Assembly: GCA_020740775.1 (NCBI GenBank)
Contig: JAHEWK010000012.1
Location: forward strand, 2,232,001 to 2,296,000
Length of the DNA stretch: 64,000 nucleotides
Source of the DNA: Ilyonectria destructans
Lineage: Eukaryota; Ascomycota; Sordariomycetes; Hypocreales; Nectriaceae
Direction of reading: 5' to 3'
A program made the position numbers and the translations under genes. Shown one piece after another: positions 1-64,000 of the stretch. The notes under the pieces are model-generated. The model searched no databases. It was not told the origin of the DNA and saw nothing but the letters and a program-made list of their open reading frames with translations. Each line of letters begins with the position of its first letter. Positions within the stretch are counted from its first letter, which is position 1.

Positions 1-339
1 CAAGCCTCCTCCCTTGGGACTCGAGCCTCCTCCATGCCCTCCTAAGGCCACTCCATGTGGTTGACTCGCGTGGTGCAAACACTGTTTCTGCCCTACTGCG
101 ATGGCTGCCGCCTTGTCTGTTGTGCGTGCGTGTGTGTGGCTCTGTGCGACATATGTGTGTGTCGGCACCTATAATGTGTGTATGACTCGAGTTTGTTCTT
201 TGTCGTAGAAGGACGTTGAGACAAAATAGCGCGTCCCCACATCCCGTTGTCACCTAGTAAGATGTTTAAGAGCGCAATATAGCAGGAAAGGTTACTCTCT
301 AGTATCCTCACAGTACTTATTATTTCAGTAATTCTTACA
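1..339. other. 3' flank of AAA ATPase gene, no gene seen
   Basis: I see no supported gene here. Positions about 119-185 are rich in TG dinucleotides (low complexity). The rest is presumably the 3' untranslated and terminator region of the AAA ATPase gene that ends at 340 on the minus strand. Confidence 0.5.
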
Positions 340-2922
340 CTATCGACACTTTCTCTGCTGGCTTTCAAACTTCTGAATCTCCAGCAAAGATTCCCTTGTC
401 ACGGATGGTCTCGTCCTGCTGAGAGCTATTTTGAAGTGAGACATAGTCATCATCCTCCTGGGTACTTCGTCCATATTCTCCCCCGGCCCTTTCCTCTTAG
501 CAACGTCTATTTCTCTCTGTGCCGCCATAGCAGCTTGAATGCAGAGTGTGCGGATATCGGATCCGGAGAATCCCTTTGTTCCTGTGGCCGCAAGAGCGTC
601 GAGGTCCACATCCCCAACCTGCTCCTCTTTCAGATAAATGTCAAGAATAGCCCTCCTGTCTTCGCTAGACGGCATTCCCACGTGTAACATATGCGGCAAT
701 CGCCTGCAGATGGCGTCGTCAATGTCGCCAGGCCGGTTCGTCGCAACGAGCAAAAACGGGGGCTGGTTCTGCTTGCACAGTCCGTCCATTTCCATAAGGA
801 ACTGGCTCATGGCCTTCTTTGTCCAGTCTTTGTCGCCGGCTTGGCGTCGTGTGAACAGGGCATCGCCCTCATCAAGAAAAATGATGCTCGGGGCTAATTT
901 TGAGGCAAGAGAGAAGAGCGCTTTGATTCGCTTCTCCGTCTCGCCCACCCAACAAGACTGTATGTCGGCCGGTGTTGCGACGATGAGATTGGTATCGGCA
1001 GACTTGGAAACAACGCGGGCCAGGTGTGTCTTGCCCGTGCCGGGTGGGCCATACAAGATTGCGCCGTTGACGGATTCTTGGGCCAGAAGACCGTACGACT
1101 TATGGACCCGTAGCGATAAGAGCTGCTCCAAGCTGTCAAAAAGGTCGCCGTCTACCCGTATGCTCTGTGTTGCGGCTGTGAGTGAATCTACCCATATGTG
1201 AAGTGGCGGTTAGTTCTCTTCAGGTTACACAAGCACAACCGTAGGTGGCTACTCACCCATGTCTATGACGCAGTCGAAGAATTCCTTTTCATCATCGGAA
1301 CATTGGGGAGAGATACTGTCGAGGAGGAGGAGTCTCTTGGATTTCATGTCGTCCTTGCTGTCCTCTAATGCACTTTCATCGTCGTTGGACTCGTTAAAGA
1401 TGGCCATGTTTCGTGATGTTCGTGCTAGAACCTCTGTAATATCACCTAGTGCTAGGGTTGACGTGCGACGAGCGCGAGTGCAGATCTGTCGAATGACTCT
1501 TGCGGCCATGGCGTCGTCCCAGTCTTCAACGGTCTGCTGTAACTCAGCCGTTCCGGATATCGGCCATTCAGTCTGTGGCAAGAAGATGTCCCTAGTGATC
1601 TCGGGTTCGAGGGTGTGGCGCAGCGCACGGCGGAGTTGTCGCCATCTTTCTAGCGGCCTGGCGTGTTCAATATTCCGCCGAATAGCTTCAACAGACCGTT
1701 TGGTGCGCCGCGGTGAGATGTTGACTATTTTCGAAGAATTCAGGTACAACCCTTCCCAGACCCTGTCCATGACAAATGTTCGCTGTTTGTACTCGGCAGT
1801 GCTGTTAGAAACTGCGGTGGCAAGAATGAGGATTGGGAAACCCTCGCTGCGCCTGGCTTTGACTACTTCATAGAAGCGTGAGAATGGCGTGGCTTGCTCG
1901 TATCCCTCGATGTCCCGTAGCAGTACGATAACTGGATGGCGTTTTTCTAGCTCGGCATCCGCTGCCACGCCAACTACCGTCTCTGCCCTTTTGGTTCTTG
2001 AGCCTGCAACGATTGTCTCAACCGCGTTTCGAACCTCGTCCGTGTAGCTGGCATGCCTATCGAAATACTTGGTGACAAAGCGATGAGGACTTGACAGATA
2101 TTTCTCAGGAGAGACATTATCCGCTGTATGGGACCAGAAGTCGTGGCAAACGTCCTCAAGATCCTCGCGGTTGACGGACACCAGGTCCGCATCAAAGTCT
2201 CGAGCAAGGCGGTGGGCCACGGCATCCAAGAAATCTAGGGTACCCTTCCTCGGGGACTGCAACAAGAAGGCGGCGGTGTCAACCCAAGCGCCGGAGGGGG
2301 GATTCGATTTGTTGGTGAGTTGCATTCCTGAAAATACCTGGTCCTGGACCTCATCGTAAATGCTCTGGTGGATTTCGTAATCCATCGGGGTGGCCTTATC
2401 ATCTGATGTGCCTGTGTTAGGGGCGATTTCGGCTTCCTTGACATCTGGGTCAAATACACCCAAAGGTGAAGGAGAGGCACGAAAAGTCTCCGAAAGCATC
2501 ACGTTATTCTCGAGGAACCATCTTGGGAGGACCAGTTTGGGAGGCTCTGGCTCTGGCGTAGCTTCGTCTTCTGACTCGACAAGCTCAGTTCCCTCGTTGG
2601 GAGTCTCGGAACTTCCTGTGGGCTCGGAACCTGGTGTAGTTCCATCTTGTAAGACCGGGTGCGTGTCTTCTCGCTCTCTAGCCTCTGACGAATCGTCAAA
2701 CTCGACTGATATTGCGACTGCTGTGGTGGTCGAATCATCTCTCTGCGTCGAGGGCTCCGGTACGACAACTCCTCCGGCGGGTTGGGTACAGTTCAAAGCT
2801 GGCTCGTCGGGAGAGGTGGCCATCTCCGAAGCCGGAGGTGTAGGCAGGCTGTTGGCGGGAGAGTCTTGTGGCGACATTATGGATGTTGGGTCTGAGCAAA
2901 AAGAGTCACAGCAAGGAGGCAT
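340..2922 (-). CDS. AAA-type ATPase with long N-terminal region
   Basis: Two exons: 2922..1257 and 1187..340. The 69-bp intron (GTGAGT...TAG) splits the codon after Met555, giving 837 aa. The C-terminal third is an AAA module: Walker A GPPGTGKT at about residues 602-609, Walker B IIFLDEGDAL at about 660, and a sensor-1-like LVATNRPGDIDD followed by an arginine-rich CRRL. The C-terminal RESLLEIQKFE resembles the tail of Msp1/ATAD1-like AAA proteins. The first 550 residues are acidic and Pro/Ser/Thr-rich at the start and have no domain I recognise. The family uses ATP to unfold or extract protein substrates; the substrate and location here are unknown. The gene is divergent from the HET gene. 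The acidic Walker B reads DEGD rather than the commoner DEID/DEAD, but Asp and Glu are kept, so activity is plausible. Confidence 0.88.
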
Positions 2923-3490
2923 AGACGTAGGATAGACTGGCTAATAAGGGCAGAAAATAAGGACTTCTGTCGATGTAAACAGTTCGATACCTACAGGGCC
3001 TATTGTTCATCAATACATTTCTGGAGCTTCGGTAAGACCTAATGTTGGAATAACTGGGTATGCAATAGGCTACTGCATCAGGCTAAACCGCGATTAGGCA
3101 AAGTGCGGGAGGTAACCAACAGGTAGTGCCACGTCGTCCTCGGCTACACTGCAATTGCTGCAGAACTAGCGATTATTTGGCCAATAGAGCTTGAGCGTAA
3201 AAAAGGCTAAGCCTCAGTTGCCTCTCGGCGTACTGATACACCGTGTGGCTTGGCGCTTTTCTGCCCAACAACCCCTGTTAATCGTTCAAATCATTCAAGC
3301 GCAGGGGCATCCAGCCCGGCTGTGCCTTCAGCCCCCAGAAGTCCATAGCTCCATTAATTCGTTGTAGTCCAGGCCACCACCAAGAGTTAACTACTCCGCG
3401 AAGGGCCTCTTTCGACATGAAGCCCTCCCACGCACCCTTCAAACCCTCCAACACGTTCGACCTTGGGTGTCATCTGCACCAGTGGCCCTC
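2923..3490. promoter_or_regulatory. divergent promoter between AAA ATPase and HET genes
   Basis: A 568-bp intergenic stretch lies between two divergent start codons. I see no further gene. An ATG at 3417 is out of frame with the HET gene and would give only a short upstream reading frame. Confidence 0.5.
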
Positions 3491-5770
3491 ATGAATTCGA
3501 GTTTCCCCTACAAGCCGCTCTCAAAGGACGGCGAGGAGATTCGCCTCCTCACATTATCACCAATTCGCCTAGCATTCAAGCGCGAAGGTGAGGATGACTC
3601 CGCCGCCGAACCTCTCATTGAGTGTCAACTCGACCACTACTCCCTGAAAGATTACTTCCCTCCGTATAAGTCTTGGCTTGATAGAACCACCTGCGATTTG
3701 AAGCTGCGGCCGAGGAAGTGGAATGCCTACGTTCAGGGATGGGCCGAGAGAAACGCACCAACCAGCGCTGAACAAGAGACCTGGGCGAAGACGGCCCGCA
3801 ATCGTTTCCGATGGGGCGACTATTGGGCCCTGAGCTACGTTTGGGGCGACCCATCCAAGAGACAACCGATCCTGCTGAACGGAGCTCAGTTTTCTGTCAC
3901 GCAGAACTTGTATCAGGCATTACGCCGGCTGGCTGAGGAACCGCAACACGTCATCGACGGGGCAAAGCTATGGGTCGATGCGATTTGTATCAACCAGGCC
4001 GACTTGCCCGAGAGAGAAAGCGAGGTCGCTAGAATGGGTGACATCTACTCCCTCGCCCGCGGCGTCGACGTTTGGCTCGGCCTGCCCCTCTCAGAGGATC
4101 AAGGCCGAGCTATCCAGGCGTGGCAGGAGCTCTATAGCACCAACGGTGACAAGGGACCGGAGGGACTCCTACGGACCAATGTCGGTGCTGGTGGTGACAT
4201 CATTCACTCCGTCGTACGGCTCTCGTTTGAACCGTATTGGGAGCGTGTTTGGGTTATCCAAGAGCTTGCTTTGGCATCTCGCGACTCCCTCTTCTTTTAC
4301 GGCGAAGCCAGGCTCAGTTTGGACGAGATGTACAGCATGATCCGCTTTGCCGGCCTGTACGGCAACTGGGACGGGCACTATGCTTCGGGAAACGCCACCC
4401 ATGTATCCTATTCTCTATCTGCCATCGCATCACTTCGCAGAGCTTCTGAACTCGTTACCCGTGCAATTCTTCCGGTCGCTTCACAACCAGATTCGTCGGT
4501 AGAAAAAACGGATCCGCTGGTTGATTGCCGGGAACTGCTGGCTCTTATGGCTGGCGGTAAAGCCACTGATCTACGAGACAAAGCGTACGGTATCAGGGCC
4601 CTCATGCCCAGCGGTGTCTCTGCTCGCATCTTGCCAGATTACTCCGCGACGAAGGAGGCTGTCTGGAGCAGGTTCACCAAGGCCATCATCGAGGAAAGTG
4701 AAAACCTCAACATATTGGCGTCGACGAAGCTCGCAGTGTCCGACTCTCTGCCCTCTTGGGTGCTCAACCTCGACTCACCCCGGGATAGTGGCTTCAGAGA
4801 CTGCTGCGCCAGCGGATTCATTAATGCTCGCTTTCGATTCTCTGAAAATTGCATGATTCTCCACTGTCAAGGCCTGCGTGTTGATACAATCACGTCAATT
4901 GGTGCGCCGCCTAAGCTAGATAATAAGCTGAACAAAGGAAGTACTGTCAAATTCGACTTTCCAGAGATTCTACGGCAGTCAGTCGAGTCTGAGAACCGGG
5001 AGCACGTCGATATCGATGACGATACCCGACTCATCATGCTAAAGGTCTTGATGGGCGACCCGTCCCTCACACTCGATGACCTTGATGGGCCTACAATATT
5101 TGACTTTCCCATAATTGACTTCATGTCTATTATGGAGAAGCTGAACTCGAGTCTTATCATGGGTGACGGAAATGAAGAGTACCAAGGAAATTATCTGAGG
5201 CAGAAAATCCTAGATGCACATGGGATGGAGGATATAGCAACACCGACAGGCTCCTCTTCAGATGATGGGCACGAAAGGGAGTTGGATAAAGACTACCCTC
5301 ATGAATTCGAGGAACATGACATCACGCCTGAAGAAGCAGCGCAAGAGTGGCTGGCTTACACCGTGGAGTACTGGCGACACCTGGCCATGTTCTCAATGTG
5401 GAGGCGAGCAAACGCAGGTTTCAAGGTTGGCGATTATGAGCTGGCAGACTTTTTCCACTGGTCCTCAAACCGGCCCCCTCGGGATAAGGAAAGCTTTGCT
5501 GGACTGGTCGAACGCGCCGGCCTCGTCAGCAGTCCTCGGACGCTGGTCATGACGGAGGAGGGCCAACTGGGTCTGGCCTCTGCCCCGGTCCAACCAAGAG
5601 ATGGTATTTACGTTGTTATGGGATGTGACTGGCCTCTGGTAATGCGGGCTAGACCAGGCGGCTTGGAAATTGTAGGAAATTGCTTTATCAATAGCTTGAT
5701 GCAAGGCGATGCAGTTTTAGAGCTGCCAGCCAAGGATTGGGATAGTATCGACTGGCTAACAATATGTTAG
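3491..5770 (+). CDS. HET-domain (heterokaryon incompatibility) protein
   Basis: Single exon, 759 aa, starting at the ATG at 3491; the same frame is open upstream only through a GTG. Residues about 112-260 hold the HET domain: YWALSYVWGD, then KLWVDAICINQ and MGDIYSLARGVDVWLG, followed by WERVWVIQELALA. These are the three conserved blocks of the family. HET proteins take part in non-self recognition and regulated cell death after hyphal fusion, and many filamentous ascomycetes carry dozens. The C-terminal half (about 400-759) has no domain I recognise and contains an acidic stretch near 590-610. The partner or allelic trigger cannot be read from the sequence. I see no frameshift or stop, so the gene looks intact. 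Confidence 0.93.
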   Translation: MNSSFPYKPLSKDGEEIRLLTLSPIRLAFKREGEDDSAAEPLIECQLDHYSLKDYFPPYKSWLDRTTCDLKLRPRKWNAYVQGWAERNAPTSAEQETWAKTARNRFRWGDYWALSYVWGDPSKRQPILLNGAQFSVTQNLYQALRRLAEEPQHVIDGAKLWVDAICINQADLPERESEVARMGDIYSLARGVDVWLGLPLSEDQGRAIQAWQELYSTNGDKGPEGLLRTNVGAGGDIIHSVVRLSFEPYWERVWVIQELALASRDSLFFYGEARLSLDEMYSMIRFAGLYGNWDGHYASGNATHVSYSLSAIASLRRASELVTRAILPVASQPDSSVEKTDPLVDCRELLALMAGGKATDLRDKAYGIRALMPSGVSARILPDYSATKEAVWSRFTKAIIEESENLNILASTKLAVSDSLPSWVLNLDSPRDSGFRDCCASGFINARFRFSENCMILHCQGLRVDTITSIGAPPKLDNKLNKGSTVKFDFPEILRQSVESENREHVDIDDDTRLIMLKVLMGDPSLTLDDLDGPTIFDFPIIDFMSIMEKLNSSLIMGDGNEEYQGNYLRQKILDAHGMEDIATPTGSSSDDGHERELDKDYPHEFEEHDITPEEAAQEWLAYTVEYWRHLAMFSMWRRANAGFKVGDYELADFFHWSSNRPPRDKESFAGLVERAGLVSSPRTLVMTEEGQLGLASAPVQPRDGIYVVMGCDWPLVMRARPGGLEIVGNCFINSLMQGDAVLELPAKDWDSIDWLTIC

Positions 5771-6344
5771 TTATTCAGTTATAGTAACGTATGTGATAAG
5801 CAATGAGACGCTGACCGCTTTCTTCAATCTGGATGATCTGGAATCTTAGATGAGGTGGTAAATGGCGCGTCGCACAAACCATGCGGCTGGCCATGGAAAA
5901 AGAACACAAGGGCGTCACAGAGATACTGGCCAACCAATGACGGATAATTGGAAACCTGCCCAGCCACTGAGTGCCACTTGAGTCCAAATGAGTGGGACTT
6001 TGTGCTCGCTCATTTCTTCGCTAATCCCCTCACCGATAGTCTGAGAAGGCGTACATACGACGTGTCTGTTTTCAGGCAGGGAGAGGGCATGATTCGTCTT
6101 GTGTGACAATGTGGCGTCTGCAATAACCAAAGCGCCTGGCTCATTGGGTTATACGCTGTCAATTCATCCAACCTTCCCCAGTCCGCCCGTCGACAATCAG
6201 CCTACCCTAGACCCTTGCTGCCGATCTTTTCGGTGTGTGTCGGAACCCCCCCTGTGGACTATTGAGCAGACGGCCCTTCATCCATCATTGATCAACACAG
6301 GACTTGTTTGACATCCAAAATCTTGTGTCAGACACCTTTCCAGC
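5771..6344. other. intergenic, no gene seen
   Basis: This stretch is the 3' end of the HET gene plus the promoter of the DUF6604 gene. I see only short overlapping frames without family resemblance. Confidence 0.5.
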
Positions 6345-8975
6345 ATGTTGCCCATCAGTTTCCTCTCAACCTATCAGAAGTACAAGAGGGACACAGACGT
6401 CGTGGCTACATGGCTTGTCGCAACGGCCAAGCAACGTGGATACGAGAGCCCTCTCACCACGCCGGTTCCCCTAAGCGCGGCCACTAAGACAGGATCAGCG
6501 CCTCCGCCCAGTCGCTTAAAGGGCAAGGCGCGCAAAGCAGCTAAGGAGCAACAGCGGCAGCAGGCTACTCCGTCGAGTAAAGACGCGAAGGATCCGTCGT
6601 TGAATGTGAAGCATGTGCTTGCCATCCGAGACTTTGTGCCGCTGGCCGAGTTCATCGCCGATCAGGTGAGAACGACCCAGATGGAAGTCGACGATGGCCC
6701 TGCAATCCCACCCTTCCTGATGACGGCCCTGGAGCGTACGATTCGTGTGCGCAAGAGCTTCTCAGCGCGTCTCAGCGAGGTCGAACAGCATCGCAACGAC
6801 CAGGCAGACGCCACGCACACGCATTTTGTCAGCGTGTTGGAGAAGGTCTGCTTTGTCTTGCATAAATGTATTGCTGGGCGTGGTGATGCCCTCCAGACAG
6901 CACCTCGCGATGACGCTTCTCAGGCTGTCCGCGATGGGTCGACAAAAAGAGACAAGCCCCGAGGCTACAATATCTTTGACTTGTTGCAAGTGTTTGAGCC
7001 ATCCGACGACGTTTCAACCGAGCCTGACGTTGTGGATCCTGCCCCGTCCTCGCTTTCTGCCGACGTCAAGTACACGGCTGAATATAGCGAACACTCGGAG
7101 CCCGAGGCCATATTCGCCTTCACAGCCCTGCTCAAAGACCTGTTCAGCCTTCGCGAAGAGATCCGCGACTTGTGGCAAGACTATTCCAGCGGCAAGCTCG
7201 ACTTGGCTGCTACTGCGGTTAGTGTGAATATTGCCCTGGAGCTCGCGCGCGGCATGGAAGAGGAGGTGACACCGTTGCTGGTGAAGTACGGGGGCGCCAT
7301 CACCCTGCTGCCCAAAATCTTCGACGCCGTCTGCCAATCCCTGGGTCTCGATCCCAACGAGAAGGAGCTGCCTTCTGACGACATGAACTTGGCGTGCTAT
7401 GACATTGGTGCTTCGTTCCTGTGGAATGTCGCCAGCTTGCTTGATGCTATTCGCGTGTCGGCGCCAGACGGCTCGCAAGGGATGCCTCGTTACACTGGCA
7501 GCTTCGGGTGGTTTGACCCGCAAACTGCAAATCTGGAGACGACGAGCAATCGCGAGCGCTGGGCCCAGGACAAGGCAGCGGTGCTGGAAGTTGTGCCCGA
7601 TCTCAACATGCTCTACGAGCTCAAGGGCATTCAGATACACGACGACCTGGCTCGCGGCTTCCGAACCATGTTCAGAACGCAGTATGTGCCCATATGGCTG
7701 TGCTTTGCGGTCCAAAACTATATCGACACGCTGCGCTTCTTGGGACCTAATGTCAAGAAGACACTGGCCGAGTTTTACAATTTTAACGAGTCCGTTGTCG
7801 ACCTGCTCGACCGCGCAGCCACGGTAGAGCATAGTAGCGATGTGGACCAGGAACTCGAAGACGTGCGAAGTATAGCTACTGTCAGGAAGAACGGCGTCGA
7901 CATCTTTACGGTTTTCCGCACAGCTCTGTGCCGCGGTAGTGGTTACGAGAGCGAAAACGGGACATCGTCCTTTCTGTTGCACAACCCAGTCTTTTGCGGC
8001 ATGTGGATTCATTACGTGCGTGTCAGGATGCATAAGGCGGGCGTCATCTATGCCGCCACGCCTGGCGCCGTCTTACACAGTGTCCAGCTGTATACGGCGG
8101 TGCAGCAGCAACAACAACAGCAACAGGACTCAGTTCCGGTACAGGAATGGCCAGACATCGACAGCATCCTTGCCATACAAGGACCTCAGGCCTTCTTTAT
8201 CGGGCTGAAGCCACCAACGTCGCTCCAGGCACATTTCAAGAACTACTCCATGAGCAGAGGCATATCGCCCGCCAACTGGCTCGCGGTTACAAAGCGACGC
8301 AAGGGCAAGAAGGGTAAGACGCCCGTGTTGACCTCGAAAGCGGGTATCCGTCAACTTGAGTTCAGTGCTCCTGCCTCAATGTGGTGTGCCTTGCGGATGG
8401 AAAAGAATATCGTGGCCGACCCGGCAAAGGCGGCTTCGACTGCCGGGGTGGTGGAAGAGATCTTGAACGCGAGTGGCTGGTTCGATGCGGGTGAGGAAGA
8501 AGGAGAAGCGAAGGATGATGAAGTTGAGAAGAATGAAGCTGCCGGCATTGATGAGTCTCAGGCTGAAGTTGCAGCACATGGAAAAACTAGGGCCAAGACC
8601 AAGACGATGTCGAAACTCACCGCATCACAGCTCGTGCGCCAATTTTCCCAAGTCATCCAGGCCGAGATCCCAGACCTCACCTTCAACTACTTCGCCCTTC
8701 ATGAGACGGCTCAAAGGCTGCTTGAGGAGTTGCAGGAGCGGGCAGACGACGTTGGTCTGCCGCAGGTTCCAAACCACCAGACCGACGTTGCCGACTTCGC
8801 GGGCCTGATATTCGCCACAGCGGCTGGAGAGTTGATGCCGGAGTCGGGGCAGAGGGAGGAGGTCATGGGCAGGGTGGCCGACGTGATGCGAGAGTCTTTG
8901 ACGGAAGAGCTGGATGGGATTGTCATCTCCCCGGGGAGCGTTGCTCGGATGTTGACGAGTAAGCTGACTCTATAG
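6345..8975 (+). CDS. DUF6604-type fungal protein of unknown function
   Basis: Single exon, 876 aa, starting at ATG 6345. The N-terminus (FLSTYQKYKRDTDVVATWLVATAKQ) matches the conserved opening of fungal DUF6604 proteins, in which a YK-D-T-WL-A pattern recurs. Residues about 55-80 are Lys/Gln-rich linker. The middle is largely alpha-helical by composition. A polyglutamine run of eight residues (586-593) is encoded by mixed CAG/CAA codons at about 8101-8127. An acidic Glu/Asp-rich segment follows near 715-735. I see no catalytic motif, signal peptide or membrane segment. Homologues are common in Sordariomycetes and Leotiomycetes but have no assigned role that I know of. The antisense strand carries a 339-codon open frame (7014-8033) that I regard as a shadow. 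Confidence 0.85.
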   Translation: MLPISFLSTYQKYKRDTDVVATWLVATAKQRGYESPLTTPVPLSAATKTGSAPPPSRLKGKARKAAKEQQRQQATPSSKDAKDPSLNVKHVLAIRDFVPLAEFIADQVRTTQMEVDDGPAIPPFLMTALERTIRVRKSFSARLSEVEQHRNDQADATHTHFVSVLEKVCFVLHKCIAGRGDALQTAPRDDASQAVRDGSTKRDKPRGYNIFDLLQVFEPSDDVSTEPDVVDPAPSSLSADVKYTAEYSEHSEPEAIFAFTALLKDLFSLREEIRDLWQDYSSGKLDLAATAVSVNIALELARGMEEEVTPLLVKYGGAITLLPKIFDAVCQSLGLDPNEKELPSDDMNLACYDIGASFLWNVASLLDAIRVSAPDGSQGMPRYTGSFGWFDPQTANLETTSNRERWAQDKAAVLEVVPDLNMLYELKGIQIHDDLARGFRTMFRTQYVPIWLCFAVQNYIDTLRFLGPNVKKTLAEFYNFNESVVDLLDRAATVEHSSDVDQELEDVRSIATVRKNGVDIFTVFRTALCRGSGYESENGTSSFLLHNPVFCGMWIHYVRVRMHKAGVIYAATPGAVLHSVQLYTAVQQQQQQQQDSVPVQEWPDIDSILAIQGPQAFFIGLKPPTSLQAHFKNYSMSRGISPANWLAVTKRRKGKKGKTPVLTSKAGIRQLEFSAPASMWCALRMEKNIVADPAKAASTAGVVEEILNASGWFDAGEEEGEAKDDEVEKNEAAGIDESQAEVAAHGKTRAKTKTMSKLTASQLVRQFSQVIQAEIPDLTFNYFALHETAQRLLEELQERADDVGLPQVPNHQTDVADFAGLIFATAAGELMPESGQREEVMGRVADVMRESLTEELDGIVISPGSVARMLTSKLTL

Positions 8976-9394
8976 TCTCAGTAAATGATGAAAGTAGAAG
9001 GGATATAAGATTCAGTAGTTGGTGAAACTGGTATTAATAAAACAGTTGTCAGTCTGCACATCGATTTTGTGCTCGGCCAGGGACCACGTAAGCGCGACGT
9101 CGATATTATCAAGCCGAGAAAAGAAGAGCTATCGAGTCGATGCTAGATCGATGTGAACTTACTGTATAACATACCGGTCGTTTGCTCCGTTGTTGGCTGG
9201 TCAGCTCCAGGCTGGAGAGTTATAAGCTAAAGCCATTTGCTCTTGATGAGCAAGATTGGTAATGAGAACAGCCTTCTTCATGCTCCGAGATGGGCCGTGG
9301 CTCGACTGGGATTGACAGTATGGTAATAACTTGCCCTAAGCACCTCTTATCCGGCGTAGATAGCTGTGCCGCATGGCGTTCTAATTCCTCATAA
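8976..9394. other. intergenic, no gene seen
   Basis: Only short frames without family resemblance. It lies between the DUF6604 gene and the cutinase relic. Confidence 0.45.
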
Positions 9395-9875
9395 GGAGCC
9401 GTTGTTAACCAACCAGTTGCCAACAACCTTCAGAAAGCATTCCGAAGCAAGATTGCGAAATCCAAGGCGTCGACAATGCCGCCCTACTGTCGACCACTTT
9501 TCTTCCCGGAGGTATTGACGCCGCGGGCATCGCGCTGATGAGAATCATCCTTCAGGATGCCATTACCCAGTGCACCGATTCCAACATTGTTGTTGGGAGT
9601 GATTCGTGAGCAGAGCAGACGTCTAATTTCACTTTACAGTCACAATTAGAGTGCTGACAGGCACCGCTCTCAACCACAGAGTCATCGAAGACCTCTCCCT
9701 TTGGGGACACCCAATTCCCAGCTGACAACGGCCAAATCCCCAACTTCCCCGCGAACAAGGTTAAGATCTGCGCTACCAACCCCCAAACACTGTCTGTGAT
9801 GACAACTTGACCGTTGCTGTCCTTGCACCCCATCTTTCTTTTGGCCGTAGGGCTCCCGGAGCCGTCACTATATCC
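9395..9875 (+). pseudogene. cutinase-family pseudogene
   Basis: Pieces of a cutinase/acetylxylan-esterase-like serine esterase can be read in plus-strand order in different frames. First GAVVNQPVANNLQ. Then, after a shift near 9455, CEIQGVDNAALLSTTFLPGG and DAITQCTDSNIVVG, where the family has QGVGG and K/RCP-TQIVAGGYSQG. The stop after GSDS lies at the position of the catalytic-serine loop. Next come ADNGQIPNFPANKVKIC and, after another shift near 9792, APHLSFG, the counterpart of the catalytic-His segment AHLSYG. At least two frameshifts and an in-frame TGA destroy the gene. No signal-peptide exon is recognisable. An intact copy would be a secreted plant-cuticle or xylan esterase. The order of five conserved blocks makes the assignment fairly safe. 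Confidence 0.72.
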
Positions 9876-11207
9876 TCACAAAACGCAATAAATAAAATAA
9901 TAATACTAAAATACATATAATAACAGGCGTGCCATTCAATCCAGCTACAGAAAACAGAGCTTCTTTTTAAGCTGCTTGAGAAGTCAGGGGTTAGGTTACG
10001 TGACCAGTTGAATATCTAGCTAGGTAGCCGATTGATCCGATAGTTGGAAATGACAGGGGGGAAAAACACGGGACGATGCGGCCAACTGGCCCAATATGGT
10101 AAGGTGCGAAGTAGTATAAAGTGCCGACTTTGCCGGTTTGCAAGAATTTGGAAAGCCAATTGGTTTGAGTTGACCCACTCACTACACAAGGGACTTTTGC
10201 ACCGGCCATAGTGTGTCTGAACCTCGCATTCTAGAGCCCAAAGTGCTCGACATGGCGAGAAGTCAGCTGTCGCTGATCCGGCCAACAAGCTCAAAAAGGT
10301 AAGAAAGGAACTTGTGTTGGCGCCATACGGAGTAGGCCACGACCACATTTAGACTGCGGAACGTCTGTGATACTAGAAATACTACGTAGCAACTCCTGCC
10401 TTACTGTGAAGATAAAGGGACTTTTGTTCATCCACCTCGAGCAGGAAGGGACAAGCCAGTTTTCTTAGGAACTTATGCCATAACTAGTCGCACGTCGATC
10501 CGATGAAGATTGACACTGGGTCGTATTATTGGATGATATAACGGTATTATCAGAACCCTTATCAGCCCCGTTGCTAGTCAGGGGAGCCATTACATGTGGA
10601 TGGACCTTGGACTTTTGTCGTGTGATGCACATCAAGAGGATTGATTATATTTCCTTGGTAGGATCATGGGGGAGCAATATTGAATTGATAAAAAATGCCC
10701 GTCATTCACATTTCGAGAGCCAGAAGTTTATCCAGGTTAATCTCCATAGGGAATTATCTCTAACTGCATCGATAAGCTAGTTCATAATGCGGAACAATAT
10801 TCCTGCCTTGATTAAGACAGGATATGTATCAACAGTCTAGCAAGTTTTGGGCGGATAATCGGCCTAACATTTGAAATGTAATCAGTAGGCAAAGAAATAT
10901 CATGTAAAATCATAAACTCTTCCATACAAATATGTGAATAGCGTGCAATATCGCTACGTATACTTGGATGATTTACCGAAGGGGCAACTCGCCCATACAC
11001 CCTGTCGGGTCAAAACCTACTGCCCGAGATAGATATGGGAGCTGCCTGATGCGGCAGGTGTTAGCGGCTATGCGGCTGCGAACTAACAACTACGTGATCG
11101 CAACTGATAGATGATTCAATACCAGTCCAACTAGATACGGCCATCAGTTGCATGATTCCGTCTGTCCGAGAAGAGATGTACAGAACAAGTTTGTCCTGAC
11201 GATTTCA
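9876..11207. other. intergenic, no gene seen
   Basis: About 1.3 kb between the cutinase relic and the protease promoter, with an AT-rich part at about 9880-9930. I tried both strands and found only short, unsupported frames. Confidence 0.45.
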
Positions 11208-11216
11208 TATATAAAT
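11208..11216 (+). promoter_or_regulatory. TATA box of the aspartic protease gene
   Basis: TATATAAAT lies 97-105 bp upstream of the protease ATG at 11313, a usual distance for a highly expressed fungal secreted-enzyme gene. No competing ATG lies in the protease frame between it and the start. Confidence 0.5.
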
Positions 11217-11312
11217 GCAGTTTCTCGTTTCTAATTTTGCGACACTTTTCAATCTTGATCATCCTCTAAAGATTTCTCTATTGCCCACTGATCACCATCT
11301 CTTCTCAACGCA

Positions 11313-12544
11313 ATGTTGTTCGCCGTCTCTCTTGCTGTGGCTGCTGCCGCCTCCGCCGTCACGGCATCGCCGGTTGGGCCCAGAGCCAAAACCACTGTTC
11401 TGTCATTGAAACACGTCTCCAACATCAGTTCAGTCAAGAACATCGTTCAGAAAGGCCAGTCCCGCATTGAAAACATCAACGGCAAGAATACAGCCGCCCG
11501 CGTCAACGCTCGTGCCAGCTCTGGCTCGGTCACCAACGAGGACGTTACCTACGTCGCCCCGGTCGTGATCGGTGGTAAAACCTGGGATCTCATCGTCGAC
11601 ACTGGATGTAAGTTGCTACTTTCGAATCGCCAATGCCACAATATGCTTATTGGAATCTCACAGCTTCCAACACTTGGTGTGGTGCCTCAACCTCTTGCGA
11701 GCCAACATCAACCGGCAAGTCTACAGGCGGTACTGTCTCCGTCACCTACGGCTCTGGCTCGTTCTCTGGCAAAGAGTACACAGACACCGTCAGCTTCGGT
11801 GGCCTCTCCGTCTCATCGCAGTCGATTGGCGCTGCTACCTCTGCGTCCGGCTTTTCTGGTGTCGATGGCATCATCGGCTTTGGTCCCGTTGATCTCACTC
11901 AGAGCACTGTCTCCAACGTCAACACAGTCCCAACCTTCATGGACAACCTCTATAGCCAGGGATCGATTTCAACCGAAGTGCTCGGTGTTTACTTCAAGCC
12001 TGAGTCTGGAAGCGATACTGCTGACACCAATGGAGAGCTGACTCTCGGTGGTGTTGATAGCTCCAAGTACACCGGTTCGCTCACGTACTTCTCAGCACTC
12101 ACAAGTGGCACTGCCTCTTCATACTGGGGTATCTCTATTGCCAGCTTCACCTATGGCTCGACTACCCTTGCCTCGTCTGCCACTGGTATTGTTGACACTG
12201 GTACTACCCTCATCTACATCCCAACCAGTGCCTACAACAAGTTCTTGACTGCTACTGGCGGCAAGACGGACAGTTCATCCGGCCTAGCTGTGTTCACCAC
12301 AAAGCCCACTTCGAACTTTGCCATCAAGTTCGGGTCAACGACCTACACCCTTACACCGGCCCAGTACTTGGTTCCGACTGCCCAGTATAGCTACTACGGT
12401 CTGACCTCTAGCAAGTACTACGCTTGGATCAACGATGGTGGCAGCTCTGGTGTGAACACTATCATTGGTCAGAAGTTTCTTGAGAACTACTACTCTGTCT
12501 ATGACACTACCAACGGCCGCATCGGTTTTGCTACCGCTGCCTGA
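11313..12544 (+). CDS. secreted pepsin-like aspartic protease (family A1)
   Basis: Two exons, 11313..11607 and 11664..12544. The 56-bp intron (GTAAGT...CTCACAG) falls inside the first active-site block. The product is 391 aa. Residues 1-20 (LFAVSLAVAAAASAVTA) are a signal peptide, followed by a propeptide to about residue 75. The two catalytic aspartates are in DTGSSNTWCG (Asp96) and VDTGTTLIYIP (Asp276). The flap-region tyrosine is in VTYGSGSFSG, and YYSVYDTTNGRIGFA closes the fold. Bilobal A1 endopeptidases of this kind work in acidic medium outside the cell. Ser/Thr/Gly-rich and without a GPI-type tail, it should be freely secreted. I see no break. The substrate preference cannot be read from the sequence. 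Confidence 0.95.
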
Positions 12545-13059
12545 GTTAGTTTATTATTTTCTTAGCTGGAGCTTGACATGGACGTTTCTGCCGTATATCT
12601 CGAAAGCAGCACGTAAGGGCAATATATAGTTTTACGAAAGAGAGTGGATGAGTGGAGACGTAGAATGAATAAGACTTACATAACATATATTAGCTTGATA
12701 CGATCTATATGCTCTTAATTGTACCCCTCTCATGTCACTTCCCGACCATATAGGCCGACTGACCCACTCTTTCTTTCCAGGATGATCCATACTGAATCAC
12801 TGGCGCGCTACCCGAATCACCAGTAATTCCCAAATCACCCCGTAAAACCGTACCTCGGCTCATACGGCGGGAGTTTTATGGTATAGATTCCATGTCTTAG
12901 GACTGTAATTGAATTTGGACAAAATGATCCCGGCGCATCGTGCAATCTTCACCTTCACTCTATGCCATGCTATGTCCCCCCATATAAGAAACTCTTTGAC
13001 ATCGGATCTCCAACTCCAGCCGTAAATACCTTCAGCAACCGCTTGGCAAAATGCAACGA
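12545..13059. other. intergenic, no gene seen
   Basis: 3' flank of the protease gene and spacer to the decayed C6-factor fragment. No gene seen. Confidence 0.45.
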
Positions 13060-13755
13060 CAGAAAAAATCAGACAGAATCCTTATACTTCTGCTGCCATT
13101 GACCAGGTCTCTTTGAGCGACTCGACGACTGACTGGGTTGGCCAACCGTTTTCCTTTGCCACAGAAAGTAAGGAAATGATGGCTCCCTGTTCCTCATGAT
13201 CTGTGAACCACCCCCCACCTGCATAGCGTGAAGTGCGTGGTGACAAAGTCTTTTGAGGACGCAATTCCACATACGGTTCTTCCATGGTGAAGTACTGATT
13301 GCTATCGTCCCTTTAGTGTCAGGCAGAGTGCTTTCGCCGGATACCTTGGCCGACGTTTCAGTAGTCTTACCTCCATGTTCCGGTGCGGCCGCGGATAAGC
13401 CAAGCCAGCACAGGTCTGCGCCACGTCAGGGTTGTAGAGTGCCAGTAGCAACTTTGAAATGTGATAGTATTGCAACCCAGTGGCTATTTTCAAGCACATC
13501 AGCCACGCTTGCCCCTAGAACAGTGGGCGGATCGTGAAAGCGAATAGCAACCACTTATCGTGCCAAGGATGAGACAGCCATATTTCCGGAAGGAAAGAAC
13601 CATCATCGGGCGACGACTCGCGGAAGTAGACGAAATCGAATGTACCGGGTTTATCTCGTTCCCACGCTGTGACTTTTTGGTTGAGGTTTTGCGAAACTGT
13701 TGGATCTTGAGGCTGCTCCTTATGCCACGGTGCAAACAGTGACACACACAATGTG
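13060..13755 (-). pseudogene. relic of a Zn2Cys6-type regulator (C-terminal part)
   Basis: Minus-strand pieces read in order. VTAWERDKPGTFDFVYFRES and SFLPEIWLSHPWH lie at about 13680-13560. LQYYHISKLLLALYNP and YPRPHRNME lie at about 13470-13370. GGGWFTDHEEQGAIISLL and ENGWPTQSVVESLKETW lie at about 13220-13100. This is the layout of the C-terminal half of many fungal C6 regulators (W-P-F-P-Y-R, FPEIW, QYYH-AKILL-L-P, WFTD-EQ-AL, HGWPT-L--TW). The blocks are in different frames, with a stop after IRPLF and an apparent shift at a G-run near 13217. No zinc cluster is found upstream. It is therefore a truncated, decayed copy. Some frame changes could be introns, but the lack of an N-terminus argues against a working gene. 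Confidence 0.5.
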
Positions 13756-13779
13756 GTTATCCCGTACGAAATCTGGCGC

Positions 13780-14345
13780 TCCTGTCTCTCTTATTAGGGG
13801 TGGTTGCATGGAAATGTCTGTCCGAGGAGGCACTCCCTTTGGAAGTTGACACGTAAATATCTTGCCGAACAAATTGCCAGAAGGCCACTTGTCCAAGGTC
13901 CTCAGACGCTGTCTTTAGTTGCCACTGTGTACCACCTGCAGCTGTCATCCCACCAACTACTGGACTGCAACTCCAAGCTATTCGCACCGCTCTGGAGTGC
14001 TTTCTTGCAGTGAAGGTTACTTGCTCTGCATATGATCCAATACACCGGACCAGGTGAGGTGGATTCAGTTCCAAGTTTCTGAAGTCCAGCATCCTGTTCA
14101 TCGTACTGTGCCCTCCAACCATTCCAGGCGTGATTGCTTCTATTAAGGAATCGGATTGCAAGTGTCGACATCTTCACATCGGTGTGCAAGCCTGACTTGA
14201 TATAGTGATGCCAAGACGCTGGTGCGTAGTCGCGGAATGTCATGGCCAGACAGGGCGGGTGACCTGGGGCCTCTTGCCAAACTCGCTGGCAATTAATATA
14301 GTAAAGACAGGCCTTGGCGAGCAAGGTGTTTTGGTGTTTATCCTA
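13780..14345 (-). pseudogene. fragment of an ankyrin/NACHT-type protein
   Basis: Minus-strand reading gives LLAKACLYYINCQRVWQ, then FRDYAPASWHHYIKSG, FLNRSNHAWNGWRAQYDEQ and KALQSGANSLE. Fungal NACHT-ankyrin (NLR-like) proteins have the same run between the NTPase module and the first ankyrin repeat: L-ACLTYL, L-YAA-YW--HL, FL----W--W-, then a repeat with LL--GA. The reading ends after about 140 codons and another frame takes over near 13900. Neither the NTPase P-loop nor further repeats are seen nearby. It looks like a broken piece of a non-self-recognition gene. The assignment rests on spaced residues, so confidence is moderate. Confidence 0.42.
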
Positions 14346-14601
14346 AGGCAGAATCCTAACCATTACAAATCCCTGAGGTAAAGGAATTCGCCGTTTCTAC
14401 CTCATCAGATATAGGCCTTCAACCTGGACTCAAGCTGACCGGGTTATGTCACAGTGAACTTTTTGCAGTGTTCAGATATGCAGTCTACTGCACCACGTGT
14501 TATGCGAGCAATTCAAAGGTAATATGATCTTGTATTCTAGCCCTGTCTAATTATAGTATAGGTTTTATACCGCATAATGTATAGCCTGTCTTAGTCTTTG
14601 A

Positions 14602-15600
14602 CTACTGCTCATCCGTCAACCCGACCAACTTGAGGGAGTCCCTCCACAGCCTCCCCGCCTTCTCTGCATCATAGGCGTAGGCAGCATACGTCGGGGTGAT
14701 CATCTTTTCTTCCCCGCCCTTACCTGGCTCCGCCACGGCGCAGTTGACAAGGTACTTGCCGCCCTCATTCTCCCATGCCTTGCCGACGGTCGCCCACACC
14801 GTCGTTGCGGCACCCTGCTCGACGCTCTTCATCAACGGATATATGTGGTCCATCCCCTTAAAAGAGTCGGGGGGCATGAACCGGGTCAGGGCTGTATGGA
14901 TGATGCCCGGGTTGAGACTCGTTGCGTGCAAGTGTTGATCGCCGTAGCGGCGCTCAATCTCGTTGGCCATATAGATGTTTGCCGTCTTAGACTGGCCGTA
15001 GGCGTCGTTGGCGTCGTAGTCGCCGCGTTGGTAGTTGTAGTTGTCGGCGTCGTTGATGCCGTGGAGGTTATGGCCGGAGGACGCGACGTTAACGACGCGG
15101 GAGGGGAGGGCGGGGGAGGCAGCGGCGAGGAGGGCGGGCTGGAGAAGCTTGAAAAATAGGAAGTGGGAGAGGTGGTTTGTGCCGAACTGGAGCTCGTGGC
15201 CGTCGGCGGTGAAGCGGAGGTCGGGGATGGCCATGATGCCGGCGTTATTAACGAGGGCATGGATCTTAGAGGTCTTCTCGAGAATGGCAGCGGCGGCAGC
15301 GCGGACGGAGGCAAGGGATTCCTGGTCCATCTGGAAAAGCTCCATGGAGGCGGGATCAAAGATGCCATCAAGGGCGGACTTGGCCTTGGTGAGGTCCCGG
15401 GCTGTAAGGTAAAGGGTGGCGCCGGTGGCGGCGAGGGCGCGAACGGTTTCGATACCGATGCCGGAGGAGGTGCCGGTGATGACGATAACCTGGCCCTGGA
15501 GCTTGCCCTCGGCGCCTTCGTCCTTGATGATCTGTAGGGCTGTAGGGCGGGCGTCACCGGGGCCCTCGGGCTTGACGTGGGCAGCGGCGTAGCGAGACAT
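14602..15600 (-). CDS. short-chain dehydrogenase/reductase (SDR)
   Basis: Single exon, 332 aa. The start is the ATG at 15600; the frame is open further upstream but only through non-ATG codons. The Rossmann motif VITGTSSGIGIE (about residues 40-51), NNAG, the catalytic serine block VVNVASSGHNLHG and YGQSKTANIYMANE (Tyr-x3-Lys) are all present. LNPGIIHTAL follows the active site. This is the classical SDR layout closest to retinol-dehydrogenase/WWOX-like fungal oxidoreductases. It would reduce or oxidise a carbonyl or alcohol with NAD(P)(H); the substrate is unknown. Two TATA-like sites lie upstream on the minus strand (about 15651-15644 and 15757-15751). It is divergent from the bZIP gene, 690 bp apart, so the two may be co-regulated. 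Confidence 0.92.
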   Translation of the reverse strand: MSRYAAAHVKPEGPGDARPTALQIIKDEGAEGKLQGQVIVITGTSSGIGIETVRALAATGATLYLTARDLTKAKSALDGIFDPASMELFQMDQESLASVRAAAAAILEKTSKIHALVNNAGIMAIPDLRFTADGHELQFGTNHLSHFLFFKLLQPALLAAASPALPSRVVNVASSGHNLHGINDADNYNYQRGDYDANDAYGQSKTANIYMANEIERRYGDQHLHATSLNPGIIHTALTRFMPPDSFKGMDHIYPLMKSVEQGAATTVWATVGKAWENEGGKYLVNCAVAEPGKGGEEKMITPTYAAYAYDAEKAGRLWRDSLKLVGLTDEQ

Positions 15601-16290
15601 ATTGGTATTGGTTTGGGATGTCGTGAGCGGTGATGAGTGACGACTTATATAGTCTGAAAGAGAGTTGATGGTAGCGAGAAGGAAGAGTCCAGTGTTGATG
15701 ACCTTGAGTGACTTTGAATTGAAGTTGAAGCATGAGGGGGAGGTGGTTGATGTTATATAGCCTCCTCTCTCCCCAGATTGCTGCAACACCAGTAGAGCTT
15801 ATCCCAGGAGAGGGTCACTTTGTAAGACCACAAGGGAGAAAATAACTTACAAATCACGGTTCACTTCGAAATCGCTCAATGGAGATAGGACATGATTGAA
15901 AACTTTAACGCCGTCGCCATTTGGCGTGATGTTGATGCACCCAGATCAAGATTAATAGATCAAGAGACATACATGATGCCTCTTGTGATGACATTATTGC
16001 AGTTTCCAGCCTAGCCTCCGCGAGTCAAACGAGCGGGGCTCCCCATCTCCCGAAACTTTGTCGGAGCTCCCGAATGCCGTGGACTCGATGACATTTTATC
16101 CTCCTTCAGCCTAGCTTGCAGAGCTTAGCTGTGGGCTTGCTGCGTTAGCGTTAGCGTACCTTATGCGGCGGGGCGATACATTTCAGCTCTAGAGCGGGCC
16201 CGAGGACCATTGGGCCTACTCTCTTCACTCCTACTCATCACATTTCAAAGCCAACAACACACAGAACTAGACGTCCGGCAAACCAGGACC
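15601..16290. promoter_or_regulatory. divergent promoter, SDR and bZIP genes
   Basis: 690 bp between two divergent starts. Minus-strand TATA-like sequences are at 15644-15651 and 15751-15757. No other gene seen. Confidence 0.45.
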
Positions 16291-17387
16291 ATGGGACATA
16301 GCGGGATTCGGCTCTCTTGGGCCCAGGACGAAGCGAAACAGGCCGGTCATCGTCCCACAGACGCCTCGGCCAACACCGAGGCCGAGACCAACAAGCAGCG
16401 CAGGAAGCTCCAGAACCGGAAGAACCAAAGAGCACATCGTGAGTCCGTCCCTTGATTCCGGATCCCCTGCTGTGCTCAGAAGCCCCTACAGGACTGCGGC
16501 TCAAGGATAAAGACGCGGAGACGGTTCAGGGGTCGCGCCCATTCGAGATCAGGCGCTGGCGCGTCGACGAGCAGGACGCAGACACCTCGCCAAAGCCAGC
16601 ATCAGAGAGCGCAACAACCACGCACATCTCCCTTCGACCGCCTCGCACATACATCGGCACATCACCCTCCACAGCCGAGCGTGCTATGGTCCTCCGAGTA
16701 TCACCACACACCGCCCACGTCCACCCAGCCCTAGCCCTAAGCTCCCAGCCCTTCACCTTCCCCCTCTCCTCCGACCACCTCCTCCATCTCATCCAGTACA
16801 ACGTCTTCCGTGCCTTCGTCTCCAACAAGCGCACCCTAAACACCCGGCTCACCGACCCAACCACCTGCCCCGTCAGCGGTCCCCACTACGACGACACGAC
16901 TTTCTACCCCCCCAAGCCCGGCATCCCTCCGTCCCTCGCCCCTACCACCCTCCAGCAAACCCGCTACCACTCCATCTGGATCAACATCATTCCCTTCCCC
17001 CGCGTCCGCGACAACCTCATCCGGCGCGAAGGCCGCTTCGACCAATGGGAGCTGTTGCAGGACCTCGTCGGCGAGCTCATGAGCTCCACACCGGACCGAT
17101 GGCAACAGGGCGCACCCGTTAGCTTCACCGTCCCCGTCCCGGAGCCCAGGCGGCCCCGGCCCCTCTTATCAGGAAGCGACACAGATGAAATCACCGCCGG
17201 GCGCAAGGGCCTCATCGTCTGGGGCGAGCCGCACGATATGCAGAGCTGGGAGGCCACCCCCGGCTTCCTCAGGAAGTGGTCATGGGCCGTGGAGGGCTGC
17301 GATGAGTTGATCGAGATTAGCAACCGCTGGAGGATGAAAAGGGGGGAAGAACCTGTGGAGCTCTCGATATCGACGAGCTATGTTTGA
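16291..17387 (+). CDS. bZIP transcription factor with DUF3425 domain
   Basis: Two exons, 16291..16438 and 16492..17387. The 53-bp intron (GTGAGT...TACAG) sits directly after the basic region. The product is 347 aa. The basic region RRKLQNRKNQRAHR (about residues 37-50) continues across the splice into LRLKDKDAE, the AP-1-like N-x3-Q-R-x2-R pattern of fungal bZIPs; the leucine heptad that follows is short. The C-terminal part is DUF3425: HLLHLIQYNVFRAFVSNK, PPSLAPTTLQQT, HSIWINIIPFPRVRDNL, and WGEPHDMQSWEATPGFLRKW. Proteins of this architecture are nuclear regulators, several tied to stress or secondary metabolism. The target genes are unknown. The neighbouring SDR shares its promoter. Confidence 0.9.
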
Positions 17388-17732
17388 GAGGTTTTCTTAA
17401 TTCTGAGAGTTAGACTGTAAGAAATTGTGTTTCTGTAGTGTGAATGGGAGTTTTTTTTTTTTTTATTATTCTTGAGAAGAAATCTATTTCGTGAAATATA
17501 AATTTAAATACTGTTTTTAAAGAATACTATTCTTTTCTTGGCCTAGTTTATTATTAATATTAATTATAACGCCAACGTGGTCAATAGTAGAGCTCTCCAT
17601 GTGCAGACTTGCGACACGCAGTTGCTTCCGCGCCTTGTAGTGAAGAGGCCGATGAAGGAATTGAGAACCAGCGACAAGAGGTGATCCACAACCGAGAGTT
17701 TGCCAAGCTAACAAACATGAAATTGTAGTGAA
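17388..17732. other. convergent 3' flanks, AT-rich
   Basis: 3' regions of the bZIP and the Zn2Cys6 gene meet here. A T-run is present at about 17451-17464, and 17440-17560 is AT-rich. No gene seen. Confidence 0.45.
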
Positions 17733-19139
17733 TCAATAACACGAAGAGACGAAGCTATCACGGGACCTTAACCCCCATTTCTCAAGCAGTCTGCTGTCAC
17801 CACCCAACCACTCCTCCAACGCGTCAATGCCGTCATAGCTTGCCCGGATGACGATTCCCAATTCATCAAGGTCGTCGGGCAATGCCGCCTCAATATCGTC
17901 ATGGAAAGTCGACATATTCACCTGGAACCAAGGTCTTTGCCCCATTGCTTGGTGCCATTCTGCTGCTGATCTTGCTTCCCACAGGGCGACCTGTCCTGTA
18001 AAGCCCAGCTTGGCCATTCTCGCATTGGCTCGGTACCAGCTAAACTTGAAAAAGCGATAGATGCCATCGAGTAGCTCTGCAAAGATGACAGTGCGTCGGA
18101 TGCTTTCGGCTTGAATCCAGTCTTTCCAGACTGAAAGAGCGAGCTGCGTACCGCCGGCACTATTATCCCGCGACCACTGAGTCTGTCCTTGCAAGATGGC
18201 GATCCATCTTGCAAGCGGCTCAGCGTCTCGCTCTGCCTGTGCCTGCTGTGCAAGGTCGCCAGTCGAGAATAGTCGCATGCACTGGTAAATAAGCATGGCC
18301 TGCACAGCAGGCAGGAGTTCAAGGTTCATAGTTGAATGGGAACCGGGCGGCGCAAGAGAGATGGCTGTCTCTGTAGCCTCCACAAGCAGTTCTGCCCGCC
18401 TTGCAATCTCTGACCGGATAAGAAACACGTTCACCGAGTTGCGCATAAGTTCTAGGGAGCAGGCAGCTAAAACATCTCGCAGTATAGGAGAGGCGTTGAC
18501 ATGAGTGTGGTGGATAAAGGCTGTCTGTCCTGTTTCTGCTAGAGCCCTAACCTGTAGGACTATGCGGCCGACGGCGTACTCCGTGCGGGCTTGGAAGATG
18601 CTGCCCGTGGTTATGGAGCTGTCGCTGGGTATTTGGAAAGACGTCGTTGGGATACTGGTGCTGTATAGAGGTTGAGGCGCATGCAAAACTGAGCCTGCAT
18701 TCAGATACGATGTGTCGGGAGACTGAAGTTGGACGTCTGGGGTGAGGAATGATGTGGTTCTCCCTTGGCCGACAATCTCGTCTAATAGAGGCACCAAGGC
18801 CGGGGGTAGAGTGAAGGGAGTTGTTGTGAGGGGCAATAGCGAACCAAATGTGGCCTCATCATTGCCATAGCTTTCTCCTGGTCCGGGCAAGTGATGGTTC
18901 CACTGAGGTGTCTCGGTTGGACCGCTTTGATCAAGGTGCTGGCCATGTCCAACTTCTTGCGGCATCCAAGGACTGGGGGTGCTACTTTGCAACACCTCTT
19001 GGGCTTCTTCGGGTGATATCCAAGCATACACGCAGGTGACGCGCTTTGCAAGACAGCGCCCACACTCCGGGAAGCCGAGGTCGCACCGCCTTTTGCCCCG
19101 GACACAAGCGGAGCAGGATTTTCGCCTTGATGATATCAT
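17733..19139 (-). CDS. Zn2Cys6 fungal transcription factor
   Basis: Single exon, 468 aa, start ATG at 19139. The binuclear zinc cluster is at the N-terminus: Cys9, 12, 19, 26, 29 and 36 (C-x2-C-x6-C-x6-C-x2-C-x6-C) with the basic stretch RGKRRCD. A Pro/Ser/Thr-rich linker follows to about residue 130. The rest is the weakly conserved fungal regulatory region (AACSLELMRNSVNVFLIRSEIARRAELL and onward). It is a DNA-binding nuclear protein; the target is not known. It is divergent from a small NTF2-like gene with 356 bp between starts, so that gene is a candidate target. No break seen. Confidence 0.9.
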   Translation of the reverse strand: MISSRRKSCSACVRGKRRCDLGFPECGRCLAKRVTCVYAWISPEEAQEVLQSSTPSPWMPQEVGHGQHLDQSGPTETPQWNHHLPGPGESYGNDEATFGSLLPLTTTPFTLPPALVPLLDEIVGQGRTTSFLTPDVQLQSPDTSYLNAGSVLHAPQPLYSTSIPTTSFQIPSDSSITTGSIFQARTEYAVGRIVLQVRALAETGQTAFIHHTHVNASPILRDVLAACSLELMRNSVNVFLIRSEIARRAELLVEATETAISLAPPGSHSTMNLELLPAVQAMLIYQCMRLFSTGDLAQQAQAERDAEPLARWIAILQGQTQWSRDNSAGGTQLALSVWKDWIQAESIRRTVIFAELLDGIYRFFKFSWYRANARMAKLGFTGQVALWEARSAAEWHQAMGQRPWFQVNMSTFHDDIEAALPDDLDELGIVIRASYDGIDALEEWLGGDSRLLEKWGLRSRDSFVSSCY

Positions 19140-19495
19140 ATTTCCGCGAGGCGACGTTGTGAAGCTTTATCAAAAGTCCACAGGTAGACTGGCTACGGCC
19201 AAAGTAAGAAACTTGGGCTGCCAAGATTCACGGCATTTGCTGCGAGAGGAAGGCGGTCAGCGTTGAACCCGGCAGTCCCGGCCGGCCGATGCGGGGCCTA
19301 AGATGCGGAGTTCCGCACGCTAAACCTCAGTCGGCGCGGATCTATTCCCAACTCGGACGCCTATGTTGAAATCAAGGACTTCGACAATGGTATAAATGAA
19401 GTGCTCGCGACGCTTTCCAGGAGCAAGTTTTCTGAATTATCTTCAGACATCTTGACTATTTCTCAGGATTCATTTCAACCTCATTCTCAGTCACT
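19140..19495. promoter_or_regulatory. divergent promoter, Zn2Cys6 factor and NTF2-like gene
   Basis: 356 bp between divergent starts. A GC-rich core near 19265-19345 has several CGG/CCG triplets, which is the type of sequence Zn2Cys6 proteins bind. I did not find an obvious symmetric pair that I would call a site. Confidence 0.4.
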
Positions 19496-19986
19496 ATGGC
19501 CAACACTTCCGAACCTACACATGCCTCTTCTGACCTCGGTAAATGGGTCGAGGATCTTTACTACCGCATCTTCTGCCATCCAGACGATGAAGTCTCGGCG
19601 AGTGCCTATGATACGGGTATCGCGCAGGGGTTCACTGCCACGTAAGTCAGGTGTTGATTAGTTCCGCCTTGGTGAAAGAAGTTGAACTGATCGTGTCACT
19701 AAGAATCAACCATGACCAATTCTCGCGGGAAAGTTTCAAGGACGCCATCACGAAATTTCGCGTCCATAGCGTGACGAGCTTTCAAAGCACTAGGGATATC
19801 CAAACCTGGGATGCGCCGGACGGCTCTGGCGCAGGGTGCGTCGCGCAGTTGGCGCATTTCACGGACACCCACAAGGAGACCGGCGATTTTACTAAGACAT
19901 CTACATTGCTGGTGGCGAATGTAAAGGTGGTTGGTGGGCAGAGAGTGCTGTCTGAGTTGACAGAGGTGCTGAAGGTGGCTAAGTAA
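19496..19986 (+). CDS. small NTF2-like (SnoaL fold) protein
   Basis: Two exons, 19496..19641 and 19704..19986. The 62-bp intron runs GTAAGT...CTAAG. The product is 142 aa. The sequence WVEDLYYRIFCHPDD, FSRESFKDAITKFR and KTSTLLVANVKVVGGQRVLSEL has the alpha-plus-beta cone pattern of NTF2-like proteins of about 130-150 residues. No catalytic residue can be assigned. There is no signal peptide. Such proteins are often cyclases, isomerases or ligand binders. The Zn2Cys6 gene next to it, sharing the promoter, is the obvious candidate regulator. The fold assignment is by pattern only. Confidence 0.7.
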
Positions 19987-20545
19987 GATGTGACGTACCG
20001 GTACTTATATTTCAAGGGGCATTATGCCTTCAGCGCTTTTATATCGCATACAAATATACAGTCCTAAACCCGATATCTAAACTTAAATCCTCCAACCCTA
20101 ACAACTGAGCTTTTGAAGACTACTTGTAGGCTTGGGGAAACAGCAAGGGTACGGTCAACGTAGAATTCTTCCCTCTCTTTGATGGCAAAAGTACAGACCT
20201 GAGACGACTTGATACACTATTCATCTATGTGACGACTTCGTAGATGACACGAAAAAAATTCAAGAAGACATGCCATCGCTGGTCCCGCGTAGTCTGGATT
20301 AAATTGTTTCAGCAAAAGAGGACGTGTGAAAGCTGAACGAAAGCTGCGACATGGCCGAGTCTTCGGGAGCCGAAATTGGATTCTACGGAAGCCGAATCAA
20401 GGAGCCGAATCAATCTGGCACTTGGACTTATTGGACCATTTATTTTCTAATTAGCCAGAAGCAGAATCCTCAATATACAACCACTATGACGTCCAAAGTG
20501 AGCAGAAAAGCCATCAATTTGATAACCAGTCCGGCTTTGTCTTAG
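19987..20545. other. intergenic, no gene seen
   Basis: No supported gene between the NTF2-like gene and the flavoprotein fragment. Confidence 0.4.
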
Positions 20546-20552
20546 AAATGGC

Positions 20553-20720
20553 ATGGTGGGTGCCGGAATCGCTGGGCTGACAACCGCAGTAACATTGACA
20601 CGTCTTGGACATAATGTCGAGGCCATTGCTAGACTTTGTCTTGGAGAGCTTCGCCGGCTCGGTGCGGCATTACGATGTAACTCGTACACCCATAAACAAG
20701 CCCTATCTCCCACGCCATAA
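20553..20720 (+). pseudogene. N-terminal fragment of an FAD-dependent monooxygenase
   Basis: From ATG 20553 the frame reads MVGAGIAGLTTAVTLTRLGHNVEA and then GELRRLGAALRCNS before a stop. VGAGIAGLT with a following hydrophobic helix is the FAD-binding GxGxxG motif of salicylate-hydroxylase-like flavoproteins. GAAL-NS resembles the next conserved block. Nothing of the remaining 350 or so residues is recognisable downstream (20720-20870 is open in pieces but unassigned). It is a remnant, not a gene. The call rests on one strong motif and one weak one. Confidence 0.4.
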
Positions 20721-20869
20721 TACCGGTGCTGACATTCAGGCTAAGATGGTAAACTTTTGCCTTACCCTGGCTGGAGACGACATGATGGCTGCAGCGCAAC
20801 GGCGGCCGAAGACGCTCAATGGCTTCGACTATTATTTCTCGGCCGAGCAAAAGAGCTGATAGAAGAGGA

Positions 20870-21960
20870 GAAAGGGTAGAAATAATTTGTGGGGCATATT
20901 GCGAATATCTCGTCAATTAGACCAACTGGAACGGGACAAGAGAACGAACGAGGTCGAGTGCGACTTAGGTAAAAAAAAGAATCATTTATAAAGAGAGAAA
21001 AATATTCCCAAGGAAAACTCTGACTTAAGTTATTTGCACAATATTCATAAAGTGAGACTATTCATAAAGTATAAAAGTCATATAATCGTTCCCTCACCAA
21101 GTAACATCAATCCATTCAACGAAAGCGTTCAGTTGATCAACGCAACAAGAGGTCGGCGATTAATAAGCTAATTCACTCAATATAGGTCGTCCGTTGAGTT
21201 GGTTGAGTTGTTTGGGTCTCTGGCTGGAAGGACTTCTGGGGCTGTAGCTTTAGTCATTAAAGTCTGATCTTGATATATCATTTTCACAGAATCATCTCAC
21301 AGCATCACAAGCTACTTAAGTCCCAGCACGCCGCATTATTACAACCAACAAGAATGTCGCAGAAACAGACCTAAAGATATAGCTCAGTAGCGAGATATAC
21401 ACGTTTGAGAAGGATAAACTGTACGTTACTCCCACTAAATACGGCAATCTAAGTACTATATGGGAATAGTACTTAGATTTCTCTATAATCTTAAGTTATA
21501 TTAAAGATATCTAAAATACTAAATTAATAAATATTACCAGTTTAATTATTTAGTTAGTGCATATTATAACTGTCATAGAGCTAGCCTTTTAACTTATTCT
21601 ATGTCTAATTAGCTCTTACAAATAGATCTATTTTACCTCTATATACGCAGTAAGCTTTTAGGTCGTTATTAAGAGTATTTTCTATTATTGTAAACGGCAA
21701 CTTTCGCAGTATGGATATTCAACAAAAAATACAGTATCTTCGCCTAGAAAATAACTTAATAACTGAGCTATTAAACTGTTCAATGAAACCCGCCTTGGCC
21801 CGACAGAGGATGCTCTGCTGTGCATCTTACCTCCGATTATATCACGGTTGACCCTGTCCTCTGCCATGCCGTCATAGATCCATCCGCCTATGCCTCAATG
21901 CTAGTGGTGGGAACTCGTTTCTATTGAGAGAGTTCCTCCGTCTCATGACGTTAAATCAAA
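20870..21960. other. AT-rich, gene-free region
   Basis: About 1.1 kb without a gene. About 21460-21760 is strongly AT-rich with runs of TTAATTA-like sequence, typical of RIP-affected or degenerate repeat DNA. No terminal repeat pair could be recognised by eye. Confidence 0.5.
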
Positions 21961-23175
21961 CTATGGGTCTGTCCATATCTCGGCGCAAATTGGCCAATTA
22001 TATTCAACAGGATGACCAGGCCCACCCTCGGAATCTCCCACACATCCATCAGTATCAGGCTCGGTACTTTTGATCACAGTGCTCCAGTCCAGCCACTTTC
22101 CGCTTGAAGTCAGCACCGACCATACGTCTCCGTCTATACTAACCTTGAAAACGGTCTGTTGAGGAGAACCAACATCTTCTGAGGCATCTGTATGCAACTC
22201 ATATCGCCAGTAAGTCTTCTTTTGCAGATCAAACCACCAGCCCAGCTTTTCCAAGTCTTCAGGCTCAACTTCCAAGATCGTAAAAGGACAATTGCCCTTG
22301 AGACACACTAGAGACAAGGTCCCCAGTGCTCCAACGTCTGGTATAAATATTTGCTTGATAGGCGTCTTGGAATGCTCCATCGCCTCACGGAACGCCCGAA
22401 CTCGAGTGGATTGGAGTGGGTCAGGCTGAACAGCATCACGGTTGCTTCCTGTATTGCGATAGAAAGCAATTTCTATATCTCTGCGAATCGCTCTTTCCCA
22501 ATATTGAACCATCACACGGTTGAAGTAAGCCGCGTCAGGGTTGGGCTGGAATGCATAATCCTTTCGTCTCTTGGTAATATCGTAGTCAAGTGAGTTATCC
22601 ATATATGTGCGAACGTTTTGAGTTTGTTGTAAAATCATCTCGCGGTAGGATTGTAGGGCTCCAGGGCCATCTGGGAACTCCCAGGCACGAGGGTTTGGCC
22701 CCGTTTCAGACTGTGTAGTATCCAGTGCATTGAGGCGCCTTGGCTGCTGCTCTCCCTTAGCGGACTGGACTAAAGCGGTTTTTCTGACCGCGCCTTCGAG
22801 TTGACATTGCCGTCTGACCGCACTGAGAGATTCCCATTTTTGCCATACCCGTTGCAGCAGACCGTGGATAACCATACGTTCCTTATCCCCTATTCTGTGC
22901 CCTGGAGGCTGTGGCCGGAGCTCCTCAACTGGCTTGGGTAATATTGGTTGAGGACGAGGTTGGTGGAGCGGCATGCTACGCCTGACATGGTCGTGCCTTT
23001 TTTTTCCATTGTGCGAGTCGTCGGAAAACTCATCATCGCCATCTTCAAACTCGCGCGTACGCTTTTCCTTCTGGGCAGTTGATTTGAATGCTTCTGTAGA
23101 ACTCGCGGCGACACGGTGCTGAGCGTCGGGAGGCTCTCCCCGCATTGGCTTGGCCCGACTACCCTCTGATGACAT
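21961..23175 (-). CDS. hypothetical protein, basic N-terminus
   Basis: Single open frame, 404 aa from the ATG at 23175; the frame opens earlier only through a GTG at 23241. I do not recognise a family. Residues about 30-65 are highly charged (KEKRTREFEDGDDEFSDD then GKKRHDHVRRS), which could serve as a nuclear localisation signal. A Pro/Gln-rich stretch follows. The middle is probably helical (QSYREMILQQTQNVRTYMD), and the C-terminus is Trp/Gly-rich (LGWWFDLQKKTYWRYEL). No signal peptide or membrane segment. The long open frame in a region of otherwise decayed sequence supports it being real, but it could be a lineage-specific or repeat-derived gene. Confidence 0.6.
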   Translation of the reverse strand: MSSEGSRAKPMRGEPPDAQHRVAASSTEAFKSTAQKEKRTREFEDGDDEFSDDSHNGKKRHDHVRRSMPLHQPRPQPILPKPVEELRPQPPGHRIGDKERMVIHGLLQRVWQKWESLSAVRRQCQLEGAVRKTALVQSAKGEQQPRRLNALDTTQSETGPNPRAWEFPDGPGALQSYREMILQQTQNVRTYMDNSLDYDITKRRKDYAFQPNPDAAYFNRVMVQYWERAIRRDIEIAFYRNTGSNRDAVQPDPLQSTRVRAFREAMEHSKTPIKQIFIPDVGALGTLSLVCLKGNCPFTILEVEPEDLEKLGWWFDLQKKTYWRYELHTDASEDVGSPQQTVFKVSIDGDVWSVLTSSGKWLDWSTVIKSTEPDTDGCVGDSEGGPGHPVEYNWPICAEIWTDP

Positions 23176-23540
23176 GTTGATCGATTTTCCCCCGTAGTGG
23201 TACGGTCGATTGAATCTCAGGTATAGACATGCGAGTCCCACGTATCAGAATACTTCTTAGCAGCTGCTAGGAAATGGCCCTGCGATGGGGTATCAGATCT
23301 CCCAACTCCGTAAGTGGGGTCTGACGGTCTGAGTTGGACGGGAAAACGTATGATCAGATGAGATCAGATGAGGCCAAAAATAGGCTGATTGAACTGATGA
23401 TAAATATGACCTTAATAAGGTCGGTATGACTGACCGATTGACTGTGTTGATCATCCTGACTGCGAGGGATTTCCGTCATCTACCGCCTCCAAGACCCCGC
23501 TTCCTTAGTCATCGCGGGCGGTCGGATGGCGATTGATGAG
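23176..23540. other. intergenic, no gene seen
   Basis: Spacer between the hypothetical gene and the P450 relic. About 23340-23420 contains short direct repeats of GATCAGATGA. Confidence 0.4.
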
Positions 23541-24109
23541 TGGGCTACGGTCGCATATTACCACATGGGTGACAAAACCGTGTACGAAAATGCCTCCTTT
23601 GGCCACGAGGCTCTTTCAACGACAGAGCTAAAGCAGGCACGCTTTCTGGATGCTGTCATAAGCGAAACATTGCGAATCAACCCGCCCATCGGATTCAGCT
23701 TGGAGCGTCAGGACCAATAAGTGGCGGCGCGATTTCTCTCGGAGTTCAAACTGTGCCGGGTTAGTTGGACAGTCGGTGCATCACCTGCCGTTGTTGGACG
23801 CAACATGTCCGTATTTCACGAACCAAGAACATGATCCTCGGAGGGGTGGATTAACACCAAAGGGATCAACTCACCTCTCCTATACCAAAGCATGATTTGG
23901 CAGTCATGAACCGGCACTTCTTCGCGTTTGGCTCAGGTCCGCGGATGTGCGTTGGTATTAATGTCGCATGGGCAGTGATGAGGGCCACGATAGCAGGCAT
24001 TTACGGAAAGTACGAGACTCCCTTGGCTTACTCGACGACTTGTGATGAGTCGAGCTATGATATTTTGAAGGATAGAAACCTGAAGGTGATCTTTCGCAAA
24101 TCATCATGA
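23541..24109 (+). pseudogene. cytochrome P450 pseudogene (C-terminal part)
   Basis: LKQARFLDAVISETLRINPP (about 23630-23690) contains the ExxR helix-K motif. After a stop and frame change come SGGAISLGVQTVPG and then TVGASPAVVGRNMSVFHEPRT, followed by TGA where the family has Trp (EPRTW). The haem-binding loop FAFGSGPRMCVGINVAWAVMR (about 23925-23985) is intact with its cysteine, in another frame. The first 300 or so residues of a P450 are absent. Order and spacing of ExxR, PERF-like and Cys-loop blocks are right, so the identity is secure. At least two frameshifts and two stops show it is dead. The TGG-to-TGA change fits RIP. Confidence 0.8.
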
Positions 24110-26405
24110 AGCTGAAATGTAGTTGATCCAACTCACCTCATTCAGAACTCGATTAGAGCTATTATGTGATATAATACCCCACTTGTTCTTTTTAACTGCC
24201 TCTCTTCCGCCATGATTATTTCCTAGTCGTCACGACCACAGTCAAAAACCCCATCCTGTGACGCCAAGTTGTTTCATCTCAATTCAGATGCATGTAGGTC
24301 AATACGGGCTGACTGCTATTGAGCCTTCCCACTTTTCGTCTGAGAATCTTTATCACTTAGAGATCGTGAATTAGAGCCTTGAAGATGTCACGGCCCGGGA
24401 CAGTCCGTAATCTAAATCGAGTAAATCGCCACTTGGTGAGCTTGCAGAGATACGCTGATCGGCCCAATCATCTTTTGGTTATATTTATGTTACTTGTCTG
24501 AATTCGCGGTTTTATAAGCTTATGACTTGTCCCGTTTACATGTTGATCTCGTGTCGCGTCTTTGAGTGGATTCGTGATTGCCAGTGACGAAACTGAGCTT
24601 GCACGTCACCATGCTACCATCAATCTTTCGATCAAAGCCAGAGACTAAAGTTCTCCTTCATATATATGTTCAGGATCCGGGGTTTTGGAAAGAATTTACC
24701 AATCCGTATACACTACTATCAGTAATCAAGCATGTCCTCCCCGTCATCGATCGTTCCGAGAACCGCCGTGACGACTCTAAGCAACGATGAATCTGTGAAG
24801 CTTTTCCTAACCCCGCTATTATCCGTTCAACATGAATCTCCATAAGCTTTCCAAATGATGAAATCGTGTTCTCGTTCAACTGACCCATACGGCCTCTCTA
24901 TACAAGCTTTATCCACACGTGATATTCTGCAAGTGAGCTATCAAAAGAACGCCGCTTTAGTGAACAGGAAATAGCCTGGAGAGATGCGATTAGAACCGTA
25001 AAGCGTGACCGGATCACCTGGTTTCTTTTGCCGCATTTCTGCATGTGCCTCCCTTCCTGTCGCTCTTATAGCACCTAGTGTCCCCGCAGGAGACGCTCAT
25101 GACCCCGCAGGCAGCGCACCTTTGGTCATTCTTAACCTAATCTTGCACTTAGCACACTTGATCTTAGACCCTCTTTAGTTGACGAGCGGTTCCTTGTTCG
25201 AAATCATGATGGAGATGATTCTTGGGATTCTTATCTCGAAAAATGCAATCAATATGGTGATCCAAGGTTTGGAAAGAAAATGGGGCAATAGACTGTGTTG
25301 GGTGAAGGTTCGAGTTGAATTCTTACCTCAGATGGATGATTTGGGCCTTATATATTGGATTAGGCGAAGTGATGGAAGTACTCTGCTATAAGTGATCGAG
25401 CCTGCTATCTCATACATTTCAACGATTCCGTCTGCATAGAAGTCACGCTTTGGGTCACTTGTGGTGAGTACACACCAGTGAGAGAGGTCATGGGCTTCCC
25501 GTTCATTGATGAGGTATTGCTGGTTTGGAAGGGAAGCTGGATGATTGTGGCGCACCGTTGGCGGCTGATCTGTAAAAGTGAAAAGGCGAAGTGTGGTCAT
25601 TCATCAAACCATCCCAAACAGTCATCTTATTCACTGCGTTCCGCGTTCCACCACCAAACCAAATCCCAACATCATTCACCTGCCATGTTTTTGCAACAAG
25701 TCTCCTAAGATGTACGATTCCGGACGTTATGGGGCATTTTTCGGTCGCTTCCGCGATATGATGAGGCAGCCAAACGATAGCAGAGTCAGTAGACAGGCGA
25801 TGACTACGATACTTATCACAAAATCACGCTCGTCCTAGCCCTCTACAGTGCATGAGTCAATATCCCTAACTCTCTACTCCTGGGTTGGCTAAATAGGGAC
25901 AGGAACACTCATAGCTCGACCTTGATAGGGCGGGTAGCAATTTATATAGACGGGAATATTCCCGCCGGGTACGGAGTACGACAAGGACATTTGATTCATC
26001 GCAGACTAGCGACTCGCTATGAGGAACACTTTTATTTCGGAACCCGCGGGCGGTACTGCAGGGCTGTGCACCAGCCTCCCCTGGTTTTTCGGAAGGTACG
26101 GCAAATGCATCAGATGAGAGGCTAGACAAACTTTAATAGTCGCCTTGGGGGGATTTCTTTCTTGGGGCTTTACTAAATAAGGCCGTAGCGGCGAACCTTG
26201 GTGCTGACAAGGGTCCAAGCCGTCCACTCGGAAAGGCTTAGAGAGCACACGTAATTATCCACAGAGTTTCTGACATCCTGGGCAGTACTTTAATTACCCT
26301 ATCGCTGTTCCACTTAGCTCTAACAACCATTCAATTCATCTCCCCCCTTTGTGGTCCATTTCCAATCGAAACCACTTGGGTTGTCTCCATTCCGGTTGAT
26401 GAATC
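24110..26405. other. gene-free stretch, 2.3 kb
   Basis: No frame longer than about 90 codons and none with family resemblance on either strand. It may be decayed sequence. It also includes the promoter of the histidine kinase gene at its right end. Confidence 0.45.
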
Positions 26406-29400
26406 ATGGCCGAGGCAGAAGCAATCGCCTCGGAAGGCCCGCGTGAGTGGGAGATGCTCAAGTACATACCAAACCGTTGCTTCTGCCCGCTGTCTGCTTG
26501 AATGAACTTTCATTCTCAGACGTGATGGGTAGACTGGCTCCTGCGGATAAGCGCTGACGTTCCAACACAGATATGCCTCTTCCTTCACCACGAGCACGAT
26601 TACAGGCGACGCTCCTTGTTCCGACGCTGTCTTGACCGCTCTCTCACAGCTGGCCGCATTCCGTCTCCAGGCTCGCCGAGCCATCATCTCATTCTTTGAC
26701 CGCAAGTACCAGCACATTGTTGCTGAGGCCACGCAGTCCTCTCCCATTGGCCCCTGTCCAGACCACGGCAAGGACCGGCTCTGCCCCTCTGGGGTTATCC
26801 CTCGTGCTGACAGCATCTGCGAGCGCGTCCTTCAGTTTCGGAACACGAAACATGCCTGTTTGGATCACGATGAGGGACTGGAGGTGTCTGTCATTCCTGA
26901 CCTTGCTGAAGATACCTACTCGCGCAGCGGCTCATGTGTCCAAGGACTCCGTCATCATCGATTCTACTGCGGCATACCTATCAAAACTCCCAGAGGATTT
27001 AACATTGGTGTCTTGAGTGTGTTGGATGACAATCCCAGGCCTATGGGTCTGGATGAGGTTTCCATCCAACTACTGAGAGATCTCTCTAGGACCATCATGT
27101 CCTATCTGGAAACTCGTCGCGCCACAGAAAACTTCGTTCGCAGTGAGCGCATGGTGAATGGGCTCAGTCACCTAATCCGCGGCAATGACAATGCTACCGA
27201 CGACGTTTCTAGCTCCACACAGCGCGACAGCCGGATTCGGAAGTTTCAACAAAAAGACTCATCCAGCAATCTTGTCCCCGGCAGTCACATAGTGAAGACC
27301 AGTGCAAGCCTACAGGCCAGTTCTGAGTGCTCCAATGGAGCTACACATAAAGTATCCGAGCCTTTCAGCAAGCCAGCGGCTCTGGCTTCCCTAAGTGCAG
27401 CCACAAATCTTCAGACTGAGACCTCGCATTTTGTTGACCCCCAGCAAGTTGAGTCGGCAAGTATGCTCAGCAAGGCCGCGGATGTCGTCTGTGAAGCACT
27501 TAAGGTTGACGGAGCACTCTTTCTCGATGCAGGCGTCAGCTCTATTGGGGCTCCCATCGACCCTGAGCACAAGTCATTACACTCGGTGAACGATTCCACA
27601 TCGAGCAGCGAGGACAGCTCGGCGGACCACGTCAGCGATTCCCAGAACAAGAGGCCTTGCACCATACTCGCCCTCTCAACCACGGATCAGGCTGTACTCG
27701 GCCTCGCCCAGCCAGGCTTGCAAATATCGCTCACTCAGAGGACCCTCAAGAGACTGATTTCCCGCTATCCGAATGGCAGGATTTTCAGCTTCGAGGAGTC
27801 GGGCTCGTTGTACTCAGGCGAATCATCATCCGGCGAGGAGACAGACCCTCGTCTTCCCGATATCCGAAGTGCAAAGACGGCCCCAGATAACAGGCCCACT
27901 CCCTCGCGCAAGGATGAAGCCAAGCCCATTGCGGAGCTATTTGCCGGGGCGAGGAGTGTTGCCTTAGTCCCCCTGTGGGATCCCTCTCGAGGCCGCTTCT
28001 ATGCTTGCGGCCTTGTCTGGAGCAAGACAGCCGCTCGTATTCTCACCCCGGAAGCAGACCTCCCGTACCTGAAGGCCCTTGGGATTGTCACCATGGCTGA
28101 AATCAACCGGATCGACATTACACTCGCCAACAAGGCCAAGTCGGATCTGCTAGGCACGTTGAGTCACGAGCTTCGTTCTCCACTCCATGGAATCTTAGCC
28201 GGTGCCGAGCTGTTGGCTGGTACTTCACTCGATCCGTTCCAGCAAGTAGTTGTACACGCGTTGGAAATATCCGGCAAGACGCTGCTTGACACCATCGATC
28301 ACGTATGATATGTTCGGCTAAGTCTAAATAGTCAAGTTACTAATCCCTGTGTAGCTGTTGATATTCAGTAAAGTGAACACGCTCTCGCGAGCGATCAAGG
28401 CACAAAAGGAGCATAGAAGACACCGCAGCCCTTTCAGAGCCGATAAAGACGATGAGGAAAGCAGAGGAAGTAATGGGCCCCAGATGCAGTCCCTGCTCTC
28501 GGATGTTGCATTGGACAGACTCGCCGAAGAAGTCATCGAAACCATAACCATCGGCCACAGTTTCCACCACACAGTAATGCCACAGGGGCCAAGATGGCTT
28601 CCGCCAGATGTAAGTCTTGACAATAAATCCGCAGTCAATGATCGAGCCTCTTACCAATGATGTCGAGTCCACAGGCGGATCTTGTCGGCAAGGTACAGAT
28701 CACAGTTGATATAGACCATCGCAAATCGTGGATGTTTCGGACAGCACCAGGTGCTGTCCGACGCATTATCATGAACATCCTGGGCAACGCCCTGAAGTAC
28801 ACGCCCCAAGGCCACGTGAAAATAAGCCTCAAGCAGGAAAAGGGCACCTCGCACAAAGGGCCGCGAAAGTCGACCACTGTAGTCCTCACCGTCTCGGACA
28901 CGGGCAAGGGCATTGGGGATGAGTTTCTGCACAACAAACTCTTCGTTCCATTCTCCCAGGAAGACTCGCTTGCTGTGGGTACAGGGCTTGGGCTCAGTAT
29001 TGTGAAGCAGATTGTGACATCACTCGGTGGCTCTATTGGCGTTCGAAGCCACGTCGGCAAGGGCACGACCGTATCGGTCTCCCTGCCGCTGGCTTACGCC
29101 CACCCTGGAACTGACAACGTGGGTGAGATGCAGCTGGCAGAAGAGCCATTCGGTTTCGATAGCAGCATTCTTGACTCTATTCGGGTGGCAACTGTGGGAT
29201 TCACCCGCATCCCGTGTGCTGCTTCCGAGGTCAACAGCTTGTCACAACTCCCACTGGAAAGTCTGCCTCTGAAGTGGTTCAATATCAGCCTCTGCGAAGC
29301 TGATGACGGAGATCCAGCCGCCTCGGGCCCCGATATCACCATTTACAGTGAGGCTGCCTTTACCAAGCTTCACGAGAATGCAATCAACGACCACCCCTTG

Positions 29401-30405
29401 CCCGTGGTCGTGATATGCCACAATGCCGGAGAGACTGTAAGACTGGACACACTGTTCAGGGAGTCTGCCAAAAGATCTGTAGTCGAGTTCATTTACCAGC
29501 CGTGAGTAGAGTCGTGACCATCATCTAACCATCTACTCACTCACTAATAGGAATACACCCCGAAAGTTCGGCAGGACCCTGGTCAATGCTCTCAATCGCT
29601 GGAAGGAGCTCCAAGCGATACATAATGTAAGTGACACAGAGGGCTCTAGCAACAATATTGACGAGTCTCCTCTTCCCGCATCGAACTCAGACAGTCATCG
29701 GTCATGGAATTGGACGAATCAAGAACAGTCCAGGGAGAGTGCGCCATCTGCGAATAACCAGCCCCGTCAGCAGACTAACTCGAATTCGAATCCCAATGGG
29801 CCGATCGTATCTGGACATCAAGGGCCTCAATCAAAACAGACACGCGGAAGCAGCCCAGACAACTCGGCAATCGAAGAAGAGTCTGTCCAGCCGCATTCCC
29901 AGTTTCTTCTTGTTGACGACAACTCGATTAATCTGAAGGTGAGTCCACATTTTTCATATATGGCAAGCTCCAAATACTTACCCATCTCCAGATTCTCTCC
30001 GCTTATATGAAGAAATTGCACAGAAATTATTGCACGGCTGTGAATGGCTTCGAGGCTCTGAAGACTTTCCAGGTGAACCCGGAGAGATTTTGCTGTGTCC
30101 TAATGGGTAATTACATCCAGACCCCAGCTACTGAGAAATTGAGGCTGATGAGCATGCCAGATATTAATATGCCAATAATGGATGGTCTTGAATCAACGCG
30201 GCTCATCCGCAAATTTGAGAGGGAAAATCACCTCAAGCCTGTCACCATTATCGCCATTACTGGTCTCGCGTCAGACAGCGCTAGAGATGAGGCGTTTGCC
30301 AGTGGCCTTAACGTCTTCCTGACACGGCCGGTCAGCTTAGGCCAACTGGTACCAGTGCTCAAGGAAAGGGTTTTTGATGAGGCGAAGGTCGGAATAGAGT
30401 TGTAA
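26406..30405 (+). CDS. hybrid histidine kinase
   Basis: Seven exons: 26406..26461, 26571..28302, 28355..28609, 28675..29501, 29551..29938, 29992..30106 and 30161..30405. All junctions are GT-AG and keep phase; the product is 1205 aa. An in-frame TGA just upstream fixes the start. Residues about 50-210 form a GAF-like sensor region (VLTALSQLAAFRLQARRAIISF, FYCGIPIKTPRGFNIGVLSV). HisKA has LGTLSHELRSPLHG with phospho-acceptor His551. The HATPase shows the N box NILGNALKYTPQG, SDTGKGIG, FVPFSQED and GTGLGLSIV. The C-terminal receiver has LLVDDNSINLK and VLMDINMPIMDG with Asp1125. It would autophosphorylate and pass phosphate through its own receiver to a shared HPt protein. No membrane segment is seen, so it is probably cytosolic. 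The ligand is unknown. Confidence 0.93.
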
Positions 30406-31049
30406 AAGCAAGCTAATCACGGGTGGAATTAATTTACTTAACGAGTATGATATGAACGTACTTGATAAGCATGTGTATAATACAAGCGAGCGGACTATCT
30501 AGTTTTACTACTACAATCTCATCTGTACTAATTGCTAAAGTTGTATATGAAAACCAGGAGTTCTCATACCAAGTAACCAAGATGCTCAATGCGGCAAGGC
30601 GACAGGTCTTCCCGCCATGGCTTGAATACCCTCACCATCAGTCTCCGCATGTGGGTTCCGAAAGCACCTCACCAGTAATCGATCCTTCGGACAGTTAATA
30701 TCTACTCCGTCATCCACATCGTCATCATATCACTGCCCAAGCCTCCGACCTGACAGCTATCAACGGCCCTCAGTGCCACTGCCTTTCAGCATCGCCGCAT
30801 TATAAAAACGGCGGTGTTTCGCAATGTTTGTGGCCAACAGCGAGTCTGGCAACCACATACTTCTACGACAGGCTTTGACTTCCCTATGAGCAAGTGAATC
30901 GCTTTTGTCAGGATACCTACCCGAGAGCCATAAAGCAGTCGGAGTTTACGTTCAGCACACCGCATTTCATTAGCTTAAGAAAATGAGAATTATTCACACG
31001 GCCAAGTGATGACCTTATCTGTTCTATCAGTCAGAAAGACGTTCCACAT
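30406..31049. other. intergenic, no gene seen
   Basis: 3' flank of the histidine kinase gene. No supported gene. Confidence 0.45.
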
Positions 31050-31245
31050 ATGCGCCGTGGGTGAGATGGATGTACGACTGATTGACGAGCACGTTGGCGT
31101 TTCATCTGGTTGCACTGCAGTGGCAGGATAGGAAAGTCAGCGATGGATACCATTGTACACCTGCCGGCGAGAACCCTCGCGCTGGACAGTCCAATTCCTT
31201 GACCGCCACCTGTGACGGCAATCATTTTGCCCTCGAGTGATATTG
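31050..31245 (-). pseudogene. N-terminal fragment of an SDR
   Basis: Minus strand reads SLEGKMIAVTGGGQGIGLSS then ARVLAGRCTMVSIADF before losing resemblance. TGGGQGIG is the SDR cofactor-binding motif, preceded by the usual LEGK and followed by the second strand ending in D. Only about 45 residues remain; no NNAG or YxxxK block is found in the next 300 bp downstream on this strand. It is a truncated relic next to an enoyl-reductase relic. Confidence 0.55.
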
Positions 31246-31789
31246 CTACTTAGGAGAAATGCCGTGGATTGTTAGAGAATGTATTCTGAGCGAAGGAGGA
31301 GAGTGGCAGGCAATCGGCTTGAACGACTTTTGGTCAGAATTGCTGGCTACGTGTTCGGATACTCCGGTACCCGACTTTGAGGATGACGTACTTTGAGGTC
31401 GGGCTTAAACTGGACACGAGAATTTATAGCCGTAAGTTGCGACATCTAAGGTGCCACAACTGGATTACCCACCCGGGGGGTGGCTTCTTCTCCCTCGGCA
31501 CAACAGTGCCCTTGTGCCTTAATGGCCGAGGATCAGGTGGTTGCCCACAACCCCCGAGAACTTACCCATTTCCACCTGCATACAAAACCTCGGCTTCTAC
31601 AGGCTCCTGCTTGTTAAGAACAAAAGGATTCTGATGTACCTAGGGCTGGAGGATAGCATCTATTTGTCTGTCTGACCTCATGGCGTGTCGCCCACGAGAT
31701 ACACCATCTTTCAGCCTTCACCTTTCCCGCCTCAAGATCACGCAGGCCCTGTACCACCCCCAAAGCCGCCTTCGCTGACCCTATGAGTA
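31246..31789. other. intergenic, no gene seen
   Basis: Spacer between two relics. No gene seen. Confidence 0.4.
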
Positions 31790-32400
31790 TGTGGCCTCAG
31801 ACGGCCCTTGATACACCGAGTCTCTTGTCAACATGTTGTAATAGCCGCTCTGTGCTCGGACCGAGGAGACTAGTGGTATGAGCTAACCTGTTCAAGTAGT
31901 CTTTGCGCAAGGTTAAAGAACAGCTTCCCGAATTCGAGATTCTCCAGCTTGCTAGTATGTCGAGAGCGCCAAACTTCAAATACTTTCTAAAAACGGTGCG
32001 TATGACTGTTGATGTAGTTTTGCCATCTCCTCGAGGGCTCATAACGGGTAAGATGATGCCGTAGACAGGGGCTGGCTCGGAAGTCGTCGAGAGAGCGTCA
32101 GCGCAGACTTGGACCGACTATTCTATCCTAATGGTATCCTACGCGTTCCTGAGCTTGTTGTTGGTGAGCTCGCGGATCTTGGCGCCGCAGTCGCCATTGT
32201 TGTAATCCGCGACGAAATCTGCGCTTCTCCAGGAGCATGCAGTGATGACGGTGTAGCCAGACCTGATAAGAGCTACATGTTCGGCACCTGTCATCCAAGA
32301 CCAGAGTTTGACCGCTTACTGTTTCACCGCGTACTGTTTCGTGTAGTGACTCCAAAGAGACCTAGAGACCACTGGGATAAGTATCACCGCACCTACCCGC
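31790..32400 (-). pseudogene. relic of a zinc-ADH-like trans enoyl reductase
   Basis: Minus strand blocks in order. HVALIRSGYTVITACSWRS is the cofactor-domain segment where homologues have SGYKVITTCSP. DYNNGDCGAKIRELTNNKL is followed by RNA and then TAG where the family has Trp (AWDT). VQVCADALSTTSEPAPVYG, IILPVMSPRGDGKTTSTVI and RKYLKFGALDI complete the C-terminal half. This matches the stand-alone enoyl reductases that partner fungal polyketide synthases (LovC-like) and related alcohol dehydrogenases. Two in-frame TAG codons, a deletion between CSWRSADFV and ADYN, and loss of the N-terminal half show it is not functional. The Trp-to-stop change fits RIP. Confidence 0.62.
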
Positions 32401-32692
32401 TTTACTGGTAAACGTTAAGCCCGAGGTTAGACTTAAGGTTCAGGCCTCGGCTATTTGGCCTATTCCCTACTATATCTCGGGCATATTCGAAGGAAGGCCG
32501 TTAATGGACCTATAAAACCTGGTTTCAGGGTGGCTGATTTTGACCTAGCCAAGACGACCCCTCCCTGATCTTGTCCGCACGAGTTGCAACATAAGCATAT
32601 GGAATCCGGAACCAACTGTTTTCTGCAAGGCACAGAAAGTAAGAACCCCCTGACACGGCAAAGCTACAACGCGACAACAACACAAGGCAATA

Positions 32693-33778
32693 ATGCGATA
32701 CGGCAAAGTTGCAGTATTTACTCGACCAGGCAAGCCTATTCAGATTGTTGAGGAAGAGATTCGACAGCCGGCGTCTGATGAGATCCTAGTGCGTGTTTCC
32801 ATTGCCGGGATCTGTGGCAGCGATGTGCATAGATTGAAGGGCGACATCCCGGTCAAGTCGAATGGAGTTTGCTTTGGACATGAAGCAGTTGGGGTTATTG
32901 AAAGCCTCGGAGAGGAGGTCACGGCCGACAGCGTGGGCTCATCGTTGAACAAAGGCGACACCCTCTATTGGATGCCGTTAGCACCTTGCGGTACTTGCTC
33001 GGAATGCGGCACCTCGAATCCATTGCGATGCAAGGACGTCAACTGGCCACCGCCTGTTGGAAAGCCAAACGGAGCGGGTTTCAGGCAATATGCAACACTT
33101 GACAAAAAGTGTGTTTATATCCGAGTACCTACTGGTGTTCCCGTTGAACACGTCATTACCTTTGGGTGCGGAATGCCAACGGCCTTGAGAGGTTTCAAGC
33201 AGCTTGGCACTATTGGCCCTGGCGACGATGTTGTCATACAAGGCTCGGGACCTGTTGGGCTAGCATGCACACTTTCGGCAAGTCTTGCTGGTGCCCGTTC
33301 TGTTATCGTGATTGGAGATCCCGACCACCGTCTTGAAGCGGCAACTTCGCTCGGCGCGACCTGCACGATGTCTGTCGCCAACACTACACCGGAATCGAGA
33401 TTAGAGCGAGTGAAACATCTCACGGCAGGCCGTGGGGCAAGCATTGTTGTGGAAGCAGCCGGAACAGCGGCTGCGTTCCCTGAGGGCCTCAATCTTCTTC
33501 GAATGGAAGGAAAGTATTTGATTCTAGGCCTATACTCTGGAAATTCCACAGTGTCAATTGACCCGGTACGGATCAACAACTTCAATCTACATATTATAGG
33601 CAGCTTGGGCCTCGACGTCGAGTCTTATAAGCAAACAGTGGACATAGCAGAGGAGTATGGTACACGACTGCAATTTGCAGCGTTAATCACGCATCGATTT
33701 TCACTAGATCGCCTACAGGAGGCTCTTGTTTTAGTAGGGCAGGGAATACCTATTAAAGCTGTGATTATGCCGAACTGA
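32693..33778 (+). CDS. zinc-dependent alcohol dehydrogenase (MDR family)
   Basis: Single exon, 361 aa, start ATG 32693. The catalytic zinc block CGSDVHRLKGD and GHEAVGVIESLG are in place. The structural zinc lobe has four cysteines in PCGTCSECGTSNPLRC (C-x2-C-x2-C-x7-C). The Rossmann motif is GSGPVGLACTLSASLAGA, and VVEAAGTAAAFPEGLNLLRMEGKYLILGLY follows. The length and order are typical of medium-chain polyol/alcohol dehydrogenases. It would interconvert an alcohol and a carbonyl using NAD(P)(H) in the cytosol; the substrate is open. It lies beside the decayed enoyl reductase and SDR fragment but is itself unbroken, which suggests it is under selection. Confidence 0.93.
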   Translation: MRYGKVAVFTRPGKPIQIVEEEIRQPASDEILVRVSIAGICGSDVHRLKGDIPVKSNGVCFGHEAVGVIESLGEEVTADSVGSSLNKGDTLYWMPLAPCGTCSECGTSNPLRCKDVNWPPPVGKPNGAGFRQYATLDKKCVYIRVPTGVPVEHVITFGCGMPTALRGFKQLGTIGPGDDVVIQGSGPVGLACTLSASLAGARSVIVIGDPDHRLEAATSLGATCTMSVANTTPESRLERVKHLTAGRGASIVVEAAGTAAAFPEGLNLLRMEGKYLILGLYSGNSTVSIDPVRINNFNLHIIGSLGLDVESYKQTVDIAEEYGTRLQFAALITHRFSLDRLQEALVLVGQGIPIKAVIMPN

Positions 33779-34499
33779 ATATGTAGCTTTTTATAACCCA
33801 AGGCAGCTGGGATTGAGAGCCTTAGATAGTGTCAATGATCTTTTCCAATGTCTTCAATTTTCAATAGCCCTTAAGGTAGCCTCACCTGCTCTCTGGTATT
33901 CTCCTCTGCTGTCTCTTCTGGGGCAATATTATAGAACAGCTTCTAATCCTCCAACATTTCCAGCAAGTATTCTATACATAGTATCACCTCCCAATGTCGA
34001 ATAGCCTCCCCTCCTCTTGCGATGCGGGCGGCGTGAGTAGTCCTGGTGCCGACGGCTCTCCTCCCTTCGTTGACGATGGCAGATCCCCGACGACGAAATA
34101 GTCGATAAGTCCCTTCGCCAGGAAATATGCCTGGAGCTTGCAAGCTCTCTAAAGGGGTGCAGCGCTCGTATGCTGCGAGACCTTCTTCCCATGGGCCGGC
34201 ATGTGGTCATGCACCTTCTCAACTCGCTGCGTGCATAACTGGTTGGGACACAACTGTGGGCTACGGAACGTGGACGCCTCGGGTTGGCTAATACTAAATA
34301 CTTACCTTTTCTCAGAAGAAGTCAGTAATGACAGTGCTAGGAATAAATCTATTAGGATTGACAAGGATCTTACTGTTATTGTTAGACAATTGCTCCTAGT
34401 ATGACCTGTTAGGCTTAGAGGCTGGCTTCCTTATATTCCTTATTTAATAAATAGCAGAGCCAGTGATAATATAGTAAATACCACTTGAATCGTCAAAAT
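33779..34499. other. intergenic, no gene seen
   Basis: 3' flanks of the convergent ADH and Tri14-like genes. The right part (34300-34500) is AT-rich. No gene seen. Confidence 0.45.
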
Positions 34500-35603
34500 C
34501 TAACAAAGAAGCTTCTCAACCTGTGCCGAGATGTCGATTAATGGGAAGGCAGTCCTGTTTCCCGCCAGGGTTCCAGGTACGATTTGTTGGCTGTCTCCGA
34601 AAAACTCGGTTACGGCATAGATTCTATCGCCAATCTGAACGCTTGCAACGGTGGAACCACCCTGGGCAACAAGGTCGTTTGGAACTACTCCGAGCCGCTC
34701 CGCAGTCTTCCACTTCGCATCGGAAGATCGAAGGACTATAGTTCCACCAACGTTGTCGGATACCAGTATCACCTTGCCAGCATAACGGGGGGGGAGGTAA
34801 ACTCCATCAAGTGGGCCGCCGATACGATCCTGAGCCGTCGTGAGTGGGATTCGTACAGGAGTGCCCTGGGCAGAGGTAATATCGAAGCGGTACAGCTGAC
34901 CGTCGGTGACGTTTGACACGACCAGGGCATCGCCAATGTTCACCAGCCCAGTGAAGCCAGCGACGATAGGGTCGGACCTTGGCCCCAAGTACCAAGGCGT
35001 AGCTTTCTTTCCGTCGGCCGTCACTCGAATGAGGCTGGTTGGGAAGGTTCCCAGGACAAATGTGTTGCCATGTCGGTCGTGCTCAATGTCCTGGAAGCCG
35101 CTGTAGGCCCCGGCCGTAACAGCTGTGAGGTTGTACTGCCAAAGGACCCGATCCTCCTGTAAACTGTACTTGACGAGCCAATTATTTCCAGAAATATCCT
35201 GACCTCCAGTATCGAAAGAAGATCCAGCATCGACGACAACAGATAGGCGATCGAAGGGGTCAACCTGAACACCACTGGCGTGGAGGAGGGGATTGCCACT
35301 CAAGCCGGGGAATTCGATGACATCAACGACGGTGTTCTTGTATGGGTTGTAGACAGCCACACTGGAGTTATACAACACGCTGGCCAGATGAAATTAGCGA
35401 CATCGCCCGGGCAATTCCAAATTGAACGTTGCTCACCTGAAATAGGCCACGCAGCGCTTAGTGTCAAAGTCGGCGTTCTCTGGATACAACTGGAACGCGG
35501 AGACGCTGAGATTCCCGGCCGGAGAGGGACATTGATGAGGGACACAAGATGTCAGTGCAGGAAAAGAGGCTAGAGCTAGCGTCCAAAACGGAGATCGGAC
35601 CAT
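34500..35603 (-). CDS. secreted Tri14-like beta-propeller protein
   Basis: Two exons, 35603..35437 and 35379..34500. The 57-bp intron (GTGAGC...GGCCAG) splits a Ser codon. The product is 348 aa, starting at ATG 35603. Residues 1-20 (VRSPFWTLALASFPALTS) are a signal peptide. The mature part has VAYFSVLYNSSVAVYNPY, FPGLSGNPLLHASGVQVD, FDTGGQDISGNNWLVKYSL, FQDIEHDRHGNTFVLGTFP and VYLPPRYAGKVILVSDN. These are the conserved blocks of the family named after TRI14 of the Fusarium trichothecene cluster, related to SMP-30-like propellers. Several Asn-x-Ser/Thr sites fit secretion. The biochemical role of the family is not settled; TRI14 itself is linked to virulence rather than a known reaction. No trichothecene genes lie nearby, so this is a stand-alone member. 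Confidence 0.82.
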
Positions 35604-36505
35604 GATGGGCAGAATGTAGGTACAGTTGTAATGCGTAAAGGCGATGGTCGCGGCGAAGAGATGGGTGGGATCTATTAACGTCGGAGCCTCAGGTGAAAGC
35701 ACGAGGACGATGGCTCTTTATAGCTTATAGAGAATTAAGCTTCAAGAGCAAGTGTCAGGTAGATACTAAGGAGAACGCTAGCCGGACTTTCTGCCATAGC
35801 TAAGCAACGAGATCACAAAATCCAAATCAGGTACAGACACTCCACTCAGATTGGAAGTTGGACGACTGCTGATAAATGGATCCCTATCCTGGGTGGTGTC
35901 TACCGGCGGGATGCTTAGTAACAGGTGGGATGATTCATCCCACACTTGGTGGAGGGGCATTGAATTGTAATCTTTTTCGAAGTGCCGTATTTTTTGCCGT
36001 CCCTGCCGAATTAACGTTTTTTACGAAGTGCCGGTCTCCGGGGCGGTGACCTCATTGACTAAATTAAATTACAAGAGACCCTGCTCATAGTTGATGCTGT
36101 CGGGGAAACTCCCCGAGACTGGACTAAGAACTCAAATAGGCCTCCGTGTCGTCTTAGATGCGGAGGTAATAGGCTTAGCTCTGCGTCCCCATTGGCGGAA
36201 TTGATCTAAGCGTCGTAGTGCCCCTGTCTTATATACGAGATCCAGCCAGAAGTGACAAACAGTGTACGTACCGCACCGTATATCTAACATCGTGAATCTG
36301 TCACCGAGGCAAAAGGTGGGTGAATTGACTTTTGTTATTCGAGGTATAAAATAAGACCCGTCCCCTACCATCGTGATACAGAAGCAGATATCCATACCGA
36401 CATGTGGGACTCTAAATAAGGCGCTTCCGTATACGGAGGAAGGGCTAGAAAGTCCTTACCCACTACTCGATGATGAAAGGAAAAGGCCGCCCTAACTTCC
36501 TCTCA
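35604..36505. other. intergenic, promoter of the Tri14-like gene
   Basis: Holds the promoter of the Tri14-like gene and the 3' flank of the tannase-family gene. No further gene seen on either strand. Confidence 0.45.
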
Positions 36506-38101
36506 CTAGACGCATGCCCAGCTGTCAACATCCTTCACGCTACCAGGGCCGTGGTACACGTTACGCGAAGGCCAACGGCAGTGTCGACGCTTATAATCTA
36601 CCCCGTCGCTCGGCGTGCCGTTCACCCAAGCCGTGCCAACCACCACGTCTGGAGCAATTCCCTCTTCAACCCAGCGCACGATGGCCATCAGTACGTTCTC
36701 CTCCGGTTCCAGACTGGCCGCCGGGGAGAATCCCCCGTTGCCAATGGCGTTGGGACCGGGTCCACCATGGCAGTGCCCCATGCCTGAAATACGGAAGAAG
36801 CGGTAGAACTCGTCAAGATCTTTCGGCGCCAAGCCCATGGTCTGGGATACGTGCTCGTAGTACCTGGGCGAGTTTTCGCTGGTGATGATGCCGTCCACCT
36901 GGCCGTGGTAGTGGAGTAGCTTGCCGCCCCTGTCTCGGAACCCAGACAGATCACCTTCCCACGTATCAATGTTGAAAAGGTTGAGAGTGGAAGACAGGGC
37001 AAAATCCTCCCGTCTGAGGGTCAGGGGATCCCAGTTGGAGTCGTTAAAGATGGCATAGCGCCACCAGTCAGATGAACCAAAGACCTGCCCATTGAACATG
37101 GAGAAGACGGCTTCGGTGGACTCGCCACCGGGCTGCATGCGGGGGTAGACAAAACTGCCTTCTGCGTCCAGGAGAGGTGAGTATATGCTGCGGACTGTGT
37201 TGGCCTGCGTCTCTGTCAGACACGTCGAACTGTTTTGGCCCTTTGCACAGATGAGACCCGAAGGGTCGTAGTCGCACAGGTCAGGTGACTCCAAGAGGCC
37301 GTCGACGGCGCCGTCCAGGTGGTCACATTGACGGAGGATGTCCTGTGCGATCGCGGGCCATACATCAAAGGGAACGAAGGTGTCGGCGGTAGGCGGGCCG
37401 GTCAGAGGGTAGAAGTAGGAGCTCCAAGACGTGAGGTTGTTGAAAGAGAACGCTGGAGCTCCTGCGACAATCCCATCGAAGTCTTCAGCGAAACTCTGAG
37501 CCTCTTTAAAGCCCTGGCGTCCACCAGTCGAGCAACCCATGTAGTAGCTCTTATTATGCCGTGTTCCGTAGAAAGTCTCGGAAATCTCTTTACCGATAAC
37601 TACGCCCGTATGCAAAGCACGGTAGGCATAGTCCTCGATGACGTCGGGGTTGTCGAGAAAGGACTGTCCGGTCGAACCATCGTGGCCGTTGTTTGTGCCC
37701 ACAGCCGCAAAGCCCAGTGAAGCTGCGTACTCAATGTCCTCAAACTGGATACAGCCGCCGAGACCGCCATTGCCAGTGCTCAGAAACCTGCCGGACCAAT
37801 CAACTGGGAGCCAAGCATCCATCTTGATGCCAGATCTGGCCGAAGTGGCAACTTGGGCGATAACACGGCAGAGGTCGACGGTGACGCTCTGAGAGGCGCG
37901 ACCGCAGCTTGGGTCGGCGTTGGGAAAGTTCAACGTCGTGCCGGCCGCGATAAACTGGGATCTAGTCGAGTTCGCATTGGGAATATTCAGAGAGGTGGGC
38001 AGACTGCGGCAACGTTCCTCAAAGGAAGCGGTGGTGTTGTCGGAAGTGGCAAATGCGATGGTGGCCAGCCCAGCAAGCAGGAGGTTATGAAGCCGAACCA
38101 T
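36506..38101 (-). CDS. secreted tannase/feruloyl esterase
   Basis: Single exon, 531 aa, from the ATG at 38101 (the upstream TTG is not a credible start). Residues 1-19 (VRLHNLLLAGLATIAFA) are a signal peptide. The serine esterase core has YMGCSTGGRQG with Cys190-Ser191, and RISGMGHCHGGPG with the catalytic His followed by Cys. This is the CS-D-HC arrangement that defines the tannase/feruloyl esterase B family, in which the two cysteines pair next to the active site. STGNGGLGG, AGAPAF and GKLLHYHGQVDGIITS are further family blocks. It would release ferulic or gallic acid from plant cell-wall or tannin esters outside the cell. Many N-glycosylation sequons are present. It fits the neighbouring rhamnosidase and protease as a plant-matter degrading set. 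Confidence 0.93.
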   Translation of the reverse strand: MVRLHNLLLAGLATIAFATSDNTTASFEERCRSLPTSLNIPNANSTRSQFIAAGTTLNFPNADPSCGRASQSVTVDLCRVIAQVATSARSGIKMDAWLPVDWSGRFLSTGNGGLGGCIQFEDIEYAASLGFAAVGTNNGHDGSTGQSFLDNPDVIEDYAYRALHTGVVIGKEISETFYGTRHNKSYYMGCSTGGRQGFKEAQSFAEDFDGIVAGAPAFSFNNLTSWSSYFYPLTGPPTADTFVPFDVWPAIAQDILRQCDHLDGAVDGLLESPDLCDYDPSGLICAKGQNSSTCLTETQANTVRSIYSPLLDAEGSFVYPRMQPGGESTEAVFSMFNGQVFGSSDWWRYAIFNDSNWDPLTLRREDFALSSTLNLFNIDTWEGDLSGFRDRGGKLLHYHGQVDGIITSENSPRYYEHVSQTMGLAPKDLDEFYRFFRISGMGHCHGGPGPNAIGNGGFSPAASLEPEENVLMAIVRWVEEGIAPDVVVGTAWVNGTPSDGVDYKRRHCRWPSRNVYHGPGSVKDVDSWACV

Positions 38102-39730
38102 GTTGCCTGTAAGCAATCAGGCCTAGAAAGTGTCTGTAAGAAAGGAATTCGTCAAGGCGGCAGTGTGGAAAGTTCTTTATTGGATGGCATAGATGCACAG
38201 CAAAAGACTTGGAGTGTGGGAGATTTGCAGCTTTATTAGTAGACAACGTACATATAAAACACGAACTATACAACTCCATTTGACGTCGTAACATGTAGTC
38301 ATTACAGCCCTGTTACCTTACTGAAACCTCAGGGACAAGAGAAAAGGGTCATCGAATGAGAGCTCTTAGGTAAGAGATGATAGCCCCGAGCAGTTTGCTT
38401 TCATGTGTCGGGTCCTGGCATTATGCCTAGATCCGGCAGGTGTGTTTGTATCGCTACCAAGATATCATACTTGGTTACGGGCCGAAGTTTTAAGTAGCCC
38501 GAATAAAGGCCCACCTGCGAGCCCCCCTTTACCCTCTTCAACATCTCCGTGTTCGGTTCGATTTCTCCGTGGATGTGGACACGATCTAATCCTCACCCGA
38601 ACCTGGCCTTGCCCAAAAGTACCACACACCCCTAGGCAGACCATACTACGCAGGCGTCCATCTTCATATCGCCCACGCCGTTCGAGGACATCTACTACTG
38701 GTGGGGGTAAAAGGGTTACCACACGGGCTGCCAGGTTCCGGAGATCAACGGGAGACCCTGCTGATCGAAGTATATGACTTTTGGCAAGGATCAATTTGGC
38801 TTGGACTCGCGATTCGGGCCCAGACGTGTTTCAAGGTTAGTCTAGAATTAGCCCGCGAGTCCCCCTCTACAATTTTAGAGCTTATTCTAAATGGCGATCA
38901 CTAGATCTCACTAGATTAAGCCGCCTGAGACGCGTTGCTAGCCGCCATATGCTCAGGGCGTCTAAGTTTTCCAAGTCTAGATAGCGTTCGAGTGCAGCTC
39001 GGGGGGAGAAACGGCCGGGGTTCGGTGCAACAACGAGCGAAACGGTCAAGTTTGAGTACTCCATATAGCATCATACGTGTGATTGTTGTGGATATGTACT
39101 TGAGAGTAGCAAGCGGCACAATGTCAGTCAAGGCGTCGGGGAACAGCCCCGAGATATATAAATTTTATTGCATATTGCGCAAGGATGGGGGTTTAGGTGT
39201 GTCCAGGCTGTCCCGCCTTTCCCCACAACTCACCCGTGGTTCCAATCTGGGTGGCTTGATCTCGGCGTATTTTGTCAAGCTTTCGGTGAATCGGGCGAGA
39301 GCGAAGCGAAAAGCAATTGCATCCCGATGCTAGCGGGTAAGCAGGTTGCATGGGCGCTCTTATTTCCACGGCCACTTGGCAGGGATGTTGACCTAGACCA
39401 TACTTACATGCCTCTCAAGAGTACTACGTAATAGGCCAGCTATCCCGCGCCTTTACAAGTACGACAGCATACTACGTATCCTAGATACACCGCGGACTGA
39501 GTAACATGGGTCGATCGAGGCTCCCCGCGCTCGGTACCATTGCTCCGTGAGCTGCTTTGGTACGTTAGGGCCAAGATCGGCCATGCGCATGTCGCCATCA
39601 TGTCCACTGCTGCTTGCTGGCCCTTGATTAAAAGGGAGCCTTCAAGCCCGCTCTAAAGTCGATCCGAACGCCAGCCCACAGAAATCGGGCCCTTGTCACG
39701 ATCAGGCTAAAGCTAGAGAAGAAACCCAAG
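38102..39730. other. intergenic, 1.6 kb, no gene seen
   Basis: Divergent promoter region of the tannase-family gene and the GH78 gene. I found no supported gene on either strand. TACTACGTA-type palindromes occur near 39420 and 39470. Confidence 0.45.
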
Positions 39731-42700
39731 ATGCGGTATTCACTGATCCTCGTCTTCGCCGCGGTCATGCTGGCGCCCGTCACTGCCGCGTCGTCATCGT
39801 ACAGTGCGGTCAAGGCCGTCCAGCTCAGCGTCGATGGGCGTACCGACAACCCCCTGGGCCTCGGAAACACCCGTCCTGTCCTTGCCTGGCAGATGATTCA
39901 GACCCGCGACTGCGCCGAGCCCCTGTGCCCGGCCGACCGGCAGACGGCCTACAGAATCCAAGCCGCTGCCACTGTCGCCGACCTACAGGTGGGCAGGTTG
40001 GTTTGGGACAGTGGAAAGGTGGACAGCGACTTGCAACAGGTGCCCTTCGGGCTCGAGCTCGGCTCCCGCGACACTGTCGTCTGGCGAGTGCGAGTCTGGG
40101 ACGCCCGCAGCAAACCCTCGGACTGGTCGAGGTCTTCGACATGGACCATGGGCCTGCTTGACCAGGCCGACTGGGGCGAGGCGCGTTGGATCGACTATCC
40201 CGGCCGCACGGAGAACCAGCCATTGCCACTCTTCGCCCGCCAGTTCGACGTCCCCAGCGGCAAGAAGGTCGTCGATGCTCGCCTCTACCTGTCTGGAGTC
40301 GGGATGCACCACGCCACTGTGAACGGAGAGGAGATCACTGACGAGGTCCTTGCTCCGGGCTACTCCAACTACCAGCTCTCCAGCGAATACCGCACGTACG
40401 ATGTGAAGAAGGCGCTTCGCTCCGGCGCCAATGCCATCGGGGTCAGCCTCGGCAACGGCCCGGCCTACGTCCGCCGGAGCGTCAAGAACCCTGCCGTGGG
40501 CCGCAACTCGCCCTACTCGTGGTGGGAGAGTCAGCTCAAGGGCAATGGCACCCTCGAGGCCGACACGCCGGCCGGCAGCACGACGGTGCAGCTCAGTGCT
40601 GTCACCGGGTACTACGTGGGCGGCACCGTCAACATCGACACGGGTGGAGGCGGCGACAAGCTCGAATCGCGCAAAATCACCGCCATCGGCAATACCACCA
40701 TCACCTTCACACCTGGACTCCGTCTGGCACACGCGGCCGGGGCCCAGGTCACCGGCTCGGGCAACAATATCGCCGCCAGCGACGCGTCAGCCGGCGCCGC
40801 CGTCACCCCCCGCCTGATCGGCCGTCTCGAGATCATCTACATCGACGGCAGTGCAATGACTATCGTCACCAACCGCTCCTGGCGCACCAGGCTCGGCCCG
40901 CTGGTCACCAACGGGTGGTACTCCGGTTCCGACTACGACGCCCGCCGTGAACAAGCCGGCTGGGACCGCCCTGACGCCCATCTTCGCTCGGATCTTGGCT
41001 GGGTCGCAGCCGGCTTTGCGCCTCCGCCCAACCTCGCTACGAAGCTGGTCGCCCGCGCCGCCGAGCCCGTCAAAGTCCAGGAGCGCTTCACCCCGGTGTC
41101 GGTCACGAACCCGGCCCCCGGCACGTGGGTGTTCGACTTCGGCCAGAACTTCGCCGGCTGGCCCCTCCTCAAACTCCCCGAACTGCCTGCCGGCATCATC
41201 GTCAAGATGGCACCCGCCGAGTCCCTCGTAGCCAACGGCACCATTGACCAAGAGTCGCTGGGTGCTGGATCTCGCGGCAGCGACATATTCAACACCTACA
41301 CCACTGCGGGCCGTGCCGGAGGTGAAACCTGGCGCCCCGAGTTCAACTACTTCGGCATGCAGTGGGTCCAGGTCACCGGGCTGCCCGACGGCTTCCGGCC
41401 CACCCGGGACCTGGTCACCGGGCTACGCCTACAAGCAGACGTCCCGGTCGCCGGCACCTTTACCTCGTCCGACGCTCGCCTCAACCGCATCCATAAGATG
41501 GTGCGGTACTCATTCGCGACCAATATTATGTCCGTCTTCACCGACTGCCCGGGCCGCGAGAAGCTCTCGTATCCGGCCGACTACACCATGCCCATGGGCG
41601 CCATCTTCCGCAACTTCCACCTCTCCGCCTTCCTGCGCACCACAATCCGACACTTGGCCGAGGGCCAGTCCGTCGCGGACACGTCCATGGCCGGCAACGT
41701 CGCCCTCAAGACGCCCGTCTACGATTGGGGATACACCGGCCGCTTCGGCGACGAGATCAACTGGGGCGACGCCATCGTGCTCGTCCCCTCCCTGCTGCAC
41801 GACTTGTACGGCGATACGACGGTCATGGCGGCCTACTACGACCGGATGACGGCTTTCGTCGACTACATCCAGCGCGAGAAGGTCCAAGGGCACATCGTCA
41901 ACGCGGCCCTCGCTGACTGGGTCGAGGACGACAGTCAGACCTCGGGCCGCATCACTGGCACCTGGGGCTACTATCTCACCATCAGAGCCATGGCCCGCAT
42001 GGCCAACATCACCAGGCATACAGCCGACGCCGACCGCTACACGATCCTGGCCGGCGAGATCCGCGACGCCTTCAACGATGCCTTCTACAGCGACGCCAGT
42101 GGCCTCTACACCAACACCGGCAACAACGGCACCAGCAACGCTACCCAGGCCGCGCAGGCTTTGGCTCTGGACGCCGGGCTGGTGCCTGACCAGCGCCGCA
42201 AGCAAGTCCTCGATGGCCTGGTCGACCTCGCGTACGACTACCCTTCGAGCGACGGGCGAGGGCCACATCTCAGTGGTGGCACTATCGGCCTGGGCCCAAT
42301 CGTGCGAGCGCTGTCGGCCGGCGACCGCGACGACGTGCTCTGGGCAGCACTGCAGCAGAACGATAGGCCCAGCTACGGCTACTTCATGGCCCCGACTGAG
42401 GCCAACCCGGGCGGTTTTACCACCATCGGCGAGGAATGGAGCCGCAGCGCGTCCAAGAACCACATGATCCTTGCCCAGATCGACGAGTGGTTCCACGCCG
42501 GCGTCGCGGGTATTCGCCCAACCGCCCTGAGCACCATCAGCTCCACGTGGGAGGACCGGCTCGTCTTCCAGCCCAAGCCGGTCGGTGACCTCAAGAGCGC
42601 CGCGGGGACCTACCAGACCCCGAGGGGCGAGGCCCGCAGCGAGTGGAAAAGGACAGCCAGGGGCGCCTTCACCCTGGCCGTGACGGTCCCGGCCAACACC

Positions 42701-42838
42701 AAGGCGGAGGTGCGTGTGCCGGCCAAAGGTGCTGTGCAAGCCTCCCGCCGTGCCAAGCTTGTCGGCAACGATAATGGCTACGCAATCTACACTGTCCCCT
42801 CCGGCACGCATACCTTCAAGTCTACCATAGTTGCCTAG
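39731..42838 (+). CDS. secreted GH78 alpha-L-rhamnosidase
   Basis: Single exon, 1035 aa, start ATG 39731. Signal peptide residues 1-19 (RYSLILVFAAVMLAPVTA). N-terminal beta-sandwich domains lead to FARQFDVPSGKKVVDARLYLSGVG and WVFDFGQNFAGW. The (alpha/alpha)6 barrel contains DCPGREKLSYPAD, whose D-x4-E-x6-D spacing matches the catalytic acid cluster described for bacterial GH78 enzymes. EEWSRSASKNHMILAQIDEWF carries the candidate general base. It would remove terminal rhamnose from plant glycosides or pectin. Oddities: no intron in 3.1 kb, markedly GC-rich codon use, and an insertion at about residues 272-365 (GSTTVQLSAVTGYYVGGTVN, then AHAAGAQVTGSG) of a type I know mainly from actinobacterial enzymes. 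The opposite strand stays open for 519 codons because of the GC bias. Confidence 0.93.
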   Translation: MRYSLILVFAAVMLAPVTAASSSYSAVKAVQLSVDGRTDNPLGLGNTRPVLAWQMIQTRDCAEPLCPADRQTAYRIQAAATVADLQVGRLVWDSGKVDSDLQQVPFGLELGSRDTVVWRVRVWDARSKPSDWSRSSTWTMGLLDQADWGEARWIDYPGRTENQPLPLFARQFDVPSGKKVVDARLYLSGVGMHHATVNGEEITDEVLAPGYSNYQLSSEYRTYDVKKALRSGANAIGVSLGNGPAYVRRSVKNPAVGRNSPYSWWESQLKGNGTLEADTPAGSTTVQLSAVTGYYVGGTVNIDTGGGGDKLESRKITAIGNTTITFTPGLRLAHAAGAQVTGSGNNIAASDASAGAAVTPRLIGRLEIIYIDGSAMTIVTNRSWRTRLGPLVTNGWYSGSDYDARREQAGWDRPDAHLRSDLGWVAAGFAPPPNLATKLVARAAEPVKVQERFTPVSVTNPAPGTWVFDFGQNFAGWPLLKLPELPAGIIVKMAPAESLVANGTIDQESLGAGSRGSDIFNTYTTAGRAGGETWRPEFNYFGMQWVQVTGLPDGFRPTRDLVTGLRLQADVPVAGTFTSSDARLNRIHKMVRYSFATNIMSVFTDCPGREKLSYPADYTMPMGAIFRNFHLSAFLRTTIRHLAEGQSVADTSMAGNVALKTPVYDWGYTGRFGDEINWGDAIVLVPSLLHDLYGDTTVMAAYYDRMTAFVDYIQREKVQGHIVNAALADWVEDDSQTSGRITGTWGYYLTIRAMARMANITRHTADADRYTILAGEIRDAFNDAFYSDASGLYTNTGNNGTSNATQAAQALALDAGLVPDQRRKQVLDGLVDLAYDYPSSDGRGPHLSGGTIGLGPIVRALSAGDRDDVLWAALQQNDRPSYGYFMAPTEANPGGFTTIGEEWSRSASKNHMILAQIDEWFHAGVAGIRPTALSTISSTWEDRLVFQPKPVGDLKSAAGTYQTPRGEARSEWKRTARGAFTLAVTVPANTKAEVRVPAKGAVQASRRAKLVGNDNGYAIYTVPSGTHTFKSTIVA

Positions 42839-43522
42839 GTCACCATTCCGGCATTCCTCCCTCTCGTAGATGCGCAAGGGTGTCGGCGAGGGGACTTGAG
42901 CTAGGTGGCCATGCACAGAGATTGATGGCTCCCAGGGGTAAGACGTCCAGGTGAAGGTCGGATCCACAGGATGGCAGAGCTGGTGATCCGCACCACAGCG
43001 TCTGGCTGGTCGATGACAGAGGGTAGATCGGCATCTATGACAGAGAGGTTGTGCGGTTGACCGTACCAAACGACAGCTCTTATCGTAGTTGCATTCGCCT
43101 CCATAACAACGTAGACCGTACTCTTCGCGGTAGTATTAGTATCTATTTAGGTTACTATACAGTTTGAATATTTATACAGCTATACTCAGTATAAGTATAA
43201 ATAAACCGCACAATATAGGTAAATCTAAGTAGAAATACTGATAATATAGTAACTAGTGTGAATTAAAAGCTAGATTATTAATTGACAATAAAAATAATTG
43301 ATAAGTTATACTTATAACGCATATAATATAGAACTATTCATAATAAGCAATTAAGTAGAGTTTAAATCTAAGCTTAAATTTCTCTTCTTTACTACCTATC
43401 AACCTTTAAAGATAACAGACAAACAGCTATCCAACTTTCACCTGAAACAGTATGCGTTCCTTATCTATTGACATATGATAACGACATTATATGTCAAAAT
43501 GCAAGAACCTGTCACAACCCAT
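42839..43522. other. intergenic with AT-rich island
   Basis: 42839-43110 is ordinary 3' flank. 43115-43400 is strongly AT-rich (TATA, TTAA runs), marking the left edge of the sugar-utilisation cluster. No gene seen. Confidence 0.5.
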
Positions 43523-45314
43523 TTAGGCATGTTCTACAGAAACCTCTCCCTCCTTAGCTAAAAATGAATGCAAAGCATGGGCAGGCTCAGCCTGGCTGCG
43601 TTCGGCATCAAGAAGAGCTACCGTTCTCTTGAAGTGCCTCGGAGGCACGTTCATTGCATAGAGTTCATCCAACCTCTCGAAAGAAAGACCTTTAGTCTCC
43701 GGGAACAGGTACCAGCCCCCCACACTAGCCATAAGTCCAGTAGCCAAGAAGATAAAACCGACCTTGCCGCCCAAGTCTCCAGCATCAGGGTTGATCATGT
43801 ACGGGACTGTGAACTGCATAATCAGGCCCCAAACCGAGTTGGTAATAGTGATTAGGCCCTGAGTTGCTGCTCTCAATCTCATTGTTGCGATCTCTGAAGC
43901 CAGTACAAAGCCTGTGGCACCAATGGAGAGCTGATAAATCAGCGCCCAAACATAGAGCAAGGCCACGATGCCCCAACTTGCTTTGCTCCGATTGGGGACG
44001 CACCCCAGGATCCCGATTATGAGAAGCATGAGACAGAGCATGAACTGGGGACCCACGATCAAGAATCGGCGGCCATATATCTCGGTAAGGGGAAAGGCCG
44101 CGGTGCTAGCGAGAAGCATGACCACATATAAGGCGACCGAGGCCCTAAAATAGTCTTTGATCCCAATGAGCTCGAAGAAGTATGTAGCATACCCGATGAC
44201 AAAAGTGGCCCCGATCATTTGCTGGGCTGAAGCAGCAAAGATGGCTGTAAAAGTGCGCTTTCGGTTCGTGGCATTAAAGCATTCGGTTTCCAACTGGATG
44301 TTGACGCCCAGCAGCCTCCGCGGGGGGAGATCGTCAAGGTTACCATGTCGCTCGTTGGTGAGACGGATTTCCTCTTCAATGCGGGTGACCTCGATGTTGT
44401 AGTACTCGGCTTCCTGAAACCCGTAGATGCGACGAAGTGCTTTCTTCGCGTCGGCATTACGGCCGCGACGGACAAGCCAGTAGGGCGACTCGGGGAAAAA
44501 CGGCCAGGCTATCGTTAAGATGACTATCCACGCCTTTATTAGTAACTGTTTACACGTATGGGGCAGAAACAGGCCTTACGAGGGAAGAAGTACATGGCAA
44601 CCACAGGTAGCCACCATTGCCATAATCCAGAAATATGACTGCTGCCTTGGGACATGATGACAATGGCAAACTGGCCAAAGACGATACTGGTGTTGAAGAA
44701 GCAGAGAAAAAAACCACGAAGTTCAGGACGGCACGTCTCGCCAATCCAGAGCGGCGAAATAGTGAACATCATGCCGATAGCGATGCCGTTGACGCCACGG
44801 CCCGCCAGGTGCATCCGCCAATCAGGTGCAAGTTGTTGGAGAAGGACCCCGGCAACTGAGATGAGAGATGCGGCAAGGATTCCCCATTTGCGGCCAAACT
44901 TATCGAGAAGAGGCGCGAAAATGAAGGTAGAGACGATTTCTGTGGCTGGGGCGATGGAGTTCCAGGCCGAGAGGTAGTGAGCTGGAATCAGGTGGCTGCC
45001 ATCGGGCTGGAGCACTCCAAACTTCTCTTTGAAGGCGGGCAAGGCCGCGAGCTGGCCGCCAGCTACAATGTCAAAGCCTTGCATTACAACGCCGGAAGAG
45101 ATAAGTAGAGCTGATGAGGTTGTCAGACTGTGATATGGGACGGTGTAGGTGCAGGCCAATCTGACTTACCCCAGAGGGCAAATCGCGACTGCGACTTGAG
45201 GATCTTCCATTTGTTGGCTGGATCCACAACAGAGTAGTCGACTCTATACAGGGTAGTCAGTGGTTGATCAACGTCGCCAAGGATACGAGTTGCCTACCCG
45301 TGTATCAATGTCAT
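43523..45314 (-). CDS. MFS sugar transporter (alpha-glucoside/sucrose type)
   Basis: Four exons: 45314..45298, 45243..45170, 45110..44580 and 44523..43523. All introns are GT-AG and phases match; the product is 540 aa. The first exon is only 17 nt (MTLIH plus a split Gly). Twelve membrane spans are expected. Sugar-porter signatures: [16 protein letters not shown] in TM1-2, [34 protein letters not shown], and [15 protein letters not shown] at the end. The sequence around TM1-2 resembles maltose/alpha-glucoside proton symporters. In the plasma membrane it would import a sugar with protons. It is divergent from an intracellular GH32 gene, which argues for sucrose or a fructo-oligosaccharide as substrate. 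A minus-strand TATA (45441-45434) lies about 120 bp upstream. Confidence 0.92.
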
Positions 45315-45433
45315 TCTGAAATTGAGTTATTTTTTCCCCGCAGAACTGAATGGTCGGTGTGTCAGAACTGAGTGCAAGCTTGTGATGAAATGATAGCCTG
45401 GAGGTCAAGTAAATCTCGAACAGATACTGAACG

Positions 45434-45441
45434 TATTTATA
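45434..45441 (-). promoter_or_regulatory. TATA box of the sugar transporter
   Basis: TATAAATA on the minus strand, about 120 bp upstream of the transporter start at 45314. Confidence 0.45.
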
Positions 45442-45874
45442 CACCTTGAAGAGTGGTAGACTTGGCCGTTGACCGAACCCAAAGATTCGGTCTGTCGATG
45501 CGGGGTAAGTATGGGGTTGGTTGCGTGCAAATCCGGGGCGCATAACATTGTCGGTTCGATTTTGGTCAGGTCACTTCCAAAATCCAAACAAGCCACAACA
45601 GCGGAGTCCTGGTACGAAAGTGGAGAAGTTGAATCAAGTCTCATTACGCTTGAGGCGATGGTGTGAGCGGAAATGCGCTTGAGCGCTAGCGTTGATGGCT
45701 CGTCGCGGAGTTCCAGATAGCCCCGCGAACCCTGTCTCGGTTGCATCAGTCTGTCACCAGTTGGCGTTAGTACTCGGTCTTGACGCTAGGAGAGGCACTG
45801 GATGGTCACTGTGGCCGAAGGGTGGTTCCGTCGAAGACCTCGTCAACGTACCCTTTTACGATACCAAACAGCCA

Positions 45875-45888
45875 CGGTGTTAAAACCG
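45875..45888. promoter_or_regulatory. CGG-N8-CCG candidate Zn2Cys6 site
   Basis: CGGTGTTAAAACCG, an inverted CGG pair with 8-bp spacing, 88 bp before the intracellular GH32 start. The same layout recurs in the other two divergent promoters of the cluster. Binding is inferred. Confidence 0.45.
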
Positions 45889-45975
45889 AGTCCCCGAGGG
45901 TTCCCTTTCGAGCCATCAAGTATCTAGACACTCAGAGCAACCCATCACCTCCTGCAATCCATTTCAATTTCCCCA

Positions 45976-47875
45976 ATGGCAGGGAATCCGGAACAAACAC
46001 CGCGGTCCATTGAGAGGCCTAAGATCCATTTCTTCACAGACAGCTGGATCAACGATCCATGTGCTCCAGGCTACGACCCATGGACAAAAACATACCATCT
46101 CTTCTACCAATGTATGTTGAACTCCTTACCCTGGGAGACAATCCCTTTTGCCAGCTTGCGGCAGCTTACATAAAATCACAGGCAACCCAGCAGGATGCGC
46201 ATGGGGAAACATGTCCTGGGGCCACGCAGTGTCCAAGGACATGCTGACCTGGTCGCCGGCCTCGATTTCGCCAATCCTCCTTCCAGACCAAATTTACGAC
46301 TCTCAAGGCGTGTTTACCGGTTGTTGGATTCCTCCCACTGAGGACGCCCTTGACAAGACGTTGAGGATCGCTTACTCCTCTGTCAAGCACCTCCCCTTCC
46401 ATTGGAGCACACCACCATACCCACGAGATGCAGCTGGCCTAGCAATAGCGACATCCTGTGATGGAGGCATTACATGGGAAAAGTCTCCCCGTAACCCAAT
46501 ATTGGCGGGGGAGCCATCTGGCTTGCAAGTCACCGGGTTCCGTGATCCTTACGTGACGAAATTGCGGGCCATCAGCGAGGCTCTGGGGACGGGTCTCACA
46601 ACGTCTTTTGGGCTGATCTCTGGTGGTATCCAAGACTTAGGGCCCACCACGTTCTTATACGAGATTGGAGATAATAATGTCGAAAAGTGGAAGTATCTTA
46701 GCCCTTTAGTCGACGTACCAGCCAGGTTCCAGCCGTCAAAGAAGTGGTGTGGCAACTATGGCGTCAACTGGGAGTGCACCAACGTCGTCACGCTGCATGC
46801 AGACTCTGAAAGCCGCAATTTTCTGATTATTGGAGCCGAGGGCGACGTTGAAAAGGCCCATGTGAAGAATCTTGATCAATCCGCAGGAGTTCCCTCGCGC
46901 ACTGTGAGGGCTCAGTTGTGGATGTCGGGCGATCTCACTCGGACGGACGACGGGGCCAGGTTCCGATACGAGCGTGGGGGCTACCTCGACCACGGGACGT
47001 ACTACGCTGCGAATTCGTTCTTGGACCCCGTCTCAAATCGCTGTATTGTGTACGGCTGGATCCCGGAGGAAGACATACCTTTGGAAGCTGCTAAGCGGAA
47101 GGGTTGGAACGGCTCGCTTGCCATTCCGCGCGAGATCTTTCTTCTTCGGATACCGAATGTGGAGAAGGCCCTGCACAGCAAGCTTTCAGATATATACCCA
47201 TTCGAAATCAAGATCCAACCGGATGGTTCTACGACCATTTTCACTCTTGGAGTGAGGCCCATCGACGAGATGACCCGACTCCGAGAAGCCAGCAGCCGGG
47301 TGCTCAAGCTGGAACCGGCAGTGATGTTGCCAGATACGAGTGGTCTGGCACATCGGACAATCTTTCAGACAAGGTCGGCAAGTTGGGAGCTCGAGGCAAC
47401 CATTTCAATACATCCTGGGTGCGAAACCGTGGGCTTCCATCTCCGCCACAACAACGATTTGTCAATCCGTGCGTCCGTTACCTTCTGTACTGCCACGGAA
47501 ACCATCATCGTCGACCGCGAGGCTTCCACAGCTGATACGACAATCAACAAATGCCCAGATGCTGGGCCCTTTACTCTACTGATGAAAAGAGAGACCAATG
47601 AAAACAGCGAGCTGGCAATGGAGAAGCTGCAACTGCGCGTCTTTTCTGACGGAGACATTCTGGAGATCTTCGCGAATGACCGATTCGCTTTGGCTACTAT
47701 GGTGTATTCGGCAAGTTACAGTCAGGATAGCAGCGGGATTACTGCATTTGCAACCGGCGGTATAGGTAGTGCCGTGTTTGAAAGAGTAACAGTTTGGGAT
47801 GGACTAGATGCAAGGAATTTACCTGCCAGAGTTAACTCCCTTTCTGGCCAGAGAGACCATTCGTGTCCTTCATAG
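45976..47875 (+). CDS. intracellular GH32 beta-fructofuranosidase (invertase type)
   Basis: Two exons, 45976..46111 and 46182..47875. The 70-bp intron (GTATGT...TCACAG) lies within the HLFYQ-NP block. The product is 609 aa and has no signal peptide, so it is likely cytosolic. GH32 motifs are in order: SWINDPCAPGYDP with nucleophile Asp27, WGNMSWGHA, FRDPYV with transition-state stabiliser Asp167, and WECTN with acid/base Glu243. RVFSDGDILEIFANDRFALATMVYS closes the C-terminal beta-sandwich. The enzyme would cut sucrose or short fructans after uptake. The NDPCAP form is that of the intracellular fungal branch; FYQCNPAG has Cys where many relatives have Trp. The stop is 7 bp from the convergent regulator's stop. 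It is divergent from the sugar transporter. Confidence 0.93.
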
Positions 47876-47882
47876 ACCTAGC

Positions 47883-49740
47883 TTAATCTACATTATTTGC
47901 CTCATCAAACCAGGACTCGATCTCTGTCAGGCGATGAGCGAGGGATCTCTCCAGCAATGATAAAGATGGGCTGGCCTCCACGATTCGCCGGTCCACGGTG
48001 CTGGTAGACTTCAAGCACATGAGAAGCTGAGGCCAGTCCACTACACAACCAGCCCCAAGACAGGGTGTCCGAGCTGCTTGTATGACAGCCATGGACGACA
48101 TAAAGATGGAAGCATATAGCGTCCAGCGATTAACAATGCAGTTACGGATGGATATCAGCAGACTTGGCATCAACTGAATGTATGCCTGGAAGAATCGCTT
48201 GCAATGCTGAAGCACTTCGGAGGTGGCTACACCATCTTGAATACACTGGTAGACTGCCGGCCAGTATATTGATAACTTGCAGCAGTAATACTGGACACGA
48301 AGGAAGTTGCCCAGAGGTTCGACGAACATGGGGCTGTGGGTAGACCCCAAAGTATCGATTTCGAGATTCTGAAAACGAACAGATTCTGGAAGATAGCCGT
48401 ACCACTCATCGAGCTGTAGTTCTAGCTCTGACGCGATGTTCGGAGCGTAGACAATTTCTCCCTGAGGCGTTCTGCGAATAGCGGTGTTGCAGCGATGCAG
48501 CATGCGCCTCATAGAGATTTCGGCGAGAAAGTACGACTGCGTTTGATCCGTCTGAGGAACGTCCGCGGATACGTTGCTGGCTGGAGTAGTCGTTGAACCT
48601 TGAGGCGACCCCGTTTCGATATCGAATTGCCACGCGCGGCGGCTGTCCGGTAGCGCGACCTGGTCGTCGTGGTCCCAAATTCCGCTTCCGATGACGTTGA
48701 AATGAATACGAAGCTCACTCTCCAGGAGCAGCACTGCCCAGTAGGCTCTCTTCAGATGTTCGTAGATTTCGCCGTCGCCATCACCCACGTATTTCAGGAG
48801 GTTTTGTACTTTGAACGAGGTGATCATGGCGTAGTCGTATGCCTGGTAGGGCTTGGAAAGGCAGCAATGGTAGATGCTTAGAAGTACCAGACATTGAACA
48901 CTCTCGACGCTATTGTCGATAAGAACTGCTGGCAAGGAGGCCATGGCGGCTTCCAGGTAGACCTCGCTGCTGTTGTCACTACAGGATACTCCCAACTCAT
49001 GGTCCTGCTGGGCAAGAATACCGAGTGCAGCAACTAGGAGTACCATGCATGTCTCGGACCCCGGCGTCAAAGGCCCCGAGATGATGCCCAGATACCGTTC
49101 TGAAAAGCGGGGGCGAAGGATTGGATACCAGACGTGGATATGCGTGGAGAAGGCAGCAAGGGCTGAGAGGGCTTGTTCTCGCTGAATGAGACGCACCCTC
49201 GATGAGCTATCCACGCCGACGGGCGCGGCATTCCTCTCCAGCGTCACAAGCTCCTGAGCGAAACCAGGGCCAAGACCGAGGATGGACATCATGCACTCCG
49301 TTCCGAGCAGTTGGAAGGGCAGTTTCTCTTCGCCAGTGAAGACGTGGTTTTCCGGGATGTGGTCCAGGATACGCCCCGGGGCGACAGGGGGCAACTGGGT
49401 AGAAGGTAGGACGCTGGTGATGTAATCGAGTCGTTGGTTTATTGCAGCGAGCTCCATCTCCACTCCGTGGGCGGGTCAGCTCAGATCGCGGGGATGCCAG
49501 AACAAAGACCTACCTGGATGTAGGTGTAGGGGCTGATTCGCTCTGTGCATAGTGGCACTTGAGGCCACGGGCGAGACAAAATCCACAGTCGGGCTTCCGA
49601 CTATCGCACCTGGTCCTCCTCGTCCTGCAGGCGCTGCATGCCGTCGTCGTCCTTGTCCGAGTCCTCCTCCGCGAAGTCCCCGACCGGGGCGTCGGCGGAG
49701 TGTCGGATAGAGTGGCCAGGTCTGGCATATCAGCGTCCAT
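47883..49740 (-). CDS. Zn2Cys6 transcription factor of the fructan cluster
   Basis: Proposed exons 49740..49514 and 49413..47883, giving 585 aa. The zinc cluster is at Cys35, 38, 45, 52, 55 and 62 (C-x2-C-x6-C-x6-C-x2-C-x6-C), preceded by an Arg/Thr-rich stretch. The fungal regulatory domain follows (STHIHVWYPILRPRFSERYL, LVLLSIYHCCLSKPYQAYDYA, NLRRVQYYC-type region). The splice is uncertain. The donor GTAGGT at 49513 is clear, but the only phase-keeping acceptor I find is at 49414. That removes MELAAINQRLDYIT, which looks like a real dimerisation helix; the true junction may differ. The gene lies inside the cluster, convergent with GH32 and divergent from GH172, so it is the natural candidate pathway regulator binding the CGG-N8-CCG sites. 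Confidence 0.85.
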
Positions 49741-50068
49741 GGTGTTGTGTTCCCGAGCAGTGAGGGAGGACAAAAGTCGGGCGCGTGTGTTATCTCCGCG
49801 ATCTGTCTTTATGGCCTGCTGACTGGACGGCTCTTGTGTGATGTGAGGGGCTTTAATGAGCGGGGGCAATCATCCTGCTCGTCCGCCACACCACGCCATG
49901 TCGGGGTGTTAGCTCCGAGTCCGCGTCGTTTAGTCGCTTGTGTTGTTCGACTGCAGCCGGATGAATGGACCCGCCCGAGCACGGCGTCGTGGAGAATTAA
50001 ACACCATCCCGAAGCTTCACTAACAAGCCAATCACTTGCGTAGCATCCATCTCCAGACCATCGGATTG

Positions 50069-50082
50069 CGGAGAGACATCCG
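50069..50082. promoter_or_regulatory. CGG-N8-CCG candidate Zn2Cys6 site
   Basis: CGGAGAGACATCCG; a further CGG lies 4 bp to the left. Same layout as in the two other divergent promoters of the cluster. Placed here it could serve autoregulation of the Zn2Cys6 gene and activation of GH172. Confidence 0.45.
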
Positions 50083-50211
50083 ACTTTGTGACCTCTTGGC
50101 GAAACAAGTTTATGCGTTTGAGCCAACAATGGCACGAGACAGCGCATTTTCGTCTCCACAGGATGCAGAACCGCCATCCGGCCATCATCGGACAGCTCCA
50201 AGGCGACCATG

Positions 50212-50219
50212 TATATAAA
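50212..50219 (+). promoter_or_regulatory. TATA box of the GH172 gene
   Basis: TATATAAA about 120 bp upstream of the ATG at 50339. Confidence 0.5.
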
Positions 50220-50338
50220 CCTGTTTCTGAGAGTGAGCATGTGTCACTGTCTCTGTAGCGACTCATCTCTCCAAGACCTTGATTCAACCGGGAAAGTATT
50301 TCACCATTTATCACGACTACAATAAAGTCCAAAACATC

Positions 50339-51730
50339 ATGAACAATTTCAGCTCCTCCCTCGGCAGCGACCTCCTCAGCAATGCTGCAAAGTTGAAAAC
50401 GGCGCGCACCGGCCGCGTTTCCAGTTGGGACCACAGCGGTCTCAACGAAGATGCCTGGGTGATCCAACCAGGGGAGACGGCTGTATTGGCGGACCTCGAG
50501 GGACCTGGCACCATCACCCACCTGTGGTTCGTCCAGACATGCCGCCGCATCATGGGCCCCGGCCTCATCCCATACTCCAAGTCAGGCGTCGCCATGATGG
50601 AGGTGCATAACGCTCTCGGCCTAAACTACGAAGTTAGCGATCCGGACTACTATCGCAAGGTGCTGATTAAGATGTACTGGGATGACTCGGAGACTCCAAA
50701 CGTTTTGGCTCCCATCGGCGATTTCTTCTGCCTGGGCCACTCCATGGCAGCCAATTTCCAGTCACTCCCCTTTACAGTATCCGTGAAGCCATCTGAGGAG
50801 AAGAAGTTCGGCGGTGCCGCGGCATTCAACTGCTACCTACAGATGCCCTTCAACAAGCGCGCTCGCATCGAGATCGAGAACCAGAACGACCAAGCTTACA
50901 TTCAATACTTCTACATTGACTACGAGTTGTTCCCCGAACCGCTCAGCGAGGACACCCTCTTCTTCCACGCGCACTGGCGCCGCGAGAACCCTACCAACGG
51001 TTGGGCTCCCGAGACCATCCAGACCAATAGCTTGGAAACACAGGTGCCCAATCTCGATGGTAAAGGCAACTACGTCATCTTGGAGACGGAGGGCGCTGGT
51101 CAATACATCGGCTGCAACCAGAGCGTTGCCCACTTCCAGGGGACTTGGTGGGGCGAAGGCGACGATATGATCTTCATCGACGACGACACATGGCCCCCTT
51201 CGATGCACGGGACTGGCGGCGAAGACTACTTTAGCCAGGGTTGGGGCATGCAGAAGAATGCGTACCCCTTCTGCGGCACCATCATCCACGAGGAAGATGT
51301 GCCAAACCATCAGGTCAGCTACCGATGGCACCTTGCCGACCCTGTCCGTTTCAGCAAGAAAATCCGCGTCACCATGGAGACGGGGCATGCGAACCACCTG
51401 CGGGACGACTGGTCTACTACAGCGTACTGGTACCAGACCCTGCCTGGTCCCAAGCTCAACATCTTGCCGGTAGAGGATCGAATTCCTCGCAAGCCTGACT
51501 TCCCAGCTGGTGAGCACCCTGCGCCACCACAGCTAGAGGCTCTGGATCCCAAGAGAAGGGCTATGGTGGAGCAGCAGAGAGATCGGATGGATGCCTTTAT
51601 GCGGGACAGGGATGCATGGCTAGAGAGGCGGGCTCGAGACACGCAGGAGCGTGCGAAGAAGAACATTGAGCATTCTAAGGATATTCGCCGACGCTTTCTC
51701 GAAGGTCTGAAGGGGCAGCAGAAGAAATGA
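50339..51730 (+). CDS. DUF2961 / GH172 family glycoside hydrolase
   Basis: Single exon, 463 aa, start ATG 50339 (the frame opens further upstream only through TTG). Without a signal peptide it should be cytosolic. Family blocks: VSSWDHSGLNEDAW, LADLEGPGTITHLWF, GDFFCLGHSMAANFQSLPF, FQGTWWGEGDDMIFIDDD and HGTGGEDYFSQGWG. The glutamates in WGEGDD (Glu273) and GTGGEDYF (Glu295) sit where the bacterial founding enzyme has its catalytic pair. GH172 members act on alpha-D-fructofuranosides, difructose dianhydride I or alpha-arabinofuranosides. Among two GH32 genes and two sugar carriers, an alpha-fructoside or cyclic difructose role is the likeliest. The last 75 residues are a charged, Arg/Lys/Glu-rich probable coiled coil after the catalytic core. 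Substrate is inferred from context. Confidence 0.85.
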   Translation: MNNFSSSLGSDLLSNAAKLKTARTGRVSSWDHSGLNEDAWVIQPGETAVLADLEGPGTITHLWFVQTCRRIMGPGLIPYSKSGVAMMEVHNALGLNYEVSDPDYYRKVLIKMYWDDSETPNVLAPIGDFFCLGHSMAANFQSLPFTVSVKPSEEKKFGGAAAFNCYLQMPFNKRARIEIENQNDQAYIQYFYIDYELFPEPLSEDTLFFHAHWRRENPTNGWAPETIQTNSLETQVPNLDGKGNYVILETEGAGQYIGCNQSVAHFQGTWWGEGDDMIFIDDDTWPPSMHGTGGEDYFSQGWGMQKNAYPFCGTIIHEEDVPNHQVSYRWHLADPVRFSKKIRVTMETGHANHLRDDWSTTAYWYQTLPGPKLNILPVEDRIPRKPDFPAGEHPAPPQLEALDPKRRAMVEQQRDRMDAFMRDRDAWLERRARDTQERAKKNIEHSKDIRRRFLEGLKGQQKK

Positions 51731-53512
51731 ATCAATATTAGAGAAGGTTGTAGTGAGATCCAAAGAAGATGACTGCTAGTCAACTGGCAATGGACCTCTT
51801 CTCGGTGAATAGGATATGTACCACGAATGAAAGCGTCAAAATGGCTATAGATTATTGAACGTGAGATTTGAGGCGCTTGTGATGTCATTCGACATGATTG
51901 CTATAGAGGCAAACATACATCTGCCTAGGATGACGTTGTATCAAGAAGTAATCGATCCTCGAAGAGTGCACTGTGCCTCTCTTGAGCCGTGGTTGATATG
52001 TTATTACAAAAATAAAGACGGCCTTTAAATTTTAATCTCTATTATATCATAGGATTAACTTATGGGTTTTATCTTGAGGCTTTATATTAGTGCGTAAAAT
52101 TAGGTACCTATAGGCGCCTATAGGTACCCAAAAGTTTTTTAGGTAGCCTTTCAGCACCTATGACTACTAATTATTTTTCCAACGGGTACCCGTGGGCAGC
52201 TAAAAATAGGAAATTCTATAGGGTAGGTAGAATTTTCTTAAATAAAAACATAAAAACTTTGTATTAAAATTATATAAAATAAATTAAATTATAAGAAAAA
52301 TATTTTATAAGAGATATATATAATATAAATTAACGACGAAGACGACAATGAGACCAGGGTGCAGTGAAAATCCAGGCGAAAAAGAAGGGTAACAACGCAA
52401 GCATCTGGACACAAGCGTTCCGGACGCCGCTAGCCCGAGCAACAATCGTCAGCACGGAATGTCAGCCATCAGTCTCCAATGAGGATGCAGGCATGCTTCC
52501 TTGTGAATCGGATCAAATCGACGCCGACATGATCACGGCCACATTCACTAGCCCCAACGACAAAACACCAGCGGTCGACCGCGTCACCGAAGACCGCTGT
52601 GGTGACACCATGGCTAGGGATTACATCCTCGACGCTCACCCTCACGTAAAGTTGCCGACCAATGGACCCTACCTCGGAGCCCTCTTCCCGGACGTAATCC
52701 AACTCCTAACATCCATGCGCCGACCGGCAGCGCTGCAGCGGGTCTATTTCCTGGCACGGGCGGCCGTCGAAAACCAGACGGCATCAGACGGTAGATGGAG
52801 GGAAGCAGACGCAACATGAGATACAAAGGTGGATTCTCTAATGCGGAACATCGTCGCAGACTACAAGCAAAGCATGATAGGGAGGTTCAGGAAGCGGTAC
52901 TACTAGGTCTAGCTGTACCAAAATCGAGGGCATCCTGGTCTTGGATGCGGGCAAGGGCTCGCTGGAGTCGTTGACGATGTACGATTTCGGCTTGCTTGGC
53001 TACTGTCTCGATGATGAGTGGACTAGGGCAATCTGCAAATGATGTTCCATTAAAGGGATGGCAGTGAGAAATGGTAATGTGGAATGGAGTTTGACGGCTA
53101 GAGCGAGACCAACGCTGGGTGGGTGGTCGTCAAGGCTTTAACGACGGTTGACGCCTTAGTTACTCAGGCCCATGAGCCACTAAAGCCACTTAGGCGGCTA
53201 CAATAGGTAGTAACGCCGCATCGCTCTTGTGAAAGATTAGTGTTCTATATTCGCGTTTCATTTTCCCGGTGGCACAGAACAGCGATGTTGTCTAGGCAAC
53301 TATTGTATTGACGCGTTGAAGCGTGACATTTAGATCCTCGACGTGGTGGCTGTTGAAGCCCTATACATATGTGAAAATAGCCAAAGGGGTTTGCAAGAGA
53401 GAGTGTCTAGAAAGGCATGTGTCTGCTCGCCGTGAGGTTGTAGGAGTTACTGTAGGGTCCGCTTGACGGGCTTGCCCAAAGGGTCTGAACGTAGTGCTCC
53501 TGGTGTCTCATC
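51731..53512. other. intergenic, 1.8 kb, with AT-rich core
   Basis: No supported gene. 52015-52340 is AT-rich and includes a 26-bp perfect palindrome (52103-52128) and ACGGGTACCCGT near 52180-52191. A 150-codon frame at 52364-52819 lacks an ATG start and family resemblance. Confidence 0.45.
52103..52128. repeat. 26-bp perfect palindrome
   Basis: The left arm GGTACCTATAGGC is followed directly by its exact reverse complement, with no spacer. It lies in AT-rich DNA with further GGTACC-type copies nearby (about 52130-52191). Confidence 0.9.
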
Positions 53513-55367
53513 TTAAGCGGACTCGGTACGTCCGTCGTGCTCGGCGGTATCGTGGCTCACTCTATGGCCATTGCTCTCAGAGTCCACCTTTTCACCGCCA
53601 ACGCTCAGCACGCCTATGTGGCCCGCAGCAGCCTCACGCTCCTTGAAGGTAATGGTGGGGCGCCACTTGGTGCTCTTGCGCGCGTCGCTGACTTCGTTGT
53701 ATAGCTCGTCGACCTCTTCCAGTGCAAGCCCTTTCGTTTCGTAAATGAAGAAGTATACAAAGGCCACGCAGACGAAACAGGCGCCAAACCAAATGAAAAA
53801 GATCTTGGACTGCAGGTTCGCGTTGCCGGGCCCATAATTGACTAGATAGGGGGTCGCGTACGCGATGGCCCAGTTGAGTAGCCACTAGATGGGAGTTAGC
53901 AGCGGCTCAGTGATCCAGGGTTGTTTGCTTCGTTTTGTGTCAGAAGATGAGGGAAACGGGAGGGCTTACGTTGGTTGCCGTTGTGATGGAGAGGCTCTTG
54001 GCACGCGTGTGCAGCGGAAAGATCTCGCCAGTGACAACCCAGGCAATTGGTCCCCAGGTGGAAGCAAAGAAGAAGATATAGATGCAGATAAAGGCGATGC
54101 CAGCCCTTTGCGCCGCGACATTATAGACGATAGTGTTACCGACACTGTCTTGAGCTGTCGTCAAAGTTCCCAGCATGGCGACAATAAACTGCGAAACGCA
54201 CATGCCGACGGCACCCCAGAAAAGGAGAGGGCGGCGACCCCACTTGTCGATGGCGTATAGTCCAGGAATAGTCGAGCCAACATTGACGCATGAAGTGATG
54301 ACCTGAATGATGAAGGAGTCGTCTATGCCTGAGTTTTTGAAGTACTGCGTGCCGTAATAAAATATGAAATTAATACCAGTGAACTGCTGAAGGGCTTGGA
54401 GTCCCATGCCTGTCCATTGTCTCTTGGCCAACGGACCGCGGAAACAGTCAAGGTAGCTCGATTTGGTCACGCTCCGTTCGTAGTCGTGGTTCGCTTTGAT
54501 TTCGCTCAGCTCTCCCAAGATCGAGGGATGATCCGGGGAAAGTCTCCGTAGCTTCGCGAGGGACTGAGCGGCCTGCTCAACCTTGTCTCGCATGATAAGG
54601 TAACGGGGAGTTTCTGGAAGCACTAGCATTCCGCCAATCAAAACGATAGCGAATGCAAATTGCACAGCAATCGGGATACGGTATGAGCCAGTATCATCTC
54701 GTGCTTGGGTTGCGTTATTCACTACTGCGGCAAGGAGAAGGCCGATGGTAATGGCGAACTGGTAGGCACCAACAATAGCACCTCGGATCCATTTCGGGGC
54801 CGTCTCAGATTGGTAAAGTGGAACTACACATGATTAGTATAACAGCAATGCAGGTTGCGACATCAGGATGGATCGTACTCAAAGCTGAGATTAAACCGAC
54901 ACCGAAACCAGCGATGAATCGGCCAGCTAGGAAAAGGGGAATAGAGGTGGCTGCTGTCTGGAGAATGACGCCCAGGTTGAAGACCCAGGACGATGCGATG
55001 AGAGCCCATCGACGACCAATATAGTCGCCGAGGAACGGCGAGGAAAGGGCGCCGAAAAAGGTGCCTGCCGAGAGAATAGAGACAATCGCTGCGGATTGGG
55101 AAGGAGAAACATCGGGGTGACCTTGAGAATCCGTGTAACCGGTTGAGAAGAGTTCTTTCCAGTGTTCCATGGCCAGGATACCGCCGATAGTGCCAGTATC
55201 GTAGCTGGATTATTCCGTTAGTCAACCATATACGGCACAGAAGGGTGATAAAGATCATACCCGAAGAGAACGCCGCCGAAGGCGACAAAGGCGCCTATGG
55301 CGATAGCCGGCCAAGACTCACCGGCCTCGCCTTTGGGCTTGGAGAGAGCGAACTTCGACAAGCCCAT
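53513..55367 (-). CDS. MFS monosaccharide (hexose) transporter
   Basis: Four exons: 55367..55261, 55204..54879, 54823..53970 and 53884..53513. All GT-AG introns keep phase; the product is 552 aa. Twelve spans are expected. Signatures: GYDTGTIGG in TM1, GDYIGRRWAL, RFIAGFGVGLISALIPLYQSE, PETPRYLIMRDK, QQFTGINFIFYYGTQYF in TM7, DKWGRRPLL, GPIAWVVTGEIFPLHTRAKS, and YETKGLALEEVDELY at the end. The QQFTGIN-FYYG region is typical of hexose carriers. It would take up fructose or glucose released outside the cell by the divergent secreted GH32. The cytosolic tail of about 60 residues is hydrophilic. Confidence 0.93.
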
Positions 55368-55609
55368 TGTGTTGGATTTTTTTGGTTCGTTTATAAGCTG
55401 TGGACTGTTCGCAGCAGCGTCTTGGTTGAGAGTGAGGATGTAAGAATGAACATGATGGTGTTTCTTGGGACGTGGGTAGATAGATATAGAATCTCATTCC
55501 CAGAGCTGGTGTAGCAGATGCTTCATCATTGTCTCTCCATGTCACGTATTTCCTGATTGGGAACCAACACGACACGACGTAGCCTTGCGTGTTACTCGCA
55601 GTGGATACA

Positions 55610-55623
55610 CGGTGGGGATTCCG
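55610..55623. promoter_or_regulatory. CGG-N8-CCG candidate Zn2Cys6 site
   Basis: CGGTGGGGATTCCG, about 240 bp upstream of the hexose transporter start. One of four copies in the three divergent promoters of the cluster. Confidence 0.45.
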
Positions 55624-56214
55624 CACAAGGGAGGTTCGGCCATGCCGATGGACTAAGGGAAGTATTGCGTTCTCCTTATCTGTCTCTTTGACTAATTGCG
55701 ATCAGACATGGAATCCATCATGCGGAGAAATACACTCCAGGCCCATGGGCATCTCCGAAAGCAAGGGCCTAGCGTCATAGATAACGCAGGGTGGTTTAAT
55801 CCCATCCCCTAGATGGAAGGTAGAGTAGATGAGAGATTAATTCAAAGTCCAGGGATGACGAAGGGGGTCACAAAGATAGTTGTCATTGGGCCGTTGCCCT
55901 GCAGTCAGCTGTCAAAGCGCTTGAGGATGGGCTGGAGCATGTGCTATAGTAACCGAGGGGACCAACGATCATTGGTTACCTGCCTAGAGGGAGGCGAGCT
56001 AGAAGAAAGCGTGTCTCCCCTATTAAGCATACCGGAGACTTGAGCCATGTGCGTATTATCCGCGATGCATGGACTAGTGAATGGAAGCACATGTTCGGAT
56101 TTCGGATGACAACTCGGCAAGTCTGAATCAAACGGTCTCTTGTTCCTATTCTCTTCACCTCCTGGCGTCCCAGCGACAGGAGGAGAGATGAAAAATTGTA
56201 GCGTAGCAGTAGGG

Positions 56215-56228
56215 CGGACCGCTGTCCG
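56215..56228. promoter_or_regulatory. CGG-N8-CCG candidate Zn2Cys6 site
   Basis: CGGACCGCTGTCCG; the five outer bases on each side are complementary (CGGAC/GTCCG), making it the most symmetric of the four copies. It lies midway between the two divergent genes. Confidence 0.45.
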
Positions 56229-56471
56229 GCAGACGGAGTTCAGCTATAGCGTGTGGATTGTTAAGCAACCCACCTGCCCAAGGAGGATGGTGGGAAATGT
56301 GGCATCAGTCATGTTCCTTGAGACGCAACGGAGAGGGTAACTCCGCTCGATCCGGTGTGTACGACATGGCATCTGATGGTGAGAGCGGAGTAGAAGCCAG
56401 GAAATCGAAGACAGTATACGCGGACCGGACGTTGTAGCCCGCGGTGGCACGACGTTATCGAAGTTTAGACG

Positions 56472-56483
56472 AAGCGATCGCTT
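56472..56483. repeat. 12-bp perfect palindrome
   Basis: AAGCGATCGCTT, in the divergent promoter, 31 bp left of a longer inverted repeat. Possible protein-binding site. Confidence 0.7.
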
Positions 56484-56513
56484 ATGCGGAGCTGTGGAGA
56501 AGCCAGGCTAGTC

Positions 56514-56535
56514 GCCGCTAGAACCTTCTAGCGGC
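56514..56535. repeat. inverted repeat, 10-bp arms, 2-bp loop
   Basis: GCCGCTAGAA, then CC, then the exact reverse complement TTCTAGCGGC. A related CTTCTAGCG occurs near 56629-56640. Possible regulatory site in the divergent promoter. Confidence 0.8.
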
Positions 56536-57158
56536 CTTTGAGAACTACGCGAGCATGCTCGTCTCGAGCCACGTCTGTCCTCTCGGGCGTCTGGCAACCG
56601 GGGTTTGTGCTTCGGGATCAGCGAGAAGCCTTCTAGCGTCCTTCTCTGCAGTAACGCTCGAGGCCAAGAGCCAGTACCAAGCTTTTGCGCAATCGCCTGG
56701 TCCTCCACCCGACTATGTAGGCCTAGCTCATGTTAGTGCGGCGTTGGCGGGGAGCTGCAATGCTACATCGCACCATCTCTGAATAACTGTTGGAGACGCT
56801 TGAGATGGGGTAATTCCTAACACGGACTATGTTTGGGTTACATCGCGTCCCCACATTCGCGGAGTAATCGGATGTATCCCGATCTTCCTGGCTTGCCCTA
56901 ACTCCCTAACTGCTAAAGGCAGGTCTTGTTCTCCCCCACACGCTCTCCGCACTCGCCTTCCCCTGCGAGGCAAGCCGTGAGAATTGCGGAGGCGACGTCC
57001 TCGGACCGACATTTACGACAAGGGCAATGCCATGATTTCCATCAGCCCATGTGAACATCTGTTGCAAAGCCTCGAGCCCTTCCAAGGCCAGAGTTGGGTT
57101 GATTGCAGAATACAGGTGGATGTGGATGTGGACGCCTCGTTACCCTCATTAGAGAATG

Positions 57159-57170
57159 TATATATATTAA
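57159..57170 (+). promoter_or_regulatory. TATA box of the secreted GH32 gene
   Basis: TATATATATTAA about 125-135 bp before the ATG at 57296. Confidence 0.5.
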
Positions 57171-57295
57171 CCCGATGCTGCTGCTCTGGTGAATGAATTA
57201 AGGACATCCGTCTCCGTTTCTCCTCGAGAACTCAAGACTTGGTTACTGCCTCATCACCTACTCCTTCTTTGAATCTGGCGCAGCCCATAAGCAAG

Positions 57296-59356
57296 ATGCA
57301 TCTTATTCCTCGTCCCCAGTCGTCCCAGACGCTCGCGCTGCTGACGCTGTCTGTGTCAACCGTGTTTGCGGCTTCGGTCCCCAAACTTCCAAACTGCCAC
57401 GCTCACCAGTACCCGGGCCCTCGCAACCCCAGCTTCGAGACTGGCACGCTCGAGGGTTGGCAGGTCATCAGCGGGGATGCATTTGGAAGCAACTCAGTCA
57501 GCTCTGCCACGTCGTATTGGGATGGTCCTTTCCACCAGGTCGGCAAGAATTTTGTCTTCGGCTTGTCACAAGCTGGCGAAGCGGCCGTCGGCCAACTCCA
57601 GTCAAGCTCATTCCGAGCCAGTTCTGTCATGAGCTTCCTCATTGGCGGCGGCTATGACCCTGCCAACCTCTACGTTGGTCTCATGCGGGAGAAGGACAAC
57701 AAACTCCTTCTAAAGCAAACAGCCACCAACGATGAGGCCCTGATTCGCATTATCTGGGACACCAGCAAGTGGGCAGGGCAGATGGTGCACTTGGTTGTGC
57801 ATGACAGCAGCACTTCGAACTCGTGGGGCCACATCAACATTGACGACGTCCGCGTCGGCTGTGACGCGCTGGGCGATGGCAAAGGCCTCACCTTCAATGT
57901 ACTCGGCGAGGCAAATCAACCGCCTGCAAGCAGCTCAGCGGCCTGCTCCCTCTTTGCCGCAGACCCCATGCGCCCCCAGTTCCATTATACTCAGTATCAG
58001 GGCTGGATCAACGATCCGGCGGGCCTCAGCCAATGGCGAGGGCACCATCACCTCTTCAGCCAGTTCAACCCGGACGCGCCGCTGTGGGGCCCCATGTATT
58101 GGTCTCATGCGGAGAGCGTCGATGCGGTGCATTGGCGCGAGTTGCCTGTTGCCTTATCCCCGAATAATGCAAGCGACCCCAAGGACACTTCTGGGCGCTT
58201 CACTGGCAGCGCCGTCGTCGACAAACTTCATGGCAACAAACTGCGCCTCATCTTCACTGACTACACGGACACGGCTTTTCACCCTGGCACAGTCCAGGAG
58301 GTCGTATCCACTGCGACCAGCGCAGATGGCATCCACTTCAATCTCGATTCGAAGAACCCTGTTATTGCGGGCCCTCCCGCGGGAGCGCCCACCTTCTTCC
58401 GCGATCCTAAAGTCTTTTATGACCCTACAGACAACTCGTGGAAGATGGTAGTCGGCTCGAGCAACGACGTCAGCGGCAGCGTGCAGTTGTATCGCTCCGC
58501 CGACCTCGTCTCCTGGTCCCACGTTGGCATCCTCTACACCGGCGATGGCAGCACGGGCAACGTGTGGGAATGTCCCAACTTCTTCCCCCTCGGTGACAAG
58601 TGGGTCCTGTTCTATGGCGGAAACGCGTTAGGGTGGTACGAGACGGGCTCATACAACGGTTCAGTCTTCACCAGCGAGAAGCGTGGCCTCATCGATGCCG
58701 GCCCTGACAGCTACGCGATGCAGTGGTATAAGGACGCCTCGGGCCGCGACCTAGCCATCACATGGATGGGCAACTGGCCCACGCCAAAGTGGCCGAGCCG
58801 CGTCAACGGCTGGGCTGGATCGCAGTCCGTAACCCGGGAGCTTTTCATTCGCAACGACGGGGGCCTAGGCAGCCGTCCTATCGCTGCCCTTGACAAGCTT
58901 GCAAGCGGTCCAGCGAAAAAGCTTGGGCGGCGGAGGGCCGACGAGACCGCTCTCGTTGTCGGGAGCACAAAGACGGCGAGGTTGCAAGTCGCCGTGGACC
59001 TCGGCGCGACAACGGCCTCGTCATTCACCATCTCGCTATTCAAATCCAAGGCAGAGTCAGTGCTGCTGACTTACACCACGGCAAACCGAACTCTGACGCT
59101 TGACACGGAGAATGCCGGGTACGGCCAGGCGGGAACGTGGCAAGCTGTCATTGCTGGCTCGGCCAGGAACAAGCTGACGCTGGATATATTTATCGACCGT
59201 TCTAGCCTGGAGGTCTTTGCTGGCGATGGGACGGTTATGACGGCTACCATTTGGCCGAGATATCAAGAGTCGAAGGACATCGCCATTGTTGGACACGGGG
59301 GGACTGCAGCGTTTGAATCCATCAACCTAACGCCTCTTGGTTCGAGCTGGTGCTAG
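57296..59356 (+). CDS. secreted GH32 fructanase/invertase with extra N-terminal domain
   Basis: Single exon, 686 aa from ATG 57296 (the upstream TTG is not used). Residues 1-27 form a signal peptide ending near VFAAS. Residues about 35-195 (PRNPSFETGTLEGWQVISGD, LIGGGYDPANLYVGLMR, GHINIDDVRVGC) form a beta-sandwich/CBM-like module seen in many bacterial levanases and fructanases. The GH32 core has YQGWINDPAG with nucleophile Asp240, FFRDPK with Asp370, and VWECPNFF with acid/base Glu425. KLTLDIFIDRSSLEVFAGDG ends the C-terminal beta-sandwich. WINDPAG differs from the common WMNDPNG. It would act outside the cell on inulin, levan or sucrose, feeding the divergent hexose transporter. Exo or endo mode cannot be read. 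Confidence 0.93.
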   Translation: MHLIPRPQSSQTLALLTLSVSTVFAASVPKLPNCHAHQYPGPRNPSFETGTLEGWQVISGDAFGSNSVSSATSYWDGPFHQVGKNFVFGLSQAGEAAVGQLQSSSFRASSVMSFLIGGGYDPANLYVGLMREKDNKLLLKQTATNDEALIRIIWDTSKWAGQMVHLVVHDSSTSNSWGHINIDDVRVGCDALGDGKGLTFNVLGEANQPPASSSAACSLFAADPMRPQFHYTQYQGWINDPAGLSQWRGHHHLFSQFNPDAPLWGPMYWSHAESVDAVHWRELPVALSPNNASDPKDTSGRFTGSAVVDKLHGNKLRLIFTDYTDTAFHPGTVQEVVSTATSADGIHFNLDSKNPVIAGPPAGAPTFFRDPKVFYDPTDNSWKMVVGSSNDVSGSVQLYRSADLVSWSHVGILYTGDGSTGNVWECPNFFPLGDKWVLFYGGNALGWYETGSYNGSVFTSEKRGLIDAGPDSYAMQWYKDASGRDLAITWMGNWPTPKWPSRVNGWAGSQSVTRELFIRNDGGLGSRPIAALDKLASGPAKKLGRRRADETALVVGSTKTARLQVAVDLGATTASSFTISLFKSKAESVLLTYTTANRTLTLDTENAGYGQAGTWQAVIAGSARNKLTLDIFIDRSSLEVFAGDGTVMTATIWPRYQESKDIAIVGHGGTAAFESINLTPLGSSWC

Positions 59357-60073
59357 TGGTGGACGCGTCCGTAGGGAAGAGGGTGGCATGGCGGGAACGA
59401 TGCGACGGACGGAAGACCTTCTTTTTCTCTGGTGGCATATTTCCTGGTTGTCTGCTGTATCGGTACTGTAAACTGTACATGTTCCGTACGCCACGTGCGC
59501 CAGGAGTTGTGGCCAATGTGACTGCGTACCCAATCTTGGGGTTGCATTGTCTCCCATCTAGACCCAGACGCAGTACTTTTTTTACAATGAGAGGTGTTTT
59601 TAGGACCATAGAGTGGCAAACTTGGAATCCCGCACATGTTCTCTACCAGTATGAATTGCGTTAAATGTGGGGAGTAGAGGAAGAGGCGCGAAACTAGTGC
59701 CCCGTACACACCCTTAGGCACGACCAGCCAACCGCATGATATGATGATGATGATGATAGCACTCTATGCGCACTAATATCGATCTAGTTTGGCGGGTGCG
59801 GTGACGTGCCAGAGCCCTAGCAGATTTGGAGCACAACCCTTGTGCCAGGTGATGGGCTGCAGGAGAAGCCACTACTGTAGCTAGTACCAGTAGGCTCACC
59901 GTCTAGACGGAACAAGGAGCGGAACAGGGAGTCGAATGCGGGGTAGTTGGTTAGTTGGTGCATTCGGTCTGGGGACTCGAATGATAAATCGCCCCCGTTA
60001 TCCACCCTCCATGGCCGCTTTTTCTCGCATTCTAAGTTCCAACACCCTCCCACCTCCCTCCAAAGGCGGCGCT
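59357..60073. other. intergenic with short ATG microsatellite
   Basis: 3' flank of GH32 and promoter of the membrane-protein gene. No gene seen. Possible upstream in-frame ATGs for the membrane protein lie at 59936, 59981 and 60011. Confidence 0.45.
59741..59758. repeat. (ATG)n microsatellite
   Basis: Five to six tandem ATG units in intergenic DNA. Confidence 0.8.
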
Positions 60074-61219
60074 ATGGCAAACACGCCATCACCCCATGAG
60101 CTCAAGCCGTCGAGCCCAGCGCAACTGACGCTGGAGGCATGGTCGCAGGGCTTCATGATTGGGGCCTTGGTCATCATGGCCGGCATTACCCTCGCGAACA
60201 TGCGCAGTGGAGTACTGCTCCATAAACTCATTCTGATCGAGGTCAGTGCAATGGTGTATTCGGATAGCATGCGAACCCGGTTGCTTACCATGGCCAAAAG
60301 CTCATCTTGGCTGTACCGAACGGTTTCTTCACCTTCTTTGATCCTCCCGTCTGGGGCTGGTATCTTTCCTCAACTGCTGTCCTCCTCATTACATCCTGGA
60401 CCATGCACAACGTCATCGCATGGATAAAGAACAAGCCGTTCCTCCAGCCAAGGGGCAACTTGATATACATCAGCACCATAATACTCGCCCAACCATACTG
60501 GGTACTAGAGATCTACGCGAACTTTGCTTATTACAATGACATCAACAACCGTCTTTTTATTTCTACCCGCCCGTTTGAGGCCTTGTGCCGGTAAGGTTCC
60601 CTTGCCCACACACTTTGGTTTCCTCTCTCACTCACACCTTCCCTTTAGCGACCCATGGTGGATATTCACAACTGCCAACCTTTTCTGGAACATCAAATAC
60701 CGCTACGAATTCAGTTTTATCGAGATTGTCCGAGTATCCCCACGTTTCGGCATTTTACTTCTCAGCATGTGTCTTAGCCTCGTCTTCATCACCGTCGACC
60801 TTTTATCTGTGACTCCGGTTCTGGCAATCGGCGGTATCAACCCGTTCTGGAAGTTCGCCCTTGTGTTCAAGTGCCTCACCGACACCATCATTCTTGACGA
60901 CTTCAAAACGGCCTTGGACAAGCTGAGCCGGCACAAAATGAGTCAGATATATCAACTCCCCTTCAGCATCCGGAGCAACGAACTGCGGCCTCAGGGGACC
61001 CAGATGCATAGAAGAGCGGAAGACGCTGTATCTTGGAATGAGAGTGCTGTTATGGTGTCGATCGAGCAGATTGAGAGGATTCCTAGTGATCCGGGCTTGA
61101 GCGTATCGACTGCGGATGGGGTTTCCTATCCCCCGCCCATTGCGTCAACTCATGAGATAATGGGCGCAGTGAAAAAAGGGAATGTTGGGAAGAAAGCATC
61201 AAGCGGCCCGATGTCATGA
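60074..61219 (+). CDS. fungal multi-pass membrane protein, function unknown
   Basis: Exons 60074..60241, 60301..60590 and 60649..61219. The introns (GTCAGT...AAAAG and GTAAGG...TTTAG) keep phase; the product is 342 aa. The start is uncertain; ATGs at 60011, 59981 and 59936 are in the same frame, but the conserved part begins at SPAQLTLEAWSQGF. About seven hydrophobic spans are visible, with HNVIAWIKNKPFL, AQPYWVLEIYANFAY, RPFEALCRDPWWIFTTANLFW and NPFWKFALVFKCLTDTIILDDFKTALD. This pattern recurs in a family of uncharacterised ascomycete integral membrane proteins. The hydrophilic C-terminus of about 100 residues is cytosolic or lumenal. Nothing links it to the sugar cluster except position. 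Confidence 0.82.
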
Positions 61220-61930
61220 TTTATAATCTATCGTTCATTGTTGAAATCACTATTCTGACTACTGTTTCAAATTCTGTACAGTCACGCGCTTGCACGAGTA
61301 TGACGAGGGACTTGGTCTATTGATCGTAAACCTAATTACAGTCTTTTGCCTCTTCTAACCACCAAGCATATATATTGCAGGATTTCCAACTCTTCCAAAC
61401 CTCCTCCGTAATATCCCTCTATTGGTTCCCTTAGGTTCTTATAGTCAGTATATATTTAGGTCAATCTTAATAAGGCTGCAGCTTACTTATTTCTATAGTT
61501 AACTTTTTAGCTATAAGTTAACTAATACTATATTATTTATTAGCTATATAGACTATATAGTACTATATAAGCTATTAATAAATACCCTTTTTACTAAAGA
61601 AAGTATATATCTTTAATATTTTTAAATTAAAGTCTTAAGATAGTCTAACTCTATAGTAACCTAAAGTTATAAAGCTATATCTTAACCTACTAGCTTTTAA
61701 ATTATATAATAGCTAAAGACTATTAGCTATATTAGATAAAATCTATTAGATTAATTAATTTAAATTTCTATAATATCTTTAAATTTTAACTTTTTAGCTA
61801 TAATTTATAGCCTTAAAATAAAAGTTAAATTACTTAAAATTAAATAATAAAGATTAAAAAAGAAGCTATAAGTATATTAATAATTAGAAAAGACTATATT
61901 AGTCTATAGTATAAAGCAGGAAGATATCTT

Positions 61931-61978
61931 TAGTTAGTTAAGTAATTAGTTAAGTAGTTAGTTAAGTAGTTAATTAAG
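61931..61978. repeat. short AT-rich tandem repeat
   Basis: About four imperfect copies of a TAGTTAGTTAAG-like unit, period 8-13. Confidence 0.7.
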
Positions 61979-62064
61979 ATATATATAAGAATAAAAAAAT
62001 AATTAGAATATAAGAGGGCTTATAGAGCTTTTATATCTATTATAATTTTACCTTTTTTAAGATC

Positions 62065-62117
62065 TAGCTTTTTTAGTAAATTTAGCTTTTTTAGTAGATT
62101 TAGCTTTTTTAAGATAT
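62065..62117. repeat. 18-bp tandem repeat, three copies
   Basis: Unit TAGCTTTTTTAGTAAATT at 62065 and 62083 (one mismatch), with a third partial copy from 62101. Confidence 0.8.
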
Positions 62118-63636
62118 AGCTATTTCTATAGCTTATTAAGGTATTAGAAAAGATAATCAGTTAGACTAGAAACCTTAATCTATTTAAGTAACTATTAATC
62201 TTTAAATAGACTGGATATATAGTCTGTATTATTAATACTATTGTTGGTATTTTCTTTTTACTGTTAAGCTTCTAGTCCCCCTCTGGGTATGTGTGTACTA
62301 GGGCACCCTGACCTCTTGATAATCTATCGTTAAGCCAGACTAGCGCCCAACCGGATTTCGAAAACCCTCCGCGGAGGATTTAAGAGACCTGTCATCGGCC
62401 ACCTGGTACTAGAGAAGCTGAACCCAGTCGCGCGATCTTGAAGGTTGATCGGGGTGATAGGAGACGGGATGTTTCAATTAAACGGACCACAGTCAGCACC
62501 ACAGGGCAATCTTATCAGTTAATCCTCCGCTGCACGCCCTGCGGAGCCTTTGATGCTGAGGGATTGAGCCAGCTCCCTCTTTCCGCTACGGGAGGTTTTA
62601 TTCTGCCTTCGCAATCGCAAAAGGAAGTGTGACCAAGACGAGACCAACGCGGATGGGCTCTACTTTGTACCTCAGTGATCTAGTTGAAGTCCGCTCTTGA
62701 GCTTGAAAGCAGGCCCGTATGGCCAGAAATAATGACAGATACTTCGGGGATTAGCCTTGATTCAGAGGTGAACGGTTCATGTGCACCTGCGCGAGCGGCG
62801 TGCTTTGCATGCTCGATGACCGGAACGTGGCCCTGTGCTTTTCTCGGGCTATTGGACTCGTTCTTTTTCTCAGGCAATCCGACCGCGGATTGGCCCACCC
62901 GCGCCTTGAGTTGAGGGTTCAGGATTACCACCTCGAGGGTGCACCGCCTGCGCGGCCACCATCGTCCCATACGCTCCCATTGTTCATCAACTCCCCCTCG
63001 TCCCAGACTGGACTGTTTCTATTGGCATGGAAGCTGTCAGGTTTACATCGCCGCATATTCGTTACTCCAAACAGGACCGTTTGAATTCACTTGATACAGT
63101 CAGGTTTGAATCGCTTTGCGCGTCGTCAAGCAGGCAGGTCGACCATGGAAGACTACGCAGAGCTGAACGAAGAGTCGGCACGGGACCGGTCCGTAAATAT
63201 CCGCGTATAAGCAGATTCTTGATCCTTGTGACTGGGGCTAGACGGATCCGGTCCGGAGGCCGAGCACGGTAGCGGTTAGTGACCGCCTTATTAATTTCTT
63301 GCCAGCTTCCTTAACAAGGGTCTAAAATGGTTGGCCCCGTAGTTGGCGAGAATCATCCTTCACTCGGCACTGATCTTGCCCCCTCAGTGTTTATTGTTCC
63401 TGCCTCAATCCTTGGGCTTTATCTCTGGTGTGGGAGCCGGTTTTTTTCCCTCTTCAATCTCATACGCCTATTGTCGGACCGGTATCAGCATTACCCGGGT
63501 GCATCAATTTGACATACCCTCCAAGCGACTGAAAAGAGTGCCATTCCTTTACACGTCGTGGCTAAAACAACCTACCACTAAGGGACATCCTCCAAACGAA
63601 GCTACATTTGACTATCTCGACTCAGAGTACGACACG

Positions 63637-64000
63637 ATGGAGCTGCCTACATATACCAATATACTTGTGCAGCTCATGCAAAGCAATCACATCGCCTTGG
63701 TGAAGCTTAATAGGCCACAATCGGGGAACTCGTTGCAACCACAACTCCTATCCGAGTTGGTTTCTGCCTTGAAATGGGTCAACAATCACCCAGAAGTTCG
63801 CATCATCATTCTCTCGGGCGAAGGACGGTTCTTTTGCACGGGCATGGATTTAGTGCATAGCGATGGCATGTCCTTTGCGAAGAGCTCCGACTTCCACGAG
63901 CTGAATAGGACCCTCATCTTGTCGGAAAAGGTTCTGATCGCCGCAGTCAATGGTCCTGCTGTTGGATATGGCGTCAGCACTCTTGCATTACACGATTTGG
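63637..64000 (+). CDS. enoyl-CoA hydratase/isomerase family protein (partial)
   Basis: Starts at ATG 63637 and runs open to the window end (121 codons seen, truncated by the window). Crotonase-fold blocks: IALVKLNRPQSGNSLQPQLL, IIILSGEGRFFCTGMDL (the oxyanion-hole GxFxxGxD-like segment) and VLIAAVNGPAVGYGVSTLAL. The family handles acyl-CoA thioesters, for example in fatty-acid beta-oxidation; the FCTGMD form also fits delta3-delta2 enoyl-CoA isomerases. The C-terminus, where a peroxisomal signal would be, is outside the window. Confidence 0.88.
   Translation, partial: MELPTYTNILVQLMQSNHIALVKLNRPQSGNSLQPQLLSELVSALKWVNNHPEVRIIILSGEGRFFCTGMDLVHSDGMSFAKSSDFHELNRTLILSEKVLIAAVNGPAVGYGVSTLALHDL

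What the first reader, a model, noticed from the sequence alone, without database searches (positions are those of the whole stretch)
43523..59356. Fructan/sucrose utilisation cluster containing a GH172-family enzyme
Six genes lie in three divergent or linked pairs: transporter with intracellular GH32, Zn2Cys6 regulator with DUF2961/GH172, and hexose transporter with secreted GH32. GH32 acts on beta-fructosides; the founding GH172 enzymes act on alpha-fructofuranosides and difructose dianhydride I. Together they could break down both linkage types, which resembles a bacterial polysaccharide utilisation locus built from fungal genes. I know of no described fungal cluster that pairs GH172 with GH32. 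The families and layout are seen in the sequence; the joint function is inference.
Basis: partly seen in the sequence, partly recalled or inferred. Interest (0 to 1): 0.86.

Follow-up and report, generated by a model that had tools for sequence, protein, structure and literature searches.

The report
Bacterial-type fructose-disaccharide enzyme in fungal cluster
A filamentous fungus carries a bacterium-derived enzyme, probably one that opens or closes rings of two fructose units, next to the fungus's own fructose-cutting enzyme, a regulator and a sugar importer, and part of this arrangement recurs in some other fungi.

Summary
The six genes exist at the stated coordinates in a 71.7 Mb fungal genome, Ilyonectria destructans or very near it. 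The core is MFS1, intracellular-type GH32 (GH32i), a Zn2Cys6 regulator (TF) and single-copy GH172; the core, not the whole six, is the finding.

The GH172 keeps the catalytic, -1 and +1 subsite residues of Bifidobacterium dentium difructose dianhydride I (DFA I) synthase/hydrolase. The +1 lysine is absent from three related solved proteins, at least two of them D-arabinofuranosidases. Kashima 2021 had already suggested a fungal GH172 as the orphan Aspergillus fumigatus DFA I synthase and described a bacterial GH172-GH32-transporter locus.

New here: (1) locus tags or shared contigs link GH172 to GH32i and/or TF in 9 of 29 named fungal rows; (2) fungal GH172s form one clade nested in Actinomycetota; (3) GH32 directly follows GH172 in 47 of 80 bacterial loci, yet fungal GH32i is only 23-28% identical to those neighbours, so GH172 apparently joined a native GH32i-TF pair.

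Membership of MFS2 and the secreted GH32 rests on proximity alone. Substrate and co-regulation are inferred. The TF's first intron looks non-canonical in this strain.

The parts
43523..45314 (-). MFS1, Sugar_tr-type MFS transporter, 4 exons (45314-45298, 45243-45170, 45110-44580, 44523-43523), 541 aa; inferred importer of a fructo-disaccharide
   Evidence: Pfam PF00083; gene model; Afu5g00500, numbered next to the A. fumigatus GH172 AFUA_5G00510, is listed as a maltose permease
45976..47875 (+). GH32i, intracellular-type GH32, exons 45976-46111 and 46182-47875, 609 aa; catalytic motifs WINDP (D27), FRDP (D167), WEC (E243); no evident signal peptide (by eye)
   Evidence: Pfam; model; motifs; homologues; tree; closest solved chains are fungal fructofuranosidases/fructosyltransferases such as 5xh8 and 3lf7
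47883..49740 (-). TF, Zn2Cys6 + Fungal_trans regulator; first intron near 49513-49457 not canonically resolved
   Evidence: Pfam; 100% to EDB80DRAFT_724462 [Ilyonectria destructans] over the exon-2 query; splice enumeration; next best long match in the genome 28%
50339..51730 (+). GH172 (DUF2961), intronless, 463 aa, no evident signal peptide (by eye); predicted DFA I synthase/hydrolase (alpha-D-fructofuranosidase); E295 nucleophile, E273 acid/base, E88 and K150 +1 subsite
   Evidence: Pfam; 7v1v E 1.2e-155; residue check; single copy; tree
53513..55367 (-).
   Evidence: Pfam; start
57296..59356 (+). GH32s, secreted-looking GH32 (hydrophobic N-terminus read by eye), 686 aa, about 200-residue N-terminal region without a Pfam match at E 0.001; membership in the module not shown
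   Evidence: Pfam; start; closest solved chains 7vco and 1uyp, aligned from residues 201 and 226 on; weak 27% N-terminal match to GH32 ORFs in L012 and L020
51980..52345 (.). AT-rich dispersed-repeat relic between GH172 and MFS2
   Evidence: diverged copies at 4 other places, 75-80% identity

Best explanation
The core MFS1-GH32i-TF-GH172 is a fungal difructose/alpha-fructoside utilisation module. Proposed working: MFS1 imports a fructo-disaccharide (inulobiose, DFA I or sucrose); cytosolic GH172 interconverts DFA I and inulobiose by a retaining mechanism (E295 nucleophile, E273 acid/base); cytosolic GH32i splits inulobiose (and sucrose) to hexoses, pulling an equilibrium that by itself favours DFA I; the Zn2Cys6 TF controls the genes. 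The GH172 gene came from an actinobacterium and was added to an existing fungal GH32i-TF pair. MFS2 and the secreted GH32 could feed it from outside by cutting fructans. Shown: families, active-site residues, linkage in some other fungi, bacterial nesting. Inferred: substrate, direction, transport specificity, co-regulation.
For: GH172 aligns to alphaFFase1 (7v1v) E 1.2e-155. Of 11 published pocket/Ca residues 10 are identical and N272 is D, as in all 29 named fungal rows (residue roles). The +1 residues needed for inulobiose but not for pNP-alpha-D-Araf (E85, K147) are kept as E88 and K150; the K150 position reads G, gap and N in 4kq7, 8ah3 and 8ic8 (by eye from the alignments). Linkage: shared contig length GH172&GH32i 15, GH32i&TF 43, all three 8; length-shift control 0-1. 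Neighbouring tags: E. sideris PV11_04161/04162/04163, E. bonariae LTR84_002788/789/790, Saxophila LTR77_001928/929/930. Bacteria: GH32 directly downstream in 47 of 80 loci. B. dentium has GH172, GH32 and ABC transporter genes together, both enzymes without secretion signal, and inulobiose:DFA I equilibrium 1:9. Origin.
Against: No activity, expression or transport data. Linkage shown for only 9 of 29 named fungal GH172 rows, three of them only by sharing a contig of 0.65-5.5 Mb; A. ambiguus has GH172 on a different contig. K147 is R in 4 of 29 and E85 is D in 1 of 29 named fungal rows, so the +1 site is not fixed in fungi. No regulator motif was established. The TF may be mis-spliced or damaged in this strain. 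MFS1 specificity is by family name only. GH172 also includes D-arabinofuranosidases.
Confidence: 0.6

Rival explanations
1. It is an ordinary sucrose/inulin (InuR-like) cluster: TF, transporter and intracellular invertase handle sucrose, and GH172 is a neighbour with a separate role.
For: In A. niger, inuR is NRRL3_03593, the InuR-dependent putative maltose/sucrose transporter is NRRL3_3594 and sucB, an intracellular invertase gene, is reported under InuR control; that the three are clustered is recalled from the abstract of Yuan 2008, which is not held. GH32i-TF neighbours were seen in ten genomes for which I have no linked GH172 row. F. oxysporum is said to have four InuR homologues.
Against: GH172 sits beside this pair in several ascomycetes. 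The InuR consensus CGGN8CGG is not enriched (34 vs 31 expected) and none lies in the three divergent promoters. InuR is described as mainly in Aspergilli and related species. Whether our TF is an InuR orthologue could not be tested.
Confidence: 0.2
2. GH172 is an exo-alpha-D-arabinofuranosidase used on actinobacterial arabinan.
For: Characterised GH172s of Dysgonomonas, Nocardia and others are exo-D-arabinofuranosidases; alphaFFase1 also has alpha-D-arabinofuranosidase activity.
Against: Closest solved relative is the DFA I enzyme (522 bits vs 183, 155 and 105 for the other three); +1 subsite E/K kept; the partner enzyme is a GH32; no evident signal peptide, so extracellular polymer would be out of reach.
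Confidence: 0.12
3. All six genes are one regulon: secreted GH32 and hexose transporter outside, disaccharide route inside. (Not exclusive of the best explanation.)
For: Proximity and symmetric divergent layout; two of about 9 GH32 loci of the genome lie in this 16 kb.
Confidence: 0.3
4. The adjacency is a chance collection without shared function.
For: Linkage is patchy; gene order within the module varies between species (E. sideris vs Saxophila).
Against: Repeated co-location with a zero-to-one control and the parallel bacterial pairing.
Confidence: 0.03

Closest known systems
B. dentium BBDE_2039-2043 locus (GH172 alphaFFase1 + GH32 + ABC transporter; Kashima 2021, PMC8605356)
   Same: GH172 with DFA I pocket beside a GH32 without secretion signal and an importer; same proposed logic of uptake, ring opening and splitting
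   Different: Fungal MFS importer and Zn2Cys6 regulator; GH32i only 23-28% identical to its 12 best hits among GH32 ORFs of bacterial GH172 loci; fungal GH172s group with Streptomyces/Jiangella, not with alphaFFase1
A. fumigatus difructose-anhydride synthase, EC 3.2.1.134 (orphan; gene suggested as AFUA_5G00510 by Kashima 2021)
   Same: Fungal GH172; a maltose permease, Afu5g00500, carries the neighbouring gene number
   Different: AFUA_5G00510 sequence not available here; its activity is not proven and its GH32 neighbours were not seen
A. niger InuR system (inuR, transporter NRRL3_3594, sucB)
   Same: Zn2Cys6 regulator, maltose/sucrose-type MFS and intracellular GH32
   Different: No GH172 in the passages I saw (term searched); CGGN8CGG not enriched here; orthology of TF and InuR untested
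Bacterial polysaccharide utilisation loci
   Same: Import, degradation and regulation genes together
   Different: No SusC/D among the six gene products; divergently arranged eukaryotic genes

Membership tests
GH172 (DUF2961) | DUF2961 domain over the curated cut-off | tested here: met
   281 bits vs 27
GH172 (DUF2961) | Two catalytic glutamates | tested here: met
   E273 and E295
DFA I synthase/hydrolase subgroup | -1 pocket W267, D292, W298, Y187' | tested here: met
   W270, D296, W302, Y190
DFA I synthase/hydrolase subgroup | +1 pocket E85', K147' | tested here: met
   E88, K150
DFA I synthase/hydrolase subgroup | Ca site N31', D33', N272 | tested here: inconclusive
   N36, D38 kept; N272 is D275
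DFA I synthase/hydrolase subgroup | Activity on inulobiose/DFA I; hexamer | not testable with these tools
   needs protein
GH32 | GH32 N and C domains and catalytic D/D/E (GH32i) | tested here: met
GH32 | GH32 N and C domains (GH32s) | tested here: met
InuR regulon | CGGN8CGG (itself only a predicted site) in promoters | tested here: not met
   none in the three divergent promoters; 34 vs 31 expected in window
InuR regulon | TF orthologous to InuR | not testable with these tools
   InuR sequence and paper not held
Bacterial PUL | SusC/SusD pair | tested here: not met
   absent among the six gene products

The most novel reading that the evidence does not exclude
Several fungal lineages run a dedicated, regulator-controlled difructose cycle built around a GH172 captured from an actinobacterium: imported inulobiose is locked as DFA I (favoured 9:1), a reserve that invertases cannot cut, and is released again on demand by GH172 plus GH32i, with DFA I or inulobiose as the inducer sensed by the TF. 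This would give the 1980s A. fumigatus DFA I synthase its gene, pathway and physiological role.
Probability: 0.2. Interest if true: 0.82.

Novelty: new variant of a known kind. Interest (0 to 1): 0.6.

Why it matters
It supplies a genomic context, a candidate partner enzyme, an importer and a regulator for an orphan fungal activity (EC 3.2.1.134), and suggests how a bacterial enzyme can be adopted by a fungal catabolic cluster: bacterial and fungal clusters show the same GH172-GH32 pairing with GH32 partners of distant lineages. It also speaks against the published guess that eukaryotic DUF2961 proteins 'likely have different functions' (PMC8812541, passage), at least for this clade.

Tried and rejected
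Promoter test: CGGN8CGG not enriched. Spaced CGG/CCG dyads and shared 9-10-mers in the three divergent promoters were listed without a significance test and gave nothing I would build on. CGGN4CGG is over chance in the whole window (49 vs 32.6, 1 of 100 shuffles) and 6 lie in the promoters, but it was picked after looking: inconclusive.

First bacterial neighbour scan with a fungal GH32 profile found GH32 in 33 of 80 loci; 10 chosen ORFs were Pfam-confirmed, and a profile of those found GH32 in 50 of 80, 47 directly downstream. The first count was an underestimate and was replaced; most of the 47 rest on the profile alone, two of them (L021, L055) with weaker scores.

Identity of A. niger P0186 with SucB or SucC: not resolved; the SucC of PMC11865173 has another D-to-D spacing (130 vs 140). 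The 'group 8' and 'group 5' intracellular GH32 of Parrent 2009: our GH32i could be either; not resolved.

Structure prediction of GH32s to name its N-terminal region: machine busy three times; dropped.

Fungal DNA neighbourhoods could not be read (the collections within reach are prokaryotic, viral, plasmid and E. coli, apart from the own genome); linkage was therefore inferred from locus tags and contig lengths.
Full report
WHERE AND WHAT. The window lies in a 71.7 Mb, 74-contig genome. The TF exon-2 query is 100% identical to EDB80DRAFT_724462 of Ilyonectria destructans (Nectriaceae), and GH32i is 93% identical to an Ilyonectria robusta protein, so the host is I. destructans or very near. 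All six reported genes are present; I built models for GH32i, GH172 and MFS1. DUF2961 is single copy; GH32 occurs at about nine loci (13 exon matches, my grouping), two of them here and two others within 5 kb of each other on contig C56; the best other long match to the TF is 28%.

THE ENZYME. The GH172 aligns to B. dentium alphaFFase1 (7v1v) at E 1.2e-155, 522 bits, against 183, 155 and 105 for 4kq7, 8ah3 and 8ic8, with 50.7% identity over 436 aligned columns. Using the residue roles given by Kashima et al. (PMC8605356, passages and sections 12-14 read), 10 of 11 pocket and Ca residues are identical; N272 is aspartate, as in all 29 named fungal rows. E85 and K147 make the +1 site: their mutants keep pNP-alpha-D-Araf activity but lose inulobiose activity. 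Both are kept here (E88, K150), whereas the K150 position reads G, gap and N in 4kq7, 8ah3 and 8ic8 (read by eye). Among the 29 named fungal rows, though, K147 is K in 25 and R in 4, E85 is E in 28 and D in 1, and E270 is kept in 27 with gaps in 2. The window protein thus looks suited to a difructose substrate rather than D-arabinan; activity itself is untested. Neither GH172 nor GH32i shows an evident N-terminal signal (by eye; no predictor was run).

LINKAGE IN OTHER FUNGI. No fungal genome collection was within reach, so I compared the best-120 lists for GH172, GH32i and TF. Exact matches of 'longest contig' length (119, 120 and 120 values, P0088 dropped for lack of a value): GH172&GH32i 15 (8 under 100 kb), GH172&TF 12 (one, 7933, is probably coincidence because the sources differ), GH32i&TF 43, all three 8. 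Eight length shifts as control gave 0-1. Locus tags that I could pair by eye (tabulated; not every row was checked): E. sideris PV11_04161 TF, 04162 GH32i, 04163 GH172; E. bonariae LTR84_002788 GH32i, 002789 TF, 002790 GH172; Saxophila LTR77_001928 GH172, 001929 TF, 001930 GH32i; Cadophora M221 IFR05_007124 GH172, 007126 GH32i; Elasticomyces and P. australis GH172 next to TF; ten further genomes GH32i next to TF. Altogether 9 of 29 named fungal GH172 rows show linkage, three of them only by a shared contig of 0.65-5.5 Mb, which is weak. Against: in A. ambiguus GH172 lies on an 18,543-base contig and GH32i and TF on an 88,439-base one. The other 19 rows gave nothing I could use either way, since the lists stop at 120 and members of 90% clusters are hidden. 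In A. fumigatus a maltose permease, Afu5g00500 (PMC2526178, passages), has the number next to AFUA_5G00510, the GH172 that Kashima et al. proposed as the 1980s DFA I synthase.

BACTERIAL PARALLEL. None was found in the Poribacteria/Latescibacteria rows or the enterobacteria, nor in several Chloroflexi, Lachnospiraceae and Planctomycetota. Note that the four Streptomyces loci L004-L007, nearest to the fungal clade, do not have a GH32 directly behind the main GH172 (in three of them a GH32 sits beside a second GH172), whereas Jiangella and Phytoactinopolyspora do. Background: 57 GH32 matches in about 54 Mb of nine such genomes, so about 0.001 expected per locus in that place. Kashima et al. reported the pairing in B. 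dentium and in 6 of 10 B. breve strains.

ORIGIN. A 67-row tree (quick search; 24 of 29 named fungal rows plus the window, 7 of 9 named bacterial rows, 34 of 80 loci, alphaFFase1; the unnamed metagenome rows were left out and could alter the picture) puts all 25 fungi in one clade (SH-aLRT 100), inside Actinomycetota with Streptomyces next (96) and Jiangella, Solirubrobacteraceae and Nitriliruptor around (99). Holding the 35 bacterial alphaFFase-like rows together without fungi is rejected (p-AU 0.0047). Inside the fungi the 20 Pezizomycotina rows do form one side of a branch (support 87, not decisive), but Hypocreales as one clade (p 9e-5) and Eurotiales/Onygenales as one clade (p 5e-6) are rejected, so transfer between fungi or old paralogy followed; these groups were named after the tree was seen. 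The fungal GH32i is only 23-28% identical to its 12 best hits among GH32 ORFs of the bacterial GH172 loci and the fungal rows form their own clade on a long branch (100, length 2.21). So GH172 seems to have come without a GH32 partner, perhaps from a Streptomyces-like copy that had none beside it, and to have been joined to a fungal GH32i-TF pair.

HOW IT PROBABLY WORKS. MFS1 imports a fructo-disaccharide; GH172 opens DFA I to inulobiose or closes it; GH32i splits inulobiose. Because the GH172 equilibrium favours DFA I 9:1, a co-localised GH32 is what would draw the reaction to fructose, a simple reason for the repeated pairing. This step is inference. The secreted GH32 and MFS2 may supply oligosaccharides and hexoses, but nothing besides proximity binds them to the core.

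WHAT IS KNOWN. In searches for 'GH172' (13 papers) and 'DUF2961' (5 papers) I saw no fungal GH172-GH32 cluster described; I read passages of three of those papers (PMC8605356, PMC8812541, PMC10115798), the rest only as listings. Regulator-transporter-hydrolase systems for sucrose or maltose are known in fungi (A. niger InuR, passages; MAL clusters, passages). Krupovic et al. (PMC8812541, passages) report a Talaromyces DUF2961 fused to a fungal transcription-factor region and guess different functions for eukaryotic members; the neighbourhood seen here suggests, as inference, that this fusion joins two cluster neighbours, by annotation or in fact.

VERDICT.

Noticed in passing
window 39728-42838 +: Intronless GH78 alpha-L-rhamnosidase in a 65% GC island beside MFS1; 68% identical over residues 9-1027 to an Acrocarpospora pleiomorpha protein (5 of 9 bacterial genomes searched have a match; all other pieces 40% or less). 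It looks like a second, perhaps later, actinobacterial transfer next to the cluster; fungal relatives were not searched.
   Followed up: partly
window about 49457-49513 -: First TF intron has no canonical GT-AG solution giving the junction seen in relatives; among the enumerated options the in-frame GT-AG at the expected donor drops the start of the coiled coil, and the public I. destructans model is marked partial.
   Followed up: partly
window 51980-52345: AT-rich relic of a dispersed repeat with diverged copies at 4 other places in the genome. A second AT-rich stretch at 43120-43420 gave no other copy.
   Followed up: yes
G000:C73:3110706-3112237: A GH32i-like gene in pieces (41-56% identity) with stops between or inside them, a possible pseudogene unless the stops are intronic.
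   Followed up: no
L004, L005, L006: Streptomyces loci carry two GH172 genes, the second one beside a GH32, the main one not.
   Followed up: no
P0244, P0250: Dactylonectria macrodidyma has a 92% and a 69% identical TF, and the F. oxysporum TF is 67%, so Nectriaceae may hold two versions of the module.
   Followed up: no
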